A stretch of 64,000 bases of DNA from positions 1 to 64,000 of the forward strand of contig MKVQ01000043.1 of the NCBI GenBank assembly GCA_001899635.1. Reading direction: 5' to 3'. Of this stretch, positions 1 through 64,000 are shown piece by piece (positions within the stretch are counted from its first letter, which is position 1; each line of letters opens with the position of its first letter). The DNA is from Myxococcales bacterium 68-20 (GTDB taxonomy: Bacteria > Myxococcota_A > Polyangia > Polyangiales > Polyangiaceae). The position numbers and the translations under genes are program-made. The notes below the pieces were generated by a model. It saw only the letters and a program-made list of their open reading frames with translations, was not told the origin of the DNA and did not search any database.

Positions 1-162
1 GCACCATGGCCGGTCATTGTACAGAAACGGCAGAGCCGCGATTGTGATCGTGCTCTCGCCCCCCCCGGTCCACCTGCATCGAGTGCGAGGAGACCATGCG
101 CGCCCCCCGCGGCAGCGTAGCGCGCTCGGACAACGCGGGGCGGCGTGGGCTAAGCTGGCGGG

Positions 163-1692
163 ATGTTCGAGTCCGCCGAGCTGGGACACACCGTCGAGGA
201 TGCCAAGTACGAGAAGGAAGCGTCGAAGCTGAGGGCCGAGCTCCTCGAAGCGCAATACGAGCTCCTCTCCGACAAGAGCTTCCCGGTCATCGTGCTCGTC
301 AACGGCGTCGACGGCGCGGGCAAGGGCGAGACGGTAAACCTCCTCAATGAATGGCTCGATCCACGCCACGTGCGAACCCGCGCGTTCGGGCCCCCGACGG
401 AGTCGGAGCGGCTCCGCCCCGAGATGTGGCGCTTCTGGCGCTCGCTCCCGCCGAAGGGGAAGATCGGCGTGCTCTTCGGCAGCTGGTACACCAATCCGAT
501 CCTCGGCCGGGTTTTGGATGGCATGTCCGACGGGAAGCTCGCCGCCGATCTCGATCGGGTCCGGACGTTCGAGCAGATGCTCGTCGACGACGGCGCGGTC
601 CTCGTGAAGCTCTGGTTCCACCTCTCCAAGAAGACGCAGAAGAAGCGACTCGTCTCGCTCGAGAAGGACAAGCTCACGCGCTGGCGCGTCACTCCGCAGG
701 ACTGGAAGAACTTCGCGCGCTACGACAGGTTCCGGAGGGTGAGCGAGCACGTCCTCCACGAGACGAGCACCGGCGCAGCGCCCTGGCTCGTCATCGACGG
801 GTCGAACGCGAACTACCGCGCCCTCGCCGTCGGTCGTGCACTCCTCGCCGCGATTAAGGCGCGGCTCGGAGCGGCGCGCGAAGCCGCGAAGCAGAACGGC
901 AAGGCGAACGGGAAGAAGAACGGCGCCAGCGCCATGCCGCCGGCCGCGGTGTCGATGCTCCGGACGCTCGACACCGCCGGCCTCCTGAAGAACCTGCCGT
1001 TCGAGGAGCGCCTCTCGAAGCAGAAGTACGAGGTGAAGATCGTCAAGGCGCAGGCCAAGCTCGGAAGGCTCAGCCGCTCGCCGAAGATGAAGAAGCGCGC
1101 CGTCGTCGTGGTGTTCGAGGGGATGGACGCCGCTGGCAAGGGCGGAGCGATCCGACGCATCACGCAGGCCGTCGACGCACGCCATTACTCGGTGATCCCC
1201 ATCGCGGCTCCGACCGACGAGGAACGCGCGCAGCCCTACCTCTGGCGCTTCTGGAGGCACCTCCCGCGCCTCGGGCAGTTCGCCATCTTCGATCGCTCGT
1301 GGTACGGGCGCGTGCTCGTCGAACGGGTCGAGGGCTTCGCCACCGAAAACGCGTGGTCACGTGCCTACCACGAGATCAACGCGTTCGAGGAAGAGCTCGC
1401 CGACTCCGGCATCGTCATCCTCAAGTTTTGGCTCGCGATCACGAAGGAAGAGCAGATGAAGCGCTTCAAGGAGCGCGAGGCGACGCGCCACAAGCAGTTC
1501 AAGATCACGGCCGAGGACTGGCGCAACCGGCGCAAGTGGGACGATTACGTCGTCGCCGCGAGCGACATGATCGCTCGAACGAGCACGTCGTACGCCCCGT
1601 GGACCGTCCTCGAGGCGAACGACAAGCACCTCGCCCGCGTCCGCGCGATCGACACGCTGAACGCCCGGCTCGACGACGCGCTTCGAGGATGA
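163..1692 (+). CDS. pap: Two-domain polyphosphate kinase 2 (polyphosphate:AMP phosphotransferase type)
   Basis: Cytosolic enzyme of the PPK2 family, predicted to transfer phosphate from polyphosphate to AMP, giving ADP. The 509-residue protein has two tandem PPK2 domains, as in class II PAP enzymes. The first carries a Walker A-like loop GVDGAGKGE at residues 48-56 and the second EGMDAAGKGG at about 318-327. Both are followed by the family pattern of a conserved WRFWR-type helix (RFWRSLPPKGK, RFWRHLPRLGQ), and the second also has FDRSWYGRVLVERVEG. In the first copy the equivalent of the DRSWY segment reads FGSWYTN, so the N-terminal domain may be less active, as is usual when only one PPK2 half is catalytic. 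ATG at 163 is taken as the start. The stop codon is one base before the start of the next gene, so the two are probably co-transcribed. Family assignment is firm; the AMP versus ADP preference is inferred from domain number. Confidence 0.92.
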   Translation: MFESAELGHTVEDAKYEKEASKLRAELLEAQYELLSDKSFPVIVLVNGVDGAGKGETVNLLNEWLDPRHVRTRAFGPPTESERLRPEMWRFWRSLPPKGKIGVLFGSWYTNPILGRVLDGMSDGKLAADLDRVRTFEQMLVDDGAVLVKLWFHLSKKTQKKRLVSLEKDKLTRWRVTPQDWKNFARYDRFRRVSEHVLHETSTGAAPWLVIDGSNANYRALAVGRALLAAIKARLGAAREAAKQNGKANGKKNGASAMPPAAVSMLRTLDTAGLLKNLPFEERLSKQKYEVKIVKAQAKLGRLSRSPKMKKRAVVVVFEGMDAAGKGGAIRRITQAVDARHYSVIPIAAPTDEERAQPYLWRFWRHLPRLGQFAIFDRSWYGRVLVERVEGFATENAWSRAYHEINAFEEELADSGIVILKFWLAITKEEQMKRFKEREATRHKQFKITAEDWRNRRKWDDYVVAASDMIARTSTSYAPWTVLEANDKHLARVRAIDTLNARLDDALRG

Positions 1693-1693
1693 C

Positions 1694-2569
1694 GTGAGCA
1701 TCGACGACGACGAAGCGAAGCCCGACGAGCGGCGCAGCGACGACGCTCGTTCGGAGGCAGAGGAGAGCCTCCCGTTCGACGTCGAGCTCGAGCGGCTGCC
1801 CACGTGGGTTCACGTCTCCTCGGCGCTCGTCATCCTCGTGGGCGTCCTCGTCGCGACGCATCTCGTCCACATGCTCGTCTTCCTGCCGTTCCTGGTGGCG
1901 AGCTCGATCGGCAAGCGCTTCGCCTCGACCGCGAAGCACGTCGTGGTCGAGCCGAGCCGGCTGCTCCTCGGCGAGCGCGAGATCCCGAGGAGCGACGTGC
2001 TCGACGCATGGGCCGACGAGGACGAGGTCGAGCCACGCGCAGCGGTGGCGTTCGGCGAGGCGGTCGAGGTCGCGGTCCTCCACTTCGCGAACCGCGAACA
2101 AGCTCGCCGCTTCAGCGAGGCGCTCGCCACGGATCAGCGCGGGACTGCAACGCACGACGCGACGAACGACAAGCACGTGCTCGTGGTGGGCCACAAGCCC
2201 CGCCCGATCGACATGCTGTCGAGCCTTCGCTTCGTCGCGATCGCGGCAGCGTTCCTCGGCACCGGCTCCACGTTCGGGCTCTTCGTCCTCCTCTTCTTCG
2301 CGCTCGGCGCGTGGAACATCGTGCGGGCGAAGCAGCTCGTCGCGAAGCGCACGGAGCTCGAGATCCGCACGATCCTCGGCGTCGAGGTCCATCCGTACGG
2401 CGAGATCGAGAACGTCGACGTGGACGCAGGCATCATCCAGCTGAAGAGCGGCGCTGAGCTCGACATCCCGCGCTCCACCCTCCGCGACGCCACGCTCGCA
2501 TCCCCGTTGTGGCTCGAGCGCGCCCGCACGCGCGTGCTCACGCGGGTCCGGGCGCAGGCCCGACGCTGA
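1694..2569 (+). CDS. Conserved membrane protein of unknown function
   Basis: I do not recognise the family. The 291-residue protein starts at a GTG one base after the stop of the polyphosphate kinase gene. It has an acidic N-terminus (about 30 residues), a hydrophobic hairpin at about 37-68 and a second pair of hydrophobic segments at about 177-210. The rest is a charged soluble portion of mixed strand and helix pattern (about 75-170 and 215-291). The membrane-soluble-membrane-soluble layout recalls bacterial PH-like membrane proteins, but I see no diagnostic motif. A strong hairpin at 2609-2643 lies after it. Its link to polyphosphate metabolism rests only on adjacency. Confidence 0.7.
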   Translation: MSIDDDEAKPDERRSDDARSEAEESLPFDVELERLPTWVHVSSALVILVGVLVATHLVHMLVFLPFLVASSIGKRFASTAKHVVVEPSRLLLGEREIPRSDVLDAWADEDEVEPRAAVAFGEAVEVAVLHFANREQARRFSEALATDQRGTATHDATNDKHVLVVGHKPRPIDMLSSLRFVAIAAAFLGTGSTFGLFVLLFFALGAWNIVRAKQLVAKRTELEIRTILGVEVHPYGEIENVDVDAGIIQLKSGAELDIPRSTLRDATLASPLWLERARTRVLTRVRAQARR

Positions 2570-2608
2570 GCTCGCGGCCAGCGGCGACTCTTCGGGCTCC
2601 AGACGCAC

Positions 2609-2643
2609 GAAGGGGCAGACGCCGTCGCCGGCGCTGCCCCTTC
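2609..2643. terminator. Hairpin between convergent genes, probable bidirectional terminator
   Basis: Arms GAAGGGGCAG (2609-2618) and CTGCCCCTTC (2634-2643) pair perfectly, and inside them CGCCG (2620-2624) pairs with CGGCG (2629-2633) around a TCGC loop. It sits 40 bases after the plus-strand membrane protein gene and 32 bases past the stop of the minus-strand RRM gene. There is no T-run on either side, so factor-independent termination is inferred from the stem alone. Confidence 0.65.
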
Positions 2644-2674
2644 CGTTTGCGATCTCGTGCCGGTGAGCGAAGTC

Positions 2675-3139
2675 TCAGCGACCGCGCGCGCCGCCGCGGC
2701 CACCGCCGCGACCGCCACGGCCACCGCCGAAGTCGCCGCCGCCGCCGCCGCCACGGCCACCACGGCCACCGAAGTCGCCGCCGCCTCGACCGCCGCCGCC
2801 GAAGCCGCCGCCGCCGAAGCCACCACCACCGCCGCCGAAGCCGCCGCCGCCGCCGCGACCACCGCCGCCGAAGCCGCCGCCGCCGCCGCGCGGACGCTCC
2901 TCGGCCTCGTTCACGCGGATGGCGCGACCGTCGATCATGCTGCCGTTCATCGTCTCGATGGCCTTCTTGGCCAGGTCAGGCGTCGCCATGGTGACGAAGC
3001 CGAAGCCGCGCGACCGGCCGCTCTCGCGGTCCATCACGACATGGGCGTCGGTCACTTCACCCGCGGCAGCGAACGCCTGCCGAAGCGTCTCCGTGTCGGT
3101 TTCGTAGGAGAGGTTTCCCACGTAGAGGCGCGAGCTCAT
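2675..3139 (-). CDS. RRM-domain RNA-binding protein with glycine/arginine-rich tail
   Basis: Predicted single-stranded RNA-binding protein of the small bacterial RRM family (Rbp-like). Starting from ATG at 3139 it has 154 residues. The RRM occupies about 1-80, with RNP2 (LYVGNLSY, about 4-11) and RNP1 (RGFGFVTM, about 43-50) both intact. From about 90 to the end it is almost only Gly, Arg and Phe, with RGG and GGFGG repeats. This tail is encoded by a low-complexity GCC/GCG tract at about 2685-2895. The longer reading frame upstream is rejected because residues before MSSRLYVGNLS do not resemble the family and an AGGA-like ribosome site lies just before 3139. A 10-bp hairpin in the presumed leader (3158-3203) may regulate it. 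RGG tails of this kind promote RNA binding and condensation in other proteins; that role here is inferred. Confidence 0.9.
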   Translation of the reverse strand: MSSRLYVGNLSYETDTETLRQAFAAAGEVTDAHVVMDRESGRSRGFGFVTMATPDLAKKAIETMNGSMIDGRAIRVNEAEERPRGGGGGFGGGGRGGGGGFGGGGGGFGGGGFGGGGRGGGDFGGRGGRGGGGGGDFGGGRGGRGGGRGGARGR

Positions 3140-3157
3140 TCGAATCCTGTTTTCCAA

Positions 3158-3203
3158 CGGCCCACGCAGACACTCGACAAAGGTCCGCCGCCCGCGTGGG
3201 CCG
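3158..3203 (-). promoter_or_regulatory. Long-loop hairpin in the 5-prime leader of the RRM gene
   Basis: CGGCCCACGC (3158-3167) and GCGTGGGCCG (3194-3203) are perfect 10-base inverted repeats separated by 26 bases. On the minus strand they lie about 19-64 bases upstream of the RRM start codon. An RNA hairpin or protein operator is possible. RRM proteins sometimes autoregulate through their leaders, but nothing in the sequence proves it here. Confidence 0.45.
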
Positions 3204-3439
3204 TCCGAGGATCGGGGGGAGGACAATTCGCGGCGACAGCCACCGCACGTTCCACAGTTCGTCTGCGAGTCGTACCCGATTCCCCTCAGAAGCCGAGAGA
3301 GCCTCGTTTCGTGCCCGTGACCAGCCGTGTCGCGCTCCAGTTTAGCAGTACGGCATTTCCCGGCAAGGGCTCGGTAGCGAGACTCAAATGACCATGATTG
3401 TTGACTTTAAGCCCGCTCTTCCGTTTCCCTCGGAGCGTC
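3204..3439. other. Intergenic stretch, no gene seen
   Basis: With the leader hairpin this makes about 300 bases upstream of the RRM gene, extending to the end of the glycosidase remnant. It should hold the RRM promoter. I see no convincing -35/-10 pair and no small reading frame with a ribosome site. Confidence 0.4.
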
Positions 3440-4080
3440 TCACTCGACCGTGATGCGGGCGCCGCGGCTCTCGACGCCCCGACGGTCGAGCACGCTGATG
3501 GCCCACGGTCCAGGCTCGAGCGTGAGCTCCGCCATTGTCCCGGTCGATGAGGTCACACCGACGATGCGCCTCGGCGCGCTCGCGGTAGACGGCGATCGAT
3601 CGCGCGTCGGACGGCAGCCGTGCGACCGGAGTGCTCGACCTTCGGAGCGGGCCCGCGGACGCAAGCGCCACCATCGCGAGCGGCGGCGGCGCAGCCGGCG
3701 TCGCCCAGTGGCTCGTCGCGAGCGCGGTTCGCAGCCCGGCTTGATCGGAGACGAGCGGCTTCGCCGAGAAGAAGATGCTGCCGCCGACGCCGCGCGCCCG
3801 CTCGCCGGCGACGAGCTTCATCTGCGCGTCGTATTCCTCCAGCAAGAAGGCCCCGTCGCTTGGCCTTCGTCGCCTCGTGGCCGGCGAAGATCGAGCGCCC
3901 CGGTCTCGCAGTCGCGATCCCCGCCCACCACGCGACGAGCTTGCCGAAGGCCTGCGCGGTCTGGGTCGTCGGCCAGCAGAGCTGCGACGCGAGGTAGTCG
4001 CCCCATGCCTCGTTCATCCAGCGGACCGGATCGCTATGGAGCACCGCGTAGGCATCGAGCCCGGTGATCTCCGCCGGCAT
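3440..4080 (-). pseudogene. Frameshifted C-terminal remnant of a UPF0748/GHL10-type glycoside hydrolase
   Basis: Three reading frames on the minus strand join into one recognisable family-10-like glycosyl hydrolase C-terminus (UPF0748/GHL10). From 4080 down to about 3860 the frame encodes ITGLDAYAVLHSDPVRWMN and DYLASQLCWP, followed by a WWAGIATAR block. From about 3860 to about 3565 a second frame gives LLEEYDAQMK and GGSIFFSAKPL. From about 3565 to the stop at 3440 a third frame gives IVGVTSSTGTMAEL and a short beta-domain ending ARITVE. These blocks occur in this order in the family. At least two frameshifts are needed; the first lies at a run of Gs (CGACGGGGCC on the minus strand). The N-terminal half of a normal protein (400-500 residues) is missing, cut near 4080. 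Either a decayed gene or, for the frameshifts, a sequencing error at homopolymers. Confidence 0.8.
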
Positions 4081-4159
4081 GATTGTCGACGCCCGCTGCG
4101 CCTGCCGGCAGCAATGCTCAGGTGGACGCCGGTCCTCTTCTGCGCCATGCTCGGCCGCG

Positions 4160-4858
4160 ATGCCTGCGGCTCGTCCGTCTCTGCGTCTCCTCCTCCGCGG
4201 CCTGCTCGCCGCGGCGCCGATCGCGGCCGCGGTCGCGTGCGCGGACAGCACCGCTTCGGAGGCCGGCTCCACCTCGGACGCCGGCAACGGAGCGGACTCC
4301 GCGCGCGACGGCTCCAAGGGCAAGACCGACGGCGGAGACACCGACCCGAAGACGACGTGCGAGATCACGCGCGCGTACGGCGAGGCGTGCGGGAGCGATT
4401 CCGACCTCAACTGCGGCGCCTCGGGCTTCGATGCGTGGTGCGAAGCGAACGACAAGGCGATCAACAGCGAAGCGTTCCGCCGAGCCCAGGCGCTCTGCCT
4501 GACGGAAAGCAACTGCGACGGCGCCAAGCGTCGCGACTGCGAGTACAAGCACTACAACGAGGAGACGCCCACCGCCTCGCAGAAGGCGCTGGTCGCCGCT
4601 TACTGCGAGACGTGCGCCCCGTCGGACGTCGCCGGCTGCACGAAGCGCTCGACGACGTACGATCCCACGAAGGGCATCAAGAGCGTCGACGACATCTTCA
4701 TCGCCGCGTGGGAGCTCACCGACGACATCGTCGACGAGATCAAGACGCAGTGCACCGGCGCCACCGACGCTGGCAGCGACGTTGCCACGTGCGCGAAGAC
4801 CTTCGCCAACTGCGCGGGGGACATCTACCTCGCCCGCCTGCCCGACTGTCCGAAGTAA
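4160..4858 (+). CDS. Putative cysteine-containing lipoprotein
   Basis: Probable exported lipoprotein of 232 residues, function unknown. From ATG 4160 the N-terminus has an Arg-containing n-region, a hydrophobic stretch and the lipobox AAVAC with Cys near residue 24, followed by a Ser/Asp/Gly-rich linker (about 25-60) and a soluble domain with about a dozen cysteines, including CAPSD and CTKRS. Even cysteine number suggests disulfides in the periplasm. The longer reading frame beginning at 4064 is rejected because it overlaps the glycosidase remnant and lacks a signal. It ends 5 bases before the ABC-F gene, so the two may be co-transcribed. This kind of lineage-specific lipoprotein is common in myxobacteria. 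Confidence 0.75.
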   Translation: MPAARPSLRLLLRGLLAAAPIAAAVACADSTASEAGSTSDAGNGADSARDGSKGKTDGGDTDPKTTCEITRAYGEACGSDSDLNCGASGFDAWCEANDKAINSEAFRRAQALCLTESNCDGAKRRDCEYKHYNEETPTASQKALVAAYCETCAPSDVAGCTKRSTTYDPTKGIKSVDDIFIAAWELTDDIVDEIKTQCTGATDAGSDVATCAKTFANCAGDIYLARLPDCPK

Positions 4859-4863
4859 CCTAG

Positions 4864-6798
4864 ATGGCCGTACTCGCTGCACTCGACATCGACAAGGCCT
4901 ATGGCGAGCGAGTCCTGCTCTCCAAGGCGTCCCTCACCATCGACGACGGAGAGCGCGTCGGCGTCGTCGGCCGTAACGGCGCCGGCAAGAGCACCTTCGC
5001 GCGCATCCTCGCCGGTGCCGAGCCTTCCGACGGCGGATCGATCGCGCTCCGGCGCGGGGCGCGCGTGGCGTTCCTCGCCCAGGAGCCGGAGCTCGACGAG
5101 ACACGCACCGTCCGCGCCACGGTCGAGGAAGGCCTCGAGGCCTGGCTCGCCGCGCGCAAGAAGCACGAGGAGATCACGGCTCGCATCGGCGCGGGCGAGA
5201 CGACGGACGCGCTGCTCGCCGAACAGGTCTCGGCCGGCGCGGAGGTCGAGCGCCTCGGCGGCTGGGACCGCTCTCACGAGGTCGAGCGCGTCATCGATCA
5301 CCTCGGTATCGGCGGCGTCATCGAGCGTCCGACGGGGCAGCTCAGCGGAGGTCAGCGCCGCCGCGTCGCGCTCGCGCAGGTGCTCGTCGGCGCGCCCGAC
5401 GTGATGATCCTCGACGAGCCCACGAACCACCTCGACGCCGACACCATCGACTGGCTCGAGCGCTACCTCGCCGAGGAGTTCCGCGGCGCCGTCCTCTTCG
5501 TCACCCACGATCGTTGGCTGCTCGATCGCATCGCCGATCGCACGATCGAGGTCGATCGCGGATCGGTCTACGCCTACGACGGCGGCTACGCTGCGTACCT
5601 CGAGTCGAAGGCCGAGCGCTTCGCGATCGCCGAGCGCACGGAGCGGAACCGCCAGAACTTCCTCCGCACCGAGCTCGAGTGGCTTCGCCGCCAGCCGAAG
5701 GCGCGCGGCACGAAGCAGAAGGCGCGGATCGAGCGGGCCGAAGCCGCGAAGGCCGCGGGCCCGTTGCGTGAGGATGGGCGCGTCGAGCTCTCCGCCGAGG
5801 TCGCCGATGCCGGCCGCAGCATCCTCGACATCCGCGGGCTCGACGTCACGCTCGGCGAGCGTCACCTCGTGAAGGGCCTCGACCTCGCGCTCACGACGGG
5901 CGAGCGCCTCGGCATCCTCGGCCCGAACGGCGCCGGCAAGACGACGCTCCTCCGCGCCATCCTCGCCAGCACCTCCGGCGAGTCTTCCGGAGGCGACCTC
6001 GGCGGCTCGCTCTCGTTCAAGGGCTCGATCGGGCTCGGGCGCCGCGTCCGCGTCGGGTACCTCGATCAGGAGCGCGCCGCGCTCGACGGCGACCTCAGCG
6101 TCTTCGACTGCGTCGCTCGCGCCGTGCCCTCCATCGACAAGGAGCGGATCGATCCGCGGAGCTACCTCGAACGCTTCATGTTCGACACGCACTCCCAGCG
6201 GAAGAAGGTCGCCGCCCTCTCCGGAGGCGAGCGCGCCCGTCTCGCGCTCGCGCGCCTGCTCGCGTCCGCGGCGAACCTGCTCCTCCTCGACGAGCCATCG
6301 AACGACCTCGACACCGACACGCTCTCCGCGCTCGAGGACTTCCTCTCTTCGTACGAGGGCTCGCTCCTCGTCGTCACCCACGATCGCTACCTCCTCGATC
6401 GCGTCACCACCGGGATCCTCTGTTTCGAGGGCGACGGCCGCGTCACCCGTTATGCGGGCGCCTACCAGGCCTACGCCTCGGCGCGCGAGCGCGAGGCGGA
6501 GCAGAAGAAGGCCGCATCGAGCGCCGCACCGAAGGCGGCCGCGAAGACCGAGAAGCCGAAGCCCGGCGGGCTCTCGAAGAACGAGCAGCGCGAGCTCGAC
6601 GGCATCATGGACAAGATCGACGAGGCCGAACAGGCGGCAGCAGCGATCGAGTCCGAGCTCGGCGATCCGACGCTCTACGCGGTGGGCGCCGATCCGACGA
6701 AGGCCACTGCCGTCCAGACGCGACTCGACGAAGCCCGCGCGAAGGTCGCGAAGCTCACCACGCGCTGGGAAGAGCTCGAAGCGAAGAAGGCCGGCTGA
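4864..6798 (+). CDS. uup: ABC-F family ATPase, Uup-like
   Basis: Soluble tandem ATPase of the ABC-F family, whose members act on ribosomes rather than as transporters. The 644-residue protein has two nucleotide-binding domains. Domain one has Walker A GRNGAGKST (36-44), signature LSGGQRRRVALAQ (about 160-172) and Walker B VMILDEPTNHLD (about 180-191). Domain two has GPNGAGKTT (about 356-364), LSGGERARLALARLL (about 453-467) and LLLLDEPSNDLD. An arginine-rich linker with RTELEWLRRQPKARGTKQK joins them. The C-terminal 75 residues form the charged coiled-coil typical of Uup, beginning SKNEQRELDGIMDKIDEAE. That tail favours Uup over EttA. Uup is linked to precise excision and ribosome assembly in Escherichia coli; the role here is by homology. 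Confidence 0.9.
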   Translation: MAVLAALDIDKAYGERVLLSKASLTIDDGERVGVVGRNGAGKSTFARILAGAEPSDGGSIALRRGARVAFLAQEPELDETRTVRATVEEGLEAWLAARKKHEEITARIGAGETTDALLAEQVSAGAEVERLGGWDRSHEVERVIDHLGIGGVIERPTGQLSGGQRRRVALAQVLVGAPDVMILDEPTNHLDADTIDWLERYLAEEFRGAVLFVTHDRWLLDRIADRTIEVDRGSVYAYDGGYAAYLESKAERFAIAERTERNRQNFLRTELEWLRRQPKARGTKQKARIERAEAAKAAGPLREDGRVELSAEVADAGRSILDIRGLDVTLGERHLVKGLDLALTTGERLGILGPNGAGKTTLLRAILASTSGESSGGDLGGSLSFKGSIGLGRRVRVGYLDQERAALDGDLSVFDCVARAVPSIDKERIDPRSYLERFMFDTHSQRKKVAALSGGERARLALARLLASAANLLLLDEPSNDLDTDTLSALEDFLSSYEGSLLVVTHDRYLLDRVTTGILCFEGDGRVTRYAGAYQAYASAREREAEQKKAASSAAPKAAAKTEKPKPGGLSKNEQRELDGIMDKIDEAEQAAAAIESELGDPTLYAVGADPTKATAVQTRLDEARAKVAKLTTRWEELEAKKAG

Positions 6799-6805
6799 CG
6801 CGAAC

Positions 6806-6836
6806 TTGGGGCTCGCGCCCCAACCACCCGCGGTGG
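6806..6836. terminator. Two adjacent hairpins after the ABC-F gene
   Basis: TTGGGGC (6806-6812) pairs with GCCCCAA (6817-6823) around TCGC. It is followed directly by CCACC (6824-6828) pairing with GGTGG (6832-6836) around CGC. The pair begins seven bases after the stop codon of the ABC-F gene and lies in a convergent junction. No T-run follows. Confidence 0.6.
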
Positions 6837-6898
6837 TGCCCCAAGCGCCCGCAGTGGTACGCGTTCGGCGCTCGTTGAATCGAACGCCGTGAAGATCG

Positions 6899-7020
6899 AC
6901 CGGCGCCCTTCGGCCGGCCGATCCTCGCGGCGAAGCTCAATCGGCGCCCTTCGGCCGGCCGATCCTCGCGGCGAAGCTCAATCGGCGCCCTTCGGCCGGC
7001 GATCCTCGCGGCGAGGCTCA
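6899..7020. repeat. Three tandem copies of a 41-bp hairpin-forming unit
   Basis: Copies lie at about 6899-6939, 6940-6980 and 6981-7020 (the last is 40 bp). Each contains ATCGGC...GCCGAT arms around GCCCTTCGGC and so can fold on itself. Copies one and two are nearly identical. The third copy runs into the stop codon of the M4 protease gene (7018-7020), so the array forms the 3-prime end of that gene. The array probably helps to end transcription from both sides. Confidence 0.85.
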
Positions 7021-9315
7021 CTTGCAGACGATGCTCTTGCCCGGCCCGTTCGGCCCGGTGCACTTCGTCTCCCCGGCGCAGTAGTGGCCGCCGAAGACCT
7101 GGCCACCGTTGCACTCGTAGGCGGAGTACGGCGCCGACACGCTGCAGTAGATGCCGTTCGCGCGCCCCTCGCAGGAGTCGGGCTGCGGCGGCGGCGCGGC
7201 TCCTCCGCTCGCGTCGCTGCTGGGCGCGCGAGAGCCCTCGCACTGGACGTCGGTCCCTGGGCCGTTCGGGCCGATGCACTTCGAGAGATCGCCGCACTGG
7301 ATGCCGAGCGAGATCGCCTCGTTCTTGCAGACGATCGCGCTGTAGGAAGCGAGCTGGCTGCAGTAGACGCCGTCGACGCGGCCCTTGCACGAGTCGAAGA
7401 GATCCGGCTCGGCCGCAGACTCCGTGGGCTCCGAGGGCGCGCCGCCCCCTGCGTCGGCGACGCCGGCGTCGTCGCACGGCTTGCAGCAGACGTCGTTCGC
7501 CGTCGACTTCCCCTTCGCCTTCGAGGTCGACTGCGTGCAGCACTGCATCGCTTCCGGCTTCTGCATGCCTCCATCGGGCAGCTCGCAGAAGCACTGGACC
7601 TTGTAGTTCTTCTTCACGTAGTCGTGCTCGATCACTCCGGTCGCGACCCACGCGCAGCCGACGGCCGCGATGGGGCGCCTCGTGACCCACGCCCATGCGG
7701 TCTGCCAGCGAGCGGCGCGGTCGAACTGCGAGCCACTTCCGAGAAAGTAGCGAGCAGTGGCCCACCAGAGCCCGCGCGCGGAGTCGAGCCCGATCGACTC
7801 GGAGACCGTGATCCCGGAGGTATCGTTCGTACCTCCGACGCTCATCAGGTACCAGGCGTTGTTCGGGATGCCCGAGTTGTAGTGCACCCCCGCCCAGTCG
7901 TTGTCCTTGGTCGGCTCCTCGTTCGGGTAGCGCATGACCGTCATGTGGTCCGGCTGTCCCTTGGCCTTCGGATGCGCGAGATCGCGCAGGACCGGCCCCG
8001 ACTGATCGCCGTGCTCGAAGGGCGAGCCCGGATGGATCTCGGCCTCGACGTACGATCCGAAGATGTCGGAGAGCGATTCGTTCAGCGCGCCCGACTGCCC
8101 GCGGTACTTCAGTCCCGACGTGTGCTGCGTGACACCGTGCATGAACTCATGCCCGACGGTGTCCGGTCCGGTCGAGCGCGGCATCTTCTGCCCACCGGTG
8201 TGGACGTCGCCGTCGCTGAAGTGGAGCGCCTTGCCGTCCCACCACGCATTGTTCTTGAGCGAGTTGTCGTGCGCGTAGACCTCGATCGTCGTCCCGCGTC
8301 CGGTCGGCGACGCCCATCCGTGATAGCGCCGGAAGTAGCTGTCGGTGTCGCTCACGTACGTATGCGCGTCCACGGCGGCGCCTGCGCCGACCTCGACGCG
8401 ATCCCACTCGTCGACCTTCGACGAGCGGACGACGGCGTTGCCCTGGTTCGCGTCGCGGGTGGTGACCTTGCTGATGAACCCGAAAAAGCCGCTCATCTCG
8501 TAGTCACCGGCGACGACGAGCGTCTTGGTCACTGCGAACGTCTTCTGGTCTCCCTTGAAGCCCGTGCCGCTCGTGCGCTCGTCGGCGTGCGTGCTCCAGG
8601 TCCCCACGATCGCGCCCGTTCGCGCGTCCACCAGGAACCCGAGACCGAACGGCTCGGCGGGTCCGCGAGCGTCGAGCTCGAGACGCCACGCGAGCACCGC
8701 GCCTGCACCACGCGCTGCGAGGACGAGGCGCGGGACCGGCGTTTCCGTCAACCACTGCGAGACGTAATCCGGACGGCTCGCTCTGACCGCTGCCTCCGCG
8801 GCGCTGATCGCGCCCGCAGCGGTGACGACGGGCGTGGCGATCGCCTTCGCTGCGTCGGGCGCGACGGAGCCGTTCAGGACCGCGATCGAGCCGTCCGCGC
8901 GAAAGTGCACGGCGAGCATGGCGCCGTCGACGAGGAGACCGCCCTCCCGCTGGAGGAAGCGAACATGCGCCGTCTTGTCGTGCGAGAGGATGACCTCGTC
9001 GAGCAAGAGCTGCTTCTCCGGGTCGCGGAGCTTGAACATGTCCTTGTGCGCCGCGATGAAGTCGCGCGCGGCACGCTCGTGGGACACGCCGTTCACCGCG
9101 GTCGGCGCGATCGGATCCAGCGCCAGCATCAGGTCGGGCGTACCGCTCTCCGGATCCTCGTCGACGATCCACGGCGAACCGGTCTCGCGCTCCAGCTGCG
9201 CCGCGGGGGATATCGGCGCCGGGTCATCCTCGGAGGTACATGCCTGAACGGAGCAAGCGAGGATGAAGGGGACCGCCCAACCGAGCGCAACGGCGCGACG
9301 CCATGAAACCTGCAT
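7018..9315 (-). CDS. Secreted M4-family (thermolysin-like) metalloprotease lipoprotein
   Basis: Predicted zinc endopeptidase of family M4, exported and probably lipid-anchored. The 765-residue precursor begins at ATG 9315 with a signal peptide and a Cys at 21 or 26 (lipobox-like SVQAC). Then come an FTP/PepSY-type propeptide (about 35-225) and the catalytic domain (about 235-560). The zinc site is HEFMH at about 387-391 with the third ligand in NESLSD about 20 residues on, and the catalytic His region is GVHYNSGIPN. After residue 565 there is a short cysteine cluster (CFCELPDGG, CCKPC), an Ala/Gly linker and two homologous Cys-rich modules at about 640-690 and 710-765, each opening DSC.GR..G.YC and closing with GPNGPG. 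Those modules may bind prey or cell surfaces; that is a guess. The gene lies between two tandem-repeat arrays. Confidence 0.93.
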   Translation of the reverse strand: MQVSWRRAVALGWAVPFILACSVQACTSEDDPAPISPAAQLERETGSPWIVDEDPESGTPDLMLALDPIAPTAVNGVSHERAARDFIAAHKDMFKLRDPEKQLLLDEVILSHDKTAHVRFLQREGGLLVDGAMLAVHFRADGSIAVLNGSVAPDAAKAIATPVVTAAGAISAAEAAVRASRPDYVSQWLTETPVPRLVLAARGAGAVLAWRLELDARGPAEPFGLGFLVDARTGAIVGTWSTHADERTSGTGFKGDQKTFAVTKTLVVAGDYEMSGFFGFISKVTTRDANQGNAVVRSSKVDEWDRVEVGAGAAVDAHTYVSDTDSYFRRYHGWASPTGRGTTIEVYAHDNSLKNNAWWDGKALHFSDGDVHTGGQKMPRSTGPDTVGHEFMHGVTQHTSGLKYRGQSGALNESLSDIFGSYVEAEIHPGSPFEHGDQSGPVLRDLAHPKAKGQPDHMTVMRYPNEEPTKDNDWAGVHYNSGIPNNAWYLMSVGGTNDTSGITVSESIGLDSARGLWWATARYFLGSGSQFDRAARWQTAWAWVTRRPIAAVGCAWVATGVIEHDYVKKNYKVQCFCELPDGGMQKPEAMQCCTQSTSKAKGKSTANDVCCKPCDDAGVADAGGGAPSEPTESAAEPDLFDSCKGRVDGVYCSQLASYSAIVCKNEAISLGIQCGDLSKCIGPNGPGTDVQCEGSRAPSSDASGGAAPPPQPDSCEGRANGIYCSVSAPYSAYECNGGQVFGGHYCAGETKCTGPNGPGKSIVCK

Positions 9316-9377
9316 TCAACCTCATGCTAACCGATCCGACGCGCCCTTTTGCACCAGCAATCGAGCGCCTCGCGAGC

Positions 9378-9719
9378 GCGGCGCCATCGGCGTGGAGAAC
9401 GCGGCGCCATCGGCGCGGCGAGCGCGGCGCCATCGGCGTGGCGAGCGCGGCGCCATCGGCGTGGAGAACGCGGCGCCATCGGCGCGGAGAACGCGGCGCC
9501 ATCGGCGTGGAGAACGCGGCGCCATCGGCGTGGAGAACGCGGCGCCATCGGCGTGGAGAACGCGGCGCCATCGGCGTGGAGAACGCGGCGCCATCGGCGT
9601 GGAGAACGCGGCGCCATCGGGCGGCGAACGCGGCGCCATCGGGCGGCGAACGCGGCGCCATCGGCGTGGAGAACGCGGCGCCATCGGCGTGGAGAACGCG
9701 GCGCCATCGGGCGGCGAAC
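9378..9719. repeat. Array of 15 tandem 22/23-bp repeats
   Basis: Fifteen consecutive units start with GCGGCGCCATCGG. Twelve are 23 bp, mostly ending CGTGGAGAAC, and three are 22 bp ending GCGGCGAAC (9608-9629, 9630-9651, 9698-9719). A decayed sixteenth unit follows to about 9740. There are no spacers, so it is a minisatellite and not a CRISPR. A 23-bp period cannot keep a reading frame, so frames through it are chance. Each unit carries the palindrome GGCGCC. It starts 63 bases upstream of the M4 protease start codon and ends about 100 bases past the end of the VWA lipoprotein gene. Confidence 0.95.
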
Positions 9720-9818
9720 GCGGCGTCGGCCCCATCGAGGCCAGGCGCCGGTGGCGACGAAGAGCCCTGGAGCGATCCCCTGGCTCGGACGGATGGCGGC
9801 GAGGCAGCTCTTCTCGGG

Positions 9819-11105
9819 TCAGCAGCTCGCGACGAGCATGCCGCTCGAGAGCTGACACGTGCCTTCCTTGTTCGGCCGGCCGACCGCTCGCACGATCTCG
9901 TTCGACTCCGGCTCGACGCGACGCCCCGTGAGCTCCACCTGGATCATCCGCACGATCGCGCTGTCGAGCCGCGTGACGTTGTAGCAAGGGATGTGCGGCT
10001 CGGCGTGATCGTTGCCGATGCCCGAGTCGTTCGTGAGGAAGACGTAACGGCCACCGGTCATCTGCGCAGCGCTGCGCATCTGGAATTCGGCCGTGTCGTC
10101 GGTATCACTCGAGGCGATCGGGTAGATGCGAACGCCCTTCTTCTTCGCGTCGCGGATCACGTTCGCGAGGACCCTTCCCTCGCCGGGATGCGCGGGCGCG
10201 TCGGCGACCCAGAAGGCCACCTTCGCGACGTTCCCCTGCTGGCGCCAGCTCTGCTTCAACCCGGCGGAGAGCCCCTCGACGACCGCCTCCGGCGTGTCTC
10301 CGCCGCCGGATGCAGACTGCGCGCGGAGGTTCCTGCGGAACTGATTCGTGTCCGTCGTGAAGTCGAACTGGCGGGTGACGTAGTCGTCACCCTTGTCGCG
10401 ATAGACGACGAGGCTCCACCGCGGCGTGAGGTTTGGGAACCGAGCGCGAACCTTCGCCGCGATCGCGTCGAACTCGCCCTGCAGGTACGAGAGTTCGTCC
10501 CCCATGCTGCCGGTCGTGTCGAGGACGAGCTGCACGTCGAGCTCGGCGCGCGGTGCCTGCGGGGCATTGGCGAGGTCGCGCGCGGTGGAGAGCTCCTGCT
10601 CTGCGAACATCGCGAACTCCGCCGCGTTGCGCTGGCGAAAGGTCACCGCGTAAGGCTTGAAGAAGTCGAAGTTGCGATTGTCGTCCCACACCCCTGCAGT
10701 GAGCTGCCCCGACTGCGGGAGCGGCCGGCGCGGCACGGGCTCCGGCGCGACCGCGACGGGCGCCTCGGCGCGAGAGACCAGCGGCGGCGCAGGGCGAGCG
10801 GCCACGCCCGCCTCCGTGGACGCACGCCCCGCAGGCGCGGACGCCGCCACCGGAGCAGGCGCCGACGCCGCCGACGGCGAGGCCATGCTCGGCTGCGCCG
10901 GCGCATCACTCGCAAAAGAAGCGCTGGCGCCGTCGGAAGCCACAGCGGCGGCACCACCGCTGCTCTCACTCGCAACACGTCGGCTTGCTCCCGCACCACC
11001 GCTGCTCTCACTCGCGGAGCTCGAGGCCGCGCCCTTGTAGGCGCCACCGCAGCCAACGACGAACATCACGAAGAGGACGCTCCCGACCAGACCACTCTTG
11101 CGCAT
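9819..11105 (-). CDS. von Willebrand factor A domain lipoprotein
   Basis: Predicted exported lipoprotein with a VWA fold, probably for metal-dependent protein binding outside the cytoplasm. From ATG 11105 (428 residues) the signal ends in FVVGC with lipidation at Cys 19; a GAGG ribosome site stands nine bases before this ATG, which favours it over a GTG at 11114. Residues 20-135 are an Ala/Ser/Pro-rich linker with repeated SESSGG-type stretches. The VWA domain covers about 190-385, with MIDAS DTTGSMGD at about 199-206 followed by VVYRDKGDDY and WVADAPAHPG, the pattern of the chaperonin/TerF-like VWA group. The C-terminal 40 residues contain three cysteines and end in C. An unusual run of ten Cs and a degenerate repeat array lie upstream. 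Confidence 0.88.
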   Translation of the reverse strand: MRKSGLVGSVLFVMFVVGCGGAYKGAASSSASESSGGAGASRRVASESSGGAAAVASDGASASFASDAPAQPSMASPSAASAPAPVAASAPAGRASTEAGVAARPAPPLVSRAEAPVAVAPEPVPRRPLPQSGQLTAGVWDDNRNFDFFKPYAVTFRQRNAAEFAMFAEQELSTARDLANAPQAPRAELDVQLVLDTTGSMGDELSYLQGEFDAIAAKVRARFPNLTPRWSLVVYRDKGDDYVTRQFDFTTDTNQFRRNLRAQSASGGGDTPEAVVEGLSAGLKQSWRQQGNVAKVAFWVADAPAHPGEGRVLANVIRDAKKKGVRIYPIASSDTDDTAEFQMRSAAQMTGGRYVFLTNDSGIGNDHAEPHIPCYNVTRLDSAIVRMIQVELTGRRVEPESNEIVRAVGRPNKEGTCQLSSGMLVASC

Positions 11106-11230
11106 CTCGCTCACCCTCGCTTGTGAGCGACAAACGCAGGTCGGCGGCAGGCCTTACAGGCAACCACGCTCCCAGCCCAAATCGCCGCGCGACCTCGTCG
11201 ACTCGACAACACGACAGCACCTGCGCATCT

Positions 11231-11240
11231 CCCCCCCCCC
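11231..11240. repeat. Run of ten cytosines upstream of the VWA gene
   Basis: An unbroken homopolymer of ten Cs, 126-135 bases upstream of the VWA start codon. Tracts of this length can slip during replication and change promoter spacing. Effect here unknown. Confidence 0.8.
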
Positions 11241-11309
11241 AAAGCGATGCTCTCAGCAACCCCCGCGCAGCCACGACCCGTCACAAGACTCCGCCGGGAC
11301 CGCGGCGGA

Positions 11310-11690
11310 GAGGAGCCCGCTCCGCGCCGAGACAGCGAAGGTTGCAGCGACCTCCCCGCACCGAAGGTCTGCGCCACGATGCTTCGATACCGTCCCGGCC
11401 GCCGCGAGGAGGAGGAGCCCGCTCCTCACCGAGACAGCGACGCTTGCAACGGCCTCCCGGCACGAGGGTCAGTGCCACGACGCTTGGCTAGAGTCCGCAG
11501 CTCCGCGACGAGGGACGAGCCCGCTCCTCGCCGAGACAGCGACCTCCCGGCACGAGGGTCAGTGCCACGACGCTTGGCTAGAGTCCGCAGCGCCGCGACG
11601 GGGACGAGCCCGCTCCTCGCCGAGACAGCGACGCTTTCAGCGACCTTCCGCTCCGCCATGAAGCGTCGCGCGAGTCCGCAACGCGACGAC
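11310..11690. repeat. Degenerate 102-bp tandem repeat, nearly four copies
   Basis: The anchor GA(G/C)GAGCCCGCTCC recurs at 11310, 11412, 11514 and 11603, giving periods of 102, 102 and 89 bp (the third copy has lost 13 bases). The last copy fades out near 11690. Copies two and three are almost identical over GGCACGAGGGTCAGTGCCACG and onwards. Each unit has a GAGGAG-CCCG-CTCCTC hairpin near its start. No ribosome site or conserved reading frame was found through it. It fills most of the 645-base gap between the VWA gene and the winged-helix gene; the part at 11106-11309 holds only the VWA promoter region and the C-run. Confidence 0.85.
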
Positions 11691-11750
11691 AGCTCCGGCT
11701 TCCTCGACGAGCTCCAGCGATGTTCGGCGCCCGCGCCTCTCTCGGTGGCC

Positions 11751-12416
11751 TCAATGATCGGGCTCCCAGACCGGGTAGATCATCGCGGCACTGTCCCCGA
11801 GCGCGTCTGCGAGGGCCCTGGTGAAGACGATCATCCGGTCCAGGTCGTCGCGGTACCGACGCCTCTTCTGACGCCGCGTCTTGCCAGCGCGATTCCAGGC
11901 GAACGACGTGTAGATCTTCGCAACCTCGCGCCCGACCTTCTCCGGCAGGATCACCTCACCGGCTCGCCCGCGTTGAACGTCAGCGAGCTCTGGCCGTCTC
12001 CAGTAGCGCGGCACATCCTCGACGGCGGGCGCATCGCGTGGCAGCGGCATCATCTCGCTGAACGCGACGCCGAAGGCCTGACGGATGCGCCGAATCCCCT
12101 CGGCGGTCAGCGACAGGATGTTCCTCCGCCGGTCGACGCCGTGGACATCCTTCGTCTTCGTGATGAGCCCGAGCTCGACGAGCCGCTCCACCATCTTCCA
12201 AACAGTCTGCCGACTCAACCCAAGCAATCGCCTCAGCCGAGCCTGCGCGATCGTGTTCGACCGCGCGCCACTCACGACATCGCTCACCTGCTCGTGAAGC
12301 AGATAGAGAATGTCGAATCGAGCCGGCGTCATGTCCGCGACGCCCTCGAACATCTCCCGCCCCCGCGCCACCGCGCAGAGATGACTCCTCTTCTGGAGAA
12401 ACGACATCGGGTGCAT
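11751..12416 (-). CDS. MarR-like winged-helix transcriptional regulator
   Basis: Predicted DNA-binding regulator of 221 residues from ATG 12416. A winged-helix domain spans about 25-110: the helix-turn-helix is RLRRLLGLSRQTVWKMVERL (about 60-80) followed by a wing-like VHGVDRRRNILSLTAEG. This is the MarR pattern, in which the wing ends in LT..G. The C-terminal half (about 115-221) is unusual for MarR proteins and has a basic KTRRQKRRRYRDDLDRM helix and an aromatic end. The reading frame upstream of 12416 runs back through the palindrome and is very Pro/Gly-rich, so it is discarded. The large imperfect palindrome at 12479-12566 is only about 65 bases upstream and may be its operator or the end of the gene before. 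Target unknown. Confidence 0.75.
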   Translation of the reverse strand: MHPMSFLQKRSHLCAVARGREMFEGVADMTPARFDILYLLHEQVSDVVSGARSNTIAQARLRRLLGLSRQTVWKMVERLVELGLITKTKDVHGVDRRRNILSLTAEGIRRIRQAFGVAFSEMMPLPRDAPAVEDVPRYWRRPELADVQRGRAGEVILPEKVGREVAKIYTSFAWNRAGKTRRQKRRRYRDDLDRMIVFTRALADALGDSAAMIYPVWEPDH

Positions 12417-12478
12417 ACGCGGCGCTTCACGCACGCCACATGCCTCTCTCCCTCCAACCTGGCATCCCCACCCGCTCC

Positions 12479-12566
12479 CCCCAGCCGGGTGCCCCAAAAC
12501 CCACGAATCCAGCGAGTCAGCAAGCTGACATCCTGGATGCCCCCTTTTTGGGGCGCCCGGGCGGGG
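12479..12566. repeat. 88-base imperfect palindrome
   Basis: All arms share one centre at 12522.5. GTCAGC (12516-12521) pairs with GCTGAC (12524-12529) around AA; ATCCAG (12507-12512) pairs with CTGGAT (12533-12538); GGGTGCCCCAAAA (12487-12499) pairs with TTTTGGGGCGCCC (12546-12558) with one mismatch, extended by CC/GG and then CCCC/GGGG at 12479-12482 and 12563-12566. Internal loops lie between the arms. It could fold as RNA from either strand or as a cruciform. It lies in the 326-base gap 12417-12742 between the winged-helix gene and the DUF4105 gene; the remainder of that gap shows no gene. Confidence 0.85.
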
Positions 12567-12742
12567 ATGGCCCGGGCCACTTGGGGCCGGCCAAGGGCCA
12601 GCGGGGGAACCAACCAACCGAGGCGCTGGCGGGAGACGCGCTGGGGCCGCTTAGAGGTGGTTCGGAGAGTGACCGAACGAGATGAGGCGAGGACGAACTG
12701 AGATGCGATGCGGTGCGATGCGATGGCGCGAGACGGCCGCGA

Positions 12743-13948
12743 TCAGGTGCGGGGCGAGCTCGTCGCGGGAGATGCGGTGGCCGTGGGGGCGTCGGCGCGC
12801 GACCGCTCCTTCAATGTGGAGAGGATGCCCGCCATCGGGAGGGCGACGAGGGCGACGAGGGGGAGCATCGGCTGGTGGATGACGTTTGCGATCTCGAGCG
12901 CTGCGAAGAGTCCGGCCATCGCGAGGCGCACCCTGAGATAGAGGGCAAGCCGCTTCTCCGAGAGATAGGGGAGAGCGAAGTCCGTGGGCAGGATGAGGAG
13001 CAGCGCCCAGTTGTGCGAGATCTCCGACCACTTCACGAGGGCGGATGTCAGCTCGATCGAGAGTGCTAGCGCACCGAGCACGCCGCCGACGATCATGAGA
13101 CCGGTGCGGAGCTTGTTCCTTCGTGCGGTGATACGAACCGCCAGGAAGAGGAGGAACGCCAGCATGAAGACGACGACGCGCCCGACCGCGCGGCTCGTCG
13201 GAAGGATGACCGCAAGCCGCTCCTCGAGCTTCTCGGGCGGCGCCGAGAAGCGCTCCGCTACGGCATCGCGGAGGACGAAGGGGAGGAGCATCGCCTCCCA
13301 CGGCGTCGGAACGCGATCGTTGCCTTCGCCCAAGTACAGCGCCATGGCCGTGAGGATGCCGACGCGCCCACTGTGGCCATCCTCCATGTAGTCGCGGAAC
13401 CCGCCCCTCGGAATCTCGGACGGCCCCTCGCGAAGGCGGCCGTTCGTCGCCGCGTCGAGATGATCTCGGATCTGCGTCGCGCAGTTGGCCCAGTACGGGT
13501 GGTACGCGTAGGCGCGCCTCTCGCGGATCTCGTCCTCGATCGCGAACTCGAGCTTGTCGACCTCTTCGGCCGACAACGGAAGGCGCTGTCGTTCGATCTG
13601 GCGGCCCTGCCCCTTGAAGAACTCGTACATCCGCGGCTCCTCGATTCTCACCGGGATGAACGAGGGCGTGTTCCGCACCGCGTTCCAGATCACGTGCGTC
13701 ATGTCCTCGCGATCTGGGACGCCGTAGTCGTAGCAGTGTCCGCTTTCCGGCGTGTCCTTGCCGGCCTCTCGCACACAGAGGAGAGAGTGTCCGAAGCGAG
13801 ACGGAAGCTCGCCGCTCGGGCCGATGGTGTAGAGGTCGACCGTCCGGTGCGGGACGTCGGCGCGCGCCTCACGCGTGAGGCCGAGGATGACGGCCACGAC
13901 GGCGACGAGCGAACACAGCACGCCAAACAGGGATTCGAGCCGCGGCAT
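12743..13948 (-). CDS. DUF4105 (Lnb N-terminal periplasmic domain) membrane protein
   Basis: Integral membrane protein of 401 residues. It has an N-terminal signal anchor (about 5-30) ending in ARA-D, a periplasmic DUF4105 domain (about 35-235), then five or so membrane segments at about 245-390. Family marks are an early GHS (FGHSLLC, about 53-59), CYDYG, and NCATQIRDHL at about 163-172, which supplies a catalytic-looking Cys next to conserved His and Asn. The family is now named after Lnb, a lipoprotein N-acyltransferase of Bacteroides. Many lipoproteins are encoded in this window, so a role in lipoprotein maturation is attractive, but this is not shown and DUF4105 proteins are diverse. Start ATG 13948 is well placed for the signal. 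Confidence 0.85.
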   Translation of the reverse strand: MPRLESLFGVLCSLVAVVAVILGLTREARADVPHRTVDLYTIGPSGELPSRFGHSLLCVREAGKDTPESGHCYDYGVPDREDMTHVIWNAVRNTPSFIPVRIEEPRMYEFFKGQGRQIERQRLPLSAEEVDKLEFAIEDEIRERRAYAYHPYWANCATQIRDHLDAATNGRLREGPSEIPRGGFRDYMEDGHSGRVGILTAMALYLGEGNDRVPTPWEAMLLPFVLRDAVAERFSAPPEKLEERLAVILPTSRAVGRVVVFMLAFLLFLAVRITARRNKLRTGLMIVGGVLGALALSIELTSALVKWSEISHNWALLLILPTDFALPYLSEKRLALYLRVRLAMAGLFAALEIANVIHQPMLPLVALVALPMAGILSTLKERSRADAPTATASPATSSPRT

Positions 13949-14014
13949 AGGCAGCGGCTGCTATAGCCCAAGCGTCGCCCGCGCGCGACAACCCGAACGA
14001 CCGCGCACGACACG

Positions 14015-14136
14015 CGCAGCACACGCGCGAGCCGCCGGCTGCCGTCAAGCGATGCCGAGCGCGCCGCGCATGGCGCGTTGGGCGAAGAACGCGTAGCCGC
14101 GCTCGCGAAGGGCAGCGTCGTTTGCGACGCGCTCGA
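14015..14136. repeat. Partial duplicate of the 3-prime end of the adjacent glycosyltransferase gene
   Basis: This segment repeats 14141-14304, which holds the last 44 or so codons of the glycosyltransferase gene and about 30 bases after its stop. Compared with the gene copy it lacks 24 and 12 bases, both multiples of three, so its reading frame still spells NDAALRERGYAF and AQRAMRGALGIA before its own TGA (14045-14047). It has no start codon or signal of its own and is read as a decayed tandem duplication. Confidence 0.85.
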
Positions 14137-14170
14137 CATGCGCAGCACACGCGCGAACCGCCGGCTGCCG

Positions 14171-15400
14171 TCAGGCGATGCCGAGCGCGCCGCGCATGGC
14201 GCGCTGGGCGACTGCCAGCGAGTGATGCTCCTCCAAGAACGCGTAGCCACCCTCGCGGACGCGCTCGCGGAGGGCAGCGTCGTTTGCGAGGCGCTCGATC
14301 CGCTCGGCGAAGGCGTCGGGGTCCGATGCGATCAGCGCTTCCTTGCCGTCCTCGAGCGGGAGCCCGAACGCGCCGTCCGGCGTCGTGACGACGGGCATTC
14401 CTGCGCGGAAGCCCTCGAGCAGCTTGAGGCGCACGCCGGATCCGCCGGTGATGGGCGCCAGCATCCCGAGCGAGCGCGTGTAGAGCGGCTCGAGATCCTC
14501 GAGGAAGCCGACCGTCTCGATGCCCGGCCCCTTCCACGCCTCCGGGACGGGCAGGCGGCCGGACGCGTCGGGCTTGAGGCCGACGCCGGCGATCTCGAAC
14601 GTTGCGTCCGGGACGCGCTTCCGGACGAGCGGCCAGACCTTCTGGCAGAACCAGTCGAGGCCCATCACGTTCGGCTTCCACCGGAGGCTTCCGACGTAGC
14701 AGAAGTGCGGTCGCCCCGGATGCGGGCGCGCCTTTCGCTCGAAGGTCATCACGACCGGCACGACGTGCGCGTCGCGCCCGGCGAGCGCGCGGAAGTGCTT
14801 CGCATCCTCGTTCGAGATCGCGACGACCGCATCGACCGAGCGGAGCGTGCGCTCCTCGAACCGCCTTGCAGCAGCGTGCTCCGCCTTTGCGACGACCTTC
14901 TTCGGACCAGTCTTCTCGTCGGCGAACTGTTTGAAGAAGTCGCTCTCGACGTTGTGTTGATCGAGCACCTTGCGACAGAACGGGCGCTCCGCCTCGATGT
15001 CCGGCAGGTAGCGGCCCATCCCGAGGTGATCGACGTAGACCACGTCGACGGGGTTGGCGAGGAGCTCGCGGCGGAGCGTACTCCTGAGCTTTCTCGAGTC
15101 CCACTTCCCCGCGAGGTACGGCACGCCGAGGAGACGAAGCGCGACGACACGCGGTACGTAGCGCTTGAAATCGAACAGGTGGATCGGGTGGAAGACCGGG
15201 GGCACCACGCGCAGCTTGTCCACCGCGGCTTCGAGCGCGCGGACGTGGTCGGAGGGCACGTGCTCCTCGGTCACAGAGAGAAGCGTGATCGACTCGACCT
15301 CGGGGAGCGAGGCGATGATGCGCAACTGCGACAGCGTGCGCACGGGACCGCCACTCGTCGCAGGCCACGGGAACTCCGTCGTCAGATGGACCACGCGCAT
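14171..15400 (-). CDS. Family 4 glycosyltransferase
   Basis: Predicted GT-B glycosyltransferase (GT4 family) of 409 residues. The start is ATG 15400, where the Rossmann opening MRVVHLTTEFPWPATSGGP begins; upstream residues in frame belong to the divergent wecB region. The acceptor half spans about 1-200 and includes VDVVYVDHLGMG. The donor half spans about 210-400, with FCYVGSLRWKPN at about 229-240, GIETVGFLEDLEPLY and the E-x7-E-like motif in GGSGVRLKLLEGFRAGMPVVTT (about 325-346). It resembles sugar transferases of exopolysaccharide or glycan clusters of the PelF/TuaC-like type. It diverges from wecB with only 52 bases between the starts, so a shared control region is likely. Its last 44 codons are duplicated downstream. 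Sugar specificity cannot be read from sequence. Confidence 0.88.
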   Translation of the reverse strand: MRVVHLTTEFPWPATSGGPVRTLSQLRIIASLPEVESITLLSVTEEHVPSDHVRALEAAVDKLRVVPPVFHPIHLFDFKRYVPRVVALRLLGVPYLAGKWDSRKLRSTLRRELLANPVDVVYVDHLGMGRYLPDIEAERPFCRKVLDQHNVESDFFKQFADEKTGPKKVVAKAEHAAARRFEERTLRSVDAVVAISNEDAKHFRALAGRDAHVVPVVMTFERKARPHPGRPHFCYVGSLRWKPNVMGLDWFCQKVWPLVRKRVPDATFEIAGVGLKPDASGRLPVPEAWKGPGIETVGFLEDLEPLYTRSLGMLAPITGGSGVRLKLLEGFRAGMPVVTTPDGAFGLPLEDGKEALIASDPDAFAERIERLANDAALRERVREGGYAFLEEHHSLAVAQRAMRGALGIA

Positions 15401-15452
15401 GACTGCCGAACGTAGCCCACCCCACTCGTGGCGTGTACCATTCGTCTCATCC

Positions 15453-16613
15453 ATGACGTCCGGTTCAGGCAAGAAGCGCCGCGTCCTCTGCGTGTTCGGT
15501 ACACGCCCCGAGGCGATCAAGATGGCGCTCCTCTCCAAGGCTCTCCGCGCCCATCCCGATTTCGAAGCCGAGGTCTGCGTTACCGCGCAGCATCGGTCGA
15601 TGCTCGACCAAGTCCTCACCATCTTCGACGTCAAGCCGGCGTTCGATCTCGACCTGATGAAGGACAACCAGGGCCTCGCCGACATCACGTCACGCATCGT
15701 GACGGGGATGACTTCGGTGCTCCGCTCGTTCCAGCCCGACTGGCTCCTCGTCCAGGGCGACACGACGACCGCGTTCGTCGCCGCGCTTGCCGCGTTCTAC
15801 GAGAAGGTGTCCGTCGGCCACGTCGAGGCCGGCCTTCGCACGGGCTTCAAGTACTCGCCATGGCCGGAGGAGATGAACCGCCAGCTCGTCGGCCGCCTCG
15901 CCGATCTTCATCTGCCGCCGACCGAGCGCGCGAAGAAGGCGCTCCTGGCCGAGGGCGTCCCGGACGAGCGGATCCACATCACGGGGAACACCGTCGTCGA
16001 CTCCCTCCTCTGGGTGTCGAAGAAGCTCGACGACGATCGGGCAGAGCGAGCGAAGCTCGACGAGCGCTTCTCGTTCCTCGATCCGAAGCGGCGCCTCATC
16101 CTCATCACCGGGCATCGGCGCGAGAGCTTCGGCAAGCCGTTCGAGGACATGTGCAACGCCTTCGTCGACATCGTGCGGGCGCGCACGGACGTCGAGATCG
16201 TCTACCCCGTGCACCTCAACCCGAACGTCCAGGCGCCGGTGAAGGCGATCCTCGCGTCCGCCCCCGAAGAGCTCCGCGGGCGCATCCACCTGATCGATCC
16301 GATCGAGTACCTCCCATTCGTCTACCTGATGAAGCGCTGCCACTTCATCGTCACCGACTCCGGCGGCGTCCAGGAAGAGGCCCCTTCCCTCGCCAAGCCG
16401 TGTCTCGTCACGCGGAACGACACCGAGCGCCCGGAGGCCGTCGAAGCGGGCACGGCGAAGCTGATCGGAACGCAGCGCGAGCGGATCGTCGAAGAGTCGC
16501 TGCGACTCCTCGATGACGAAACGCACTACCGATCCATGAGCCGCGCCCACAATCCGTACGGCGACGGCAAGGCGAACGACCGCATCGTCCAGATCTTGAG
16601 CTCACAGGGATAG
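15453..16613 (+). CDS. wecB: Non-hydrolysing UDP-N-acetylglucosamine 2-epimerase
   Basis: Cytosolic enzyme interconverting UDP-GlcNAc and UDP-ManNAc, which supplies ManNAc for polysaccharide or wall glycan. It has 386 residues from ATG 15453, a normal length for WecB/MnaA. Conserved blocks are FGTRPEAIKMA (about 15-25), AQHRSMLDQVL (about 46-56), VQGDTTTAFVAALAAF (about 96-111), GHVEAGLRTG (about 118-127), ITGHRRESFGKPF (about 214-226) and VTDSGGVQEEAPSL (about 298-311). All the catalytic neighbourhood residues seen in the family are present. The gene is followed after three bases by a WecG/TagA-type transferase, which uses UDP-ManNAc or ManNAcA in other bacteria. That adjacency supports the assignment. 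Confidence 0.95.
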   Translation: MTSGSGKKRRVLCVFGTRPEAIKMALLSKALRAHPDFEAEVCVTAQHRSMLDQVLTIFDVKPAFDLDLMKDNQGLADITSRIVTGMTSVLRSFQPDWLLVQGDTTTAFVAALAAFYEKVSVGHVEAGLRTGFKYSPWPEEMNRQLVGRLADLHLPPTERAKKALLAEGVPDERIHITGNTVVDSLLWVSKKLDDDRAERAKLDERFSFLDPKRRLILITGHRRESFGKPFEDMCNAFVDIVRARTDVEIVYPVHLNPNVQAPVKAILASAPEELRGRIHLIDPIEYLPFVYLMKRCHFIVTDSGGVQEEAPSLAKPCLVTRNDTERPEAVEAGTAKLIGTQRERIVEESLRLLDDETHYRSMSRAHNPYGDGKANDRIVQILSSQG

Positions 16614-16616
16614 CCG

Positions 16617-17444
16617 ATGGCGCACCGCTCCGAATCCCTGGACGACTCCCCTCAGCACCTCGCCCCCACCGGCCACCCCATGAGCGATCGCATCGACCTG
16701 CTCGGCTGCCCGTTCGATTCGATCACCGAGAACGAGACCGTCGAGCTCGTCTTCCGGTGGAAGAAGGCCCCCGAGCGCAAGAGCCATCACATCATCACCG
16801 TTAACGTGGCCATCCTGATGATGGCGCGCGACGACGCGAAGCTCGCGAACGCGATCGAGAAGGCCGATCTCGTGGTCGTGGACGGCAAGCCGCTGGTGTG
16901 GACGTCGAAGTGGCTCCGTGCGCCCGTCCCGGAGAAGGTCTCCGGCGTCGACCTCATGCGACGCATCCTCGAGGTCGGGAACGAGCGCGGGCTCTCCATC
17001 TTCCTCCTCGGCACGACCCAGGAGCGGCTCGACGCGCTCGAGCGCGTCATCCGCGCGAAGTACCCGAACGTCGTCATCGCCGGCACGCGAAACGGCTACT
17101 TCAAGGTCCCCGACTATCCGGAGGTGACGAAGCAGATCCGCGAGGCGAAGGCAGACCTTCTCCTCGTCGGGATGCCGGCCCCCTTCAAGGAGATCTGGTG
17201 CGAGGAGCATCGCAAGGCGCTCGCAACGCCCGCGATCCTCGGCGTCGGTGGCGCGTTCGACGTCATGGCCGGCTTCGTCCCGCGAGCACCTCGCGTCATG
17301 CAAGAAGCCGGGCTCGAGTGGGCCTGGCGCCTCGCGATGGAGCCGAAGAAGCTCTGGAAGCGCTACCTCGTCACGAACTCGGCGTTCATCGCGCTCCTCG
17401 GCAAGACGCTCGCCGCGCAACGCTTCGCCCTGAAACGGCGCTAG
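16617..17444 (+). CDS. WecG/TagA/CpsF family glycosyltransferase
   Basis: Predicted GT26 transferase adding a ManNAc-type sugar to a lipid-linked acceptor at the inner face of the membrane. The 275-residue reading frame starts at ATG 16617, behind AGGGA, three bases after wecB. A second ATG at 16681 (MSDRIDLLGCPFD) matches the usual family start and could be the real one. Family blocks are HHIITVNVAILMMARDD (about 60-76), DLVVVDGKPLVW (about 84-95), VSGVDLMRRIL, IFLLGTTQERLDAL (about 127-140) and LLVGMPAPFKEIW (about 182-194). The GVGGAFDVMAGFVPRAP block near 216-232 is also typical. With wecB it makes a two-gene operon for ManNAc transfer, probably part of an exopolysaccharide or O-glycan pathway. 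Confidence 0.92.
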   Translation: MAHRSESLDDSPQHLAPTGHPMSDRIDLLGCPFDSITENETVELVFRWKKAPERKSHHIITVNVAILMMARDDAKLANAIEKADLVVVDGKPLVWTSKWLRAPVPEKVSGVDLMRRILEVGNERGLSIFLLGTTQERLDALERVIRAKYPNVVIAGTRNGYFKVPDYPEVTKQIREAKADLLLVGMPAPFKEIWCEEHRKALATPAILGVGGAFDVMAGFVPRAPRVMQEAGLEWAWRLAMEPKKLWKRYLVTNSAFIALLGKTLAAQRFALKRR

Positions 17445-17497
17445 CCGACACGAACGCCTTCAGGCGCACCGCATCCGGCGCGCGACCTCCGAAATGC

Positions 17498-17535
17498 CGA
17501 AGAGCACCGCCCGCGTACTGCGGGGGTGCTCTTCG
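17498..17535. terminator. Hairpin between wecG-like gene and ctaF, bidirectional terminator
   Basis: CGAAGAGCACC (17498-17508) pairs perfectly with GGTGCTCTTCG (17525-17535), and CCCGC (17510-17514) pairs with GCGGG (17520-17524) around GTACT. The stem is 16 bp with one bulged base. It lies 53 bases after the wecG-like stop and 36 bases beyond the ctaF stop. No T-run is present. Confidence 0.75.
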
Positions 17536-17571
17536 AGGGAGTGCTCCGGACGGAGCGATCGGCGTCGGCTG

Positions 17572-18039
17572 TCAGTGAGCCGCGGGAGCGGCGCCGCTCG
17601 AGGCGGGCGTCGCGCCGTGCTCACCACCGGCGGCCGCCGGGGTGGGCTGGACGAAGCCGCCGGGGGCATCCTCGCCGGTCTTCGGCAGCACCTTCACGTT
17701 CTGATCTGCATCGAGCTCGCCGCGACGCTCGGTGTCGTTCAGCGTGTACGCGAAGAAGACACCGATGAAGAAGAGGCAGGAGACGAAGATCAGCGCGTTG
17801 AACTTGTTGTCGTAGCGCAGGTGCATGAAGAACGTCACGACGAGGGACGCCTTCGTCGTGGCGATCAGGATGACGACGATCAGGTTCATGCGACCGAGAT
17901 CGACGTACGACTGTCCCACCGTGAGGATGGTCAGCGCGATCAGCGCGAGGAACACGCCGACGTAGAACGCCGTGGACGAGATGTGCGCGTGAACCGCGCC
18001 GTCGTCCTTGTGCGGATGAGCAGGAGTCTGGGTTGCCAT
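17572..18039 (-). CDS. ctaF: Cytochrome c oxidase subunit IV (bacterial type)
   Basis: Small accessory subunit of the aa3/caa3 oxidase in the inner membrane. The 155-residue protein has a His-rich start (HPHKDDGAVHAH), three hydrophobic segments at about 25-48, 53-75 and 85-105, and a soluble tail rich in Ala, Gly and Pro. The middle helix boundary TTKASLVVTFFMHLRYD is the strongest family mark of the prokaryotic subunit IV (COX4_pro) fold. It is the last gene of the act-cta operon and starts 13 bases after ctaE ends. A strong hairpin follows it. Confidence 0.88.
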   Translation of the reverse strand: MATQTPAHPHKDDGAVHAHISSTAFYVGVFLALIALTILTVGQSYVDLGRMNLIVVILIATTKASLVVTFFMHLRYDNKFNALIFVSCLFFIGVFFAYTLNDTERRGELDADQNVKVLPKTGEDAPGGFVQPTPAAAGGEHGATPASSGAAPAAH

Positions 18040-18052
18040 CGCGAGCCTCGGA

Positions 18053-18759
18053 TCAGACCAGGTAGAGCAGTGGGAAGAGGTAGATCCACACGAGGTCGAC
18101 GAGGTGCCAGTAGAGGGCGACGATGTCGACGGGGGTGAAGTACTCCTTCGAGAACTCGCCCCGGTTGTTGCGGATCCAGACCCAGATGAGGACGCCGATT
18201 CCGATGATGACGTGGATCCCGTGGATGCCCGTCATCATGAAGTAGATCCCGAAGAACGACCCGGCGTTCGCGGGGAGCGCCGGCGCCCCGGCGACCAGGT
18301 GCTCGGCGTGCGGGTGGAAGTACCGGCCCGGGAGGAGGCCCGCGTGGATCTTGTGGGTGTACTCGAGGTACTTCACCACGAGGAAGAAGCAGGCGCAGAC
18401 GATCGTGATGAGGATGAAGTTCCCCGTCGCCTTCTGCTTCCCGAGCTGTGCCGACCGGACGGCCATGGCCGCCGTGAACGACGAGAACAGGAGGACGACG
18501 GTGTTCGCGCCGCCCATGATCTTGTCGAGCTGGTGGCTCGCCGCGAAGAACATCTCGGGGTACCAGCTTCGGTACACACCGTAGGCGACGAAGAGCCCGC
18601 TGAAGAACAGGAGCTCCTGCGCCAGGAACACCCACATTCCGAGCTTGGCGGCGTCGAACTGCTGCGCCGGCGTGTCGAAGTGGTGGGCGAGCCACTTCGG
18701 GCCATGGTGCCCGTGGCCGTGGTCGTCGTGCGCGTCAGCAGCCGCGGTGGCTTCGCTGC

Positions 18760-18763
<4 letters not shown>
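18053..18763 (-). CDS. ctaE: Cytochrome c oxidase subunit III
   Basis: Core membrane subunit of the heme-copper oxidase. The 236-residue protein has a His/Asp-rich N-terminus ([12 protein letters not shown]) and seven-helix-type hydrophobic pattern. Family marks include [17 protein letters not shown] (about 40-56), the [17 protein letters not shown] helix (about 121-137) and [19 protein letters not shown] (about 166-184), which contains the conserved His pair. It ends in [23 protein letters not shown], the usual subunit III C-terminus. Its ATG overlaps the ctaD stop by four bases (ATGA), showing translational coupling. Confidence 0.95.
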
Positions 18764-20508
<1,745 letters not shown>

Positions 20509-20536
20509 GGTTGGTCTCGCGCGGTTACAGCACGTA

Positions 20537-21511
20537 TTACTTGAGGCTCTTGAGGTAGGCGATCACGGCGTCGAGCTGCGCGTCCTTCATGACGAAGGGC
20601 GGCATCTGGACCGTGGCGTAGCCGGCGACGATCTTCGCATTCGGGCGGAGGATCGATTCGCGGAGGTAGTTCTCGTCTGCCTGGACGACACCGGCGGTGG
20701 TCTGCACCTCGTGCCCGAAGACGCCCGCGAGCTTCGGACCGACCGTCTTCGATCCGCTGATCTCGCCGCTGCCGCCTGCGCCGTGGCAGGTCGTGCAACC
20801 GTTCTTCACGAAGAGGCGCTCGCCCCACTTGGCGGGCTCGCACTCCTCGGGGGTGCCCGAACAGCCACCAAGCTTCTTCTCCCACTCCTTGTACTCGGCG
20901 GGCGGAAGGATCTTCACCGTGGCGATCATGCCGGAGTGGCTCGTGCCGCAGTACTCCGCGCAGAAGACGTGCGCGTCGCCGGCCTTGGTCGGCGTGAACT
21001 GGATGAACGAGTACTGGCCCGGCACGGCGTCCCGCTTCATGCGGAACTCGGGGATGAAGAACGAGTGGATGACGTCTTCCGACGAGAGGATCATCTTGTA
21101 CGGACGACCGAGCTCGAGCGTGAGCTCGCCCGGCTCACGATCGCCGGTCGGGTACTCGAACTCCCAGCTCCACTTCTTGCCGCGAACGCGGATCTCGGTC
21201 GCGCCTTCGGCGGCCGTCGCGTTGCGGATGTAGCCGGTGAAGCCGGCGTGGAAGAGGAAGAAGATGAAGATGGTCGGAGTGATCGTCCAGAACAACTCCA
21301 GCTTCATGAAGTGGCCGGTGGGCTCCGGCTTCACTCCCGGCTTCCTCTTGTACTTCGCGACGAAGTAGAGGAGCGCCGCGGTCACCGCCACCGTGAAGAC
21401 GACGGAGAACCAGAAGATGAAATCGTACGCCTTGTCGATCGGCGGGGCCGTGTCGGCCATCGACGGCGGCAGCTGGAAACTATCGGACTCGACCGGTTGA
21501 AACAGCAGCAC
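20537..21511 (-). CDS. ctaC: Cytochrome c oxidase subunit II with fused cytochrome c domain (caa3 type)
   Basis: Takes electrons through CuA to subunit I and carries its own cytochrome c. The 324-residue protein starts at GTG 21511, two bases after the sco gene. Two membrane helices lie at about 30-52 and 72-95, the cupredoxin domain at about 105-205, and the cytochrome c domain at about 225-324. The CuA ligands are His 149 in [12 protein letters not shown] and [12 protein letters not shown] (184-195). Heme binding is CTTCH (239-243) with the likely axial Met in QMPPF (302-306). This fusion defines a caa3 oxidase and fits direct electron delivery from Alternative Complex III. No lipobox is seen at the start. 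Confidence 0.95.
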
Positions 21512-21513
21512 CT

Positions 21514-22482
21514 TCAGCCTCCTCGAACGCTGACTGCGGTGGGGTCGAGCCTCTCTCGACCGGAATTTTCGGGGTGTTCCCGTGTCATATCTTTGGGTGG
21601 GCCTCCGGCGTCATCGCCGCCGTCCTGGCCCGAGGTCTTGCGCTTCTTCTTGGCAATCTCGCGACCCCAGAAGAGGCCGAGCATGCCGAGGACGACGATC
21701 GCGATGGCGCCACCACCGACCTGCATCACGCGCATCGCGACGAGGACGTACTTACCGCCCTGCGGATCGTAGTGATAGCAGTACAGGATGAGCTGCTCGA
21801 CCGTCGTGATGTGTCGGCCCTCGGACGCCTCGAGGAGACCGAGGCGAAGGTCGGGGGCCGGGAACTCGAGCCCGTACAGGTAGCGGGCCATCCGCCCGTT
21901 CGGCTTCACGATGAAGACGACCGAAGCGTGCCCCCACTGCTTCTGCCGCTCGTCGTACTCGTACTCGAAGCCGGCGGCCTGGGTGACGGCTTCGATCGCG
22001 GCGATGTCGCCGGAGAGGAAGTGCCACCCGCCGTTCGCCGTCGTGTGGTCGCGCCCGTACTCGTTCAGGATGCTCGCGCGCTTCTCGGCGGACTTCTGGA
22101 GCGATTCGTTCGGGTCGATGCTGATCGTGACGACGTCGAACTCCTTGCCGATGGTCCAGCCAACTCCCTTGAGGCCGGCGGCGAGGTTGTTCGTGATCAT
22201 CCCGCAGACGACGGGGCACGTGTGGTACGCGAACTGGAGCACCACCGGCCGCTTTCCGTCGAAGTACTTCCCGAGCGTGACGGGCGCGCCGGTGTGATCG
22301 CGGAAAGGTGTCTCGAGCGGGAGCGGCCCGTCGAGGTGCTCCTTTACCCCGACGCGCTCGAGCTCGCGCGGCATCGCCGCGACCTGCGCGCCCGCCGAGC
22401 CAGGGACGAGCAGCGCGAGGACACAGGCCACCATCGCGATCAACGTCGCGGCGGCGGTCCGGGTCTGCGCTTTCGTCTTCAT
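21514..22482 (-). CDS. SCO1/SenC-type copper chaperone with C-terminal membrane helix
   Basis: Thioredoxin-fold protein that delivers or reduces copper for the CuA site. It has 322 residues. A signal peptide or anchor (about 10-32) leads into the SCO domain (about 55-240) with copper ligands CPVVC (89-93) and the His in GHASVVFIV (about 184). The YRHTCPVVC-type entry and DVVTISIDPNE (about 117-127) are typical. Unlike short Sco proteins it has a later loop with YCYHYDPQGGKY and a second hydrophobic helix at about 260-285, followed by a Lys/Asp/Gly-rich tail. It sits directly before ctaC, the subunit it would load. Confidence 0.92.
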   Translation of the reverse strand: MKTKAQTRTAAATLIAMVACVLALLVPGSAGAQVAAMPRELERVGVKEHLDGPLPLETPFRDHTGAPVTLGKYFDGKRPVVLQFAYHTCPVVCGMITNNLAAGLKGVGWTIGKEFDVVTISIDPNESLQKSAEKRASILNEYGRDHTTANGGWHFLSGDIAAIEAVTQAAGFEYEYDERQKQWGHASVVFIVKPNGRMARYLYGLEFPAPDLRLGLLEASEGRHITTVEQLILYCYHYDPQGGKYVLVAMRVMQVGGGAIAIVVLGMLGLFWGREIAKKKRKTSGQDGGDDAGGPPKDMTREHPENSGRERLDPTAVSVRGG

Positions 22483-22521
22483 GGCGTGGCGTCTGCGAGG
22501 GGTGTTCGGTGGGACTTGGGA

Positions 22522-23070
22522 CTAGTGGTGACCGTGACCGCGAGCGCCGCCCGCATCGCCGGCGGGGGCCGGCTGCGGAGCGAGGGGAAGCGCGCCGGCG
22601 TCGCCCTGCGCAGCGTGCGAGGCACCTGCGTCGGCGGCAAGCGGCGTGGCGCCCGCGTCATCCGCGAGCGTCGCTGCGCCCGCGTCGTCCGGCGCGCCCG
22701 CGTCGTCCGCGGGCGGGGCCGGCGCCTGGACCGGGTGCGGCGTCGGCGCAGGCTTCGGCAGCTTGCTCCAACCCGTCATCGGTCCGAGGTCGTCCGACTG
22801 CTGCGGAGTGATGAGCGCGGGGCGCTCGCCCTTCGCGACTGCCGCCATCGCCTTCTGGATGGGCATGCTGCCGCTCGTGAGCGCGACGGTCTCGGCCTTG
22901 TGCAGCTCGTCCTTGTCGGTCGTCGGCGCGAGCTTCTCGCGCTGCGCCTGGTCGGTCATCATCGCGTAGTAGCTCTTCAGCACGAAGTCGATGCCGATGA
23001 GCGTGATCACGGTGATGACCGCGATCGTCACGATGAGCTTCAGTCTCGGCGGTGTGTTGTCGATCGCCAT
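22522..23070 (-). CDS. Unassigned single-helix membrane protein inside the act-cta operon
   Basis: I cannot name this 182-residue product. It has one N-terminal hydrophobic segment at about 9-31 (KLIVTIAVITVITLIGIDFV) and then about 75 residues that look folded (KSYYAMMTDQAQREKLA, SGSMPIQKAMAAVAKGERP). The last 80 residues are low-complexity Ala/Pro/Asp with DDAGA repeats ending GHGHH. It has no Cys, so no heme or copper pair. Position between actF and sco, with 25- and 39-base gaps, says it is made with the complex. It may correspond to the poorly conserved small extra subunits (ActG or ActH) found with some Alternative Complex III enzymes, or be an assembly factor. That is inference from place only. 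Confidence 0.6.
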   Translation of the reverse strand: MAIDNTPPRLKLIVTIAVITVITLIGIDFVLKSYYAMMTDQAQREKLAPTTDKDELHKAETVALTSGSMPIQKAMAAVAKGERPALITPQQSDDLGPMTGWSKLPKPAPTPHPVQAPAPPADDAGAPDDAGAATLADDAGATPLAADAGASHAAQGDAGALPLAPQPAPAGDAGGARGHGHH

Positions 23071-23095
23071 GGCTGGTCTCTTGCGGTCCGTCGGG

Positions 23096-24595
23096 TCAGG
23101 CGTTGAGGAACTGCAGCGAGCGCTGGAGGCGCGGGTCGCCGACCGGAACGAGCGAGTGCTGGTTCATGCGGTTGAAGACGAAGGCGCCGTAGATTCCGGC
23201 GACAGCGAGCAGGCACGCCGCGTCGAGCCAGTGGAACGAGAAGCCGGCCTGTCCGGGGAGGAAGTTCGGCATCACGAACCAGTAGATGTCGACGACGTGC
23301 ATCACGAGGATGATGACCGCACCGATCTGGAGACGACCGACGTTGCGCTTGAAGTTGCGCGAGATCGTCCAGAAGAACGGCACCACGAAGTGGAAGAGGA
23401 TGAGGGCCATCGAGACGTTGGCCCAGGGCTCGAACTCCCAGCGCTTGTGGAAGAAGGTCGTCTCCTCCGGGAGCGCCGCGTACCAGATCAGCATGAACTG
23501 GGAGAAGTGGACGTAGGCCCAGAAGACCAGGAAGCCGAACATCAGCTTTCCGAGGTCGTGGAAGTGCTCGATCGTCACGGCGCCCTTGAGCGGGCCGGAC
23601 GAGCGCAGCGCGAGGGTGATCAGGATGATGGCCGCGAGGCTCGAGACGACACCGCTGGCGAAGATGACGACGCCGAAGATGGTCGAGAACCACATCGGGT
23701 CGAGCGACATGATCCAGTCGAACGCCGCGAACGTGAGCGTCAGGGCGTAGAGGAACGTCGCCACGGGGGCGAAGCGAGCGGCCGCGAGCGTGAGCTTCGG
23801 GTCCTTGCTCTTGTCCTGCGCCGTCGAGTAGCCGAAGAGGCGCATCGCGAGGAGCACCCACACGGCAAAGTAGATGACGACGCGAATGAGGAAGAACGTC
23901 TTGTTCAGGTACGGCGCCTTCTTCGCCAGCACCGTCTTCTCGTAGACCTCGTGCGGGTCGCCCATCGGGCCGTGCGCGGCGTGCCCGCCGGCGGCGTGTC
24001 CGCCGGCAGCGTGAGCAGCGGCCGCTCCGTGCGCCGGCGCGCCGTGAGCGGCGGCCGCAGCGTGCGGAGTCGCGCCGTGAGCATCCGCGGGAGCCGCGAG
24101 AGCAGCAGCCGGGTTCGCGGCCGGAGCGGGGTCAGCCGCCGGTGCGGCGTGATCCTGCGCGTAGGCCGGCGTGATCAGGTTGAACGAGCCGTGCTTCTCC
24201 GGCGCGGCGTGCTCGCCGTGCTCCGTCTTTCCGTGCTCACCGAGCCACGGGAAGAGCTGGTTCATCGACATCAGCACCGGCAGGAACAGCGGGACGAGCG
24301 CGATGATGCCGAGCCCGAAGAACTCCGCCGTGCGCCGCACCGTCACGCTCCATCCGGCGGACGTCAGGTGCTGGATGAGCACGAAGAAGATCGCGCCGAG
24401 CGCGATCGTCAGCACGGTGATGAACGCGAACAGCCAGGAGAACGCGAAGCGTCGCGGGTCCTGCATGTAGCCGAGCCCGGCGCCGACCAGGCCGAGGGCG
24501 CCGATGCCGGCGAACACCTTCCACGCGCCTGCCCACGACGAGCCGGCGAGCTGCCAGCTGTTCTCGGTTTCTTTCTTCGCCTTCGCAGCGCTCAC
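23096..24595 (-). CDS. actF: Alternative Complex III subunit ActF (NrfD-like membrane subunit)
   Basis: Second large quinol-handling membrane subunit of Alternative Complex III, homologous to ActC and NrfD but more diverged. The 499-residue protein has about ten hydrophobic segments. Between helices two and four there is a long hydrophilic loop (about 115-235), rich in Ala and His (HGAAAAHAAGGHAAGGHAAH) and specific to this protein. The conserved core runs through NKTFFLIRVVIYFAVWVLL, AAFDWIMSLDPMWFSTIFG (about 296-314) and HDLGKLMFGFLVFWAYVHFS (about 342-361); the last is a strong ActF mark. It overlaps actE by four bases. Confidence 0.92.
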   Translation of the reverse strand: MSAAKAKKETENSWQLAGSSWAGAWKVFAGIGALGLVGAGLGYMQDPRRFAFSWLFAFITVLTIALGAIFFVLIQHLTSAGWSVTVRRTAEFFGLGIIALVPLFLPVLMSMNQLFPWLGEHGKTEHGEHAAPEKHGSFNLITPAYAQDHAAPAADPAPAANPAAALAAPADAHGATPHAAAAAHGAPAHGAAAAHAAGGHAAGGHAAHGPMGDPHEVYEKTVLAKKAPYLNKTFFLIRVVIYFAVWVLLAMRLFGYSTAQDKSKDPKLTLAAARFAPVATFLYALTLTFAAFDWIMSLDPMWFSTIFGVVIFASGVVSSLAAIILITLALRSSGPLKGAVTIEHFHDLGKLMFGFLVFWAYVHFSQFMLIWYAALPEETTFFHKRWEFEPWANVSMALILFHFVVPFFWTISRNFKRNVGRLQIGAVIILVMHVVDIYWFVMPNFLPGQAGFSFHWLDAACLLAVAGIYGAFVFNRMNQHSLVPVGDPRLQRSLQFLNA

Positions 24596-25407
24596 GGGTT
24601 CTTCTCCTGGTCCGCAGAATCAGCCGGCGCGGGGGCGCTCGTGGCGCCGGCCTCTGCCGGCGCGGCCTGCGTGGTGCCGCCGCCGTCGGCGCCCGAGGGC
24701 GTCGCCGCGGGAGGCGCGTTGGTATCTTGTGCCGGCGCGGTGCCGCCGGGGGCGGGCGCGCTCGTGCCACCGGGCACGGCGGTGGGCGCCAGCGGCGCCT
24801 GGTTTGCGAGCTTCGGCTCAACCATCTGAAGCGCGCGGACATATGCGACGACCGACCAGCGGTCGTCGACGTTCATCTGCATCGCGTACGGCGGCATGTT
24901 GCTCTTGCCGTTCGTGATCGTCGCGAAGAGCTGGCCGTCCGGCATGTGCCGGATGCGGTCCTGGTGGAACGTCGGCGGGACGAAGGCGGCGGCGCCCGAG
25001 GCGACCGCGCGGCGCTTCACGAGGCCCTCGCCAGTGCCCGTCCCGTCGTGGCAGGGCGTGCAGTAGATGCCGTAGCGGTCCTTGCCGCGCTCGACCATCG
25101 CCGGAAGGCCGCCCTGGTGGCGGTCGATGACCGCCTTCGGGATCTCGAGGACGTAGCCCGACTCGTCGTCGAGACGGCCGTGCGCGATCTGGGGATCGAC
25201 GTCCTGGTGGCTGGCGACGACGCCTTCCACGAGCGGACGCATCGTGCGGTGGTCGGAGAAGAAGGCCGACTCCTCCTGCACGTCGTATCGCGGCTGGTCG
25301 TACATGTTGCGGATGCCGAAGACCGGCGACTCACGCGAGGTCTGCCCACGGCAGCTCGCGAGCGCACCGAGCGCGACAGCGGCAAGAAGAAGCTGACGGG
25401 AAGCCAT
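24592..25407 (-). CDS. actE: Alternative Complex III subunit ActE (lipid-anchored cytochrome c)
   Basis: Periplasmic mono-heme cytochrome c of Alternative Complex III. From ATG 25407 it has 271 residues; the signal ends LGALASC with lipidation at Cys 18, and a GAGAGAGG ribosome site precedes this ATG, so the longer frame starting at 25470 is not used. Early motif MYDQPRYDVQEESAFF is typical of ActE. Heme binding is CTPCH near residue 114-118, with a likely axial Met in GKSNMPPYAMQM. The last 75 residues are Ala/Pro/Gly-rich and disordered. Gene order actD-actE-actF is conserved. Confidence 0.93.
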   Translation of the reverse strand: MASRQLLLAAVALGALASCRGQTSRESPVFGIRNMYDQPRYDVQEESAFFSDHRTMRPLVEGVVASHQDVDPQIAHGRLDDESGYVLEIPKAVIDRHQGGLPAMVERGKDRYGIYCTPCHDGTGTGEGLVKRRAVASGAAAFVPPTFHQDRIRHMPDGQLFATITNGKSNMPPYAMQMNVDDRWSVVAYVRALQMVEPKLANQAPLAPTAVPGGTSAPAPGGTAPAQDTNAPPAATPSGADGGGTTQAAPAEAGATSAPAPADSADQEKNP

Positions 25408-25469
25408 GGACCTCTCTCTCGTCTCTCGTCCGTGCGAAGCCTGAACCTTGGAGCTCGAAGAGCGGAGCA

Positions 25470-26087
25470 TCAGTGATGCCCTCCCGTCGCGGGCTCGGCC
25501 TCGAAGTCCGCGCCGCCCTCGTCGTCGTCATAGACGGCTTCGACGTGGGCCGGGTGGCACGACTCGAGGAGCTTCTTCGTGCGCTCGAGGTTCCACTTCG
25601 GATCGTTCGCCTCGACCGACAGGAAGAACTTGTCGTCGGAGAAGCCCTTGAACCGCTCCGAGTTGAACAGCGGGTGATGGTGCCGCGGCAGCCGGTTCAG
25701 GTGGAACATGCCGAACACGGTCGCGAACGCCGACAGGAGGATCGTGAGCTCGAACATGATCGGCACCTGCGAGGGCAGGCTGTACGGAGGCTTGCCTCCG
25801 ATGACGAGCGGGTAGTCGACCCCGTTCATCCACCACATCATGAGGAAGGCCAGGGTCGTCCCGGTCAGCGCGGCCGGGAAGACGATGAGGCCGAGCTTCG
25901 AGTCCTTCATTCCCATCGCCGCGTCCATTCCGTGGATCGGGAACGGCGAGTGGGTGTCGAACTGCGTGTAGCCGGCGTCGCGGAACTTCTCCGCGGCGTG
26001 AAGGACCTCGGCGGGGGTGTTGAACTCCGCGAGGAGCAGCGCGGGGGTCTCTTCCGACTCGTTCGATTGTGTCTTCTCGGTAGCCAT
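25470..26087 (-). CDS. actD: Alternative Complex III subunit ActD (DUF3341)
   Basis: Two-helix membrane subunit of Alternative Complex III. The 205-residue protein has a soluble N-terminal part with LLAEFNTPAEVLHAAEKFRD and FDTHSPFPIHGMD (about 45-57), which is the hallmark of DUF3341, then hydrophobic segments at about 67-88 and 105-130, and a C-terminal part with FFLSVEANDPKWN. Its ATG shares one base with the actC stop (TAATG), so translation is coupled. Role is structural; it has no cofactor ligands. Confidence 0.94.
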   Translation of the reverse strand: MATEKTQSNESEETPALLLAEFNTPAEVLHAAEKFRDAGYTQFDTHSPFPIHGMDAAMGMKDSKLGLIVFPAALTGTTLAFLMMWWMNGVDYPLVIGGKPPYSLPSQVPIMFELTILLSAFATVFGMFHLNRLPRHHHPLFNSERFKGFSDDKFFLSVEANDPKWNLERTKKLLESCHPAHVEAVYDDDEGGADFEAEPATGGHH

Positions 26088-27523
26088 TATTCGGCCTCCG
26101 CCGTGGCCGGGGCGTGCGCGCCCTCGCCGTGCTCACCGTCGTGTCCGTGCGGCTCGTGATGCGGGTCGGCCTCGGGCATGACGCCCTTGACCTCTGCGAT
26201 CGCGATCATCGGGACCCAGCGGATGAAGAGGAGGAATGCGGTGAAGAAGAGCCCGATGGTGCCGGCGTAGGTGAAGATGTCGACCAGCGTCGGGCGGAAG
26301 TAGCCCCAGGACGAGGGGAGGAAGTCGCGGTGGAGCGACGTCACGATGATGACGAAGCGCTCGAACCACATGCCGATGTTGATGAAGATCGACACGACGA
26401 ACATGACCGGGATGCTCGTGCGGAAGCGCTTGAACCAGAAGAGCTGGGGCGAGATGACGTTGCAGGAGATCATCGTCCAGTACGCCCAGGCGTACGGGCC
26501 GGCAGCGCGGTTCTTGAAGACGAACCACTCGTAGTCGTTGCCGCCGTACCAGGCGATGAAGAACTCCATGCCGTACGCGTAGCCAACGAGGGATCCGGTC
26601 ACGAGCATGATCTTGTTCATCAGCTCGAGGTGCTTCATCAGCACCAGGCTCCGCATGCCGTAGACGGCGCGCGTGATGAGCATCAGCGTCATGACCATCG
26701 CGAAGCCGCTGAAGACGGCGCCGGCGACGAAGTACGGCGGGAAGATCGTCGTGTGCCAGCCCGGCATGAGCGACGTCGCGAAGTCGAAGGAGACGACGCT
26801 GTGTACGGAGAGGACGAGCGGCGTCGAGATCGCGGCGAGGATCAGGTAGGCGCGCTCGTAGTTCTGCCAGTGGCGGTTCGCGCCGCGCCAGCCGAGAGCC
26901 AGGGCGCCGTAGACGATGCGGCGGTACTTGTTCTTCGCGCGGTCACGCATCGTGGCGAAGTCGGGGACGAGGCCGACGAACCAGAAGAGGAGCGAGACCG
27001 TGAAGTAGGTGCTGACCGCGAAGACGTCCCAGATGAGCGGGCTCTTGAAGTTCGGCCAGATCGCCATCTCGTTCGGGATCGGCAGCATGTAGTACGCGTA
27101 CCAAGCGCGGCCGACGTGGATGCCTGGGAAGATGAGCGCGCAGATGACGGCGAAGATCGTCATCGCTTCGGCGAAGCGGTTGATCGCCGTGCGCCACTTC
27201 TGGCGGAACAGGAAGAGAACGGCGCTGATGAGGGTGCCGGCGTGGCCGATACCGATCCACCAGACGAAGTTCGTGATGTCCCAGGCCCAGTAGACGGGGG
27301 CGTTGTTTCCCCAGACGCCGACGCCGGCCCAGAACAGGTAGCCGATCGCGGCCCCCATGACGCCGGTGAAGGAGATCGCGAGGAGGAAGCCGATCCACCA
27401 GCCGCGCGGGGCCTTGTTCTCGGTCACACGGCAGACGGTCTCGCTGACCGACTTGAAGGTGACGCCCTCACCGACGAGCGGCGTCTCTCCGAGCTCTTTG
27501 ATGGGGAGGTTCGCTGAAGACAT
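26087..27523 (-). CDS. actC: Alternative Complex III subunit ActC (NrfD-like quinol-binding subunit)
   Basis: Polytopic NrfD/PsrC-family subunit expected to hold the quinol site and a proton path. The 478-residue protein has about ten hydrophobic segments from about 40 to 445. Recognisable blocks are [40 protein letters not shown] (about 71-90) with [11 protein letters not shown] directly after, [20 protein letters not shown] (about 221-240) with the following [10 protein letters not shown], and [18 protein letters not shown] (about 392-409). These are the parts most conserved in ActC. A His-rich tail ends the protein. It starts three bases after actB. Confidence 0.95.
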
Positions 27524-27526
27524 CGC

Positions 27527-30500
27527 TCAGGCTCCCATGGCCGGGTTGGGGTTCCGGATCTTGCCGAGGTAAGTGGTCCGCGGCCTGGTTCCGAGCTCCG
27601 AAAGGAGCCGGTAGTTGCGGTCGACGGCGCGTGCCTTGGAGACCTTGCTGTTCGGGTCGTTGAGGTCGCCGAAGGTGATGCATTCGGACGCGCAGGCCTG
27701 CTGGCAGGCGACGACGACGTCGCCGTCCTTCATCGGCCTGTGCTCGCGCTTCGCCTTGATCTTGGCTTCCTGGATGCGCTGCACGCAGTACGTGCACTTC
27801 TCCATGACGCCACGCATGCGAACCGTGACGTTCGGGTTCATGCGCATCTTCTCGGTCTCGGGGACGTCGTCGTAGAAGCCGCCGCTCGTGTGGTAGTTGA
27901 GGAAGTTGAAGCGACGGACCTTGTAGGGGCAGTTGTTCGCGCAGTAGCGCGTGCCGATGCACCGGTTGTAGGCCATGTCGTTCAGGCCCTCGGGCGAGTG
28001 CGCGGTCGCGTTGACCGGGCAGACGTTCTCGCAGGGGGCCTCCTCGCACTGCACGCAGGCGACGGGCTGGAAGACGATCTGCGGATCGTTCTCGTCGAGG
28101 CCGACGAAGTAGCGGTCGATTCGCAGCCAGTACATCTCGCGGCCGCGCCAGATCTGCTCCTTGCCGACGGCCGGAACGTTGTTCTCGATCTGGCAGGCGA
28201 CGACGCACGCGTTGCAGCCGGTGCAGCTCGTGAGGTCGAACGCCATGCCCCAGCGGTGGTTGTTCTTGAAGAACTTCTCTTCCTTCCACTCACCCCAGAG
28301 CGGCGGGGTGTGCGGGTCGGGAGAGCCGGTCTCGCGGACGGCGATCGCGGCGCCGTTCTCCGCCCGATCCTTGCGCTCGGTGTCGGGGAACTGCGGGAAG
28401 ACCGGGTTCTTCCGGTACTGGTCGAGCGTCGCGTCGATGGCGATCGGGCGACCTTCCATCGTGTCGTGCTCTTGCGTCTGCGAGATCTTGTACTTCTTGG
28501 TGTCGGCCTCGAACGGATCGTCGGGCCGAACGTTCGCGGGCAGCAGGCTGTCGCCGGCGGCCATGCCGACCTTGCGGAGGCGCGGGCGCATCGCGTCGAG
28601 CTCGTTCGTGTCGAGCACGCGGAGCGTCACGTTGCCGGCGAAGCCGGTCGCGTCCGACGAGCGGATCGGGTTGACGTCGAAGCCGTGCTTGTCGCCGTAG
28701 CGACCGGCCTTCTGGCGTCCCCATCCGAGGTGGAGCGCGATCGAGTTGTCCGCCTGACCCGGCGTCACCCAGACCGGGATGTCGATCGAGCCGAGACCCT
28801 CGCGGGAGAGGCGAACGACACGGCCGCTTTCGACGTTCAACGCCTTCGCGGTGCCGACGGAGATGAACGCGACGTTGTCCCAGGTCACCTTGGTGACGGG
28901 ATCGGGCAGCTCGAGGAGGAGCGGGTTGTTCGCGTGGCGCCCGTCGAGGAGCTTCGGGCAGGGTGCGAAGGTGACCTCGAGGCTCTGCGGGGAGAGCGCC
29001 GCGGCAGGCTTGGCCTGCGCGAGCGCCGCCGCGATCTCCGTCTGGCGCGCTTCGAGCTGGCCGAACGGACGCGCCGCCGGTCCGAGGACGCCGGACTTGA
29101 GCGCCTCGTTCCACGTGCGCGTGATGCTCGCGGGGATGGAGAGCGATCCCTTCACCGTTTGCTGCACGAGCGCGAAGCTCTTCGGCGCGGTGTCACCCGA
29201 GATGCGGGCGAGGATCTCGATGTCGGCCCGACCGTCGAACAGCGGGGCGATGAGCGGCTGCTGGATCGAGACCGTGCCGTCGACGGCGCGGTGATCGCCC
29301 CAGGCCTCGAGCACGTGCGCGCGCGGGACGTACCAGCCGCAGACCTCCGCGGTCTCGTTCACGTGGCTCGAAAGGTGGACCGTCTGGAGGACCGACTTGA
29401 TGCGGTCGGCGATCTTGAGATCCGCCGGCGCGTCGTAGACCGGGTTGCCGCCGAGAATGACGAGCGTGTTGACGGCGTTCTTCTCGATGTCGGCGGCGAG
29501 CTGCTTGAGGCTCGCCGTCGGGTCGGCCTGGTGCGGGTCGGCCGCGGGGAAGTACTGCACCGTGTGGCCGACGTTGCCGAGCGCCGCGTTGAGCGCGTGG
29601 ACGAGGGCGTGGACGCGCGCGGGCTGCCGCGAGCCGGCGACGATGATGCCGCGGGCGCGGGCCTCGGCCAGCTCCGTCGCGACGACCTTGAGCCACTTCT
29701 CCGGGATACCGGTGGCGTCCGCCTTGGCGACCGCCGCGGCAACGCCGCCGAGGTCGATCTTGTGCGAGGTCGAGAGCTCCTTCGCGAGCGCCAGGAGGTA
29801 ACGCTCCACGTCCTGCGCCGCGAGGCGGAGGCGGTGGTCGGCGTTCATGCCCGTCGTCGTGAAGGCCGGCTCGACGACGTAGAGCCGGTTCATGTCGTCC
29901 TTCGAGCTCTCGAGCTTGCGGCCCTTCGCGAAGCCGTGGCTGGCGCGCGTCGAGCCGGTCTCGGTTCCGAGGAAGTCGGAGTCGAGCGAGAGGATGACCT
30001 TCGCCTGGTCGTAGCTCGGGACCACGTCGAGGAGCTGACCGAACGCGGTGCGAGCACCCTCACGGGCGTTGCCGTCGTGCGCGGCCTCCCAGAAGTGAAT
30101 CTGAGCCTTCGGGAGCTTCGCGACGATGGCGTCGCGGAGGCGGAGGAACGTCGGCGAGGTCGTCGACTCGGAGAGGATGCGGAGTCGGGCGCCGCCGTCC
30201 GTCTGCGCGGTGCGGAGGATCTCGCTGAACGCCTGATCGAAGTCGGCCCACGTCGCGGGCGTGTGGTTGCCGAAGCCGCCCTGCGGCTGGCGCACACCCT
30301 TCAGCGGGGTGGTGCCGCGATCGGGATCGTACATGTCGTAGATCGCGGCCTGCGTCCACGCGTCGGTGCCGCCACGGCTCGACGGGTGCGCGGGGTTGCC
30401 TTCGATCTTCGTCGGACGGCCCTCGTGGCTCTCGACGAGGACGCCGAGCGCGTCGCCGCGCTGCGGGATGACCGACGCGTAGTACGAGGTCGTGCCGGGG

Positions 30501-30838
30501 AGCACGTGCTCGGGCGCCTTCGAGTACGGCAGGATCTTCTCGACGGGGCGGCGTGCGCAGCCCTCGGCGAAGAGCGCCGCCGAGGCGCCGGCGAAGAACA
30601 TGAAGCCGCGACGCCCGACAGAGGCATCAGCCACGCCCTTCGCGTCGTCCTTGCTCTTCCGGAGCTTCACGAGGCTCGAAGCGATCGAAGAAGCCTTCGC
30701 CTCTTCGAGGCCGAGCGGGAACTCGCTCTCCGCACGCTTCTGCGCGGCAGCAGGGTTCGCCTTGTCCTCGAGGCTCTTCCAGAAGACCTTCGCGCCGTCC
30801 TCCGGCGCCTTGAAAACGTGCGGTTCGCGGCGGCTCAT
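27527..30838 (-). CDS. actB: Alternative Complex III subunit ActB (molybdopterin-like plus iron-sulfur fusion)
   Basis: Largest periplasmic subunit of Alternative Complex III. The 1103-residue protein from ATG 30838 has a Tat-like signal near 75-100 (GRRGFMFFAGASAALFAEGC), a molybdopterin oxidoreductase-like domain (about 110-760) that carries no cofactor in known ActB proteins, and a ferredoxin-like domain (about 850-1080). Iron-sulfur ligands are CTGCNACVVAC (about 868-878), CVQCEEAPCENVC (about 932-944), CANNCPYK (about 970) and CTYC plus CQQACASEC (about 1012-1050). ATG 30838 overlaps the actA stop by four bases, whereas a GTG at 30847 would overlap more. The hydrophobic signal stands some 75 residues from the start, as is usual for ActB. 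Confidence 0.95.
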   Translation of the reverse strand: MSRREPHVFKAPEDGAKVFWKSLEDKANPAAAQKRAESEFPLGLEEAKASSIASSLVKLRKSKDDAKGVADASVGRRGFMFFAGASAALFAEGCARRPVEKILPYSKAPEHVLPGTTSYYASVIPQRGDALGVLVESHEGRPTKIEGNPAHPSSRGGTDAWTQAAIYDMYDPDRGTTPLKGVRQPQGGFGNHTPATWADFDQAFSEILRTAQTDGGARLRILSESTTSPTFLRLRDAIVAKLPKAQIHFWEAAHDGNAREGARTAFGQLLDVVPSYDQAKVILSLDSDFLGTETGSTRASHGFAKGRKLESSKDDMNRLYVVEPAFTTTGMNADHRLRLAAQDVERYLLALAKELSTSHKIDLGGVAAAVAKADATGIPEKWLKVVATELAEARARGIIVAGSRQPARVHALVHALNAALGNVGHTVQYFPAADPHQADPTASLKQLAADIEKNAVNTLVILGGNPVYDAPADLKIADRIKSVLQTVHLSSHVNETAEVCGWYVPRAHVLEAWGDHRAVDGTVSIQQPLIAPLFDGRADIEILARISGDTAPKSFALVQQTVKGSLSIPASITRTWNEALKSGVLGPAARPFGQLEARQTEIAAALAQAKPAAALSPQSLEVTFAPCPKLLDGRHANNPLLLELPDPVTKVTWDNVAFISVGTAKALNVESGRVVRLSREGLGSIDIPVWVTPGQADNSIALHLGWGRQKAGRYGDKHGFDVNPIRSSDATGFAGNVTLRVLDTNELDAMRPRLRKVGMAAGDSLLPANVRPDDPFEADTKKYKISQTQEHDTMEGRPIAIDATLDQYRKNPVFPQFPDTERKDRAENGAAIAVRETGSPDPHTPPLWGEWKEEKFFKNNHRWGMAFDLTSCTGCNACVVACQIENNVPAVGKEQIWRGREMYWLRIDRYFVGLDENDPQIVFQPVACVQCEEAPCENVCPVNATAHSPEGLNDMAYNRCIGTRYCANNCPYKVRRFNFLNYHTSGGFYDDVPETEKMRMNPNVTVRMRGVMEKCTYCVQRIQEAKIKAKREHRPMKDGDVVVACQQACASECITFGDLNDPNSKVSKARAVDRNYRLLSELGTRPRTTYLGKIRNPNPAMGA

Positions 30839-31464
30839 CGGTGGCACCCCGAGCAGTGCTGCGGAGGATTGACGTCAGGCGCCGTCCACCCGGCGGCGGC
30901 CATCTCCGGCTTCCATTCCATGTTGGTGATCTGATCCTTCGGACGGAGATTCGGCTTCGGGTCGCGATGGCAATCGAGGCACCATCCCATCCCGAGCGGC
31001 TGTTCGGCGCGGACCACGTCCATCTGGTCGACGCGGCCGTGGCAGGTCGCGCAGCCGACGCCGGCGGCGAGGTGCGCGCTGTGATCGAAGTAGGCGTGGT
31101 CCGGAAGCTTGTGGACCTGCACCCATTCGATGGGCTTGCCCGACTCCCAGCTGGACCGAACGGGCGCGAGACGCGCGCTATCGGTCTTCACCATCGAGTG
31201 GCACCCCATGCACACCTGCGTGGGAGGAATCATCGCCTTGCCGGCGACCTCCACGTTGGCGTGGCAGTACCGGCAGTCCATGCCCATCTGGCCGACGTGG
31301 AGTCGGTGCGAATAGGGCACGGGCTGCGCGGGGGCGTAGCCGACCGTAAAATTCTTCGGGGTGACGAAGTACCAGATGGCGCCGACGAGCAACGCCGGCA
31401 CCACTGTGCCCACTCCGCCAAGGAGCAGCGGGAGCTTGTTTAGCGACCGGGGAAAGATCTGCAT
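30835..31464 (-). CDS. actA: Alternative Complex III subunit ActA (pentaheme cytochrome c)
   Basis: Membrane-anchored five-heme cytochrome c of Alternative Complex III. From ATG 31464 it has 209 residues: one anchor helix at about 11-33 and a periplasmic domain with exactly five CxxCH sites at 64-68 (CRYCH), 85-89 (CMGCH), 138-142 (CATCH), 162-166 (CLDCH) and 204-208 (CSGCH). The last site is one residue from the C-terminus. The YSHRLHVGQMGMDCRYCH region matches known ActA. An 18-residue longer start at 31518 is rejected because it would disrupt the short basic start before the anchor. It is the first gene of the operon, with a candidate promoter and palindromes upstream. Confidence 0.95.
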   Translation of the reverse strand: MQIFPRSLNKLPLLLGGVGTVVPALLVGAIWYFVTPKNFTVGYAPAQPVPYSHRLHVGQMGMDCRYCHANVEVAGKAMIPPTQVCMGCHSMVKTDSARLAPVRSSWESGKPIEWVQVHKLPDHAYFDHSAHLAAGVGCATCHGRVDQMDVVRAEQPLGMGWCLDCHRDPKPNLRPKDQITNMEWKPEMAAAGWTAPDVNPPQHCSGCHR

Positions 31465-31506
31465 GCGCGCACTCGCGGGTCTCGGCCACGGGCCCTGCGC
31501 CAGATA

Positions 31507-31542
31507 CCGGAACCCCAATAGTTCCGGCCGTGATTTTCACGG
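31507..31542 (-). promoter_or_regulatory. Two adjacent inverted repeats in the act operon leader
   Basis: CCGGAAC (31507-31513) pairs with GTTCCGG (31521-31527), and immediately beside it CCGTGA (31528-31533) pairs with TCACGG (31537-31542) around TTT. They lie 43-78 bases upstream of the actA start, downstream of the candidate promoter. The second is a 15-base palindrome and could be an operator or an RNA hairpin. GTGA-TTT-TCAC has the half-site of CRP/FNR-type proteins but a shorter spacer. Confidence 0.5.
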
Positions 31543-31583
31543 GCGCTCCTGGCCCCACCTAATACAAAGGGATGGCGGGCGTC

Positions 31584-31613
31584 CTTATAGAGGAGAGGCG
31601 TCCGCGGCTACAA
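31584..31613 (-). promoter_or_regulatory. Candidate sigma-70 promoter of the act-cta operon
   Basis: On the minus strand TTGTAG (31608-31613) and TATAAG (31584-31589) are 18 bases apart. The -10 matches five of six consensus bases and the -35 three of six. Transcription would start about 115 bases before actA. No other AT-rich hexamer pair is as good in this gap. Confidence 0.4.
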
Positions 31614-31633
31614 GCCCCCGTTTCCACATAAAC

Positions 31634-31650
31634 GCCGCAAAGTTTGCGGC
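31634..31650. promoter_or_regulatory. 17-base perfect palindrome upstream of the act promoter
   Basis: GCCGCAAA (31634-31641) and TTTGCGGC (31643-31650) flank one G. It lies about 20 bases upstream of the candidate -35 box and 65 bases after the stop of the preceding lipoprotein gene. It is either a regulator site or part of a terminator for that gene. Confidence 0.45.
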
Positions 31651-31714
31651 CGGGCTCTCCGGAGCTCTCACTTATGGATGCAGAGGGCCCCGTCCTTGCA
31701 GATCCGAAAGACGA

Positions 31715-32158
31715 TCAGCGTTTTCGGGCAGCGAAGGACTCCGCTTCGTCCTTGTGCGTCGGGCAGTCTCGCGCGAGGATGGTGACGCTCGTCCCCCCTT
31801 CGGGGGCGGGTGCCTTGATCGTCACCGTCTTCGGTGTCGTGCTGATGTCCTCGCGGCTCGTGGTCCCGTTCATTCGAGCCCGGATCGCGACGAGCATCCC
31901 GAGGTGGAACTCGAAACGGGCCTGCGCCACGGGCGCTCGCGGGTCGCGCGCGGTCCACTCGACCACGGTGTCGTCACCGGTCCCGAGCGCCGTCTGCCAG
32001 CTCCCCTCCCCTCCCGGCTGGAAGCGCTCCCGGACATCGCGGGGCGCCATCCCGAGGCGGACGTTCGGCACCGCCTCCGGCTCCTCGCGCGAGCAGCTCA
32101 CGCCGAACGGCAGAGCCAGCACCACGACGAGGCAAAGGACGATTCGACCGAGACGCAC
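31715..32158 (-). CDS. Small putative lipoprotein
   Basis: Unrecognised family. From GTG 32158 it encodes 147 residues. The N-terminus is a clear lipoprotein signal: RLGR, a hydrophobic stretch, then FGVSC with Cys 22. The soluble part has a basic, mixed pattern with PNVRLGMAPRDVRERFQPGG, the look of the short repeated domain found in many myxobacterial and proteobacterial lipoproteins (SmpA/BamE-like helix pair, weak), and it ends in a basic AARKR. The frame continues far upstream but without a plausible signal. It lies between ctaB and actA on the same strand; a role in oxidase assembly is possible but only from location. Confidence 0.65.
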   Translation of the reverse strand: MRLGRIVLCLVVVLALPFGVSCSREEPEAVPNVRLGMAPRDVRERFQPGGEGSWQTALGTGDDTVVEWTARDPRAPVAQARFEFHLGMLVAIRARMNGTTSREDISTTPKTVTIKAPAPEGGTSVTILARDCPTHKDEAESFAARKR

Positions 32159-32255
32159 GACCGATGCTCGTAGGGTCGAGAGCGCGGGCCCGTCAAGCGA
32201 GCGATGAAGCCCCCTCGTACGACTCTGCCATCCGTCGGCGGGATGCGGCCCTCGC

Positions 32256-32270
32256 TCCTCGGGCCGAGGA
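32256..32270 (-). terminator. Palindrome after ctaB, possible terminator
   Basis: TCCTCGG (32256-32262) and CCGAGGA (32264-32270) flank one G, 47 bases beyond the ctaB stop on the minus strand. With so short a loop it may be a protein site instead. Confidence 0.3.
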
Positions 32271-32316
32271 ACGTGGCCGAGCGGGCGTCCCTCGACGGTC
32301 GCTAGGGCAGCGGGCG

Positions 32317-33240
32317 TCAGGGATTGACGGCCAGGGCCGCGAACAGGAGCACGAGGTACAACATCGAGAACTTGAAGAGGGACTTCGCCCACTTGTCACC
32401 GGTGCCCGCGCGCAGGCCGTAGCAGCCCCACGTGAAGAAGACCGCGCCGAGGATCGTCGCGATGACCAGGTAGCCGCGACCGGCAAGCCCGAGCGGAACG
32501 ACGAGGAGGCTCGCCGCCACGAGGGCGAAGATCCAGCGGATGATCGTGTGGCGCGACGCCAGCTCACCCGTCACGTTCGGCGTGACCACGAGGCCCGCGC
32601 GGGCGTAGTCCGCCTTGCGAAACAGCGCGATCGCGATGAAATGGGGGATCTGCCACAAGAACATGACGGCGAAGAGGACGACGCCGGCGGCGTCGATGCT
32701 CGCCGTCCCGGCCGTCCAGCCGAGGAGCGGCGGGATCGCGCCCGGGACCGCACCGACGTGGAGCGCGAAATGCGAGTGCCGCTTCAGCGGCGTGTACGCG
32801 AGCACGTAGAGGAGGTTCGCGATCACCGCGAGGAGCGCCGTGAGCGGGTTCGCTCCGATCGCCAGCACCGGGACGGAGAGCGCCGACATGGCGACGCCGA
32901 ACCACAGCGCGAACCGGGGCGCCATGCGTCCCGAGGGCAGCGGGCGGTTCCGTGTCCGCGCCATGTGGCGGTCGGAATCCCGCTCGATATACATGTTCAG
33001 GGCGTTCGCCCCCGCCACGACCAGCGCCAGCCCGATGAGCGTCGCGAGGACGGTCGTCGCGCTCGGCCCGGCGCCGTCCACGCGCCCTGCCCGACCAGCC
33101 AGAAACAGGCCGCCGGCGGCCGTGATCACGTTCATCAGTGTGATCCGCGGCTTGGCCAGCGCGATCACGTCGCGGAACGAGACCTCCGTCCTCCGGACTC
33201 TCGGCTCCTGGATGATGGCGTGAGCGGCCGGTTTCTGCAT
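32317..33240 (-). CDS. ctaB: Protoheme IX farnesyltransferase (heme O synthase)
   Basis: UbiA-family membrane prenyltransferase that makes heme O from heme B, needed for heme a of the oxidase. It has 307 residues and about nine hydrophobic segments. The first polyprenyl-binding motif is NMYIERDSD (82-90) with HMARTRNRPLPSG directly after. The usual first Asp of NxxxD is Glu 86 here, while D88 and D90 remain. YTPLKRHSHFALHVGAVPGA (about 149-168), continuing IPPLLGW, is the second signature. The gene is on the same strand as the act-cta operon, 850 bases upstream of actA. No ctaA (heme A synthase) is in the window. Confidence 0.95.
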   Translation of the reverse strand: MQKPAAHAIIQEPRVRRTEVSFRDVIALAKPRITLMNVITAAGGLFLAGRAGRVDGAGPSATTVLATLIGLALVVAGANALNMYIERDSDRHMARTRNRPLPSGRMAPRFALWFGVAMSALSVPVLAIGANPLTALLAVIANLLYVLAYTPLKRHSHFALHVGAVPGAIPPLLGWTAGTASIDAAGVVLFAVMFLWQIPHFIAIALFRKADYARAGLVVTPNVTGELASRHTIIRWIFALVAASLLVVPLGLAGRGYLVIATILGAVFFTWGCYGLRAGTGDKWAKSLFKFSMLYLVLLFAALAVNP

Positions 33241-33393
33241 GGGCTCGCCGCCTATTAGGGAGATGGGCCCGGCCCGTCAAGACCTACTCCTTCCGCCTCC
33301 TTAGTGAAGCGCCCCCCCGCTGTGGATAGGTGGTTGCCAACGCCAGAGTTCCGGTAGTCTCGGTCTTCCCGGCCTCAGCCAAACGCTCGGAAC

Positions 33394-36300
33394 ATGGGTC
33401 ATTCCTCACGACAATCCCGCGCAGGTGTTCCTTCGTTCGAGACAAAGCTCGAGAACGAAGAAGAGGTCTTGGACTCCATCGTCTCGGCGCTGTCGAAGAA
33501 CGCGCTCGACGCTGCGATCTGGGACGAGCTCCACGACGCCGCGGTGAAGTTCGACCGCGTCTCCGAGCTCGCCTTCGCATACGAGTCCGCGGCGCAGAGC
33601 CGGAAGCTGAAGACGTTCCTGCCTGCCGTACAGGCTGAGCTCTTCTTCCGGGCAGCGACGTTCTTCGGCGACGTGCTCGGCGACGAGTTCGGTGCCACGA
33701 CCTATCTCGAACGCGCGCTCGGCGCCTTCCCGGGTCACGCAGGCGCGTTCGAGCGCATCGACGCGCAGCTCACGCGCACCGACGACAACAAGAAGCTCGC
33801 CGAGCTCTGTGTCCAGACGTCGGCCCACCGGCCGAAGCCGGAACAGATCGCGATCCTCGAGCGCGCCGCCCACCTCTTCGAGCGCGCGATGCTCGAGGAC
33901 AAGGCGATCGAGACGTACCAGCAGCTCGTCCGTCTCGAGCCCGGTGACGAGGCGCTCCGCAACGCGCTCGAGGCGCGCTTCGTGCGCGCGAACCGCTATC
34001 GCGACGTCGCGCGCATGTTCGAGCAGGCCCTCGCCGCCGATCCTCCGCCGCCCGCAGACGAAGCGGCACGGGTCCGGCAGAAGCTGATCGAGGTCTTCGC
34101 CAACCAGCTCAAGGAGCCCGAGCGCGCGATGCCTCACGTCGAGGCGCTCCTCGAGGTCGATCCGTCGAACGCAGAGGCGCGACGCGTCGCGACGCGTCTC
34201 CTCGAGAGCAAGGGCCTCGCCGCACGGGCCGCCGCGGCGCTCGCTGCAGGCGCGACGACGACGGACGAACGCGCGCGCTACCTCGGCATCGAGCTCGAGC
34301 ACACGCGTGGGCCGCGACGACGCGACGTCCTCCGCCGGATCGGCATCCTCAAGCAGGACGAGCTCGACGACGCGCAGGGCGCCTTCGAGGCGTTCGAGCA
34401 GGCGCTCGGGATCGATCCCGCCGACGACGAGCTTCGCCAGCGCTACATGTCGCTCGGCATCCAGCTCAGAGGCCCGCTCGAGGTCGCGCGCACGTTTGCG
34501 CGCGTCTCGACCGTCGCCAAGGACGCCGGCATCCGCTCTCGCATCACCGCGGAGATGGGTGACCTGCTCCTCCGCGGCGGCGACACCAAGCGTGCCCGCA
34601 CGACGCTCGCCGGCGTCCTCTCCGCGCAGAGCGCGGATCACGGCGCCGTCCTCACGGCCGCGCGCGCCCTCGCGAGCGTCTACGAGAGCGAAGGCGACGT
34701 GAAGAACCTCGTCGAGGTGCTCCAGCGCGTCGGCGAGCTCTCGCCGCTCGAAGGCGAGAAGCAGCTCGCGAACGAGCGCATCGCCGAGATCTGCTCGAAC
34801 GAGCTGGGCGACGCCGAGCGCGCGATCGGCGCCTGGCGACGCCTCGTCGACTCCCCTGCCCGGGCCCGGGCCCTCGAGGCGCTCGAGCCGCTCTACGAGC
34901 AGCGCGAGCAGTGGATCGACCTCTCCTTCGTGCTCGAGCAGCGCGCGAAGGACGCTGCCGACGATCGCGACGCGGCGCGCGCGCTTGCCTATCGCGCCGC
35001 CGAGGTGCTCACGACGAAGGCGAAGGACGTGGGCAGCGCGTCCGAGGCGTGGCGCCTGCTGGTGGCCGCATACGGCCCCGCGCGCGACGTCTACGAGCAG
35101 TGGCTCCCGCTGCTCGAGCAGCAACGGCTCTGGCCCGAGCTCACCGAGGCGCTCACGAAGGACGCCGAGCTCGCGTCCGAGGAGGAGCGCCCGCTCGTCC
35201 TCGCGCGCCTCGGGAACGTCTATCTCCAGCGCACCCGCGACACCGACGCTGCGATCGACGCATTCAAGCGCGCGCTCCATCTCGACCCGTCGGAGAAGAC
35301 GAGCCGCGCCACCCTCGAGAAGCTGCTCCTCGGCGCCGAGCACCGACTCGCCGCTTCGGCCGTGCTCGAGCCGATCTACCGCGGCGAGCTCAACGCGCAG
35401 GGGCTGCTCCGCGTCCTCGACATCCGCGCTGCTTCATCTCCGCTCGTCCAGGATCGCCTCGCAGCTCTCGAGGAGGCCGCGCACGTCGCCGAGTCCGTCT
35501 CGAAGGACAAGACGGTCGAGGTCATCGCACGGGCCCTCGCAGAGTCCGTCGAGAGTCAGCAGCCGATCGGGCCGTGGCTCCAGCGCTTCACCCGCTCCTC
35601 CGAGGGCATCGATCCGAAGCGCCGCGCGGCGCTCCTCGGCAAGGCGCTTGGAGATCGTCCGATCGACTCGCAGGAGCTCCTCGGGCTCGCCGTGCTCGTC
35701 GGAGAAGAGAGCTACGCCGCCGGTGACGTGGCCGCGGCGCTGGCAGCCTATCGCCGGGCGCTCGCCTTCGAGCCGTCGTCGGCCGACCTCATCGCACGCG
35801 TCGATCAGCTCCTCCAGGAGCAGGGCAATCCGCAAGAGCGCGTCGCTCTCTATCGCGCAGCGCTCGAGCGCGGCGCAGAGCCCACCCGCCGCCGGCAGCT
35901 CCTTCACAGCATCGGCACGATCGAGCGCTTCGAGCTCATGAAGCCGGAGGCCGCGATCGGGGCCTACCGCCGCGCCATCCTGGACGATCCCACCGACCGC
36001 GAGGCGTACAGCGCGCTCGTCGAGCTCTACACCGAGACCGAGGCCTGGGACGAGCTGTGCGATCTGCTCGAGGACTACCTCGCGCACGCGAGCTCGCCGG
36101 AAGAGACGCGCGCTGCCCGAGCGCAGCTCGCGCACATCGCGACGGCCCACGGACAGGGCGATCGCGGCGCGGTCCACGCGGGCGCGCTCCTCGCCGACCC
36201 GCAGCTCGGCGAGGCCGAGCTCGATCTCATCGAGCACGTCGCGACGACGCTCGGCGATCACGTCCTCCTCCGCGGCGTCCTCGAGCGCCGCGTCCGCGAG

Positions 36301-39300
36301 TCGGCAGATCCGAAGGAGCAGGTGGAGTGCCTCGATCGGCTCGCCACCCTCGCACAGCAGAGCGGCGAGGAGAGCCACGCCGTCGAGCGCCTCCGCCAGG
36401 CAGCAGACATCGCCCAGGGCATGGGCGACGAGCCCGCCGCGATCGGCCTCTACGATCGTCTCCGCACCATTGCTCCACGGGACGAGCACGCCACCGGACA
36501 GCTCGTCGAGCTCCACGAGCGCAGCGGGAGCTGGCACAAGGTCCCGCCGCTGTACGCGGTGCTCCTCGAGCTCGCGACCGACGACCTCTCGCGCGTCGCG
36601 CTCCTGGGACGCCTCTCGCGCACGTTGGCCGATCAGCTCGGCGATCCCGAGCGCGCGTTCGCCGCCGCTCGGAGCGCGTTCGCGCTCGCTCCCGAGGACC
36701 GCGACGTGCTCGCAGACGCCACGTCGCTCGCGGTCCGCGCCGGACGGACCATGGAGCTCGCCTCCGCGATCGACGAGGCGCTCGCTGCCATGACGGAGAC
36801 GACGGACGGAGTGCGCGCGGAGCTCACGCTCGCGAAGGGCCGCGTGCTCGCGTCACACGAGGCCACCTGGGGCGAGGCGGCGTCCTCGTTCCGGGACGTG
36901 CTCGAGGGGAATGCCGACGATGAGACCGCCGTTGCCGCGGCGGAAGCCTTCGCGGAGCTGCTCCGCGGAATGCCGCGGAGCGACGAGAAGGCCCGCGACG
37001 TCCGCTGGCTCCACGAGTGGCGCTTCGAGCACGCTCCCACCGAGCGACGCACGCGCGCGCTGCTCGCGTGGGCGGAGTCGGAGGAGCTCGAGCTCGGGGA
37101 CGAGCCGACGGCGCTCGGGCTCTACAAAAAGGTGCTGGAGATCGACGAGGGCGACCTCGATGCGCTCGCCGCGGTCTCGCGGCTCTCGCTCGCCCAAGGC
37201 GACGTCGAAGGCGCGCTCACTGCGCTCTTGTCCCGTCGCTCCGCGTCCGAGGGCGAGGCGAAGAACGCGCTCGACATCCAGATCGCGACCATCCTCGTCG
37301 ACCGCCCGGGCCGCGCCGACGAGGCGCTCGATCGAATCGCCGGCGTGCTCGAAAGCGCGCCGCACGACACCACGGCAATCGAGCTCGCCGCCCGCCTCCT
37401 GGCGAACGCCGAGGTCGCGGAGCGCGCAGCGAAGGTCCTCGAGACCTCGCTCGACGCCGTCGACGATCCCGACCAGAAGATCAACGTCTTCGATTGCCTC
37501 ATCACCCAGGGCGAGCCGCGGCGCGATCTCTACGAGCGCTACCTCGACACCCTCGCCGAGCGAGGTCGCGCCGACGCGGCGTACGCCGTGGCGCTCCGTG
37601 CGGTGCGTGCCCTCCCTGCCGAGCAGGCACTGTGGGATCGCGCCGAGCAGATCGCGCGCCAGCTCTCCTCGGCCGAGCCGCTCGCCGACACCTACGAGCA
37701 GGTGCTTCGCCTCGAAGTGCGGCGCGAGCCGGGCGACGTGGGGCCGAGCCTCGCCGAGCTCGCGCGCGCGGCGAACGAGCCGCCGCACGACGAGGAGACC
37801 TCGGGCTACGGGCGCCTCGAGAGGGCCGAGGCCGTCGAGCTCGGACAGCGCGCCGTCGCGTTCTACGAGGAATGGTACGAGGACAGCGACCGCGTCGTGC
37901 GCGTCCTCGAGCGTCTCCTCGAGATCGAGCCGGAGGACACCTGGGCGTTCGACCGCCTGAAGCTGATCTTCGATTCGAAGGAGCGCTGGGACGATCTCTT
38001 CTCGCTCTACGACCGCGCCGCGGCCTCGGCCGACAAGGACCGCAAGTTCGAGCTCCTCGAAGAAGCGGCCCAAATCGCGAAGGACTTCGCCAACCACGCG
38101 CAGCGCGCGATCCGCTACTTCGAGCAGCTCCTCGATCTCCGCCCCGGCAACGTGCGGCTCACGTCGGCCCTCGAGCGCCTCTACGAGCGCCACGGTTGCC
38201 ACCGCGAGCTCATCACGCTCCGCGGCGTACGTCTCCTCTCGCTGCCGCGCGAGGAGGCGCAGAGAGAGCGCGCGCGCATCGCGGCCCTGTGGCTCGACGA
38301 GCTCAACGACACCTCGAGCGCGATCATCGTCATCGAGGACATCGTCGCGAATCAGGACGGAGCCGACAGCGTCGAGACGACCGACCCCGTGATCGACGTC
38401 ACCGGGCTCCTCGAACGCGTACTGGCGACCGCGCCGCGAACGGCAGACATCCGCGAGACGGTCCCGCCGCCCTCCGACGGCCGGCGTGACTCGTACTTCC
38501 CGATGGCGAACAAGCGCGGTCTGGTTCGCCAGCGCGCGGCGGCTCTGTTGAAGGAGCGCTACAACACGCCCGGCAAGGAGGCCGATCTCGCCCGGGTGCT
38601 CGAGGTCGAGCTCGAGGTCGTCAAGAGCGCGAAGGAGCGCATCCGGCGCCACCAGCGGATCGCCGGCCTCTACTTGCAGCTCGGCAACGACGAGGCGGCG
38701 CTCGAGCACTTCGTCCAGCTCGTGTTCCTCGAGCCCGAGGTCGGCTCGCACCGCCAGGAGCTCGCGTCGATCGCCGCGCGCATCGGCCGTTTCGATCGCC
38801 TCGCCGAGGTGCTCGTCTCCGCGGCCGACGACCGCCACGACGACGCCCTGAAGATCGAGCTCCTGATGAGCGCCGGCGACGTCACGGCCGAGAAGATCGG
38901 GGACATCGAGCGCGCGATCGAGCTGTTCTTCCGGATCCTCGCGATCTCCCCGATCGCCGACGACGCGCTCCTCGAGGCCTGCCGTCACGTCGAGCCGCTC
39001 CTCGCGAAGGCCGATCGCCGTGGCGATCGCCTGGACGTCCTCGAGCGCCTCGCGATCCTCGAGCAAGCCCCCGAGGTGAAGTGGCACGTGCTCGGCGAGG
39101 CCGCACGCCTCGCGATGGGCCTCGACGAGAACGACCGCGCCATCTGGGCGTGGGAGGGACGCCTCGAGGCGAAGCCCGGTGACCCCGAGGCGCTCGACGG
39201 TCTCGCCTTCCTCTTCGAGAAGGCGCAGCGCTGGCGTCCGCTCATCGACACGCTGAACAAGCGGGCGCAGCGAGACGACCGCGATGCCGAGCAGCGGCGC

Positions 39301-42300
39301 GCCGATCGCGTCCGCGTCGCCCAGATCCTCAGCGAGAAGCTCGACGCGACCGAGGAGGCGATCGACACCTGGCGCGACGTCGAGGCGACGTTCGGGCACT
39401 CCGAGGACGGAACGCGCGCGCTCGCGGGCCTCTACCGACTGACGAAGCGCTGGGCGGAGCTCGCCGAGCTCCTCGGCGGAGCGGCGGCCCGCGCCACGAC
39501 CACCGCCGACAAGGCCGAGACGCTCCGCGAGCTCGGCGACGTCCAGCGCGAGCAGCTCGACGAGATCGCCCTCGCGATCGCCAGCTACGAGCACTCGCTC
39601 ACGACCGACCCGCGCACCGAGGGATCGCGCTCCGGCCTTCGCGCGCTCATCAAGAAGTCGGAGCATCGGGCCGAGGTCGTTCGCGTACTGCTCGCCGCCT
39701 ACGTGGCAGCCGACGACTGGAAGCTCATCCTCGACATCACCGAGCATCGGCTCAGCGCGACGGAAGAGACGCCGGCGCAGATCGCGGTCCTCATGGAGGC
39801 GGCGCGCGTCTCCGAGGATCGCGCGGACGACGCCGAGGCAGCGTTCACGCTCGTCCGCCGCGCGCTCCTGCTCGACCCGAGCCAGGACACCACCGTCTCG
39901 GAGATCTTCCGGCTCGCCGAGAAGACGCGCGCCTGGCGTCCCCTCGCCGACGCGCTCCGTGAGTGCATCGACGGCCGAGACGACCTCGCATGGGCACGCG
40001 CGCTGCGCTTCCGCATGGGCGCGGTGCTCGAGACACACCTCGACGAGGCACGCGCGGCGCTCGAAGCCTACGTCCACGTCGGCAACCAGGAGCCGGGCGA
40101 TCTCGAGTCGGCCAAGGCCGTCATTCGCGTCGCCGGAAAGACCTCCCGCTGGGACGCCGCGGCCCGGGCGCTCGTCGAGGCAACGCGCAAGCGCGACGTG
40201 GTCGAGCAGAGCCTCGTCGACGCCGTGGAAGAAGCTGCCCTCGCAGCGATGGGTTGGGATGCGGTCACGTTCGCGCTCGCCTCGCTGATCCACGACGGCG
40301 GCGGGCTCGCGCCCGGCCTCGCTCGTGACCTCGAGGCCGCCATCGCGATCTGGCACCGCGACCGGCGCGGTGATCCCGACGCTGCCGAGGCCGCGTACGC
40401 ACGCGCGCTGTCGCATGATCCCACGAACGCGCCGCTCCTCGCCGAGCTCGCGAAGCTCCAGCGACGCGCGCGCGGCCGACCGCTCGTCGACAGCCTCCTT
40501 CGGCTCTCGCAGACCACCGGCGGCGACCTCGATCTGCTCGGCGAGGCCGCCGACGTCGCGGTCAACAGCGTCGGCGATCGCGCGCTCGCGAAGTCGATCT
40601 TCGATCGCCTGCTCAAGCTCGCCGCGGAGCGCTGGCTCGGCGCGACCGAGCCGAACGTCCTCACCAGCGGTACGCCGCAGGCTCCGGAGAACTACGTCGA
40701 TCGCGCGACGCGCGAGCTCGTACGCATCCACGGCGACGACGGCGATCACGACAAGGTCGTCCAGCTCCTGACGGACACCGCGCACCTCCCCTGGAAGACC
40801 GAGAAGGCGCGCGCGCTCCGTCACGAGGCCGCGCTCGTCGCGGTCGAGAAGCTCGGCGCGGCGGACCGCGCGATCGCGATCTACCTCGCGCTCATCGAGG
40901 AGGACCCGCACGATGCCGAGGCGGTCGCGCGCGTCGTTGCGCTGTACGAGGCCGGCGGCCGTCGAACCGAGCTGCTCGAGCTGAAGCGCCGGCTCGTGGG
41001 GACGGCGCGCGAGGTCGGTGAACGCCTCCAGCTCCGGCTCGAGATCGCCGCGCTCGAGGACGGGCAGGACGCCGTCGATCGCGCGATCGAGGCGCTCCGC
41101 GAGAACCTCGGCGAGTCGTCGCGCCACGACGCGACGGTGAAGATGCTGGCGTCGATCTTCCAGCGCGAGAACAAGATCGAAGAGCTCGAAGCGCTCCTCG
41201 CCTCGCAGGCCCAGCTCGGCGAAGACGCCGGAGACAAGGCTCCGAGCGCGGACTTCTTCTGGCGCGCGGCCGAGGTGGCCGAGCTCCAGATGAAGGACCT
41301 ACGACGCGCCATCGCGCACCTCCGGCGCGTGGTCGCGCTCGAGGAGCGCGCGCCGGCATACGACGCGCTCGCGCGGCTGTCGACCGACACGAAGGCCTTC
41401 GACGACGCCGCCGGCTTCCTCGATCGCCTGCGCGAGCTCACCGACGGCCCGGCCCGCGCCGCGGTCACCCTCCGCCTCGCCGACGCGCTCGTCTCCGCAA
41501 ACCGCAAGCCCGAGGCTCGCCAGCGCCTCGAGTCGGAGATCGGCCGCGATCCCGAGGCCGACAGCGTCCGCGTGCGCCTCGCCGAGACCTACCGCGCCGC
41601 GCAGGACTGGCCGGAGCTCGCGGCGCTCCTCACCGAAGGAGCGCACTACGCGCCGGACAAGGCCACGCGCCTCTCGCGCCTCCGCGAGGCCGCGGAGCTC
41701 CATCGCGTGCGGACGGGAGAGCCCGAGAAGGCGATCCCGCTGCTCGAACAGGCGTCCGATCTCTCGCCCGACGAGAACGCGGTGAAGCTCGCGCTCGCCG
41801 ACGCGTTCGGCGCAGCAGGCCGCTTCGACGAGGCGCGCGCCCTCCTCCGGACGCTCGTCGAGGCGTTCGGCGGGCGCCGCCCGAAGGAGCGCGCCCCCGT
41901 CCACTACCATCTCGCGCGGCTCGATCTCGCCGTGGGCGATCGCGCCCGCGCGCTCGTCGAGCTCGACGCTGCGACGCGAATCGATCCGGCCAACCCGGAG
42001 ATCCTCCAGGCCCTCGCCGAGCTCGCGCGCGACGACGGACAGCTCGAGCGCGCCGAGCGATCGTACCGCGCGCTCCTCACCGTGCTCCGCCGTCAGGAGG
42101 AGCCGACGGAAGAGACCGCGATCACGCGCTCGGAGGCGATGTTCGAGCTGGCGCAGATCGCGACCCGCCAGGGGGAGACCGATCGCGCGAAGGAGATCCT
42201 CGAGAGCGCGTTCGAGCTCGCCCTCGAGAACGCGGTCGAGGCACGTCGTCTCGAAGGAGCGCTCCGGCGCGCCGGCGATCACGTGCACCTCGCCCGCGCG

Positions 42301-45300
42301 CTCGGTGCACGCCTCGAACGCGGCGGCGCCGAGGACGAGGCCGCGCTGCGCACCGAGCTCGGTGGCCTCTACGATCAGCACCTCGATCGCAAAGACGAGG
42401 CGCTCGAGATGATCCTCCGCGCGCTCGACCTCGAGCCCGCGAACGAGCCCGCACACGACGCGGCCTTCCGCCTCGCAGGCGCGACGGGGAAGATGCCCGC
42501 ATACGAGGCGCGGGTCCGAGACCTCGCCGAGTCGAAGGCCGAGAGCGATGGCGAGCTTGCCGGGATGCTCTACCTCCGCCTCGCGCGCATCGCCGAGACC
42601 GAGAAGAAGGACGACCGCGACGTCGCGGAGCTCTACGAGAAGGCGATCGCCGCGCGGCCCGAAGACCGCGAGCTGCTCTCCGCGCTCGCGAGCGTCTACG
42701 AGCGCCTCGGAGACGACGGCGGTCAGGCGCGCGTGCTCGGAATGCGCGTCGAGCTCGACGCCGCGGCCGGCGGCGCCTCTCCCGACGCACTCTACCGGCT
42801 GGCGCAGCTTCGCTTCCGCTCCGGCGACGTCGACGCAGGCTGCGATGCCTTCGAGCAGGCCTTCGAGGCCGACCCCGATGCGGATCGCGCCGACGAGCTG
42901 CTCCGCGCCGCCGCGGATGCGCATCCCGATGCCGAGCGCATCATCGACATCTACGAGCGCCTCGCGCGGGCGCCGGGCCGCGAGCGCTCGCTCGTCGACG
43001 CGCTCGTCCGACGCTGGTCGCTTCCGGGCGCAGGCACGGAGCCGATGAAGGAGGCCGTCGAGCTCGCAGAGAAGCTCGAAGACTTCGGCCTCGCCGAGTC
43101 GCTCCTCCGTCGCTTCCTCGAGCGGGAGCGCCCCAGTGATCTGAGCGAAGAGGAGGACCGCGAGGGCCGCGTCTGGGCGCTCGCGCTGCTCGCGTGGCGC
43201 TGCGAGGAGTCCGGTCGCGTACGCGAGGCCGCCGTCCTGAAGCGCGAGGCCGCCGAGCTCGCGGAGCCCGAGGCCGCGCGCCGCTTCCTCTTCGAGGTGG
43301 CAGGCCTCGCGTCGGGTCCCCTCGACGACCTCCGGCTCGCTTCGTCGATCTACGAAGAGCTCCACGAGAAGGAGCCGCAGGACCGCGACGCGTGGGAGCT
43401 GCTCCTCGACGTCTACCGCCGCCTGGACGACTACTCGAAGCTCGTCGCGCTCGTCGCGCGGATCGTCGAGTTCATCGACGACGTCGGCGAGCGCTCGAAG
43501 CTCCGGCTCGAGAGCGTCAAGGTCCAGATGCAGAAGCTGAAGCTCTCGGACGACGACGCCGCAGAGCAGCTCCGTGACATCGTCGACGAAGACCCGGCGC
43601 AGGTCGACGCTGCCCTCTTGCTCGTCAGCATCTACGAGCGCAACGGACGCGAGGACGACCTCGCGGAGCTCCTTGCGCGCCAGCTCGACGGCGCGAAGGA
43701 TCGTCAGGACGCCGACGCAGTCGGGTCGCTCTCGCGCCGCCTCGGGCAGCTCCTCGAGAAGCGCGATCGGTCGCAGGCACGCGACGTGTACTACGCGGCG
43801 CTCGAGTGGGACCCGCGCTCGCGAGAGATCCTCGTCGCCCTCGAGCGGCTCCACGACGAGGACGCGGACATCGAAGCGCGCTCCGACGTGATGGAGCGCC
43901 GCCTCCAGATCGAGCAGGGCGACGATGCCGAGGCGCTCGCGCTCTCGCTCCATGACACTCGTCGCGCGCTCGAGGACCACGAGGGCGCGCTCCGGGTGCT
44001 CGAGATCGGCTATCGCGGCGCCCCGCGCAGCATGCAGCTTCGCGATCGCCTCGAGATCGTCTACCGCGACACGAACGAGTACGGAAAGCTCGCCGTTCTC
44101 TTCACGCTCGATGCGCGCGGACGCCAGGACGCGAAGGAGAAGAGCGGACGCCTCCGCGAGGCGGCGGCCATCTACCGCGACGAGCTCTCGAATCCCGAAG
44201 AGGCCTCGAAGGTCCTCCGCGAGGCGCGCGCGGCCGATCCGACCGATCCGCTGCTCCTCGTCGAGCTGGTCGACACCCTCTCGGCCGCCGGTGAGCTCCG
44301 CGGCGCCGCCGACGAGCTCACTGCGGTGATCGAGCCGCTGGATCCGAGCGATGCGCTCCGTCCCGATCTCGTCGGGCGTCGTGCGCTGCTACGGAGCCGT
44401 CTCGGCGAGATGGACGGCGCGCTCGAGGACTTCGAGGAGGCCGTCGGCAAGGGCCAGGACCTGCGCGCCTACTTCGCCGATCATCTCGGCAAGATGGCGC
44501 TCCAGGCGGCCGGCCGTGGCGACGCCGCCTCGTGGCGGACGCACCGCCTTCGCATCGCAGGGCTCCGGCTCGACGTCGGCGACATCGAGGAGGCGCGCAA
44601 CGTCCTCACCGAGCTGCTCAAGACGGACAGCAAGGACAGGGCGACCCTCCGCGCGATCGCGCACGTCGACGAGCTCGAAGGCCGCTGGGACAGCGCGAGC
44701 GCGACGTACCGGCGCCTCGTCGGCCTCGAAGACGGCGAAGGGATCGTCGCCGCGGCGCTCAAACTGCTCGAGACGTGCGAGAAGGCAGGCCGTCTCGCCG
44801 ACGCGCGCGGTGGTCTCGAACGCGCGCGCATGGCCGCGCCCGACGACGCCGCGCTCCGCGAGCGCCTCGCATGGCTCTACGAGCAGCTCGGCGCCTTCAA
44901 GGAGCTCGCGGAGCTCGTCCTCGAAGAGGCACGCTCCGCCGGAGACGTCGCGCCTCGCTTCGAGGGGCTTGTTCGCGCCGGTCAGCTCTTCCTCGAAGCG
45001 GCCTCCGATCCGAACGCGACGCAGCAGCTCGACAACACCGCCGCGATCGTGCCGCTCGAAGAAGCGCACGCGCTTCGGCCCTCGGACCTCGATTGCGCTG
45101 CGCTCCTCTCCGATGCCTACGTCGCCGGCGGCCGCATCGACGAGTCGCAAGAGCTCCTCCTTCGCACGATCGGCACGTTCAAGGGCCGCCGCGCGCGCGA
45201 GCTCTCGGCGCTCTACCATCGCCTCGCGCGCATCGCGGAGATCCTCGGCGACCGCGCCACCGAGCTCCAGCACCTCACGACCGCGCTCGACATGGACGCG

Positions 45301-45567
45301 CAGAACGGCGTCGTCGCCTCCGAGCTCGCCTATCTCGCGATGGAGCTCGGCAACCTCGACGTTGCCCAGCGCGCGCTCCGCCAGATCACGATGCTCAAGG
45401 TGGCGGCGCCCCTCCCGAGGGCCCTCGCCTACCAGCACCTCGGTGAGATCGCCCGCCAGCAGGGCGACCTCCGGCGCGCGATGATGCTCGTCAAGCGCGC
45501 GGTCGACGAGGATCCGTCCCTCGACAGCGCACGCCTTCTCCTCGATCAGCTCCAGTCCGAGAGCTGA
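33394..45567 (+). CDS. Giant TPR-repeat protein (4057 residues)
   Basis: One uninterrupted frame of 12.2 kb encodes 4057 residues built almost wholly from tetratricopeptide-like helix pairs; no enzymatic domain, signal peptide or membrane segment is seen. The repeat theme is A-x-x-x-Y-x-x-x-L-x-x-D-P, then A-x-x-x-L-x-x-L-Y, then a Trp turn. At least a dozen copies of the Trp turn are visible: ERWDDLFSLYDRA, QRWRPLIDTLNKRA, KRWAELAELLGG, EAWDELCDLLEDYL, QDWPELAALLTEG, EQWIDLSFVLEQRA, RLWPELTEAL and others. The double module is about 100-110 residues, so some 35-40 modules are expected. Composition is rich in Glu, Asp, Arg, Ala and Leu with very few Cys. The likely form is a long alpha-solenoid scaffold in the cytoplasm. 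Large TPR scaffolds in myxobacteria serve in motility, predation and signalling, but none is identified here. The gene diverges from ctaB. Confidence 0.95.
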   Translation: MGHSSRQSRAGVPSFETKLENEEEVLDSIVSALSKNALDAAIWDELHDAAVKFDRVSELAFAYESAAQSRKLKTFLPAVQAELFFRAATFFGDVLGDEFGATTYLERALGAFPGHAGAFERIDAQLTRTDDNKKLAELCVQTSAHRPKPEQIAILERAAHLFERAMLEDKAIETYQQLVRLEPGDEALRNALEARFVRANRYRDVARMFEQALAADPPPPADEAARVRQKLIEVFANQLKEPERAMPHVEALLEVDPSNAEARRVATRLLESKGLAARAAAALAAGATTTDERARYLGIELEHTRGPRRRDVLRRIGILKQDELDDAQGAFEAFEQALGIDPADDELRQRYMSLGIQLRGPLEVARTFARVSTVAKDAGIRSRITAEMGDLLLRGGDTKRARTTLAGVLSAQSADHGAVLTAARALASVYESEGDVKNLVEVLQRVGELSPLEGEKQLANERIAEICSNELGDAERAIGAWRRLVDSPARARALEALEPLYEQREQWIDLSFVLEQRAKDAADDRDAARALAYRAAEVLTTKAKDVGSASEAWRLLVAAYGPARDVYEQWLPLLEQQRLWPELTEALTKDAELASEEERPLVLARLGNVYLQRTRDTDAAIDAFKRALHLDPSEKTSRATLEKLLLGAEHRLAASAVLEPIYRGELNAQGLLRVLDIRAASSPLVQDRLAALEEAAHVAESVSKDKTVEVIARALAESVESQQPIGPWLQRFTRSSEGIDPKRRAALLGKALGDRPIDSQELLGLAVLVGEESYAAGDVAAALAAYRRALAFEPSSADLIARVDQLLQEQGNPQERVALYRAALERGAEPTRRRQLLHSIGTIERFELMKPEAAIGAYRRAILDDPTDREAYSALVELYTETEAWDELCDLLEDYLAHASSPEETRAARAQLAHIATAHGQGDRGAVHAGALLADPQLGEAELDLIEHVATTLGDHVLLRGVLERRVRESADPKEQVECLDRLATLAQQSGEESHAVERLRQAADIAQGMGDEPAAIGLYDRLRTIAPRDEHATGQLVELHERSGSWHKVPPLYAVLLELATDDLSRVALLGRLSRTLADQLGDPERAFAAARSAFALAPEDRDVLADATSLAVRAGRTMELASAIDEALAAMTETTDGVRAELTLAKGRVLASHEATWGEAASSFRDVLEGNADDETAVAAAEAFAELLRGMPRSDEKARDVRWLHEWRFEHAPTERRTRALLAWAESEELELGDEPTALGLYKKVLEIDEGDLDALAAVSRLSLAQGDVEGALTALLSRRSASEGEAKNALDIQIATILVDRPGRADEALDRIAGVLESAPHDTTAIELAARLLANAEVAERAAKVLETSLDAVDDPDQKINVFDCLITQGEPRRDLYERYLDTLAERGRADAAYAVALRAVRALPAEQALWDRAEQIARQLSSAEPLADTYEQVLRLEVRREPGDVGPSLAELARAANEPPHDEETSGYGRLERAEAVELGQRAVAFYEEWYEDSDRVVRVLERLLEIEPEDTWAFDRLKLIFDSKERWDDLFSLYDRAAASADKDRKFELLEEAAQIAKDFANHAQRAIRYFEQLLDLRPGNVRLTSALERLYERHGCHRELITLRGVRLLSLPREEAQRERARIAALWLDELNDTSSAIIVIEDIVANQDGADSVETTDPVIDVTGLLERVLATAPRTADIRETVPPPSDGRRDSYFPMANKRGLVRQRAAALLKERYNTPGKEADLARVLEVELEVVKSAKERIRRHQRIAGLYLQLGNDEAALEHFVQLVFLEPEVGSHRQELASIAARIGRFDRLAEVLVSAADDRHDDALKIELLMSAGDVTAEKIGDIERAIELFFRILAISPIADDALLEACRHVEPLLAKADRRGDRLDVLERLAILEQAPEVKWHVLGEAARLAMGLDENDRAIWAWEGRLEAKPGDPEALDGLAFLFEKAQRWRPLIDTLNKRAQRDDRDAEQRRADRVRVAQILSEKLDATEEAIDTWRDVEATFGHSEDGTRALAGLYRLTKRWAELAELLGGAAARATTTADKAETLRELGDVQREQLDEIALAIASYEHSLTTDPRTEGSRSGLRALIKKSEHRAEVVRVLLAAYVAADDWKLILDITEHRLSATEETPAQIAVLMEAARVSEDRADDAEAAFTLVRRALLLDPSQDTTVSEIFRLAEKTRAWRPLADALRECIDGRDDLAWARALRFRMGAVLETHLDEARAALEAYVHVGNQEPGDLESAKAVIRVAGKTSRWDAAARALVEATRKRDVVEQSLVDAVEEAALAAMGWDAVTFALASLIHDGGGLAPGLARDLEAAIAIWHRDRRGDPDAAEAAYARALSHDPTNAPLLAELAKLQRRARGRPLVDSLLRLSQTTGGDLDLLGEAADVAVNSVGDRALAKSIFDRLLKLAAERWLGATEPNVLTSGTPQAPENYVDRATRELVRIHGDDGDHDKVVQLLTDTAHLPWKTEKARALRHEAALVAVEKLGAADRAIAIYLALIEEDPHDAEAVARVVALYEAGGRRTELLELKRRLVGTAREVGERLQLRLEIAALEDGQDAVDRAIEALRENLGESSRHDATVKMLASIFQRENKIEELEALLASQAQLGEDAGDKAPSADFFWRAAEVAELQMKDLRRAIAHLRRVVALEERAPAYDALARLSTDTKAFDDAAGFLDRLRELTDGPARAAVTLRLADALVSANRKPEARQRLESEIGRDPEADSVRVRLAETYRAAQDWPELAALLTEGAHYAPDKATRLSRLREAAELHRVRTGEPEKAIPLLEQASDLSPDENAVKLALADAFGAAGRFDEARALLRTLVEAFGGRRPKERAPVHYHLARLDLAVGDRARALVELDAATRIDPANPEILQALAELARDDGQLERAERSYRALLTVLRRQEEPTEETAITRSEAMFELAQIATRQGETDRAKEILESAFELALENAVEARRLEGALRRAGDHVHLARALGARLERGGAEDEAALRTELGGLYDQHLDRKDEALEMILRALDLEPANEPAHDAAFRLAGATGKMPAYEARVRDLAESKAESDGELAGMLYLRLARIAETEKKDDRDVAELYEKAIAARPEDRELLSALASVYERLGDDGGQARVLGMRVELDAAAGGASPDALYRLAQLRFRSGDVDAGCDAFEQAFEADPDADRADELLRAAADAHPDAERIIDIYERLARAPGRERSLVDALVRRWSLPGAGTEPMKEAVELAEKLEDFGLAESLLRRFLERERPSDLSEEEDREGRVWALALLAWRCEESGRVREAAVLKREAAELAEPEAARRFLFEVAGLASGPLDDLRLASSIYEELHEKEPQDRDAWELLLDVYRRLDDYSKLVALVARIVEFIDDVGERSKLRLESVKVQMQKLKLSDDDAAEQLRDIVDEDPAQVDAALLLVSIYERNGREDDLAELLARQLDGAKDRQDADAVGSLSRRLGQLLEKRDRSQARDVYYAALEWDPRSREILVALERLHDEDADIEARSDVMERRLQIEQGDDAEALALSLHDTRRALEDHEGALRVLEIGYRGAPRSMQLRDRLEIVYRDTNEYGKLAVLFTLDARGRQDAKEKSGRLREAAAIYRDELSNPEEASKVLREARAADPTDPLLLVELVDTLSAAGELRGAADELTAVIEPLDPSDALRPDLVGRRALLRSRLGEMDGALEDFEEAVGKGQDLRAYFADHLGKMALQAAGRGDAASWRTHRLRIAGLRLDVGDIEEARNVLTELLKTDSKDRATLRAIAHVDELEGRWDSASATYRRLVGLEDGEGIVAAALKLLETCEKAGRLADARGGLERARMAAPDDAALRERLAWLYEQLGAFKELAELVLEEARSAGDVAPRFEGLVRAGQLFLEAASDPNATQQLDNTAAIVPLEEAHALRPSDLDCAALLSDAYVAGGRIDESQELLLRTIGTFKGRRARELSALYHRLARIAEILGDRATELQHLTTALDMDAQNGVVASELAYLAMELGNLDVAQRALRQITMLKVAAPLPRALAYQHLGEIARQQGDLRRAMMLVKRAVDEDPSLDSARLLLDQLQSES

Positions 45568-45594
45568 CGGCCGGTTCGATCCGCGAAGTCGTCG

Positions 45595-45616
45595 CGCGCA
45601 TGGACCGCCATGCGCG
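45595..45616. terminator. Hairpin between the TPR gene and the methyltransferase-like gene
   Basis: CGCGCATGG (45595-45603) pairs with CCATGCGCG (45608-45616) around ACCG. It stands 27 bases after the TPR stop and 14 bases beyond the stop of the minus-strand gene. No T-run. Confidence 0.65.
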
Positions 45617-45630
45617 TGGGCGACTCGCGG

Positions 45631-46299
45631 TCACGGACCGGAGCGCTTCTTCCCGAGAAAGAGCACGTGCTTCGCACGCGAGCCGATCCGCGCGGGCACA
45701 TGGAGGACCTCGACACCGAAGCCGAAGTGCTCGAGGCGATGCGCGTACCTCGCGTTCGGGCCCGCCGACCAGACCCCGACGACTCCTCCCGGCCGGAGCG
45801 CCGCGTGGCACGCTCGCGCCCCCGCGTCGCCGTAGAGCCGCTGGTTCGTCGTCTGCGCAAGCGCCACCGGACCGTTGTCGACGTCGAGGAGGATCACGTC
45901 GAACGTCCGTGGTGACCGCTTGATGACGTCGTACACGTCGCCGATGACGACGCGACATCGCGGGTCGTCGAGCGGATGGCCGGCGAGTCCCCCGACGTGC
46001 TTGCGGTTCCAGTCGACGAGCTGAGGGACGACCTCCCCGACCGTGACCTGTGCGTCCCCCGGGGCCGCGTCGAGGACGGCGCGGAGCGTGTAACCGAGCC
46101 CGAGACCTCCGACGAGCACCGCACGTGGCGCGGCGACCCGCGCGATCGCCTCCTTGGCGAGCGCGATCTCGGAGTCATGCATGCGGTTCGCCATGAGGAC
46201 GCGCTGGTCGACGCGCACGACCCAGTCGTCGCCGCGACGCGCGAGCACGAACTCGCTCCCGCCGACCCGTGCACTCTCGACCGTGGCCCACTGCAACAT
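45631..46299 (-). CDS. Spermidine synthase-like SAM-binding protein
   Basis: Rossmann-fold protein of the spermidine synthase/aminopropyltransferase-like superfamily. From ATG 46299 (GGAG ribosome site about nine bases before) it has 222 residues; a GTG at 46356 would add 19. The nucleotide pocket is VLVGGLGLGYTLRAVLD (about 61-77), with the acidic strand end VTVGEVVPQLVDW (about 85-97), DPRCRVVIGDVYD (about 111-123), and the active-site-like FDVILLDVDNGP (about 131-142). The N-terminus with MANRMHDSE is the family beta-start. Many bacterial members of this group are not true polyamine synthases, so a substrate is not assigned. It stands alone in this strand block, 132 bases after the next gene ends. 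Confidence 0.82.
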   Translation of the reverse strand: MLQWATVESARVGGSEFVLARRGDDWVVRVDQRVLMANRMHDSEIALAKEAIARVAAPRAVLVGGLGLGYTLRAVLDAAPGDAQVTVGEVVPQLVDWNRKHVGGLAGHPLDDPRCRVVIGDVYDVIKRSPRTFDVILLDVDNGPVALAQTTNQRLYGDAGARACHAALRPGGVVGVWSAGPNARYAHRLEHFGFGVEVLHVPARIGSRAKHVLFLGKKRSGP

Positions 46300-46431
46300 C
46301 GCGTACGGCTCCGGTTCAACGTCAGACGCAGACGAGCAAGGGGAGGAACCTACCACGCTTCAGGCGGGCACGTGCCGGCGGTGACGAGAGCCTTCCGAGA
46401 GCCCATCCGCGCGCCGCTCGCGGCGAGAGCG

Positions 46432-48396
46432 TCATTTGCACGAGTCTTCTTCGGCAGCCCCGAACGAGAAGGGGGCGGTGCGCATGCGGCCGTTGATGTC
46501 GAACGCCGACGGCGCGTCTCCGCCGTTGTTGACCGCGCACAGCCCATCGGAGCGAAGGCGGAGCCCCTCGGGACCTTCGACCGTCGCGCGCCCGAAGCTC
46601 GGAGTATCCCAAGCGGAGAACACCTGCTGCGCGCAGGTGGCGAGATCGGTACACGCGACGTTGGGAACGCAATGTGTGTTGACGCAGGCGGGGCGGATGG
46701 CGCGATTCCCCGATCGACGAGTCGGATCCTGGGCCTCCATGCCTGCGGGATAAGGAAACGTACCGCCGCAACCGACGCCGGCGGCGTCGGCGAACGTCGT
46801 CGCTGCGTTCGCCGGCGCCACGAAGAGGTTGTTCTTGATCGCCGCGAAGGACGACCCGGTGCAGGAGGCGTGGAGGATGCTCGAATCGGCCCCGACGAAG
46901 AGGTTGCCGGTCAGCGAGACGTTCTTGGCGATGTAGACCGCCCCCGCCCCCACGCGCACGCCCCACCGGGTGCTGCCGGGGGCCGCGGAGAGGATCGTGT
47001 TCGCCTGGATGACGTGTCCGTCGCCCGCGAGGACGTCCATGCCGATGGGGAAGATGTTGGCCGGTAAGCCATCACCTCCCGCATGGATGACGTTCCCGAT
47101 GATCTCGGCCGGCTGCGTCCCGTCGCCGAGCATCCTCACGCCGAAGCGATACGCAGCGGCCGCCGTCGGGTTCGGTGGAGAGACGAGGCCTCCGAGGGTG
47201 ATCGCGTTCAAGCGCAGCTTCGATCGCACGGCGGAGACGAGCTCGACGCCCATGACGAAGCACCACGGCTGAGCGCAGGCGCTCGTCCCGCCGCGCACGA
47301 CATTCCGGGTAGCGTCGACGCCTCCGCCGTCGACGCGGATACCGACGACCGCGCTGATGTTGGCCAGCGCGGCGGTCGGTCGTCGCCACGTGATGTGGTT
47401 CTTCTCCAGCGTCGCGAAGGACTTCTCTCCCCCGTCGACCTGAACGGCGACGGCACCGATGGTGCTCCCGGTGCCCTCCCCTGCGTCGATGACGTTGTCG
47501 TGAAGCAGCGGCTGAGCATCGACGACCGACACCCCGATCGATCCGACGGTCCCAGTGCCGCCACCACCGTCGACGAGGCTGTCTTTGAGCTCGCCACGCG
47601 CCCCGGACAGGAACCGGAGAGCGACCGAACCGACCGCGCTCGCCGACGTCGTCGCGCCTCCGCGGAGCACGAGCTCCGTCAGCATCGGCGAAGCGCCGTC
47701 CGTCACCGCGAGGGCGACGCCGGTCTCGGTGCCTTCGCGTGGGCCGTCGATCGTCAGCCCCTCGACGATCACGTCACGCGTGACGGCCTCGCCGGCGACG
47801 GTGAGCGTCGTCGTGCTCGCGCTGACGAGCTCGGTCGTGTTGATGTCCGCGAAGGCGCCGGCCTTGCCGAAGCGATCCCCACGGGTCCAGGTGGCGCAGT
47901 TGTATCCACCACGGATCGAGACCGGATACGCGAGGCGGAAGCCGGAGGACTCGCTGTAGATCCCTCGGCACACGTGAAGCTCGTGACGCTCGAGTCGCTG
48001 CGTCGCCGCAAGGGCGATGGCGGCGGAGATCGTCCGGATCGGACGGTCCTTCGTGCACCCGTCGTTTCCGTCATTCCCCTCCCCGGAGACATGGAGCACG
48101 CGGTCGCGGCATCCGGCTCGGCACACGCCGGCCTCGCACACCGATCCGGCAGCACAGCGAGTCCCGCAGGCACCGCAGTTGTCCGAGTCGGTCGCGAGAT
48201 CGTCGCTGCAGGAATCGCCCTGGTGCTTGAGCGGATCGTTCGAGAGCGGGCCCTCTCCGAAGGAGCCGCACGCGACCAAGACCGAGAGGACGAGGCCGAG
48301 CGAGAACGCCCGACCCGAGCCCCTCGTTCGCGTGCCCCGGTCGTCTCGCTCATCGCGAGCGGAAAGGCGCTCTCCTGGAGGCGTCCTGACGGCCAC
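46432..48396 (-). CDS. Beta-helix lipoprotein with cysteine-rich EGF-like start
   Basis: Probable outer-surface lipoprotein. The chosen start is GTG 48396, because no ATG lies near the signal; it gives 654 residues with a long basic n-region and lipobox VLVAC (Cys about 43). Next is a myxobacterial Cys-knot segment (CSDDLATDSDNCGACGTRC, then CEAGVCRAGC, about 60-98). The body, about 110-580, has right-handed beta-helix features: short repeated turns with GLTIDGPREG, VDGGGGTGTVGSIGV, NVIDAGEGTGSTIGA, NVVRGGTSAC, NVIHAGGDGLP and NLFVGAD, in the style of DUF1565/parallel beta-helix proteins. The C-terminus adds more Cys and ends EEDSCK. Carbohydrate binding or lysis is common for this fold, but no catalytic set is apparent. 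Confidence 0.8.
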   Translation of the reverse strand: MAVRTPPGERLSARDERDDRGTRTRGSGRAFSLGLVLSVLVACGSFGEGPLSNDPLKHQGDSCSDDLATDSDNCGACGTRCAAGSVCEAGVCRAGCRDRVLHVSGEGNDGNDGCTKDRPIRTISAAIALAATQRLERHELHVCRGIYSESSGFRLAYPVSIRGGYNCATWTRGDRFGKAGAFADINTTELVSASTTTLTVAGEAVTRDVIVEGLTIDGPREGTETGVALAVTDGASPMLTELVLRGGATTSASAVGSVALRFLSGARGELKDSLVDGGGGTGTVGSIGVSVVDAQPLLHDNVIDAGEGTGSTIGAVAVQVDGGEKSFATLEKNHITWRRPTAALANISAVVGIRVDGGGVDATRNVVRGGTSACAQPWCFVMGVELVSAVRSKLRLNAITLGGLVSPPNPTAAAAYRFGVRMLGDGTQPAEIIGNVIHAGGDGLPANIFPIGMDVLAGDGHVIQANTILSAAPGSTRWGVRVGAGAVYIAKNVSLTGNLFVGADSSILHASCTGSSFAAIKNNLFVAPANAATTFADAAGVGCGGTFPYPAGMEAQDPTRRSGNRAIRPACVNTHCVPNVACTDLATCAQQVFSAWDTPSFGRATVEGPEGLRLRSDGLCAVNNGGDAPSAFDINGRMRTAPFSFGAAEEDSCK

Positions 48397-48498
48397 GCGC
48401 TCAGCGTACCAGCTTCCACTCGGCAATGGCCGACTGCCCCCGCCTCGTCGAATCGTTAGCTCCCGATGAAGACGGCGCGACCGCTCCGAGCGTGACGT

Positions 48499-49092
48499 TC
48501 ACTGCCCCGCATCCGAGCTCCTCGAACGCGCGCTGCCGGGCGGCGCGGCGGTCGATGCGTCCGGCGCCACGGTCGCGCGCGCTCCCGTTCGCATCGCGCG
48601 AAGCTTCTCCAGCTGCTCGGACGTGAGGAGGTTCTTCACGCGGACGAGCATGCCGAGATGCGATGCCTTGATCTTCGTCTCGCGGTCCATGACGCGCGCG
48701 GCGGCCTCCTGGACCTTGGCCTCGTCGGCGCGATCGGTGTCGAGGAGCTTCACGAGCTTCTCCTTCTCGGCCGAGAGCTCCCACTGGAGACGGGTCATCG
48801 CGGACTGACCGCGCTCGGTCTCCGCGAGGATCGCGCTCTTCTGCTCGCTCGTGATCGCGAGCTCACCTTGATGATCCATCACGAGCTCCGGTGGGAAGAG
48901 CCGCGACTCGATCGGGCCAAGGCCTTCGCGCGCCTCCCGCGCTTCGGCGGGCGCCGTGCTGAGACGCGGCGGCGAGAGCGTGATCGTGCCGTCGGAGGAG
49001 ACCGAGTCTCCGGGTAGAGGCTCCCTCTTGGCGCACGCCGCAAGCATCCCGCCGACCAGCGCGAGGCAGAGGACACGAGGCAGAGTCTTCAT
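48499..49092 (-). CDS. Spy/CpxP-like lipoprotein
   Basis: Predicted periplasmic lipoprotein of 197 residues from ATG 49092 (MKTLPRVLC...GGMLAAC, Cys 20); ATG 49104 is an alternative that would overlap the gene before it. The middle (about 65-160) is predicted helical with the LTxxQ-type arrangement: LAITSEQKSAIL near the first helix and NLLTSEQLEKLRAM near the last, around a charged region (ELSAEKEKLVKLLDTDRADE). This is the pattern of the Spy/CpxP/CnrX heavy-metal and misfolding sensors. It follows an ECF sigma factor and a single-helix protein, so it may be the periplasmic sensing part of that system. The last 25 residues are Ala/Ser/Pro-rich. Confidence 0.78.
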   Translation of the reverse strand: MKTLPRVLCLALVGGMLAACAKREPLPGDSVSSDGTITLSPPRLSTAPAEAREAREGLGPIESRLFPPELVMDHQGELAITSEQKSAILAETERGQSAMTRLQWELSAEKEKLVKLLDTDRADEAKVQEAAARVMDRETKIKASHLGMLVRVKNLLTSEQLEKLRAMRTGARATVAPDASTAAPPGSARSRSSDAGQ

Positions 49093-49097
49093 CGTCG

Positions 49098-49502
49098 TCA
49101 CCATCCCTGGAGGGGGTTCGAGTCGAGGCCGAGGGCCCTGGCCGAGCGCGGAGCGCTGCCCGGAACGTCGAGGAGGAAATCGAGCGGGGCGGGATCGAAC
49201 GCGCCGGTCTCTCCCGCGACCGGCGCCGCCTCGGACGCTGTCCCGAGCACCGGAGCGGGCGCCGCCGCGGGAGCCACGGCCTCCGGCGATGATGCTCCCG
49301 TGAGCGCCGTCTTCGCGCCGCACCACATCATGAGCATCGCCGCGGCAGCGAGCGAGGCCGCCGGGACGATGCTCCGCCACGGCGAGCGCGCAGGCCGGCG
49401 CGCGGTCCACATCTTCTCGAAGTCGGGCGCGCGGCGTTGGTCATGGCGCTTCAGCTCCAAGAACCGCTGGCGGAGCTCGTGCTCTTCGTCCGGGGCCGTC
49501 AT
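49098..49502 (-). CDS. Probable anti-sigma factor, single membrane helix
   Basis: The 134-residue product has a charged cytoplasmic start (EHELRQRFLELKRHDQRR, about 7-24), one hydrophobic helix at about 45-62 (SIVPAASLAAAAMLMMWCG) and an Ala/Pro/Gly-rich outer part. It overlaps the sigma gene by four bases (ATGA), the usual coupling of an ECF sigma with its anti-sigma. No zinc HxxxCxxC motif is visible, so it is not a ZAS-type anti-sigma. Its function is inferred from location and layout. Confidence 0.65.
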   Translation of the reverse strand: MTAPDEEHELRQRFLELKRHDQRRAPDFEKMWTARRPARSPWRSIVPAASLAAAAMLMMWCGAKTALTGASSPEAVAPAAAPAPVLGTASEAAPVAGETGAFDPAPLDFLLDVPGSAPRSARALGLDSNPLQGW

Positions 49503-50035
49503 CCGTTCGCTCCTTGTTCGAGGATCAACGCGGCGAGGGCATGCTTTCCGCGCTCGTAGTGCTGGCGGGCCGTGCCGAGCGCGACGCCCATCACCTCCGC
49601 CGCCTCCGCGATCGAGAGGTCCTCGTAGAACACGAGGTGGAGCACCTCCCGCTGGCGCTCCGCGAGCCTCGAGAGAGCACGTGCGATGTGCTCCGCGCGT
49701 TGGCGCGCCGCCGCCTCGGAGTCGGGTGCGCGTCCGCCGTCGGCGATCGTCTCCGAAGGCTCAGCGTCGGCCCGCCCTCCTCGGAGCACGCGAAGGACCG
49801 ACCAACGACGATGCTCACGGGCGGTCATGCGGATCACTCCGAAGAGCCATGTCTTGAGGCTCGAGCGCCGATCGAAGCGAGCGCGGCCGTCGAGCACCTT
49901 GAAGTACACGTCCTGGAGGACCTCCTCGGCCACGTCCGCGTCCCGGCCGGAGCACGCGAGCGCCCAGCCGAAGCTCGCCGGGTGAAGCGCGGCGAGCTCG
50001 TGCTCGATCGATCGCGCATCCTCGGAGATCCCCAC
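49499..50035 (-). CDS. ECF-family RNA polymerase sigma factor
   Basis: Sigma-70 family extracytoplasmic-function factor of 178 residues from GTG 50035. Region 2 spans about 15-85, with HPASFGWALACSGRD, VLQDVYFKVLDGRARFDRR (about 39-57) and SSLKTWLFGVIRMTAREHRR (about 58-77). Region 4 spans about 120-175, with LAERQREVLHLVFYEDLSIA and EAAEVMGVALGTARQHYERG. The region 2 sequence resembles a group common in myxobacteria. The anti-sigma and Spy-like genes follow in the same operon, and a DUF4349 gene is 34 bases upstream. The start is weakly supported because the ribosome site is poor. Confidence 0.9.
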   Translation of the reverse strand: MGISEDARSIEHELAALHPASFGWALACSGRDADVAEEVLQDVYFKVLDGRARFDRRSSLKTWLFGVIRMTAREHRRWSVLRVLRGGRADAEPSETIADGGRAPDSEAAARQRAEHIARALSRLAERQREVLHLVFYEDLSIAEAAEVMGVALGTARQHYERGKHALAALILEQGANG

Positions 50036-50069
50036 GTCGGCTCGACGCTCGCATCGACTCGTTCGATGG

Positions 50070-50909
50070 TCAACCGGCCAGCGACGCGAGCTCCTTCATC
50101 CGGCGACGGCGCACCGCGATCGCGACGCCGGCGACGAGCGCGAAGATCGGCAGGAGCGTCGGCCCCGTCGCGGCGGCGGCCATCCCGCCACTCACCGCGA
50201 TCGCCGCCGCCGCCCGGAGGCCCGCCTTCCCGGCGCGCGCGATGCTCGGCCCCGGCGTCTGCCATGCGGGAACGCTTCGCGTCGACAGCCTGACTCGCAC
50301 GGTGGCGAGCTGGATCCTCGACTTCATCACGCGCTCCTGCGCCTCGAGCCGCTCGACGTTCTCGCGGACGCGCGCGAGCTCCTTCTCCGCCTCGACGAGC
50401 TCGTGGATCGACGTCGTCTTCCCCGCCATGATCTCGAGGAGCCGCCTCTCCTGCGTGCGCGCGCTGACGAGACGCGCCTCGATGTCGGCGCGCTGCTCGG
50501 TGACGTCCTCGACCTTCTCCGTCGCGCTCGTCACCTCACCGAGCTCGCCGAGCGCGGTCCGGAGGCTCCGAGCCTTGTCCGCCGGCACACGCAGCTCGAG
50601 GTAGGCGGCCTGCTCGTCGGACGTCCCGCTCGATTGCGAGTCGGAGACGAACCCGCCAGCGTGCTCCACCGCCGAGCGGATCCGCGCCGTGACGTCGTCG
50701 ACGCGCTCGACCGTCATCGAGACATCCATCGTCACGATGAGCGACCGATCGGCGATCGGAAGGGCAGCGGCCCCGACCTCACCGCTCGACGGCGCGATGG
50801 CCGAAGGCGCCGACGCGCTCTCCGGAGCGCTCCTCTTCCCGCAGCCGGCGAGGAAGAAGACGAGGGCGAGAGCCGTCACGAGAGAACCAAGACGCGAGGT
50901 GTTGTTCAT
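50070..50909 (-). CDS. DUF4349 lipoprotein
   Basis: Membrane-associated protein of 279 residues from ATG 50909. The signal MNNTSRLGSLVTALALVFFL ends in AGC (Cys 23). The DUF4349 body (about 60-225) begins SLIVTMDVSMTVERVDDVTA, with GGFVSDSQSSG and YLELRVPADKARSLRTALGE, and then a coiled-coil at about 140-200 (EQRADIEARLVSARTQERRL). A Gly/Ala-rich hydrophobic helix at about 235-265 and a basic RRRRMKE tail end it, as in the family. The longer frame upstream of 50909 is not supported. Function is unknown; proximity to the ECF set suggests envelope stress. Confidence 0.85.
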   Translation of the reverse strand: MNNTSRLGSLVTALALVFFLAGCGKRSAPESASAPSAIAPSSGEVGAAALPIADRSLIVTMDVSMTVERVDDVTARIRSAVEHAGGFVSDSQSSGTSDEQAAYLELRVPADKARSLRTALGELGEVTSATEKVEDVTEQRADIEARLVSARTQERRLLEIMAGKTTSIHELVEAEKELARVRENVERLEAQERVMKSRIQLATVRVRLSTRSVPAWQTPGPSIARAGKAGLRAAAAIAVSGGMAAAATGPTLLPIFALVAGVAIAVRRRRMKELASLAG

Positions 50910-51047
50910 GGTGTCGGCGAATGAGTGATCGCTCGACCCGAGCCATATGACACGACGCTCGCATTTTCCTTCGGCCTCGCAAGGCCCCGAAATCACGTCA
51001 CTTCGCGACGCACGGAGGTTCCTCGCACATCAAACGGAGGGAGATTC

Positions 51048-51107
51048 AACAGGGAGGCGGGAAGGCGTTTGATCGATAAATCCTTCCCGTCTTCCCGCCT
51101 TCCTGTT
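51048..51107. terminator. 17-bp hairpin after the chaperone pair
   Basis: AACAGGGAGGCGGGAAG (51048-51064) pairs with CTTCCCGCCTTCCTGTT (51091-51107), with one G-T pair, around a 26-base AT-richer loop. It lies 67 bases beyond the DnaJ-like stop and 139 bases before the DUF4349 start. It probably ends the chaperone transcript. Confidence 0.6.
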
Positions 51108-51173
51108 TCCGTCTCTGGCGGCCACGCCTAGCCGAACGGCATTGGAGCCTTGGCCCTCGGGCAACCGAGCGAG

Positions 51174-51701
51174 TCAGAGCAGATCGCCCGGCTCGAGCAT
51201 CAGCGCCTCGTAGAGGATGTCGAGGCGCTCCTTCAGCTCGTCGTTGTTGGGATCGTGCTGGTTGGCGGTGATGAGCTGGATCCGGGCGTCGTCGAGCCGG
51301 CCCTGCGCGAGGAGCTCGTCCGCCTTCGCCGCGTGCAGCTTCCCCTTCGTCGTGCGCGCGATCATGAAGAGCGTGCGCTGCTCGAGCTTCTTCGTCGGCT
51401 CCACGGCGCGCTCGTCGAGCTTGAGCTTGCCCTTGTCGAGCTCGGCGTCGTAGCGCTTCCGGAAGGCCGGCTTGCGCAGGATGTTGTACGCCTCCGCCGC
51501 GCGCTTGAAGACGGACGCTGCTGCCGATGCGACCTCGGGACCTTCCTCGACGAAGCGGTCGGGGTGGCACCGGAGGGAGAGATCGTGGAACGCCTGCTGG
51601 ATCTCGCTCGGCGAGGCGTCATCCGAGACCCGGAGGATCTCGTAATAGCTCATCGTCTCGAGCGACTCGGCCCATGCAAGGAACGTCGACGACTCCGCCA
51701 C
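51174..51701 (-). CDS. DnaJ-like J-domain protein
   Basis: Putative Hsp40-type co-chaperone of 175 residues. The J-domain lies at about 18-85, with YYEILRVSDDASPSEIQQAF and the essential HPD in CHPDRFVEEG. The C-terminal half (about 120-175) is a TPR-like helix pair (LLAQGRLDDARIQLITANQH and DPNNDELKERLDILYEAL) instead of the zinc and substrate domains of DnaJ. GTG 51701 is the outer start; ATG 51653 (MSYYEIL) is also possible. It follows the DnaK-like gene by 48 bases on the same strand, so it probably stimulates that protein. Confidence 0.88.
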   Translation of the reverse strand: MAESSTFLAWAESLETMSYYEILRVSDDASPSEIQQAFHDLSLRCHPDRFVEEGPEVASAAASVFKRAAEAYNILRKPAFRKRYDAELDKGKLKLDERAVEPTKKLEQRTLFMIARTTKGKLHAAKADELLAQGRLDDARIQLITANQHDPNNDELKERLDILYEALMLEPGDLL

Positions 51702-51749
51702 ATCCCGATGATAGCGCCGGCCGGCGATCGCGTCATGACCCGACTGACG

Positions 51750-54188
51750 TCAGGCCACGTGGTGACGAGCCTGACGCGCGACCATCGCGCCGATGTCCTC
51801 GGCGTCGTTGTTGGTGCCGAGGAGCCGCATCGTCGCTGCCGTCTCGCGTCCCGTGTCCTGATCGCGAGCCCGGACGTTGAGGATGCCGTCGGCATCGAGC
51901 TCGAACGTGACGGCTACCTTCACCTCTCCACGCCTGGCACGGCGCAGCCCCGAGAGCTCGAGATCGCCGAGCCGGGTGTTCTCCGCGAAGCGTGAGGACT
52001 CGCCCTGCGCGACGCGGATCGAGACGGTGTCCTGACCGTCGCTCGCGGTGAGGAACGTCCGGGTCTTCTCGCACGGCACCGGCGAGTTGGCGGGGATCAA
52101 GATGTCGGCGTAGCCACCGACCGTCTCGACGCCGAGGCTGAGCGGTGTCACGTCGATGAGCAGTGGCGTCGACGCCGACGTCGCGATCGCGCTTCCCTGC
52201 TGGAAGCGCTCCGGCGTGAGCGGTGGACCGAGATCGAGCTCGAGGTTCCGGAAGAGCTGACTGCCCGAGCCGAGCCCCTCGCTCACGGAGCGCGCCGACC
52301 GGGACGGCGGCGGCCCCGAAGGCAGCGCGAGATCGAGGTCGGGCGCCGCGACGATGTCGCCTTCGTCGTGACCGGGATCGTCGAGCTCCGGGATGCCGGA
52401 CAACGAGAACTCGGCCGCCGCCTCGAGGTCGAACGCCGACGGCGCGACCGATCGCCGTGCCGGCTTCGGTCCCGGTGGCGGATCGCCCACGGGACTGCGT
52501 ACCGGAGTGCCTTCGATCGGACGCGCCGAGGCGCGTGCGCCGACGAAAGACTCTGCGTGATCGGTCTGCCCTCGGTTCAGCGCTGGCGCGTTCGGAGCCG
52601 TGATCGGAACCTTCGGCGCGGACGGAGGCCGTGCTCCGGTCTGACGTGGCGGCTCGATCGGGAACTGCTCCATCGGAAGCGTCTGCGTCCGTGGCTTCGG
52701 AACCGGAGGCGGCTGCCTCGGGACCGGAGGCGGTTGCTTCGGAACCGGAGGCGGCGGCTTCGCGGCAGCGGCCGGCCTCGGAGGAGCGGGCGCCGCGTCC
52801 GGCACATCGGCGAACGAGATGATCGCCGGCGCCTTGTTGAAGGTGAAGAACACCGGCTCGGCCGGAGGCGGAGCGGGCGGCGGCGGTGCGCCTAGGTTCT
52901 TCGGCAGCGGCGGCGCGCGCGGGACATCCATGGGCGCGGGCGTCGGGTCGGCGTCCGGCGGGCGGGTCGGCACCTGCTCGCCGCTCGCCCTCGGCTGCGC
53001 GTTCGCGAGCTGATCGTGCGCCGAGCGCCGCTTGTGCGCGGCCTTCGAGCGGTTCAGCGCATGGGCCTGGATCGCCGCACCGAGCGCGACGACCTCGTCG
53101 GGGTTGACCTTCAGGTGCGGCGGCTGACCGAAGAGCTGCTCGACCATGCGCGCGACGAGCGGCATCCGGGTCGAGCCGCCCACGAGGATGACGCGATCGA
53201 ACTCGCGCGGCGACAGGCCGACGTGCTCGATCGACTGTCGTGCGACGGCGATCGTCCGCTCGAGGAGGGGTTTGGCGAGAGCCTCCATCTCCTCGCGCGT
53301 CATCACGAAGGGCATCACGATGGGCTGGCCGCCTTCGTGGTAGCCGATGCCGGAGAGCTCACGCTGCGCCTGATACGCGGTCGAGAGCTCCTTCTTGAGC
53401 TCCTCCGCCATGAAGGCGAGCCGCGCTGCACTGGCCGGATTCGTGCGCGGATCGACGTTGAACCGCTTCGCGACTTCGAGCGCGATCCTCTCTGCAAGGA
53501 CGCGGTCGAGGTCGTCGCCGCCGAGCGCCGTATCACCGGCGGTCGCGAGCACCTCGAACACGTTGCCGGTGAGGTCGAGGAGGGTGACGTCGAACGTGCC
53601 GCCGCCGAGATCGTAGACGCCGATCTTCTCTGCCTTCGAGATCGACTGTCCGTACGCGAGCGCGGCGGCGGTCGGCTCGTTCAGGATGCGCATCACGTCG
53701 AGGCCGGCGAGCTTGCCTGCGATCTTCGTCGACGCGCGCTGGAGATCGTTGAAGTTGGCCGGAACGGTGATGACGGCGCGATCGACCGGCTGACCGAGGG
53801 CCGCCTCGGCGATCGCCTTCGCCCGCCGCAGGACGAACGCGCTGATCTCGGGCAGCGCGTAGGCGACGTCGCGCGCGAGGACCATCGTGCTGTTCTTCGT
53901 TCCCTGGACGAGCTTGAACGGGAAGCGCGCCTTCGCCCCCTGCACCTCGTCCGAGTCCCAAGGCCGGCCGAGGAGCGGCTTCACCGAGAAGATCGTGTTC
54001 TCGGGGTCGATGAGCCGCCTCTCGCGCGCCGCCTCTCCGACGAGCACGGTGCTCGAAGGATGGAACGAGACGACGGACGGGAGTAGCCGGCGACCCTGAT
54101 CGTCCTCGAGCGTGACGGCCACGCCGTCCACGACAGCCGCTACGACGGTGTTCGTGGTGCCGAGGTCGATTCCAATCGCAACGCTCAT
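51750..54188 (-). CDS. DnaK-like (Hsp70) protein with large proline-rich insert and no lid
   Basis: Hsp70 homologue of 812 residues with unusual architecture. The nucleotide-binding domain is complete (about 1-378): GIDLGTTNTV (6-15), ITVPANFNDLQR (140-151), VYDLGGGTFDVTLLD (191-205) and VILVGGSTRMPLV (333-345). In normal DnaK a linker of about ten residues leads to the substrate domain. Here about 297 residues (379-675) are inserted, very rich in Pro, Ala and Arg, with tandem QPPPVPK/QPPPVPR units at 485-498 and no predicted fold. The substrate-binding beta domain follows at about 676-790 (LLIDVTPLSLGVETVGGYAD, then AQGESSRFAENTRLG). The helical lid of about 100 residues is missing; the protein ends at 812. 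It is next to a J-domain protein. Rapid peptide release is expected without a lid. No grpE is nearby. Confidence 0.95.
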   Translation of the reverse strand: MSVAIGIDLGTTNTVVAAVVDGVAVTLEDDQGRRLLPSVVSFHPSSTVLVGEAARERRLIDPENTIFSVKPLLGRPWDSDEVQGAKARFPFKLVQGTKNSTMVLARDVAYALPEISAFVLRRAKAIAEAALGQPVDRAVITVPANFNDLQRASTKIAGKLAGLDVMRILNEPTAAALAYGQSISKAEKIGVYDLGGGTFDVTLLDLTGNVFEVLATAGDTALGGDDLDRVLAERIALEVAKRFNVDPRTNPASAARLAFMAEELKKELSTAYQAQRELSGIGYHEGGQPIVMPFVMTREEMEALAKPLLERTIAVARQSIEHVGLSPREFDRVILVGGSTRMPLVARMVEQLFGQPPHLKVNPDEVVALGAAIQAHALNRSKAAHKRRSAHDQLANAQPRASGEQVPTRPPDADPTPAPMDVPRAPPLPKNLGAPPPPAPPPAEPVFFTFNKAPAIISFADVPDAAPAPPRPAAAAKPPPPVPKQPPPVPRQPPPVPKPRTQTLPMEQFPIEPPRQTGARPPSAPKVPITAPNAPALNRGQTDHAESFVGARASARPIEGTPVRSPVGDPPPGPKPARRSVAPSAFDLEAAAEFSLSGIPELDDPGHDEGDIVAAPDLDLALPSGPPPSRSARSVSEGLGSGSQLFRNLELDLGPPLTPERFQQGSAIATSASTPLLIDVTPLSLGVETVGGYADILIPANSPVPCEKTRTFLTASDGQDTVSIRVAQGESSRFAENTRLGDLELSGLRRARRGEVKVAVTFELDADGILNVRARDQDTGRETAATMRLLGTNNDAEDIGAMVARQARHHVA

Positions 54189-54337
54189 TTCCAGCCGGAG
54201 AGACTAGCAACTCTCGACCAAAAAGGCGGCGCCTGCCGTCATCGAAGAGCGAGACGCGGTCCATGTGCGACGGATTGAGGGCGATCACCCGCAACCGCAA
54301 CGTCGACGTCGGACGCGAACCGCCGCTGCCGAAGCCG

Positions 54338-55782
54338 TCAGCCGACGGCGCGGAGGACGCTGCCGAGCGACGCGTGGACGCCAGCCGCTACGCGCCTGCC
54401 GTCGGCGATCGCCCACACCACGAGGGATTGGCCTCGCGACGCGTCGCCCGCCGCGAAGACACGCGGCACGGAGGTGGCCCCGGAGCGATCGGTGACGATG
54501 TTGCCGCGGGCGTCGAGCGCAAGGCCGAGCTCGTCGACGATCCCGCTCTTCTGCGGACCCACGAAGCCCATCGCGAGGAAGGCGAGATCGCAGGGGAGCT
54601 CCTGTTCGCTCCCGGGCACCTCGCGGATCGCGCCCCCCGCGAGCTCGACGCGGACAGCAGCGAGCTTCGCGACGTGCGTCCCGCTCGCGTCCGGGAGGAA
54701 GCCCTTCGTCATGATCGCGAACTCGCGCTCGCACGCCTTTCCTGCGGCCGACGGCTCCTCCTGCGACGACGAGGTGCGGAGGATGAGCGGCCATGCAGGC
54801 CACGGATTGTCCGGCATCCGCACGAGCGGTGGCTTCGGCATGAGCTCGAGCTGGGTGACGCTCGCGGCGCGCTGGCGATTCGCCGTTCCGACGCAGTCGG
54901 AGCCGGTATCACCGCCGCCGATCACGATGACGTGTTTTCCCTGCGCGACGATCGAACTCTCGGCCGGGACCGCATCGCCGGCGACGCGCCGGTTCTGCTG
55001 CTCGAGATACTCCATCGCGAAATGGACCCCGCCGAGCTCTCGCCCCGGCACCGGAAGATCGCGCGGTGCGCGCGCGCCGATACAGAGAACGATGGCGTCG
55101 AAGGACGCGAGAAGCTCTTCCTTGCCGATCGCGGTCCCGACGTCGACTCCCGGACGGAAGCGCACGCCCTCCGCCTCCATCTGGAGGAGGCGGCGGTCGA
55201 TGATGTCCTTCTCCATCTTGAAGTCGGGGATCCCGTAGCGAAGGAGGCCGCCGATGCGATCGGCCTTCTCGAAGACGACGACATCGTGCCCCTGACGCGC
55301 GAGCTGCTGCGCCGCCGCAAGGCCCGCGGGGCCGGAGCCGACGATCGCGACGCGCTTGCCCGTGCGGAATGCGGACGGCACCGGATCGAGCGCCCCTGCG
55401 AAGACCGAATGCGCGATCGTGCGCTCGACGTCCTTGATCGTCACGGGCGCCTCCTCGAGCGAGAGGACGCACGAGGCCTCGCACGGCGCGGGGCAGACGC
55501 GCCCGGTGAACTCCGGGAAGTTGTTGGTCGAAGCGAGCACCCGCGCGGCATCCTCGAAGCGGCCGCGCCAGACGAGATCGTTGAACTCCGGGATCACGTT
55601 CCCGAGCGGGCATCCGTGATGACAGAACGGGATGCCACAATCCATGCAGCGCGACGCCTGGGCACGGAGCTCGTCCGGCGTCGGCTCGATCGTGATCTCG
55701 CGATAGTCGCCGATGCGCTCGTGAGCGGTGCGATCCACCGTCTTCGCGCGCGTGACCTTGAGGAATCCGCGGGGGTCGGCCA

Positions 55783-55783
<1 letters not shown>
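54338..55783 (-). CDS. gltD: Glutamate synthase small subunit
   Basis: NADPH-dependent electron-input subunit of glutamate synthase, passing electrons from NADPH through FAD to GltB. It has 481 residues from ATG 55783. Iron-sulfur ligands are [16 protein letters not shown] (about 46-61) and CPAPCEASC (about 97-105). The FAD fold is [17 protein letters not shown] (about 145-161) and the NADPH fold [13 protein letters not shown] (about 289-301). [18 protein letters not shown] near the end is the second FAD block. Its start codon shares one base with the gltB stop (TGATG), so the pair is coupled. Confidence 0.96.
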
Positions 55784-60426
<4,643 letters not shown>

Positions 60427-60608
60427 CACAGCTTCTCTTATACAGAATCGTGACGCGTCGCGCCAGAGAATGCCCGCCTCATTGGTGAGTGACGTTTTGC
60501 ACCAACTACCTTGAAAACAGGCAGCTCGAGAACAGGTCTGCCGCGCTGCGATACGGACGGCCAGCCGGGCCGGGCCGCGCGTCACGACGTGTTAGACGTG
60601 GACGCGAG

Positions 60609-62162
60609 ATGAGCGGCAACGAGCCTCGGCGAACGAAGAAGACGAAGGCGTCCCGAGCACGCTCCGACGAGCGCCCGGGCGCGCGCAGCGCCGCAGGGTC
60701 GGACAGGAAGCTCCATGCCGGCCTCGCGATCCTCGTCACCGGGCTCGCCGCGCTCGTCTGGTGGTCGCTGCCGGGCGATCGCCCGCCCGCGGCAGGCGAT
60801 GCTGGAGCAGTCGAAGGTCCCGCGGCGCCAGTGGCGACGCGAGCGGCGACCGGCCAGCACGCGGGTCGAGCGGTGGCGGGGCTCGAGCGCCCGCCGAACG
60901 CGTCCGCCGAGCTCGCCGTCCTGACCGACAAGCCAGCCGATGTCGTGCGCGCCGTCGCGACGGTCTCGGAGATCGGCAAGCGCCTCGACGTGCGCCACTG
61001 CGGTGGCGCCTGCGAGGCGGTGAAGAAGTTCATGGCGGACGAGAACGCGTTCGAGATCGACATCCTGAAGACGGAGGATCTGCTCCTCCCGCCGAGGGAC
61101 ACGCTCGACACCGTCGCGCCCGGCCTCACGCCGCGCGAGCGGGACGGCGTGGAAGCACGCAGGGCGGCCGTGATGATCCGAACGCAGGGCGCCATCACTC
61201 CCGAGCAGTTGCCCGCGCGAGCGGTCTTCGCCGCGGCTGCAGTGCTGGCGGAGGCGCTCGACGGCTTCGTCTACGACGAGGTCTCGCGGAGGATCGAGAC
61301 CGCGCACGAAGTCGTGGATCACACAGTCGTCGCGAAGCTCGGAGAGCCGGCCTTCGCGCGCAAGCACATCGTCATCCAGCTCTATCGCCAGGAGGACGGG
61401 ACCGCCCGCCTCCTCACGCTCGGGATGGCGCGCTTCGGGAGCCCGGACCTCTCGATTCGCGGCGCGAACATGTCGTCGGGCCCGCTGCTCGCCGAGGTCA
61501 TCAACGCAGCGGCGAGCCAGCTCGCCCACGGAAAGAACGAGGCGACGATCACCGTGACGCTCGACGACGTCGCGCGCGTCGTCGGGAAGAAGCCTTCCGA
61601 GCTGAACGCGAATCCGACCAGCGCGCGTTCGGTGGTCCTCGACATCGCCACGCCCGAGCGCATCGAAGGTGATCCCGTCAACACGATGGCGGAGCTGATC
61701 CCGAAGGACGGCGCGACGCGCGAGGCCTGGGACGCGGTCATCGTGAGCCTGTTGGGCGTGGCGCCGTCCGTCTCAGCATCGGTCGACGACGAGGAGCTCG
61801 CCGAGATCGCGAAGAAGGCGCAGCGTGATCTTCCGGCGGCCATCAAGCGGTTCGAGGCGGGCGAAGGCGAGCTCTTCATCAAGGGCCCCTTCCCGATCCC
61901 GCCCGACGCGCGCGTCGACGGAGGCGCAGCATCCGAGATGCTCTGGCTCGCGGCAGCCTCGTGCGACGCGCAGAGGTGCACCGGCGTCCTGTCGAACGAG
62001 CCGACCTATGCGACGAACATCGCGCTCGGCAAGACGACGAGCGTGACGCGCGCGGAGGCGGTCGACTGGATGATCCAGAAGCACGACGGCGGCATCGCCG
62101 GCGGCGAATCGATCAAGGTGCTACGAGCCCGCCTCTCCCTCTCGCCTTCCAGCGCACGGTGA
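60609..62162 (+). CDS. DUF2314-like membrane-anchored protein
   Basis: Unnamed protein of 517 residues from ATG 60609, behind GCGAGA. It has a basic start, one hydrophobic anchor at about 37-54 (LHAGLAILVTGLAALVWWSL), an Ala/Pro linker and a large exported part. The last 90 residues look like DUF2314: GPFPIPPDARVDGGAASEML, GVLSNEPTYATNIALGKTTS and EAVDWMIQKHDGGIAGGESI. The middle (about 90-400) is unassigned and contains a conserved-looking region LDVRHCGGACEAVKKFMADE. It diverges from gltBD but nothing ties it to glutamate metabolism. It ends in a strong hairpin that contains its own stop codon. Confidence 0.72.
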   Translation: MSGNEPRRTKKTKASRARSDERPGARSAAGSDRKLHAGLAILVTGLAALVWWSLPGDRPPAAGDAGAVEGPAAPVATRAATGQHAGRAVAGLERPPNASAELAVLTDKPADVVRAVATVSEIGKRLDVRHCGGACEAVKKFMADENAFEIDILKTEDLLLPPRDTLDTVAPGLTPRERDGVEARRAAVMIRTQGAITPEQLPARAVFAAAAVLAEALDGFVYDEVSRRIETAHEVVDHTVVAKLGEPAFARKHIVIQLYRQEDGTARLLTLGMARFGSPDLSIRGANMSSGPLLAEVINAAASQLAHGKNEATITVTLDDVARVVGKKPSELNANPTSARSVVLDIATPERIEGDPVNTMAELIPKDGATREAWDAVIVSLLGVAPSVSASVDDEELAEIAKKAQRDLPAAIKRFEAGEGELFIKGPFPIPPDARVDGGAASEMLWLAAASCDAQRCTGVLSNEPTYATNIALGKTTSVTRAEAVDWMIQKHDGGIAGGESIKVLRARLSLSPSSAR

Positions 62163-62194
62163 TCGATCGCGGCCCGGACGCCGCGATCGATCAC
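62159..62194. terminator. 14-bp perfect hairpin containing a stop codon
   Basis: GTGATCGATCGCGG (62159-62172) pairs with CCGCGATCGATCAC (62181-62194) around CCCGGACG. The TGA stop of the plus-strand gene (62160-62162) lies in the left arm, and the stop of the minus-strand metzincin gene is 17 bases to the right. It is the strongest stem in the window and probably serves both genes. No T-run. Confidence 0.75.
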
Positions 62195-62210
62195 GCTACC
62201 GCGACGCGGG

Positions 62211-63686
62211 CTACTCCGCGTTCAGCGCCCGGAGCGCGATGTTGGCGCGGCCACGGACGAAGGGCGCCAGGTCCGCGTCGGCGGCCGCGGCCTTCAGCTG
62301 AGCGATCGCCTGCGCACGCCCGTGACGCTTCACGAGGTCGTTCGCGTCGAGCGGGGTCAGGCCGCAGAAGCCGGACGAGAGCTCACGCTCGACCGGCGAC
62401 AGGACGCTGCTGCCGGAGACGCGGAACGTTCGCTTCAACGAGAGCGGCGCCGAGAGAGGCGAGAGAGCCGAGAGCGACCTGTTCGTTCCCCCCGCGGGGA
62501 GCGCGCGGTAGATCGGCGAACCGCGGTAGACACGCTTCTGCGTCGTAGACAGCGAGACAGGCCCGTCGATCGCACCCGCGGGGAACATGATGTTGGTGCG
62601 GTCCGGGCAATCGTAGAGCCGGTCTCGCGAGATCGTCTCGCAGACAGGCGTGTCCGAGAGTGGATCCGAGCTCTCACCGTCGAACTCGGTGGTGTGGTTG
62701 AGACCGAAGAAGTGGCCGGCCTCGTGGACCATCGTCAGGACGTCCTCGTCGACGGAGGGGGAGGTGGTGACGATGATGCCCGACACGTTGCGACCGAAGA
62801 CGTTCGCCGCCCCCGGGATGCCGGGAGCGATGCCGGCCGCAATCGGTTGGCCCTCGTTCGCGATCACGTTCGTGAGGAGGACGTGGAGGGCCGGCGTTCC
62901 GTCCGTCTGCCCCTTCGACACCGCGAAGCCTCTCAGCAGGTCCTCGACGCCGTCGAGCTCCCGATAGGAGCTGGACTCCTCGTGGAAGACGACCTTCCCC
63001 TTCTCGATTCCGAGCAGCTGCGAGGTCACGGCGAAGAACGTCTCGACCCGCTCCTCGAGGTCGGGATCGCTCTCGGCCTTCGCCGCGTTGACCGTGCGGC
63101 TGCCGATCTTGAGACCGGACGGGACATGAATGTGGAGATCGAGCTGCCCGCCGTGGAACGTCCCGTCACCGCTCGACTGGACGCGGACCGTCGCCTTCAG
63201 CTTCGGCTTCGCGGAGGAGCCGTAGGCGCCGAAGCGGACCTTCCAAGTGCCCGCCAGATTCTTCGGGACATCCTCGCCCTGCGGAACGCTCGCCGACGCG
63301 ATCACGTCGAACGCCGCGATGCTCGTCGGCTTCGTCCCCCCCTTCGGGGTGAAGTCGTCGTGGATGACGTTGCCCTTCGGATCGGTGATGCGCTGGATGC
63401 CGAAGGGTTGGTTCGGATCGAAGTCCGAGACCTTGCCCTCGGCGACGATGTTGAAGCCGAGCGCGCCCTCGGGAACCTCGAAGCTGACGTCGGTTCCCGA
63501 GCGGACCTCGCCGAGCTCGATGACGAGTGGATCCGTCTCCGGCTCCGTCGGCTCCGGCTCCGTCGGCTCTGGCTCCTCGTCCACGGGCGTCTCCGCAGCT
63601 GGAGCGCTCTTCACGATGATCTTCTCGGTACACGCCGGAACGAGGGCGAGGGAGCAGCAAGCGGCAAGAGCGAGGAGCGAGCGCAT
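62211..63686 (-). CDS. Metzincin-type zinc metalloprotease lipoprotein
   Basis: Predicted exported protease of 491 residues from ATG 63686. The signal ends LVPAC (Cys 19), followed by an acidic linker of EPTEPEPTEPE repeats (about 35-55). A beta-rich domain at about 60-180 resembles a pre-peptidase C-terminal-like domain placed N-terminally. The catalytic region at about 190-380 has HEAGHFFGLNH near 318-328, the HExxHxxGxxH metzincin motif, and NIMFPAG near 363 as the Met-turn. CETISRDRLYDCPDR between them may form a disulfide. The C-terminal 100 residues are helical. A GTG at 63722 would add 12 residues. Substrate unknown. Confidence 0.87.
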   Translation of the reverse strand: MRSLLALAACCSLALVPACTEKIIVKSAPAAETPVDEEPEPTEPEPTEPETDPLVIELGEVRSGTDVSFEVPEGALGFNIVAEGKVSDFDPNQPFGIQRITDPKGNVIHDDFTPKGGTKPTSIAAFDVIASASVPQGEDVPKNLAGTWKVRFGAYGSSAKPKLKATVRVQSSGDGTFHGGQLDLHIHVPSGLKIGSRTVNAAKAESDPDLEERVETFFAVTSQLLGIEKGKVVFHEESSSYRELDGVEDLLRGFAVSKGQTDGTPALHVLLTNVIANEGQPIAAGIAPGIPGAANVFGRNVSGIIVTTSPSVDEDVLTMVHEAGHFFGLNHTTEFDGESSDPLSDTPVCETISRDRLYDCPDRTNIMFPAGAIDGPVSLSTTQKRVYRGSPIYRALPAGGTNRSLSALSPLSAPLSLKRTFRVSGSSVLSPVERELSSGFCGLTPLDANDLVKRHGRAQAIAQLKAAAADADLAPFVRGRANIALRALNAE

Positions 63687-64000
63687 TGGGGGGCGGCAAC
63701 CTGCAGGGTGCGTGCCGTTCACGAAGCCTGTCGAAACAGCGTTCGGTGCCGGCAGTTCTGGTGGCAGACGGATCAGGGTGTCGAACGTCGTTCACGTTCG
63801 ACGGCAAACCATGACACACATTCGATCCACCACGCACCGCGATGTGCGCCCCCGAAGGTGGCGCGCGACGTCGGCTCGGAGACCATGGCGAACGGTTCTA
63901 CGGGGAGAAGGCGCCTCGCCTTCCCTTCGATCCGCACGCTCGGCGAGTGCCATGCCTCGACTAATCACTCCGTGGCCGAGATCTGATCTCCAAAAGGACA
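63687..64000. other. Window-end intergenic stretch
   Basis: This 314-base stretch holds the upstream region of the metzincin gene and probably the leader of a plus-strand gene that begins just beyond the window, because the last bases (AAAAGGACA) look like a ribosome site. No complete gene or convincing promoter hexamers were seen. Confidence 0.35.

Follow-up and report, generated by a model that had tools for sequence, protein, structure and literature searches.

A Giant TPR Solenoid Protein from a Polyangiaceae Bacterium and Its Place among Three Groups of Giant TPR Proteins in Myxococcota

Introduction

Within a 64,000-nucleotide stretch of DNA from Myxococcales bacterium 68-20 (the window), one frame stays open for 12.2 kb, raising the question of whether so long a frame is one gene and, if so, what kind of protein it encodes and what that protein might do. 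Giant TPR proteins have a precedent in the gliding machinery of M. xanthus, whose GltI/AgmK (MXAN_4863) is a TPR protein of 4132 aa with no signal peptide or membrane segment (PMC3169522 Table 1); its length is given as 3812 aa in PMC9120999. The gltI gene sits between gltH and gltJ, beside gltG-gltH, in the glt cluster, and gltI and its group A companions are present in Sorangium, Haliangium, Plesiocystis and others, at times in several copies (PMC3169522). Among giant TPR proteins, a described role was found for the GltI kind only, and the literature searched held nothing specific on the giant TPR proteins of Polyangia.

Results

The 12.2 kb frame is one gene under purifying selection

The frame begins with an ATG codon and has the coordinates of the original prediction:

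33394..45567, + strand: giant TPR gene, group III long form (see below), 4057 aa, based on its ORF, coding composition, orthologs, dN/dS and TPR profiles

Its GC contents at the three codon positions are 0.79, 0.46 and 0.90, a pattern that holds across all 600-base slices of the gene, and the probability of 4057 open codons, computed at 68.8% GC, has a natural logarithm of about -84. In nine genomes of the same genus it is likewise one collinear ORF, about 4040-4060 aa long, with the same start and end, including the start motif PSFExKLENEEEVLD. In comparison to its nearest ortholog, dN/dS is 0.171 overall and stays at 0.12-0.30 in all windows of 450 codons, indicating that purifying selection acts over the entire protein. 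Two long antisense ORFs (1424 and 893 aa) overlap the gene and are the usual shadow cast by a GC-rich gene. Composition, orthologs and dN/dS agree with the predicted 4057-residue protein; 33394-45567 is one real gene encoding one protein.

The protein is a TPR solenoid with locally uneven repeats

The Pfam model TPR_19 matches the protein across 15 stretches (E = 1.5e-50; 169.9 bits vs a cut-off of 25), TPR_8 does so with E = 3.7e-33 (111.3 bits vs a cut-off of 25.7), and further TPR models also exceed their cut-offs. The sole other Pfam model above its curated cut-off is ARM_TT21_5th, itself a TPR-type segment; no domain family of a non-TPR kind exceeded its curated Pfam cut-off over the whole 4057 aa, bearing out the predicted absence of other domains. 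NCBIfam returned TPR families only, each below its cut-off, and a SEL1 model appeared in neither the Pfam nor the NCBIfam results; repeat detection, on which the solenoid claim had been staked, therefore yields significant TPR matches and no SEL1 match, and the claim stands. Profile searches matched the protein to designed TPRs, OGT, TTC21B, LapB and SKI3.

The autocorrelation of the sequence peaks at 34, 38 and 72 residues, which shows that TPR units of two lengths alternate. A 70-position profile of the double-TPR module (70-72 residues), built from relatives of the giant, finds 51 copies above a threshold of 5 bits in the protein and 0 in three shuffles; its consensus includes the DP...A...L and GRWDELAALL themes that had first suggested the repeat. 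AlphaFold models of residues 3250-4057 (mean pLDDT 91.3; 53 aligned sequences) and 1395-2230 (mean pLDDT 89.4; 49 aligned sequences) consist of helical hairpins, so that profiles, module counts and two all-helical models agree on a TPR solenoid. The first of these models has 44 helices in 808 residues, or 18.4 residues per helix; scaled to the whole chain, an estimated 110 or so TPR units would result, and known TPR geometry suggests a length on the order of 100 nm if the chain were extended. The repeat had been described as even; its theme does recur along the chain, but matches are poor at residues ~660-775, 1138-1233 and 1626-1758. No 19-residue hydropathy window is convincing as a membrane helix (the maximum, 1.64, lies within a repeat), and a hydrophobic segment that would resemble a signal peptide is missing from the N-terminus, in accordance with the predicted lack of both.

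Top structure matches of the models are the TPR scaffold subunits Ctr9 (of Paf1C), Ski3 and IFT139/TTC21B, with Naa15 lower. TM-scores to these named subunits are low, about 0.1-0.26, and the matches thus show a common repeat class, not a common shape.

Conserved blocks and linker

Comparison with relatives divides the chain into the following parts:

33394..37593, + strand: N-terminal third, residues 1-1400, found in the long form only (comparison of forms)
37816..38388, + strand: conserved core block, residues 1475-1665, LGQRAVxFxEEW...EAAQxAKDFA...LERLYER (conservation among relatives)
38356..38538, + strand: low-confidence linker, residues 1655-1715 (AlphaFold model, genus conservation)
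41794..42093, + strand: residues 2801-2900, peak of within-genus conservation and site of a GGRRPKE loop motif (conservation)
45091..45564, + strand: residues 3900-4057, conserved C-terminal block that includes a second GRRxxE loop at residue 3930 (conservation)

When the protein was split into pieces and compared with itself by BLAST (an unsplit run gave the trivial match only), residues 82-705 proved to be a divergent duplicate of residues 1482-2146 (25%, E = 1e-26). Residues 979-1475 align in register with the group II giants described below, which also have the C-terminal stretch from about 3704 to 4055 in common with the window giant. The low-confidence linker lies within the last of the three poorly matching regions. 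Within it, at residue 1696 of the protein (window 38479-38496), a genus-conserved G[RH][RH]DS[YF] motif of the GRRDSY type is a possible phosphosite or docking site. Further, the pattern GRRxxE...LARxxxxxGD occurs in two loops, at residues ~2826-2849 and 3930-3953 (window 41869-41940 and 45181-45252), both of which fall in conservation peaks.

Giant TPR proteins of Myxococcota form three groups

Two further giant TPR frames lie elsewhere in the window's genome, one on contig C2 (3891 aa) and one on contig C6 (3815 aa). Throughout Myxococcota, giants with lengths of 3300-4200 aa occur repeatedly. Comparison across families yields three groups: I (the C6 type), II (the C2 type) and III (the window's). 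In both I and II, members from distant families align collinearly along more than 3000 residues, at about 29-35%. Group II was split in a quick tree (where row II_G024C5, probably an antisense frame, was disregarded), and its grouping rests on collinear BLAST matches because the tree gave no single clade; group III is a separate clade, supported at 100%. Larger and unassigned frames also exist: TPR frames of 7130 aa (G229:C83) and 7030 aa (G180:C40) in family f47 reach almost double the length of the window giant, and a 4215-aa giant TPR frame outside the three groups (G206:C44:680750-687262; L197) lies about 25 kb from a group I giant.

Group III was defined by a core block match of E < 1e-35 together with a collinear C-terminal region of about 2600 residues, both of which the window giant has. 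A strong match (E < 1e-35) was present in about 68 of the 115 sampled Polyangia genomes, and a core-block scan of named genomes (residues ~1475-1665) puts the window among Labilithrix-like Polyangiaceae. Spread across Myxococcota had been proposed as a check; in the phylum-wide sample, matches of E < 1e-35 come from Polyangia only, while giant TPR proteins as such are phylum-wide. Two size forms occur, each of steady length. The short form (about 2600-2670 aa, equivalent to residues 1395-4055) is found in Nannocystis, Sandaracinus and many Polyangia MAGs, and the long form (about 3480-4100 aa), with its extra N-terminal third, in Labilithrix, Sorangium and Byssovorax. The split is imperfect in the wider sample: within the window's family, some genomes also have copies of 2620-2775 aa, and a 3928-aa copy is found in one genome from a different family.

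The protein had been put forward as an undescribed lineage-specific machine. In that form the claim is not supported: giants are phylum-wide, three are in this genome and GltI/AgmK is already described. Judged from sequence, the lineage-specific part is the group III subgroup, seen in Polyangia only in the samples taken; the giant TPR kind is already known from GltI/AgmK, and the group III branch is without a description in the literature found.

Gene neighbourhood

The following genes flank the giant:

18760-31518, - strand: Alternative Complex III genes and cytochrome oxidase (COX1 and a cytochrome c-fused COX2), a side observation
32317..33240, - strand: heme o synthase (CtaB), divergent neighbour of the giant; linkage within the genus only
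51174..54188, - strand: DnaJ-domain protein and Hsp70-like protein, downstream of and convergent to the giant; linkage within the genus only

The ctaB and Alternative Complex III/cytochrome oxidase genes lie on one side, and the DnaJ/Hsp70 genes together with gltBD on the other. The Hsp70-like protein (812 aa; window 51750-54188, - strand) matches the Hsp70 model mainly in the ATPase part, at residues 4-380, and the DnaJ-domain protein near it has 175 aa. Within the limits of their contigs, the nine same-genus genomes retain much of the window's gene order. A functional link of the giant to ACIII/ctaB or to DnaJ/Hsp70 was considered and rejected, as the synteny is confined to the genus when compared with 12 loci from other genera.

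Across 62 group III loci there is no constant neighbour and no operon conserved beyond the genus, and conserved gene neighbourhood outside the genus yielded no partner for the giant. Recurrent features of these loci are Ser/Thr kinases, an HU-like protein and within-genus synteny in Nannocystis. The HU-like Bac_DNA_binding protein lies downstream of the giant, at a distance of about 100-600 bases, at five loci (L103, L104, L108, L109 and L111) from Sorangium, Byssovorax and one related MAG, and a family without a Pfam match lies upstream of a few group III copies.

Glt-type clusters contain or adjoin group I giants, not those of group III. In the genomes examined, group I giants of other families sit behind a GltG-like FHA/TonB protein, and contig C6 carries the best GltG-like match of the window's genome, some 16 kb away from the 3815-aa group I giant. 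No GltD-H or GltJ neighbour was found in the window or at its relatives' loci, and none of the GYF/TonB (GltJ-like) proteins in eight genomes has a giant beside it. Judged by synteny, the Glt-type giant would be that of group I and not that of group III.

Discussion

We consider it moderately likely that the window giant is a cytosolic assembly scaffold for a Polyangia-specific multiprotein assembly. The original prediction of an enormous cytosolic scaffold is sustained as far as a huge TPR solenoid without an export signal is concerned; because export signals and other recognisable domains are both absent, the protein is probably cytosolic, and a scaffold role is its natural reading. Partner binding at the conserved blocks and a functional kinship with the Glt-type giants are, like that location and role, what we infer. 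The chain would fold into a near-continuous superhelix made up of some 110 TPR units, whose groove and conserved blocks (~1475-1665, 2801-2900 and 3900-4057) would bind partner proteins and, by analogy to large TPR subunits elsewhere, may keep them in a fixed order. The likeliest setting would be a Polyangia-specific assembly akin to the Glt-type envelope machines of GltI-type giants, and not the Glt cluster itself. Kinship with the Glt-type giants does not prove a common function, and group III is without a GltG-like neighbour. A bolder version is possible but doubtful: group III might form the spine of a new machine, separate from Glt and present across the class Polyangia, as a TPR filament some 100 nm long in which the N-terminal third, added or kept mainly in Polyangiaceae, widens the set of partners.

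Several other explanations were weighed against the scaffold. The giant could be the GltI of its lineage, serving gliding motility, as its size class, TPR content and missing signal match those of GltI (PMC3169522); that is highly improbable, because it is the C6 giant, near the GltG-like gene, that aligns collinearly with the giants of Glt-type clusters, while group III is a separate clade with no Glt genes nearby. Its position between ctaB/ACIII and DnaJ/Hsp70/gltBD, an arrangement partly kept within the genus, would instead suit an assembly factor for Alternative Complex III/cytochrome oxidase or a DnaJ/Hsp70 co-chaperone. None of these genes (ctaB, Alternative Complex III, DnaJ/Hsp70, gltBD) is near the group III gene at 12 other-genus loci, however, and synteny kept in one genus takes in unrelated genes too, making such a partnership very unlikely. 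Least credible of all is that repeat expansion passively produced a protein of little specific function; TPR arrays grow easily and length differs between the forms, but within either form the length is steady, and all segments have a low dN/dS.

A role as a Ser/Thr kinase signalling scaffold, whose docked kinases phosphorylate partners or the GRRDSY-type linker, draws on the kinase genes beside group III giants at 12 of the 62 loci, where 14 of 15 kinase ORFs share the giant's strand and one ends 4 bases from the giant's frame at L144 and L149 and 188 bases from it at L142. A kinase is also near a group I giant, and the genus-conserved linker motif could, at a guess, be a phosphosite. Polyangia are rich in kinases, however, and the 15 ORFs in 572 kb of flanks would be about the density to expect from that background. 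Moreover, the loci are related to each other, the pattern was spotted post hoc, and no kinase is among the scanned neighbours of the window gene; altogether, the kinase scaffold is an unlikely explanation.

Overall, the Myxococcota proteome regularly includes giant TPR solenoids, and the window's genome alone encodes three or more. As a class-wide, strongly conserved putative scaffold of 2600-4100 residues, group III is a clear target in the search for a new assembly in predatory and social bacteria, and some of its hosts (Sorangium, Nannocystis) are culturable.

By sequence, the closest giants to the window giant are those of group II (contig C2, 3891 aa, with relatives phylum-wide), which match it at about 30% over some 1200 residues round the core and again over the C-terminal 350 residues; they are not collinear with it end to end and stand apart from it in the tree. 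Among smaller proteins, Ctr9, Ski3, IFT139/TTC21B and Naa15 are long TPR solenoids around which multiprotein complexes are organised, as proposed here for the window giant, but they are eukaryotic, several times shorter and without specific homology to it beyond the repeat class. The bacterial proteins LapB, MamA and PrsT also have TPR repeats and profile matches to the giant, which is far under their NCBIfam family cut-offs; they are much shorter, and LapB and PrsT are membrane-linked. Unlike gltI, the window gene is without glt neighbours, yet its product is like GltI/AgmK in being a giant TPR protein of Myxococcota with no signal or membrane segment.
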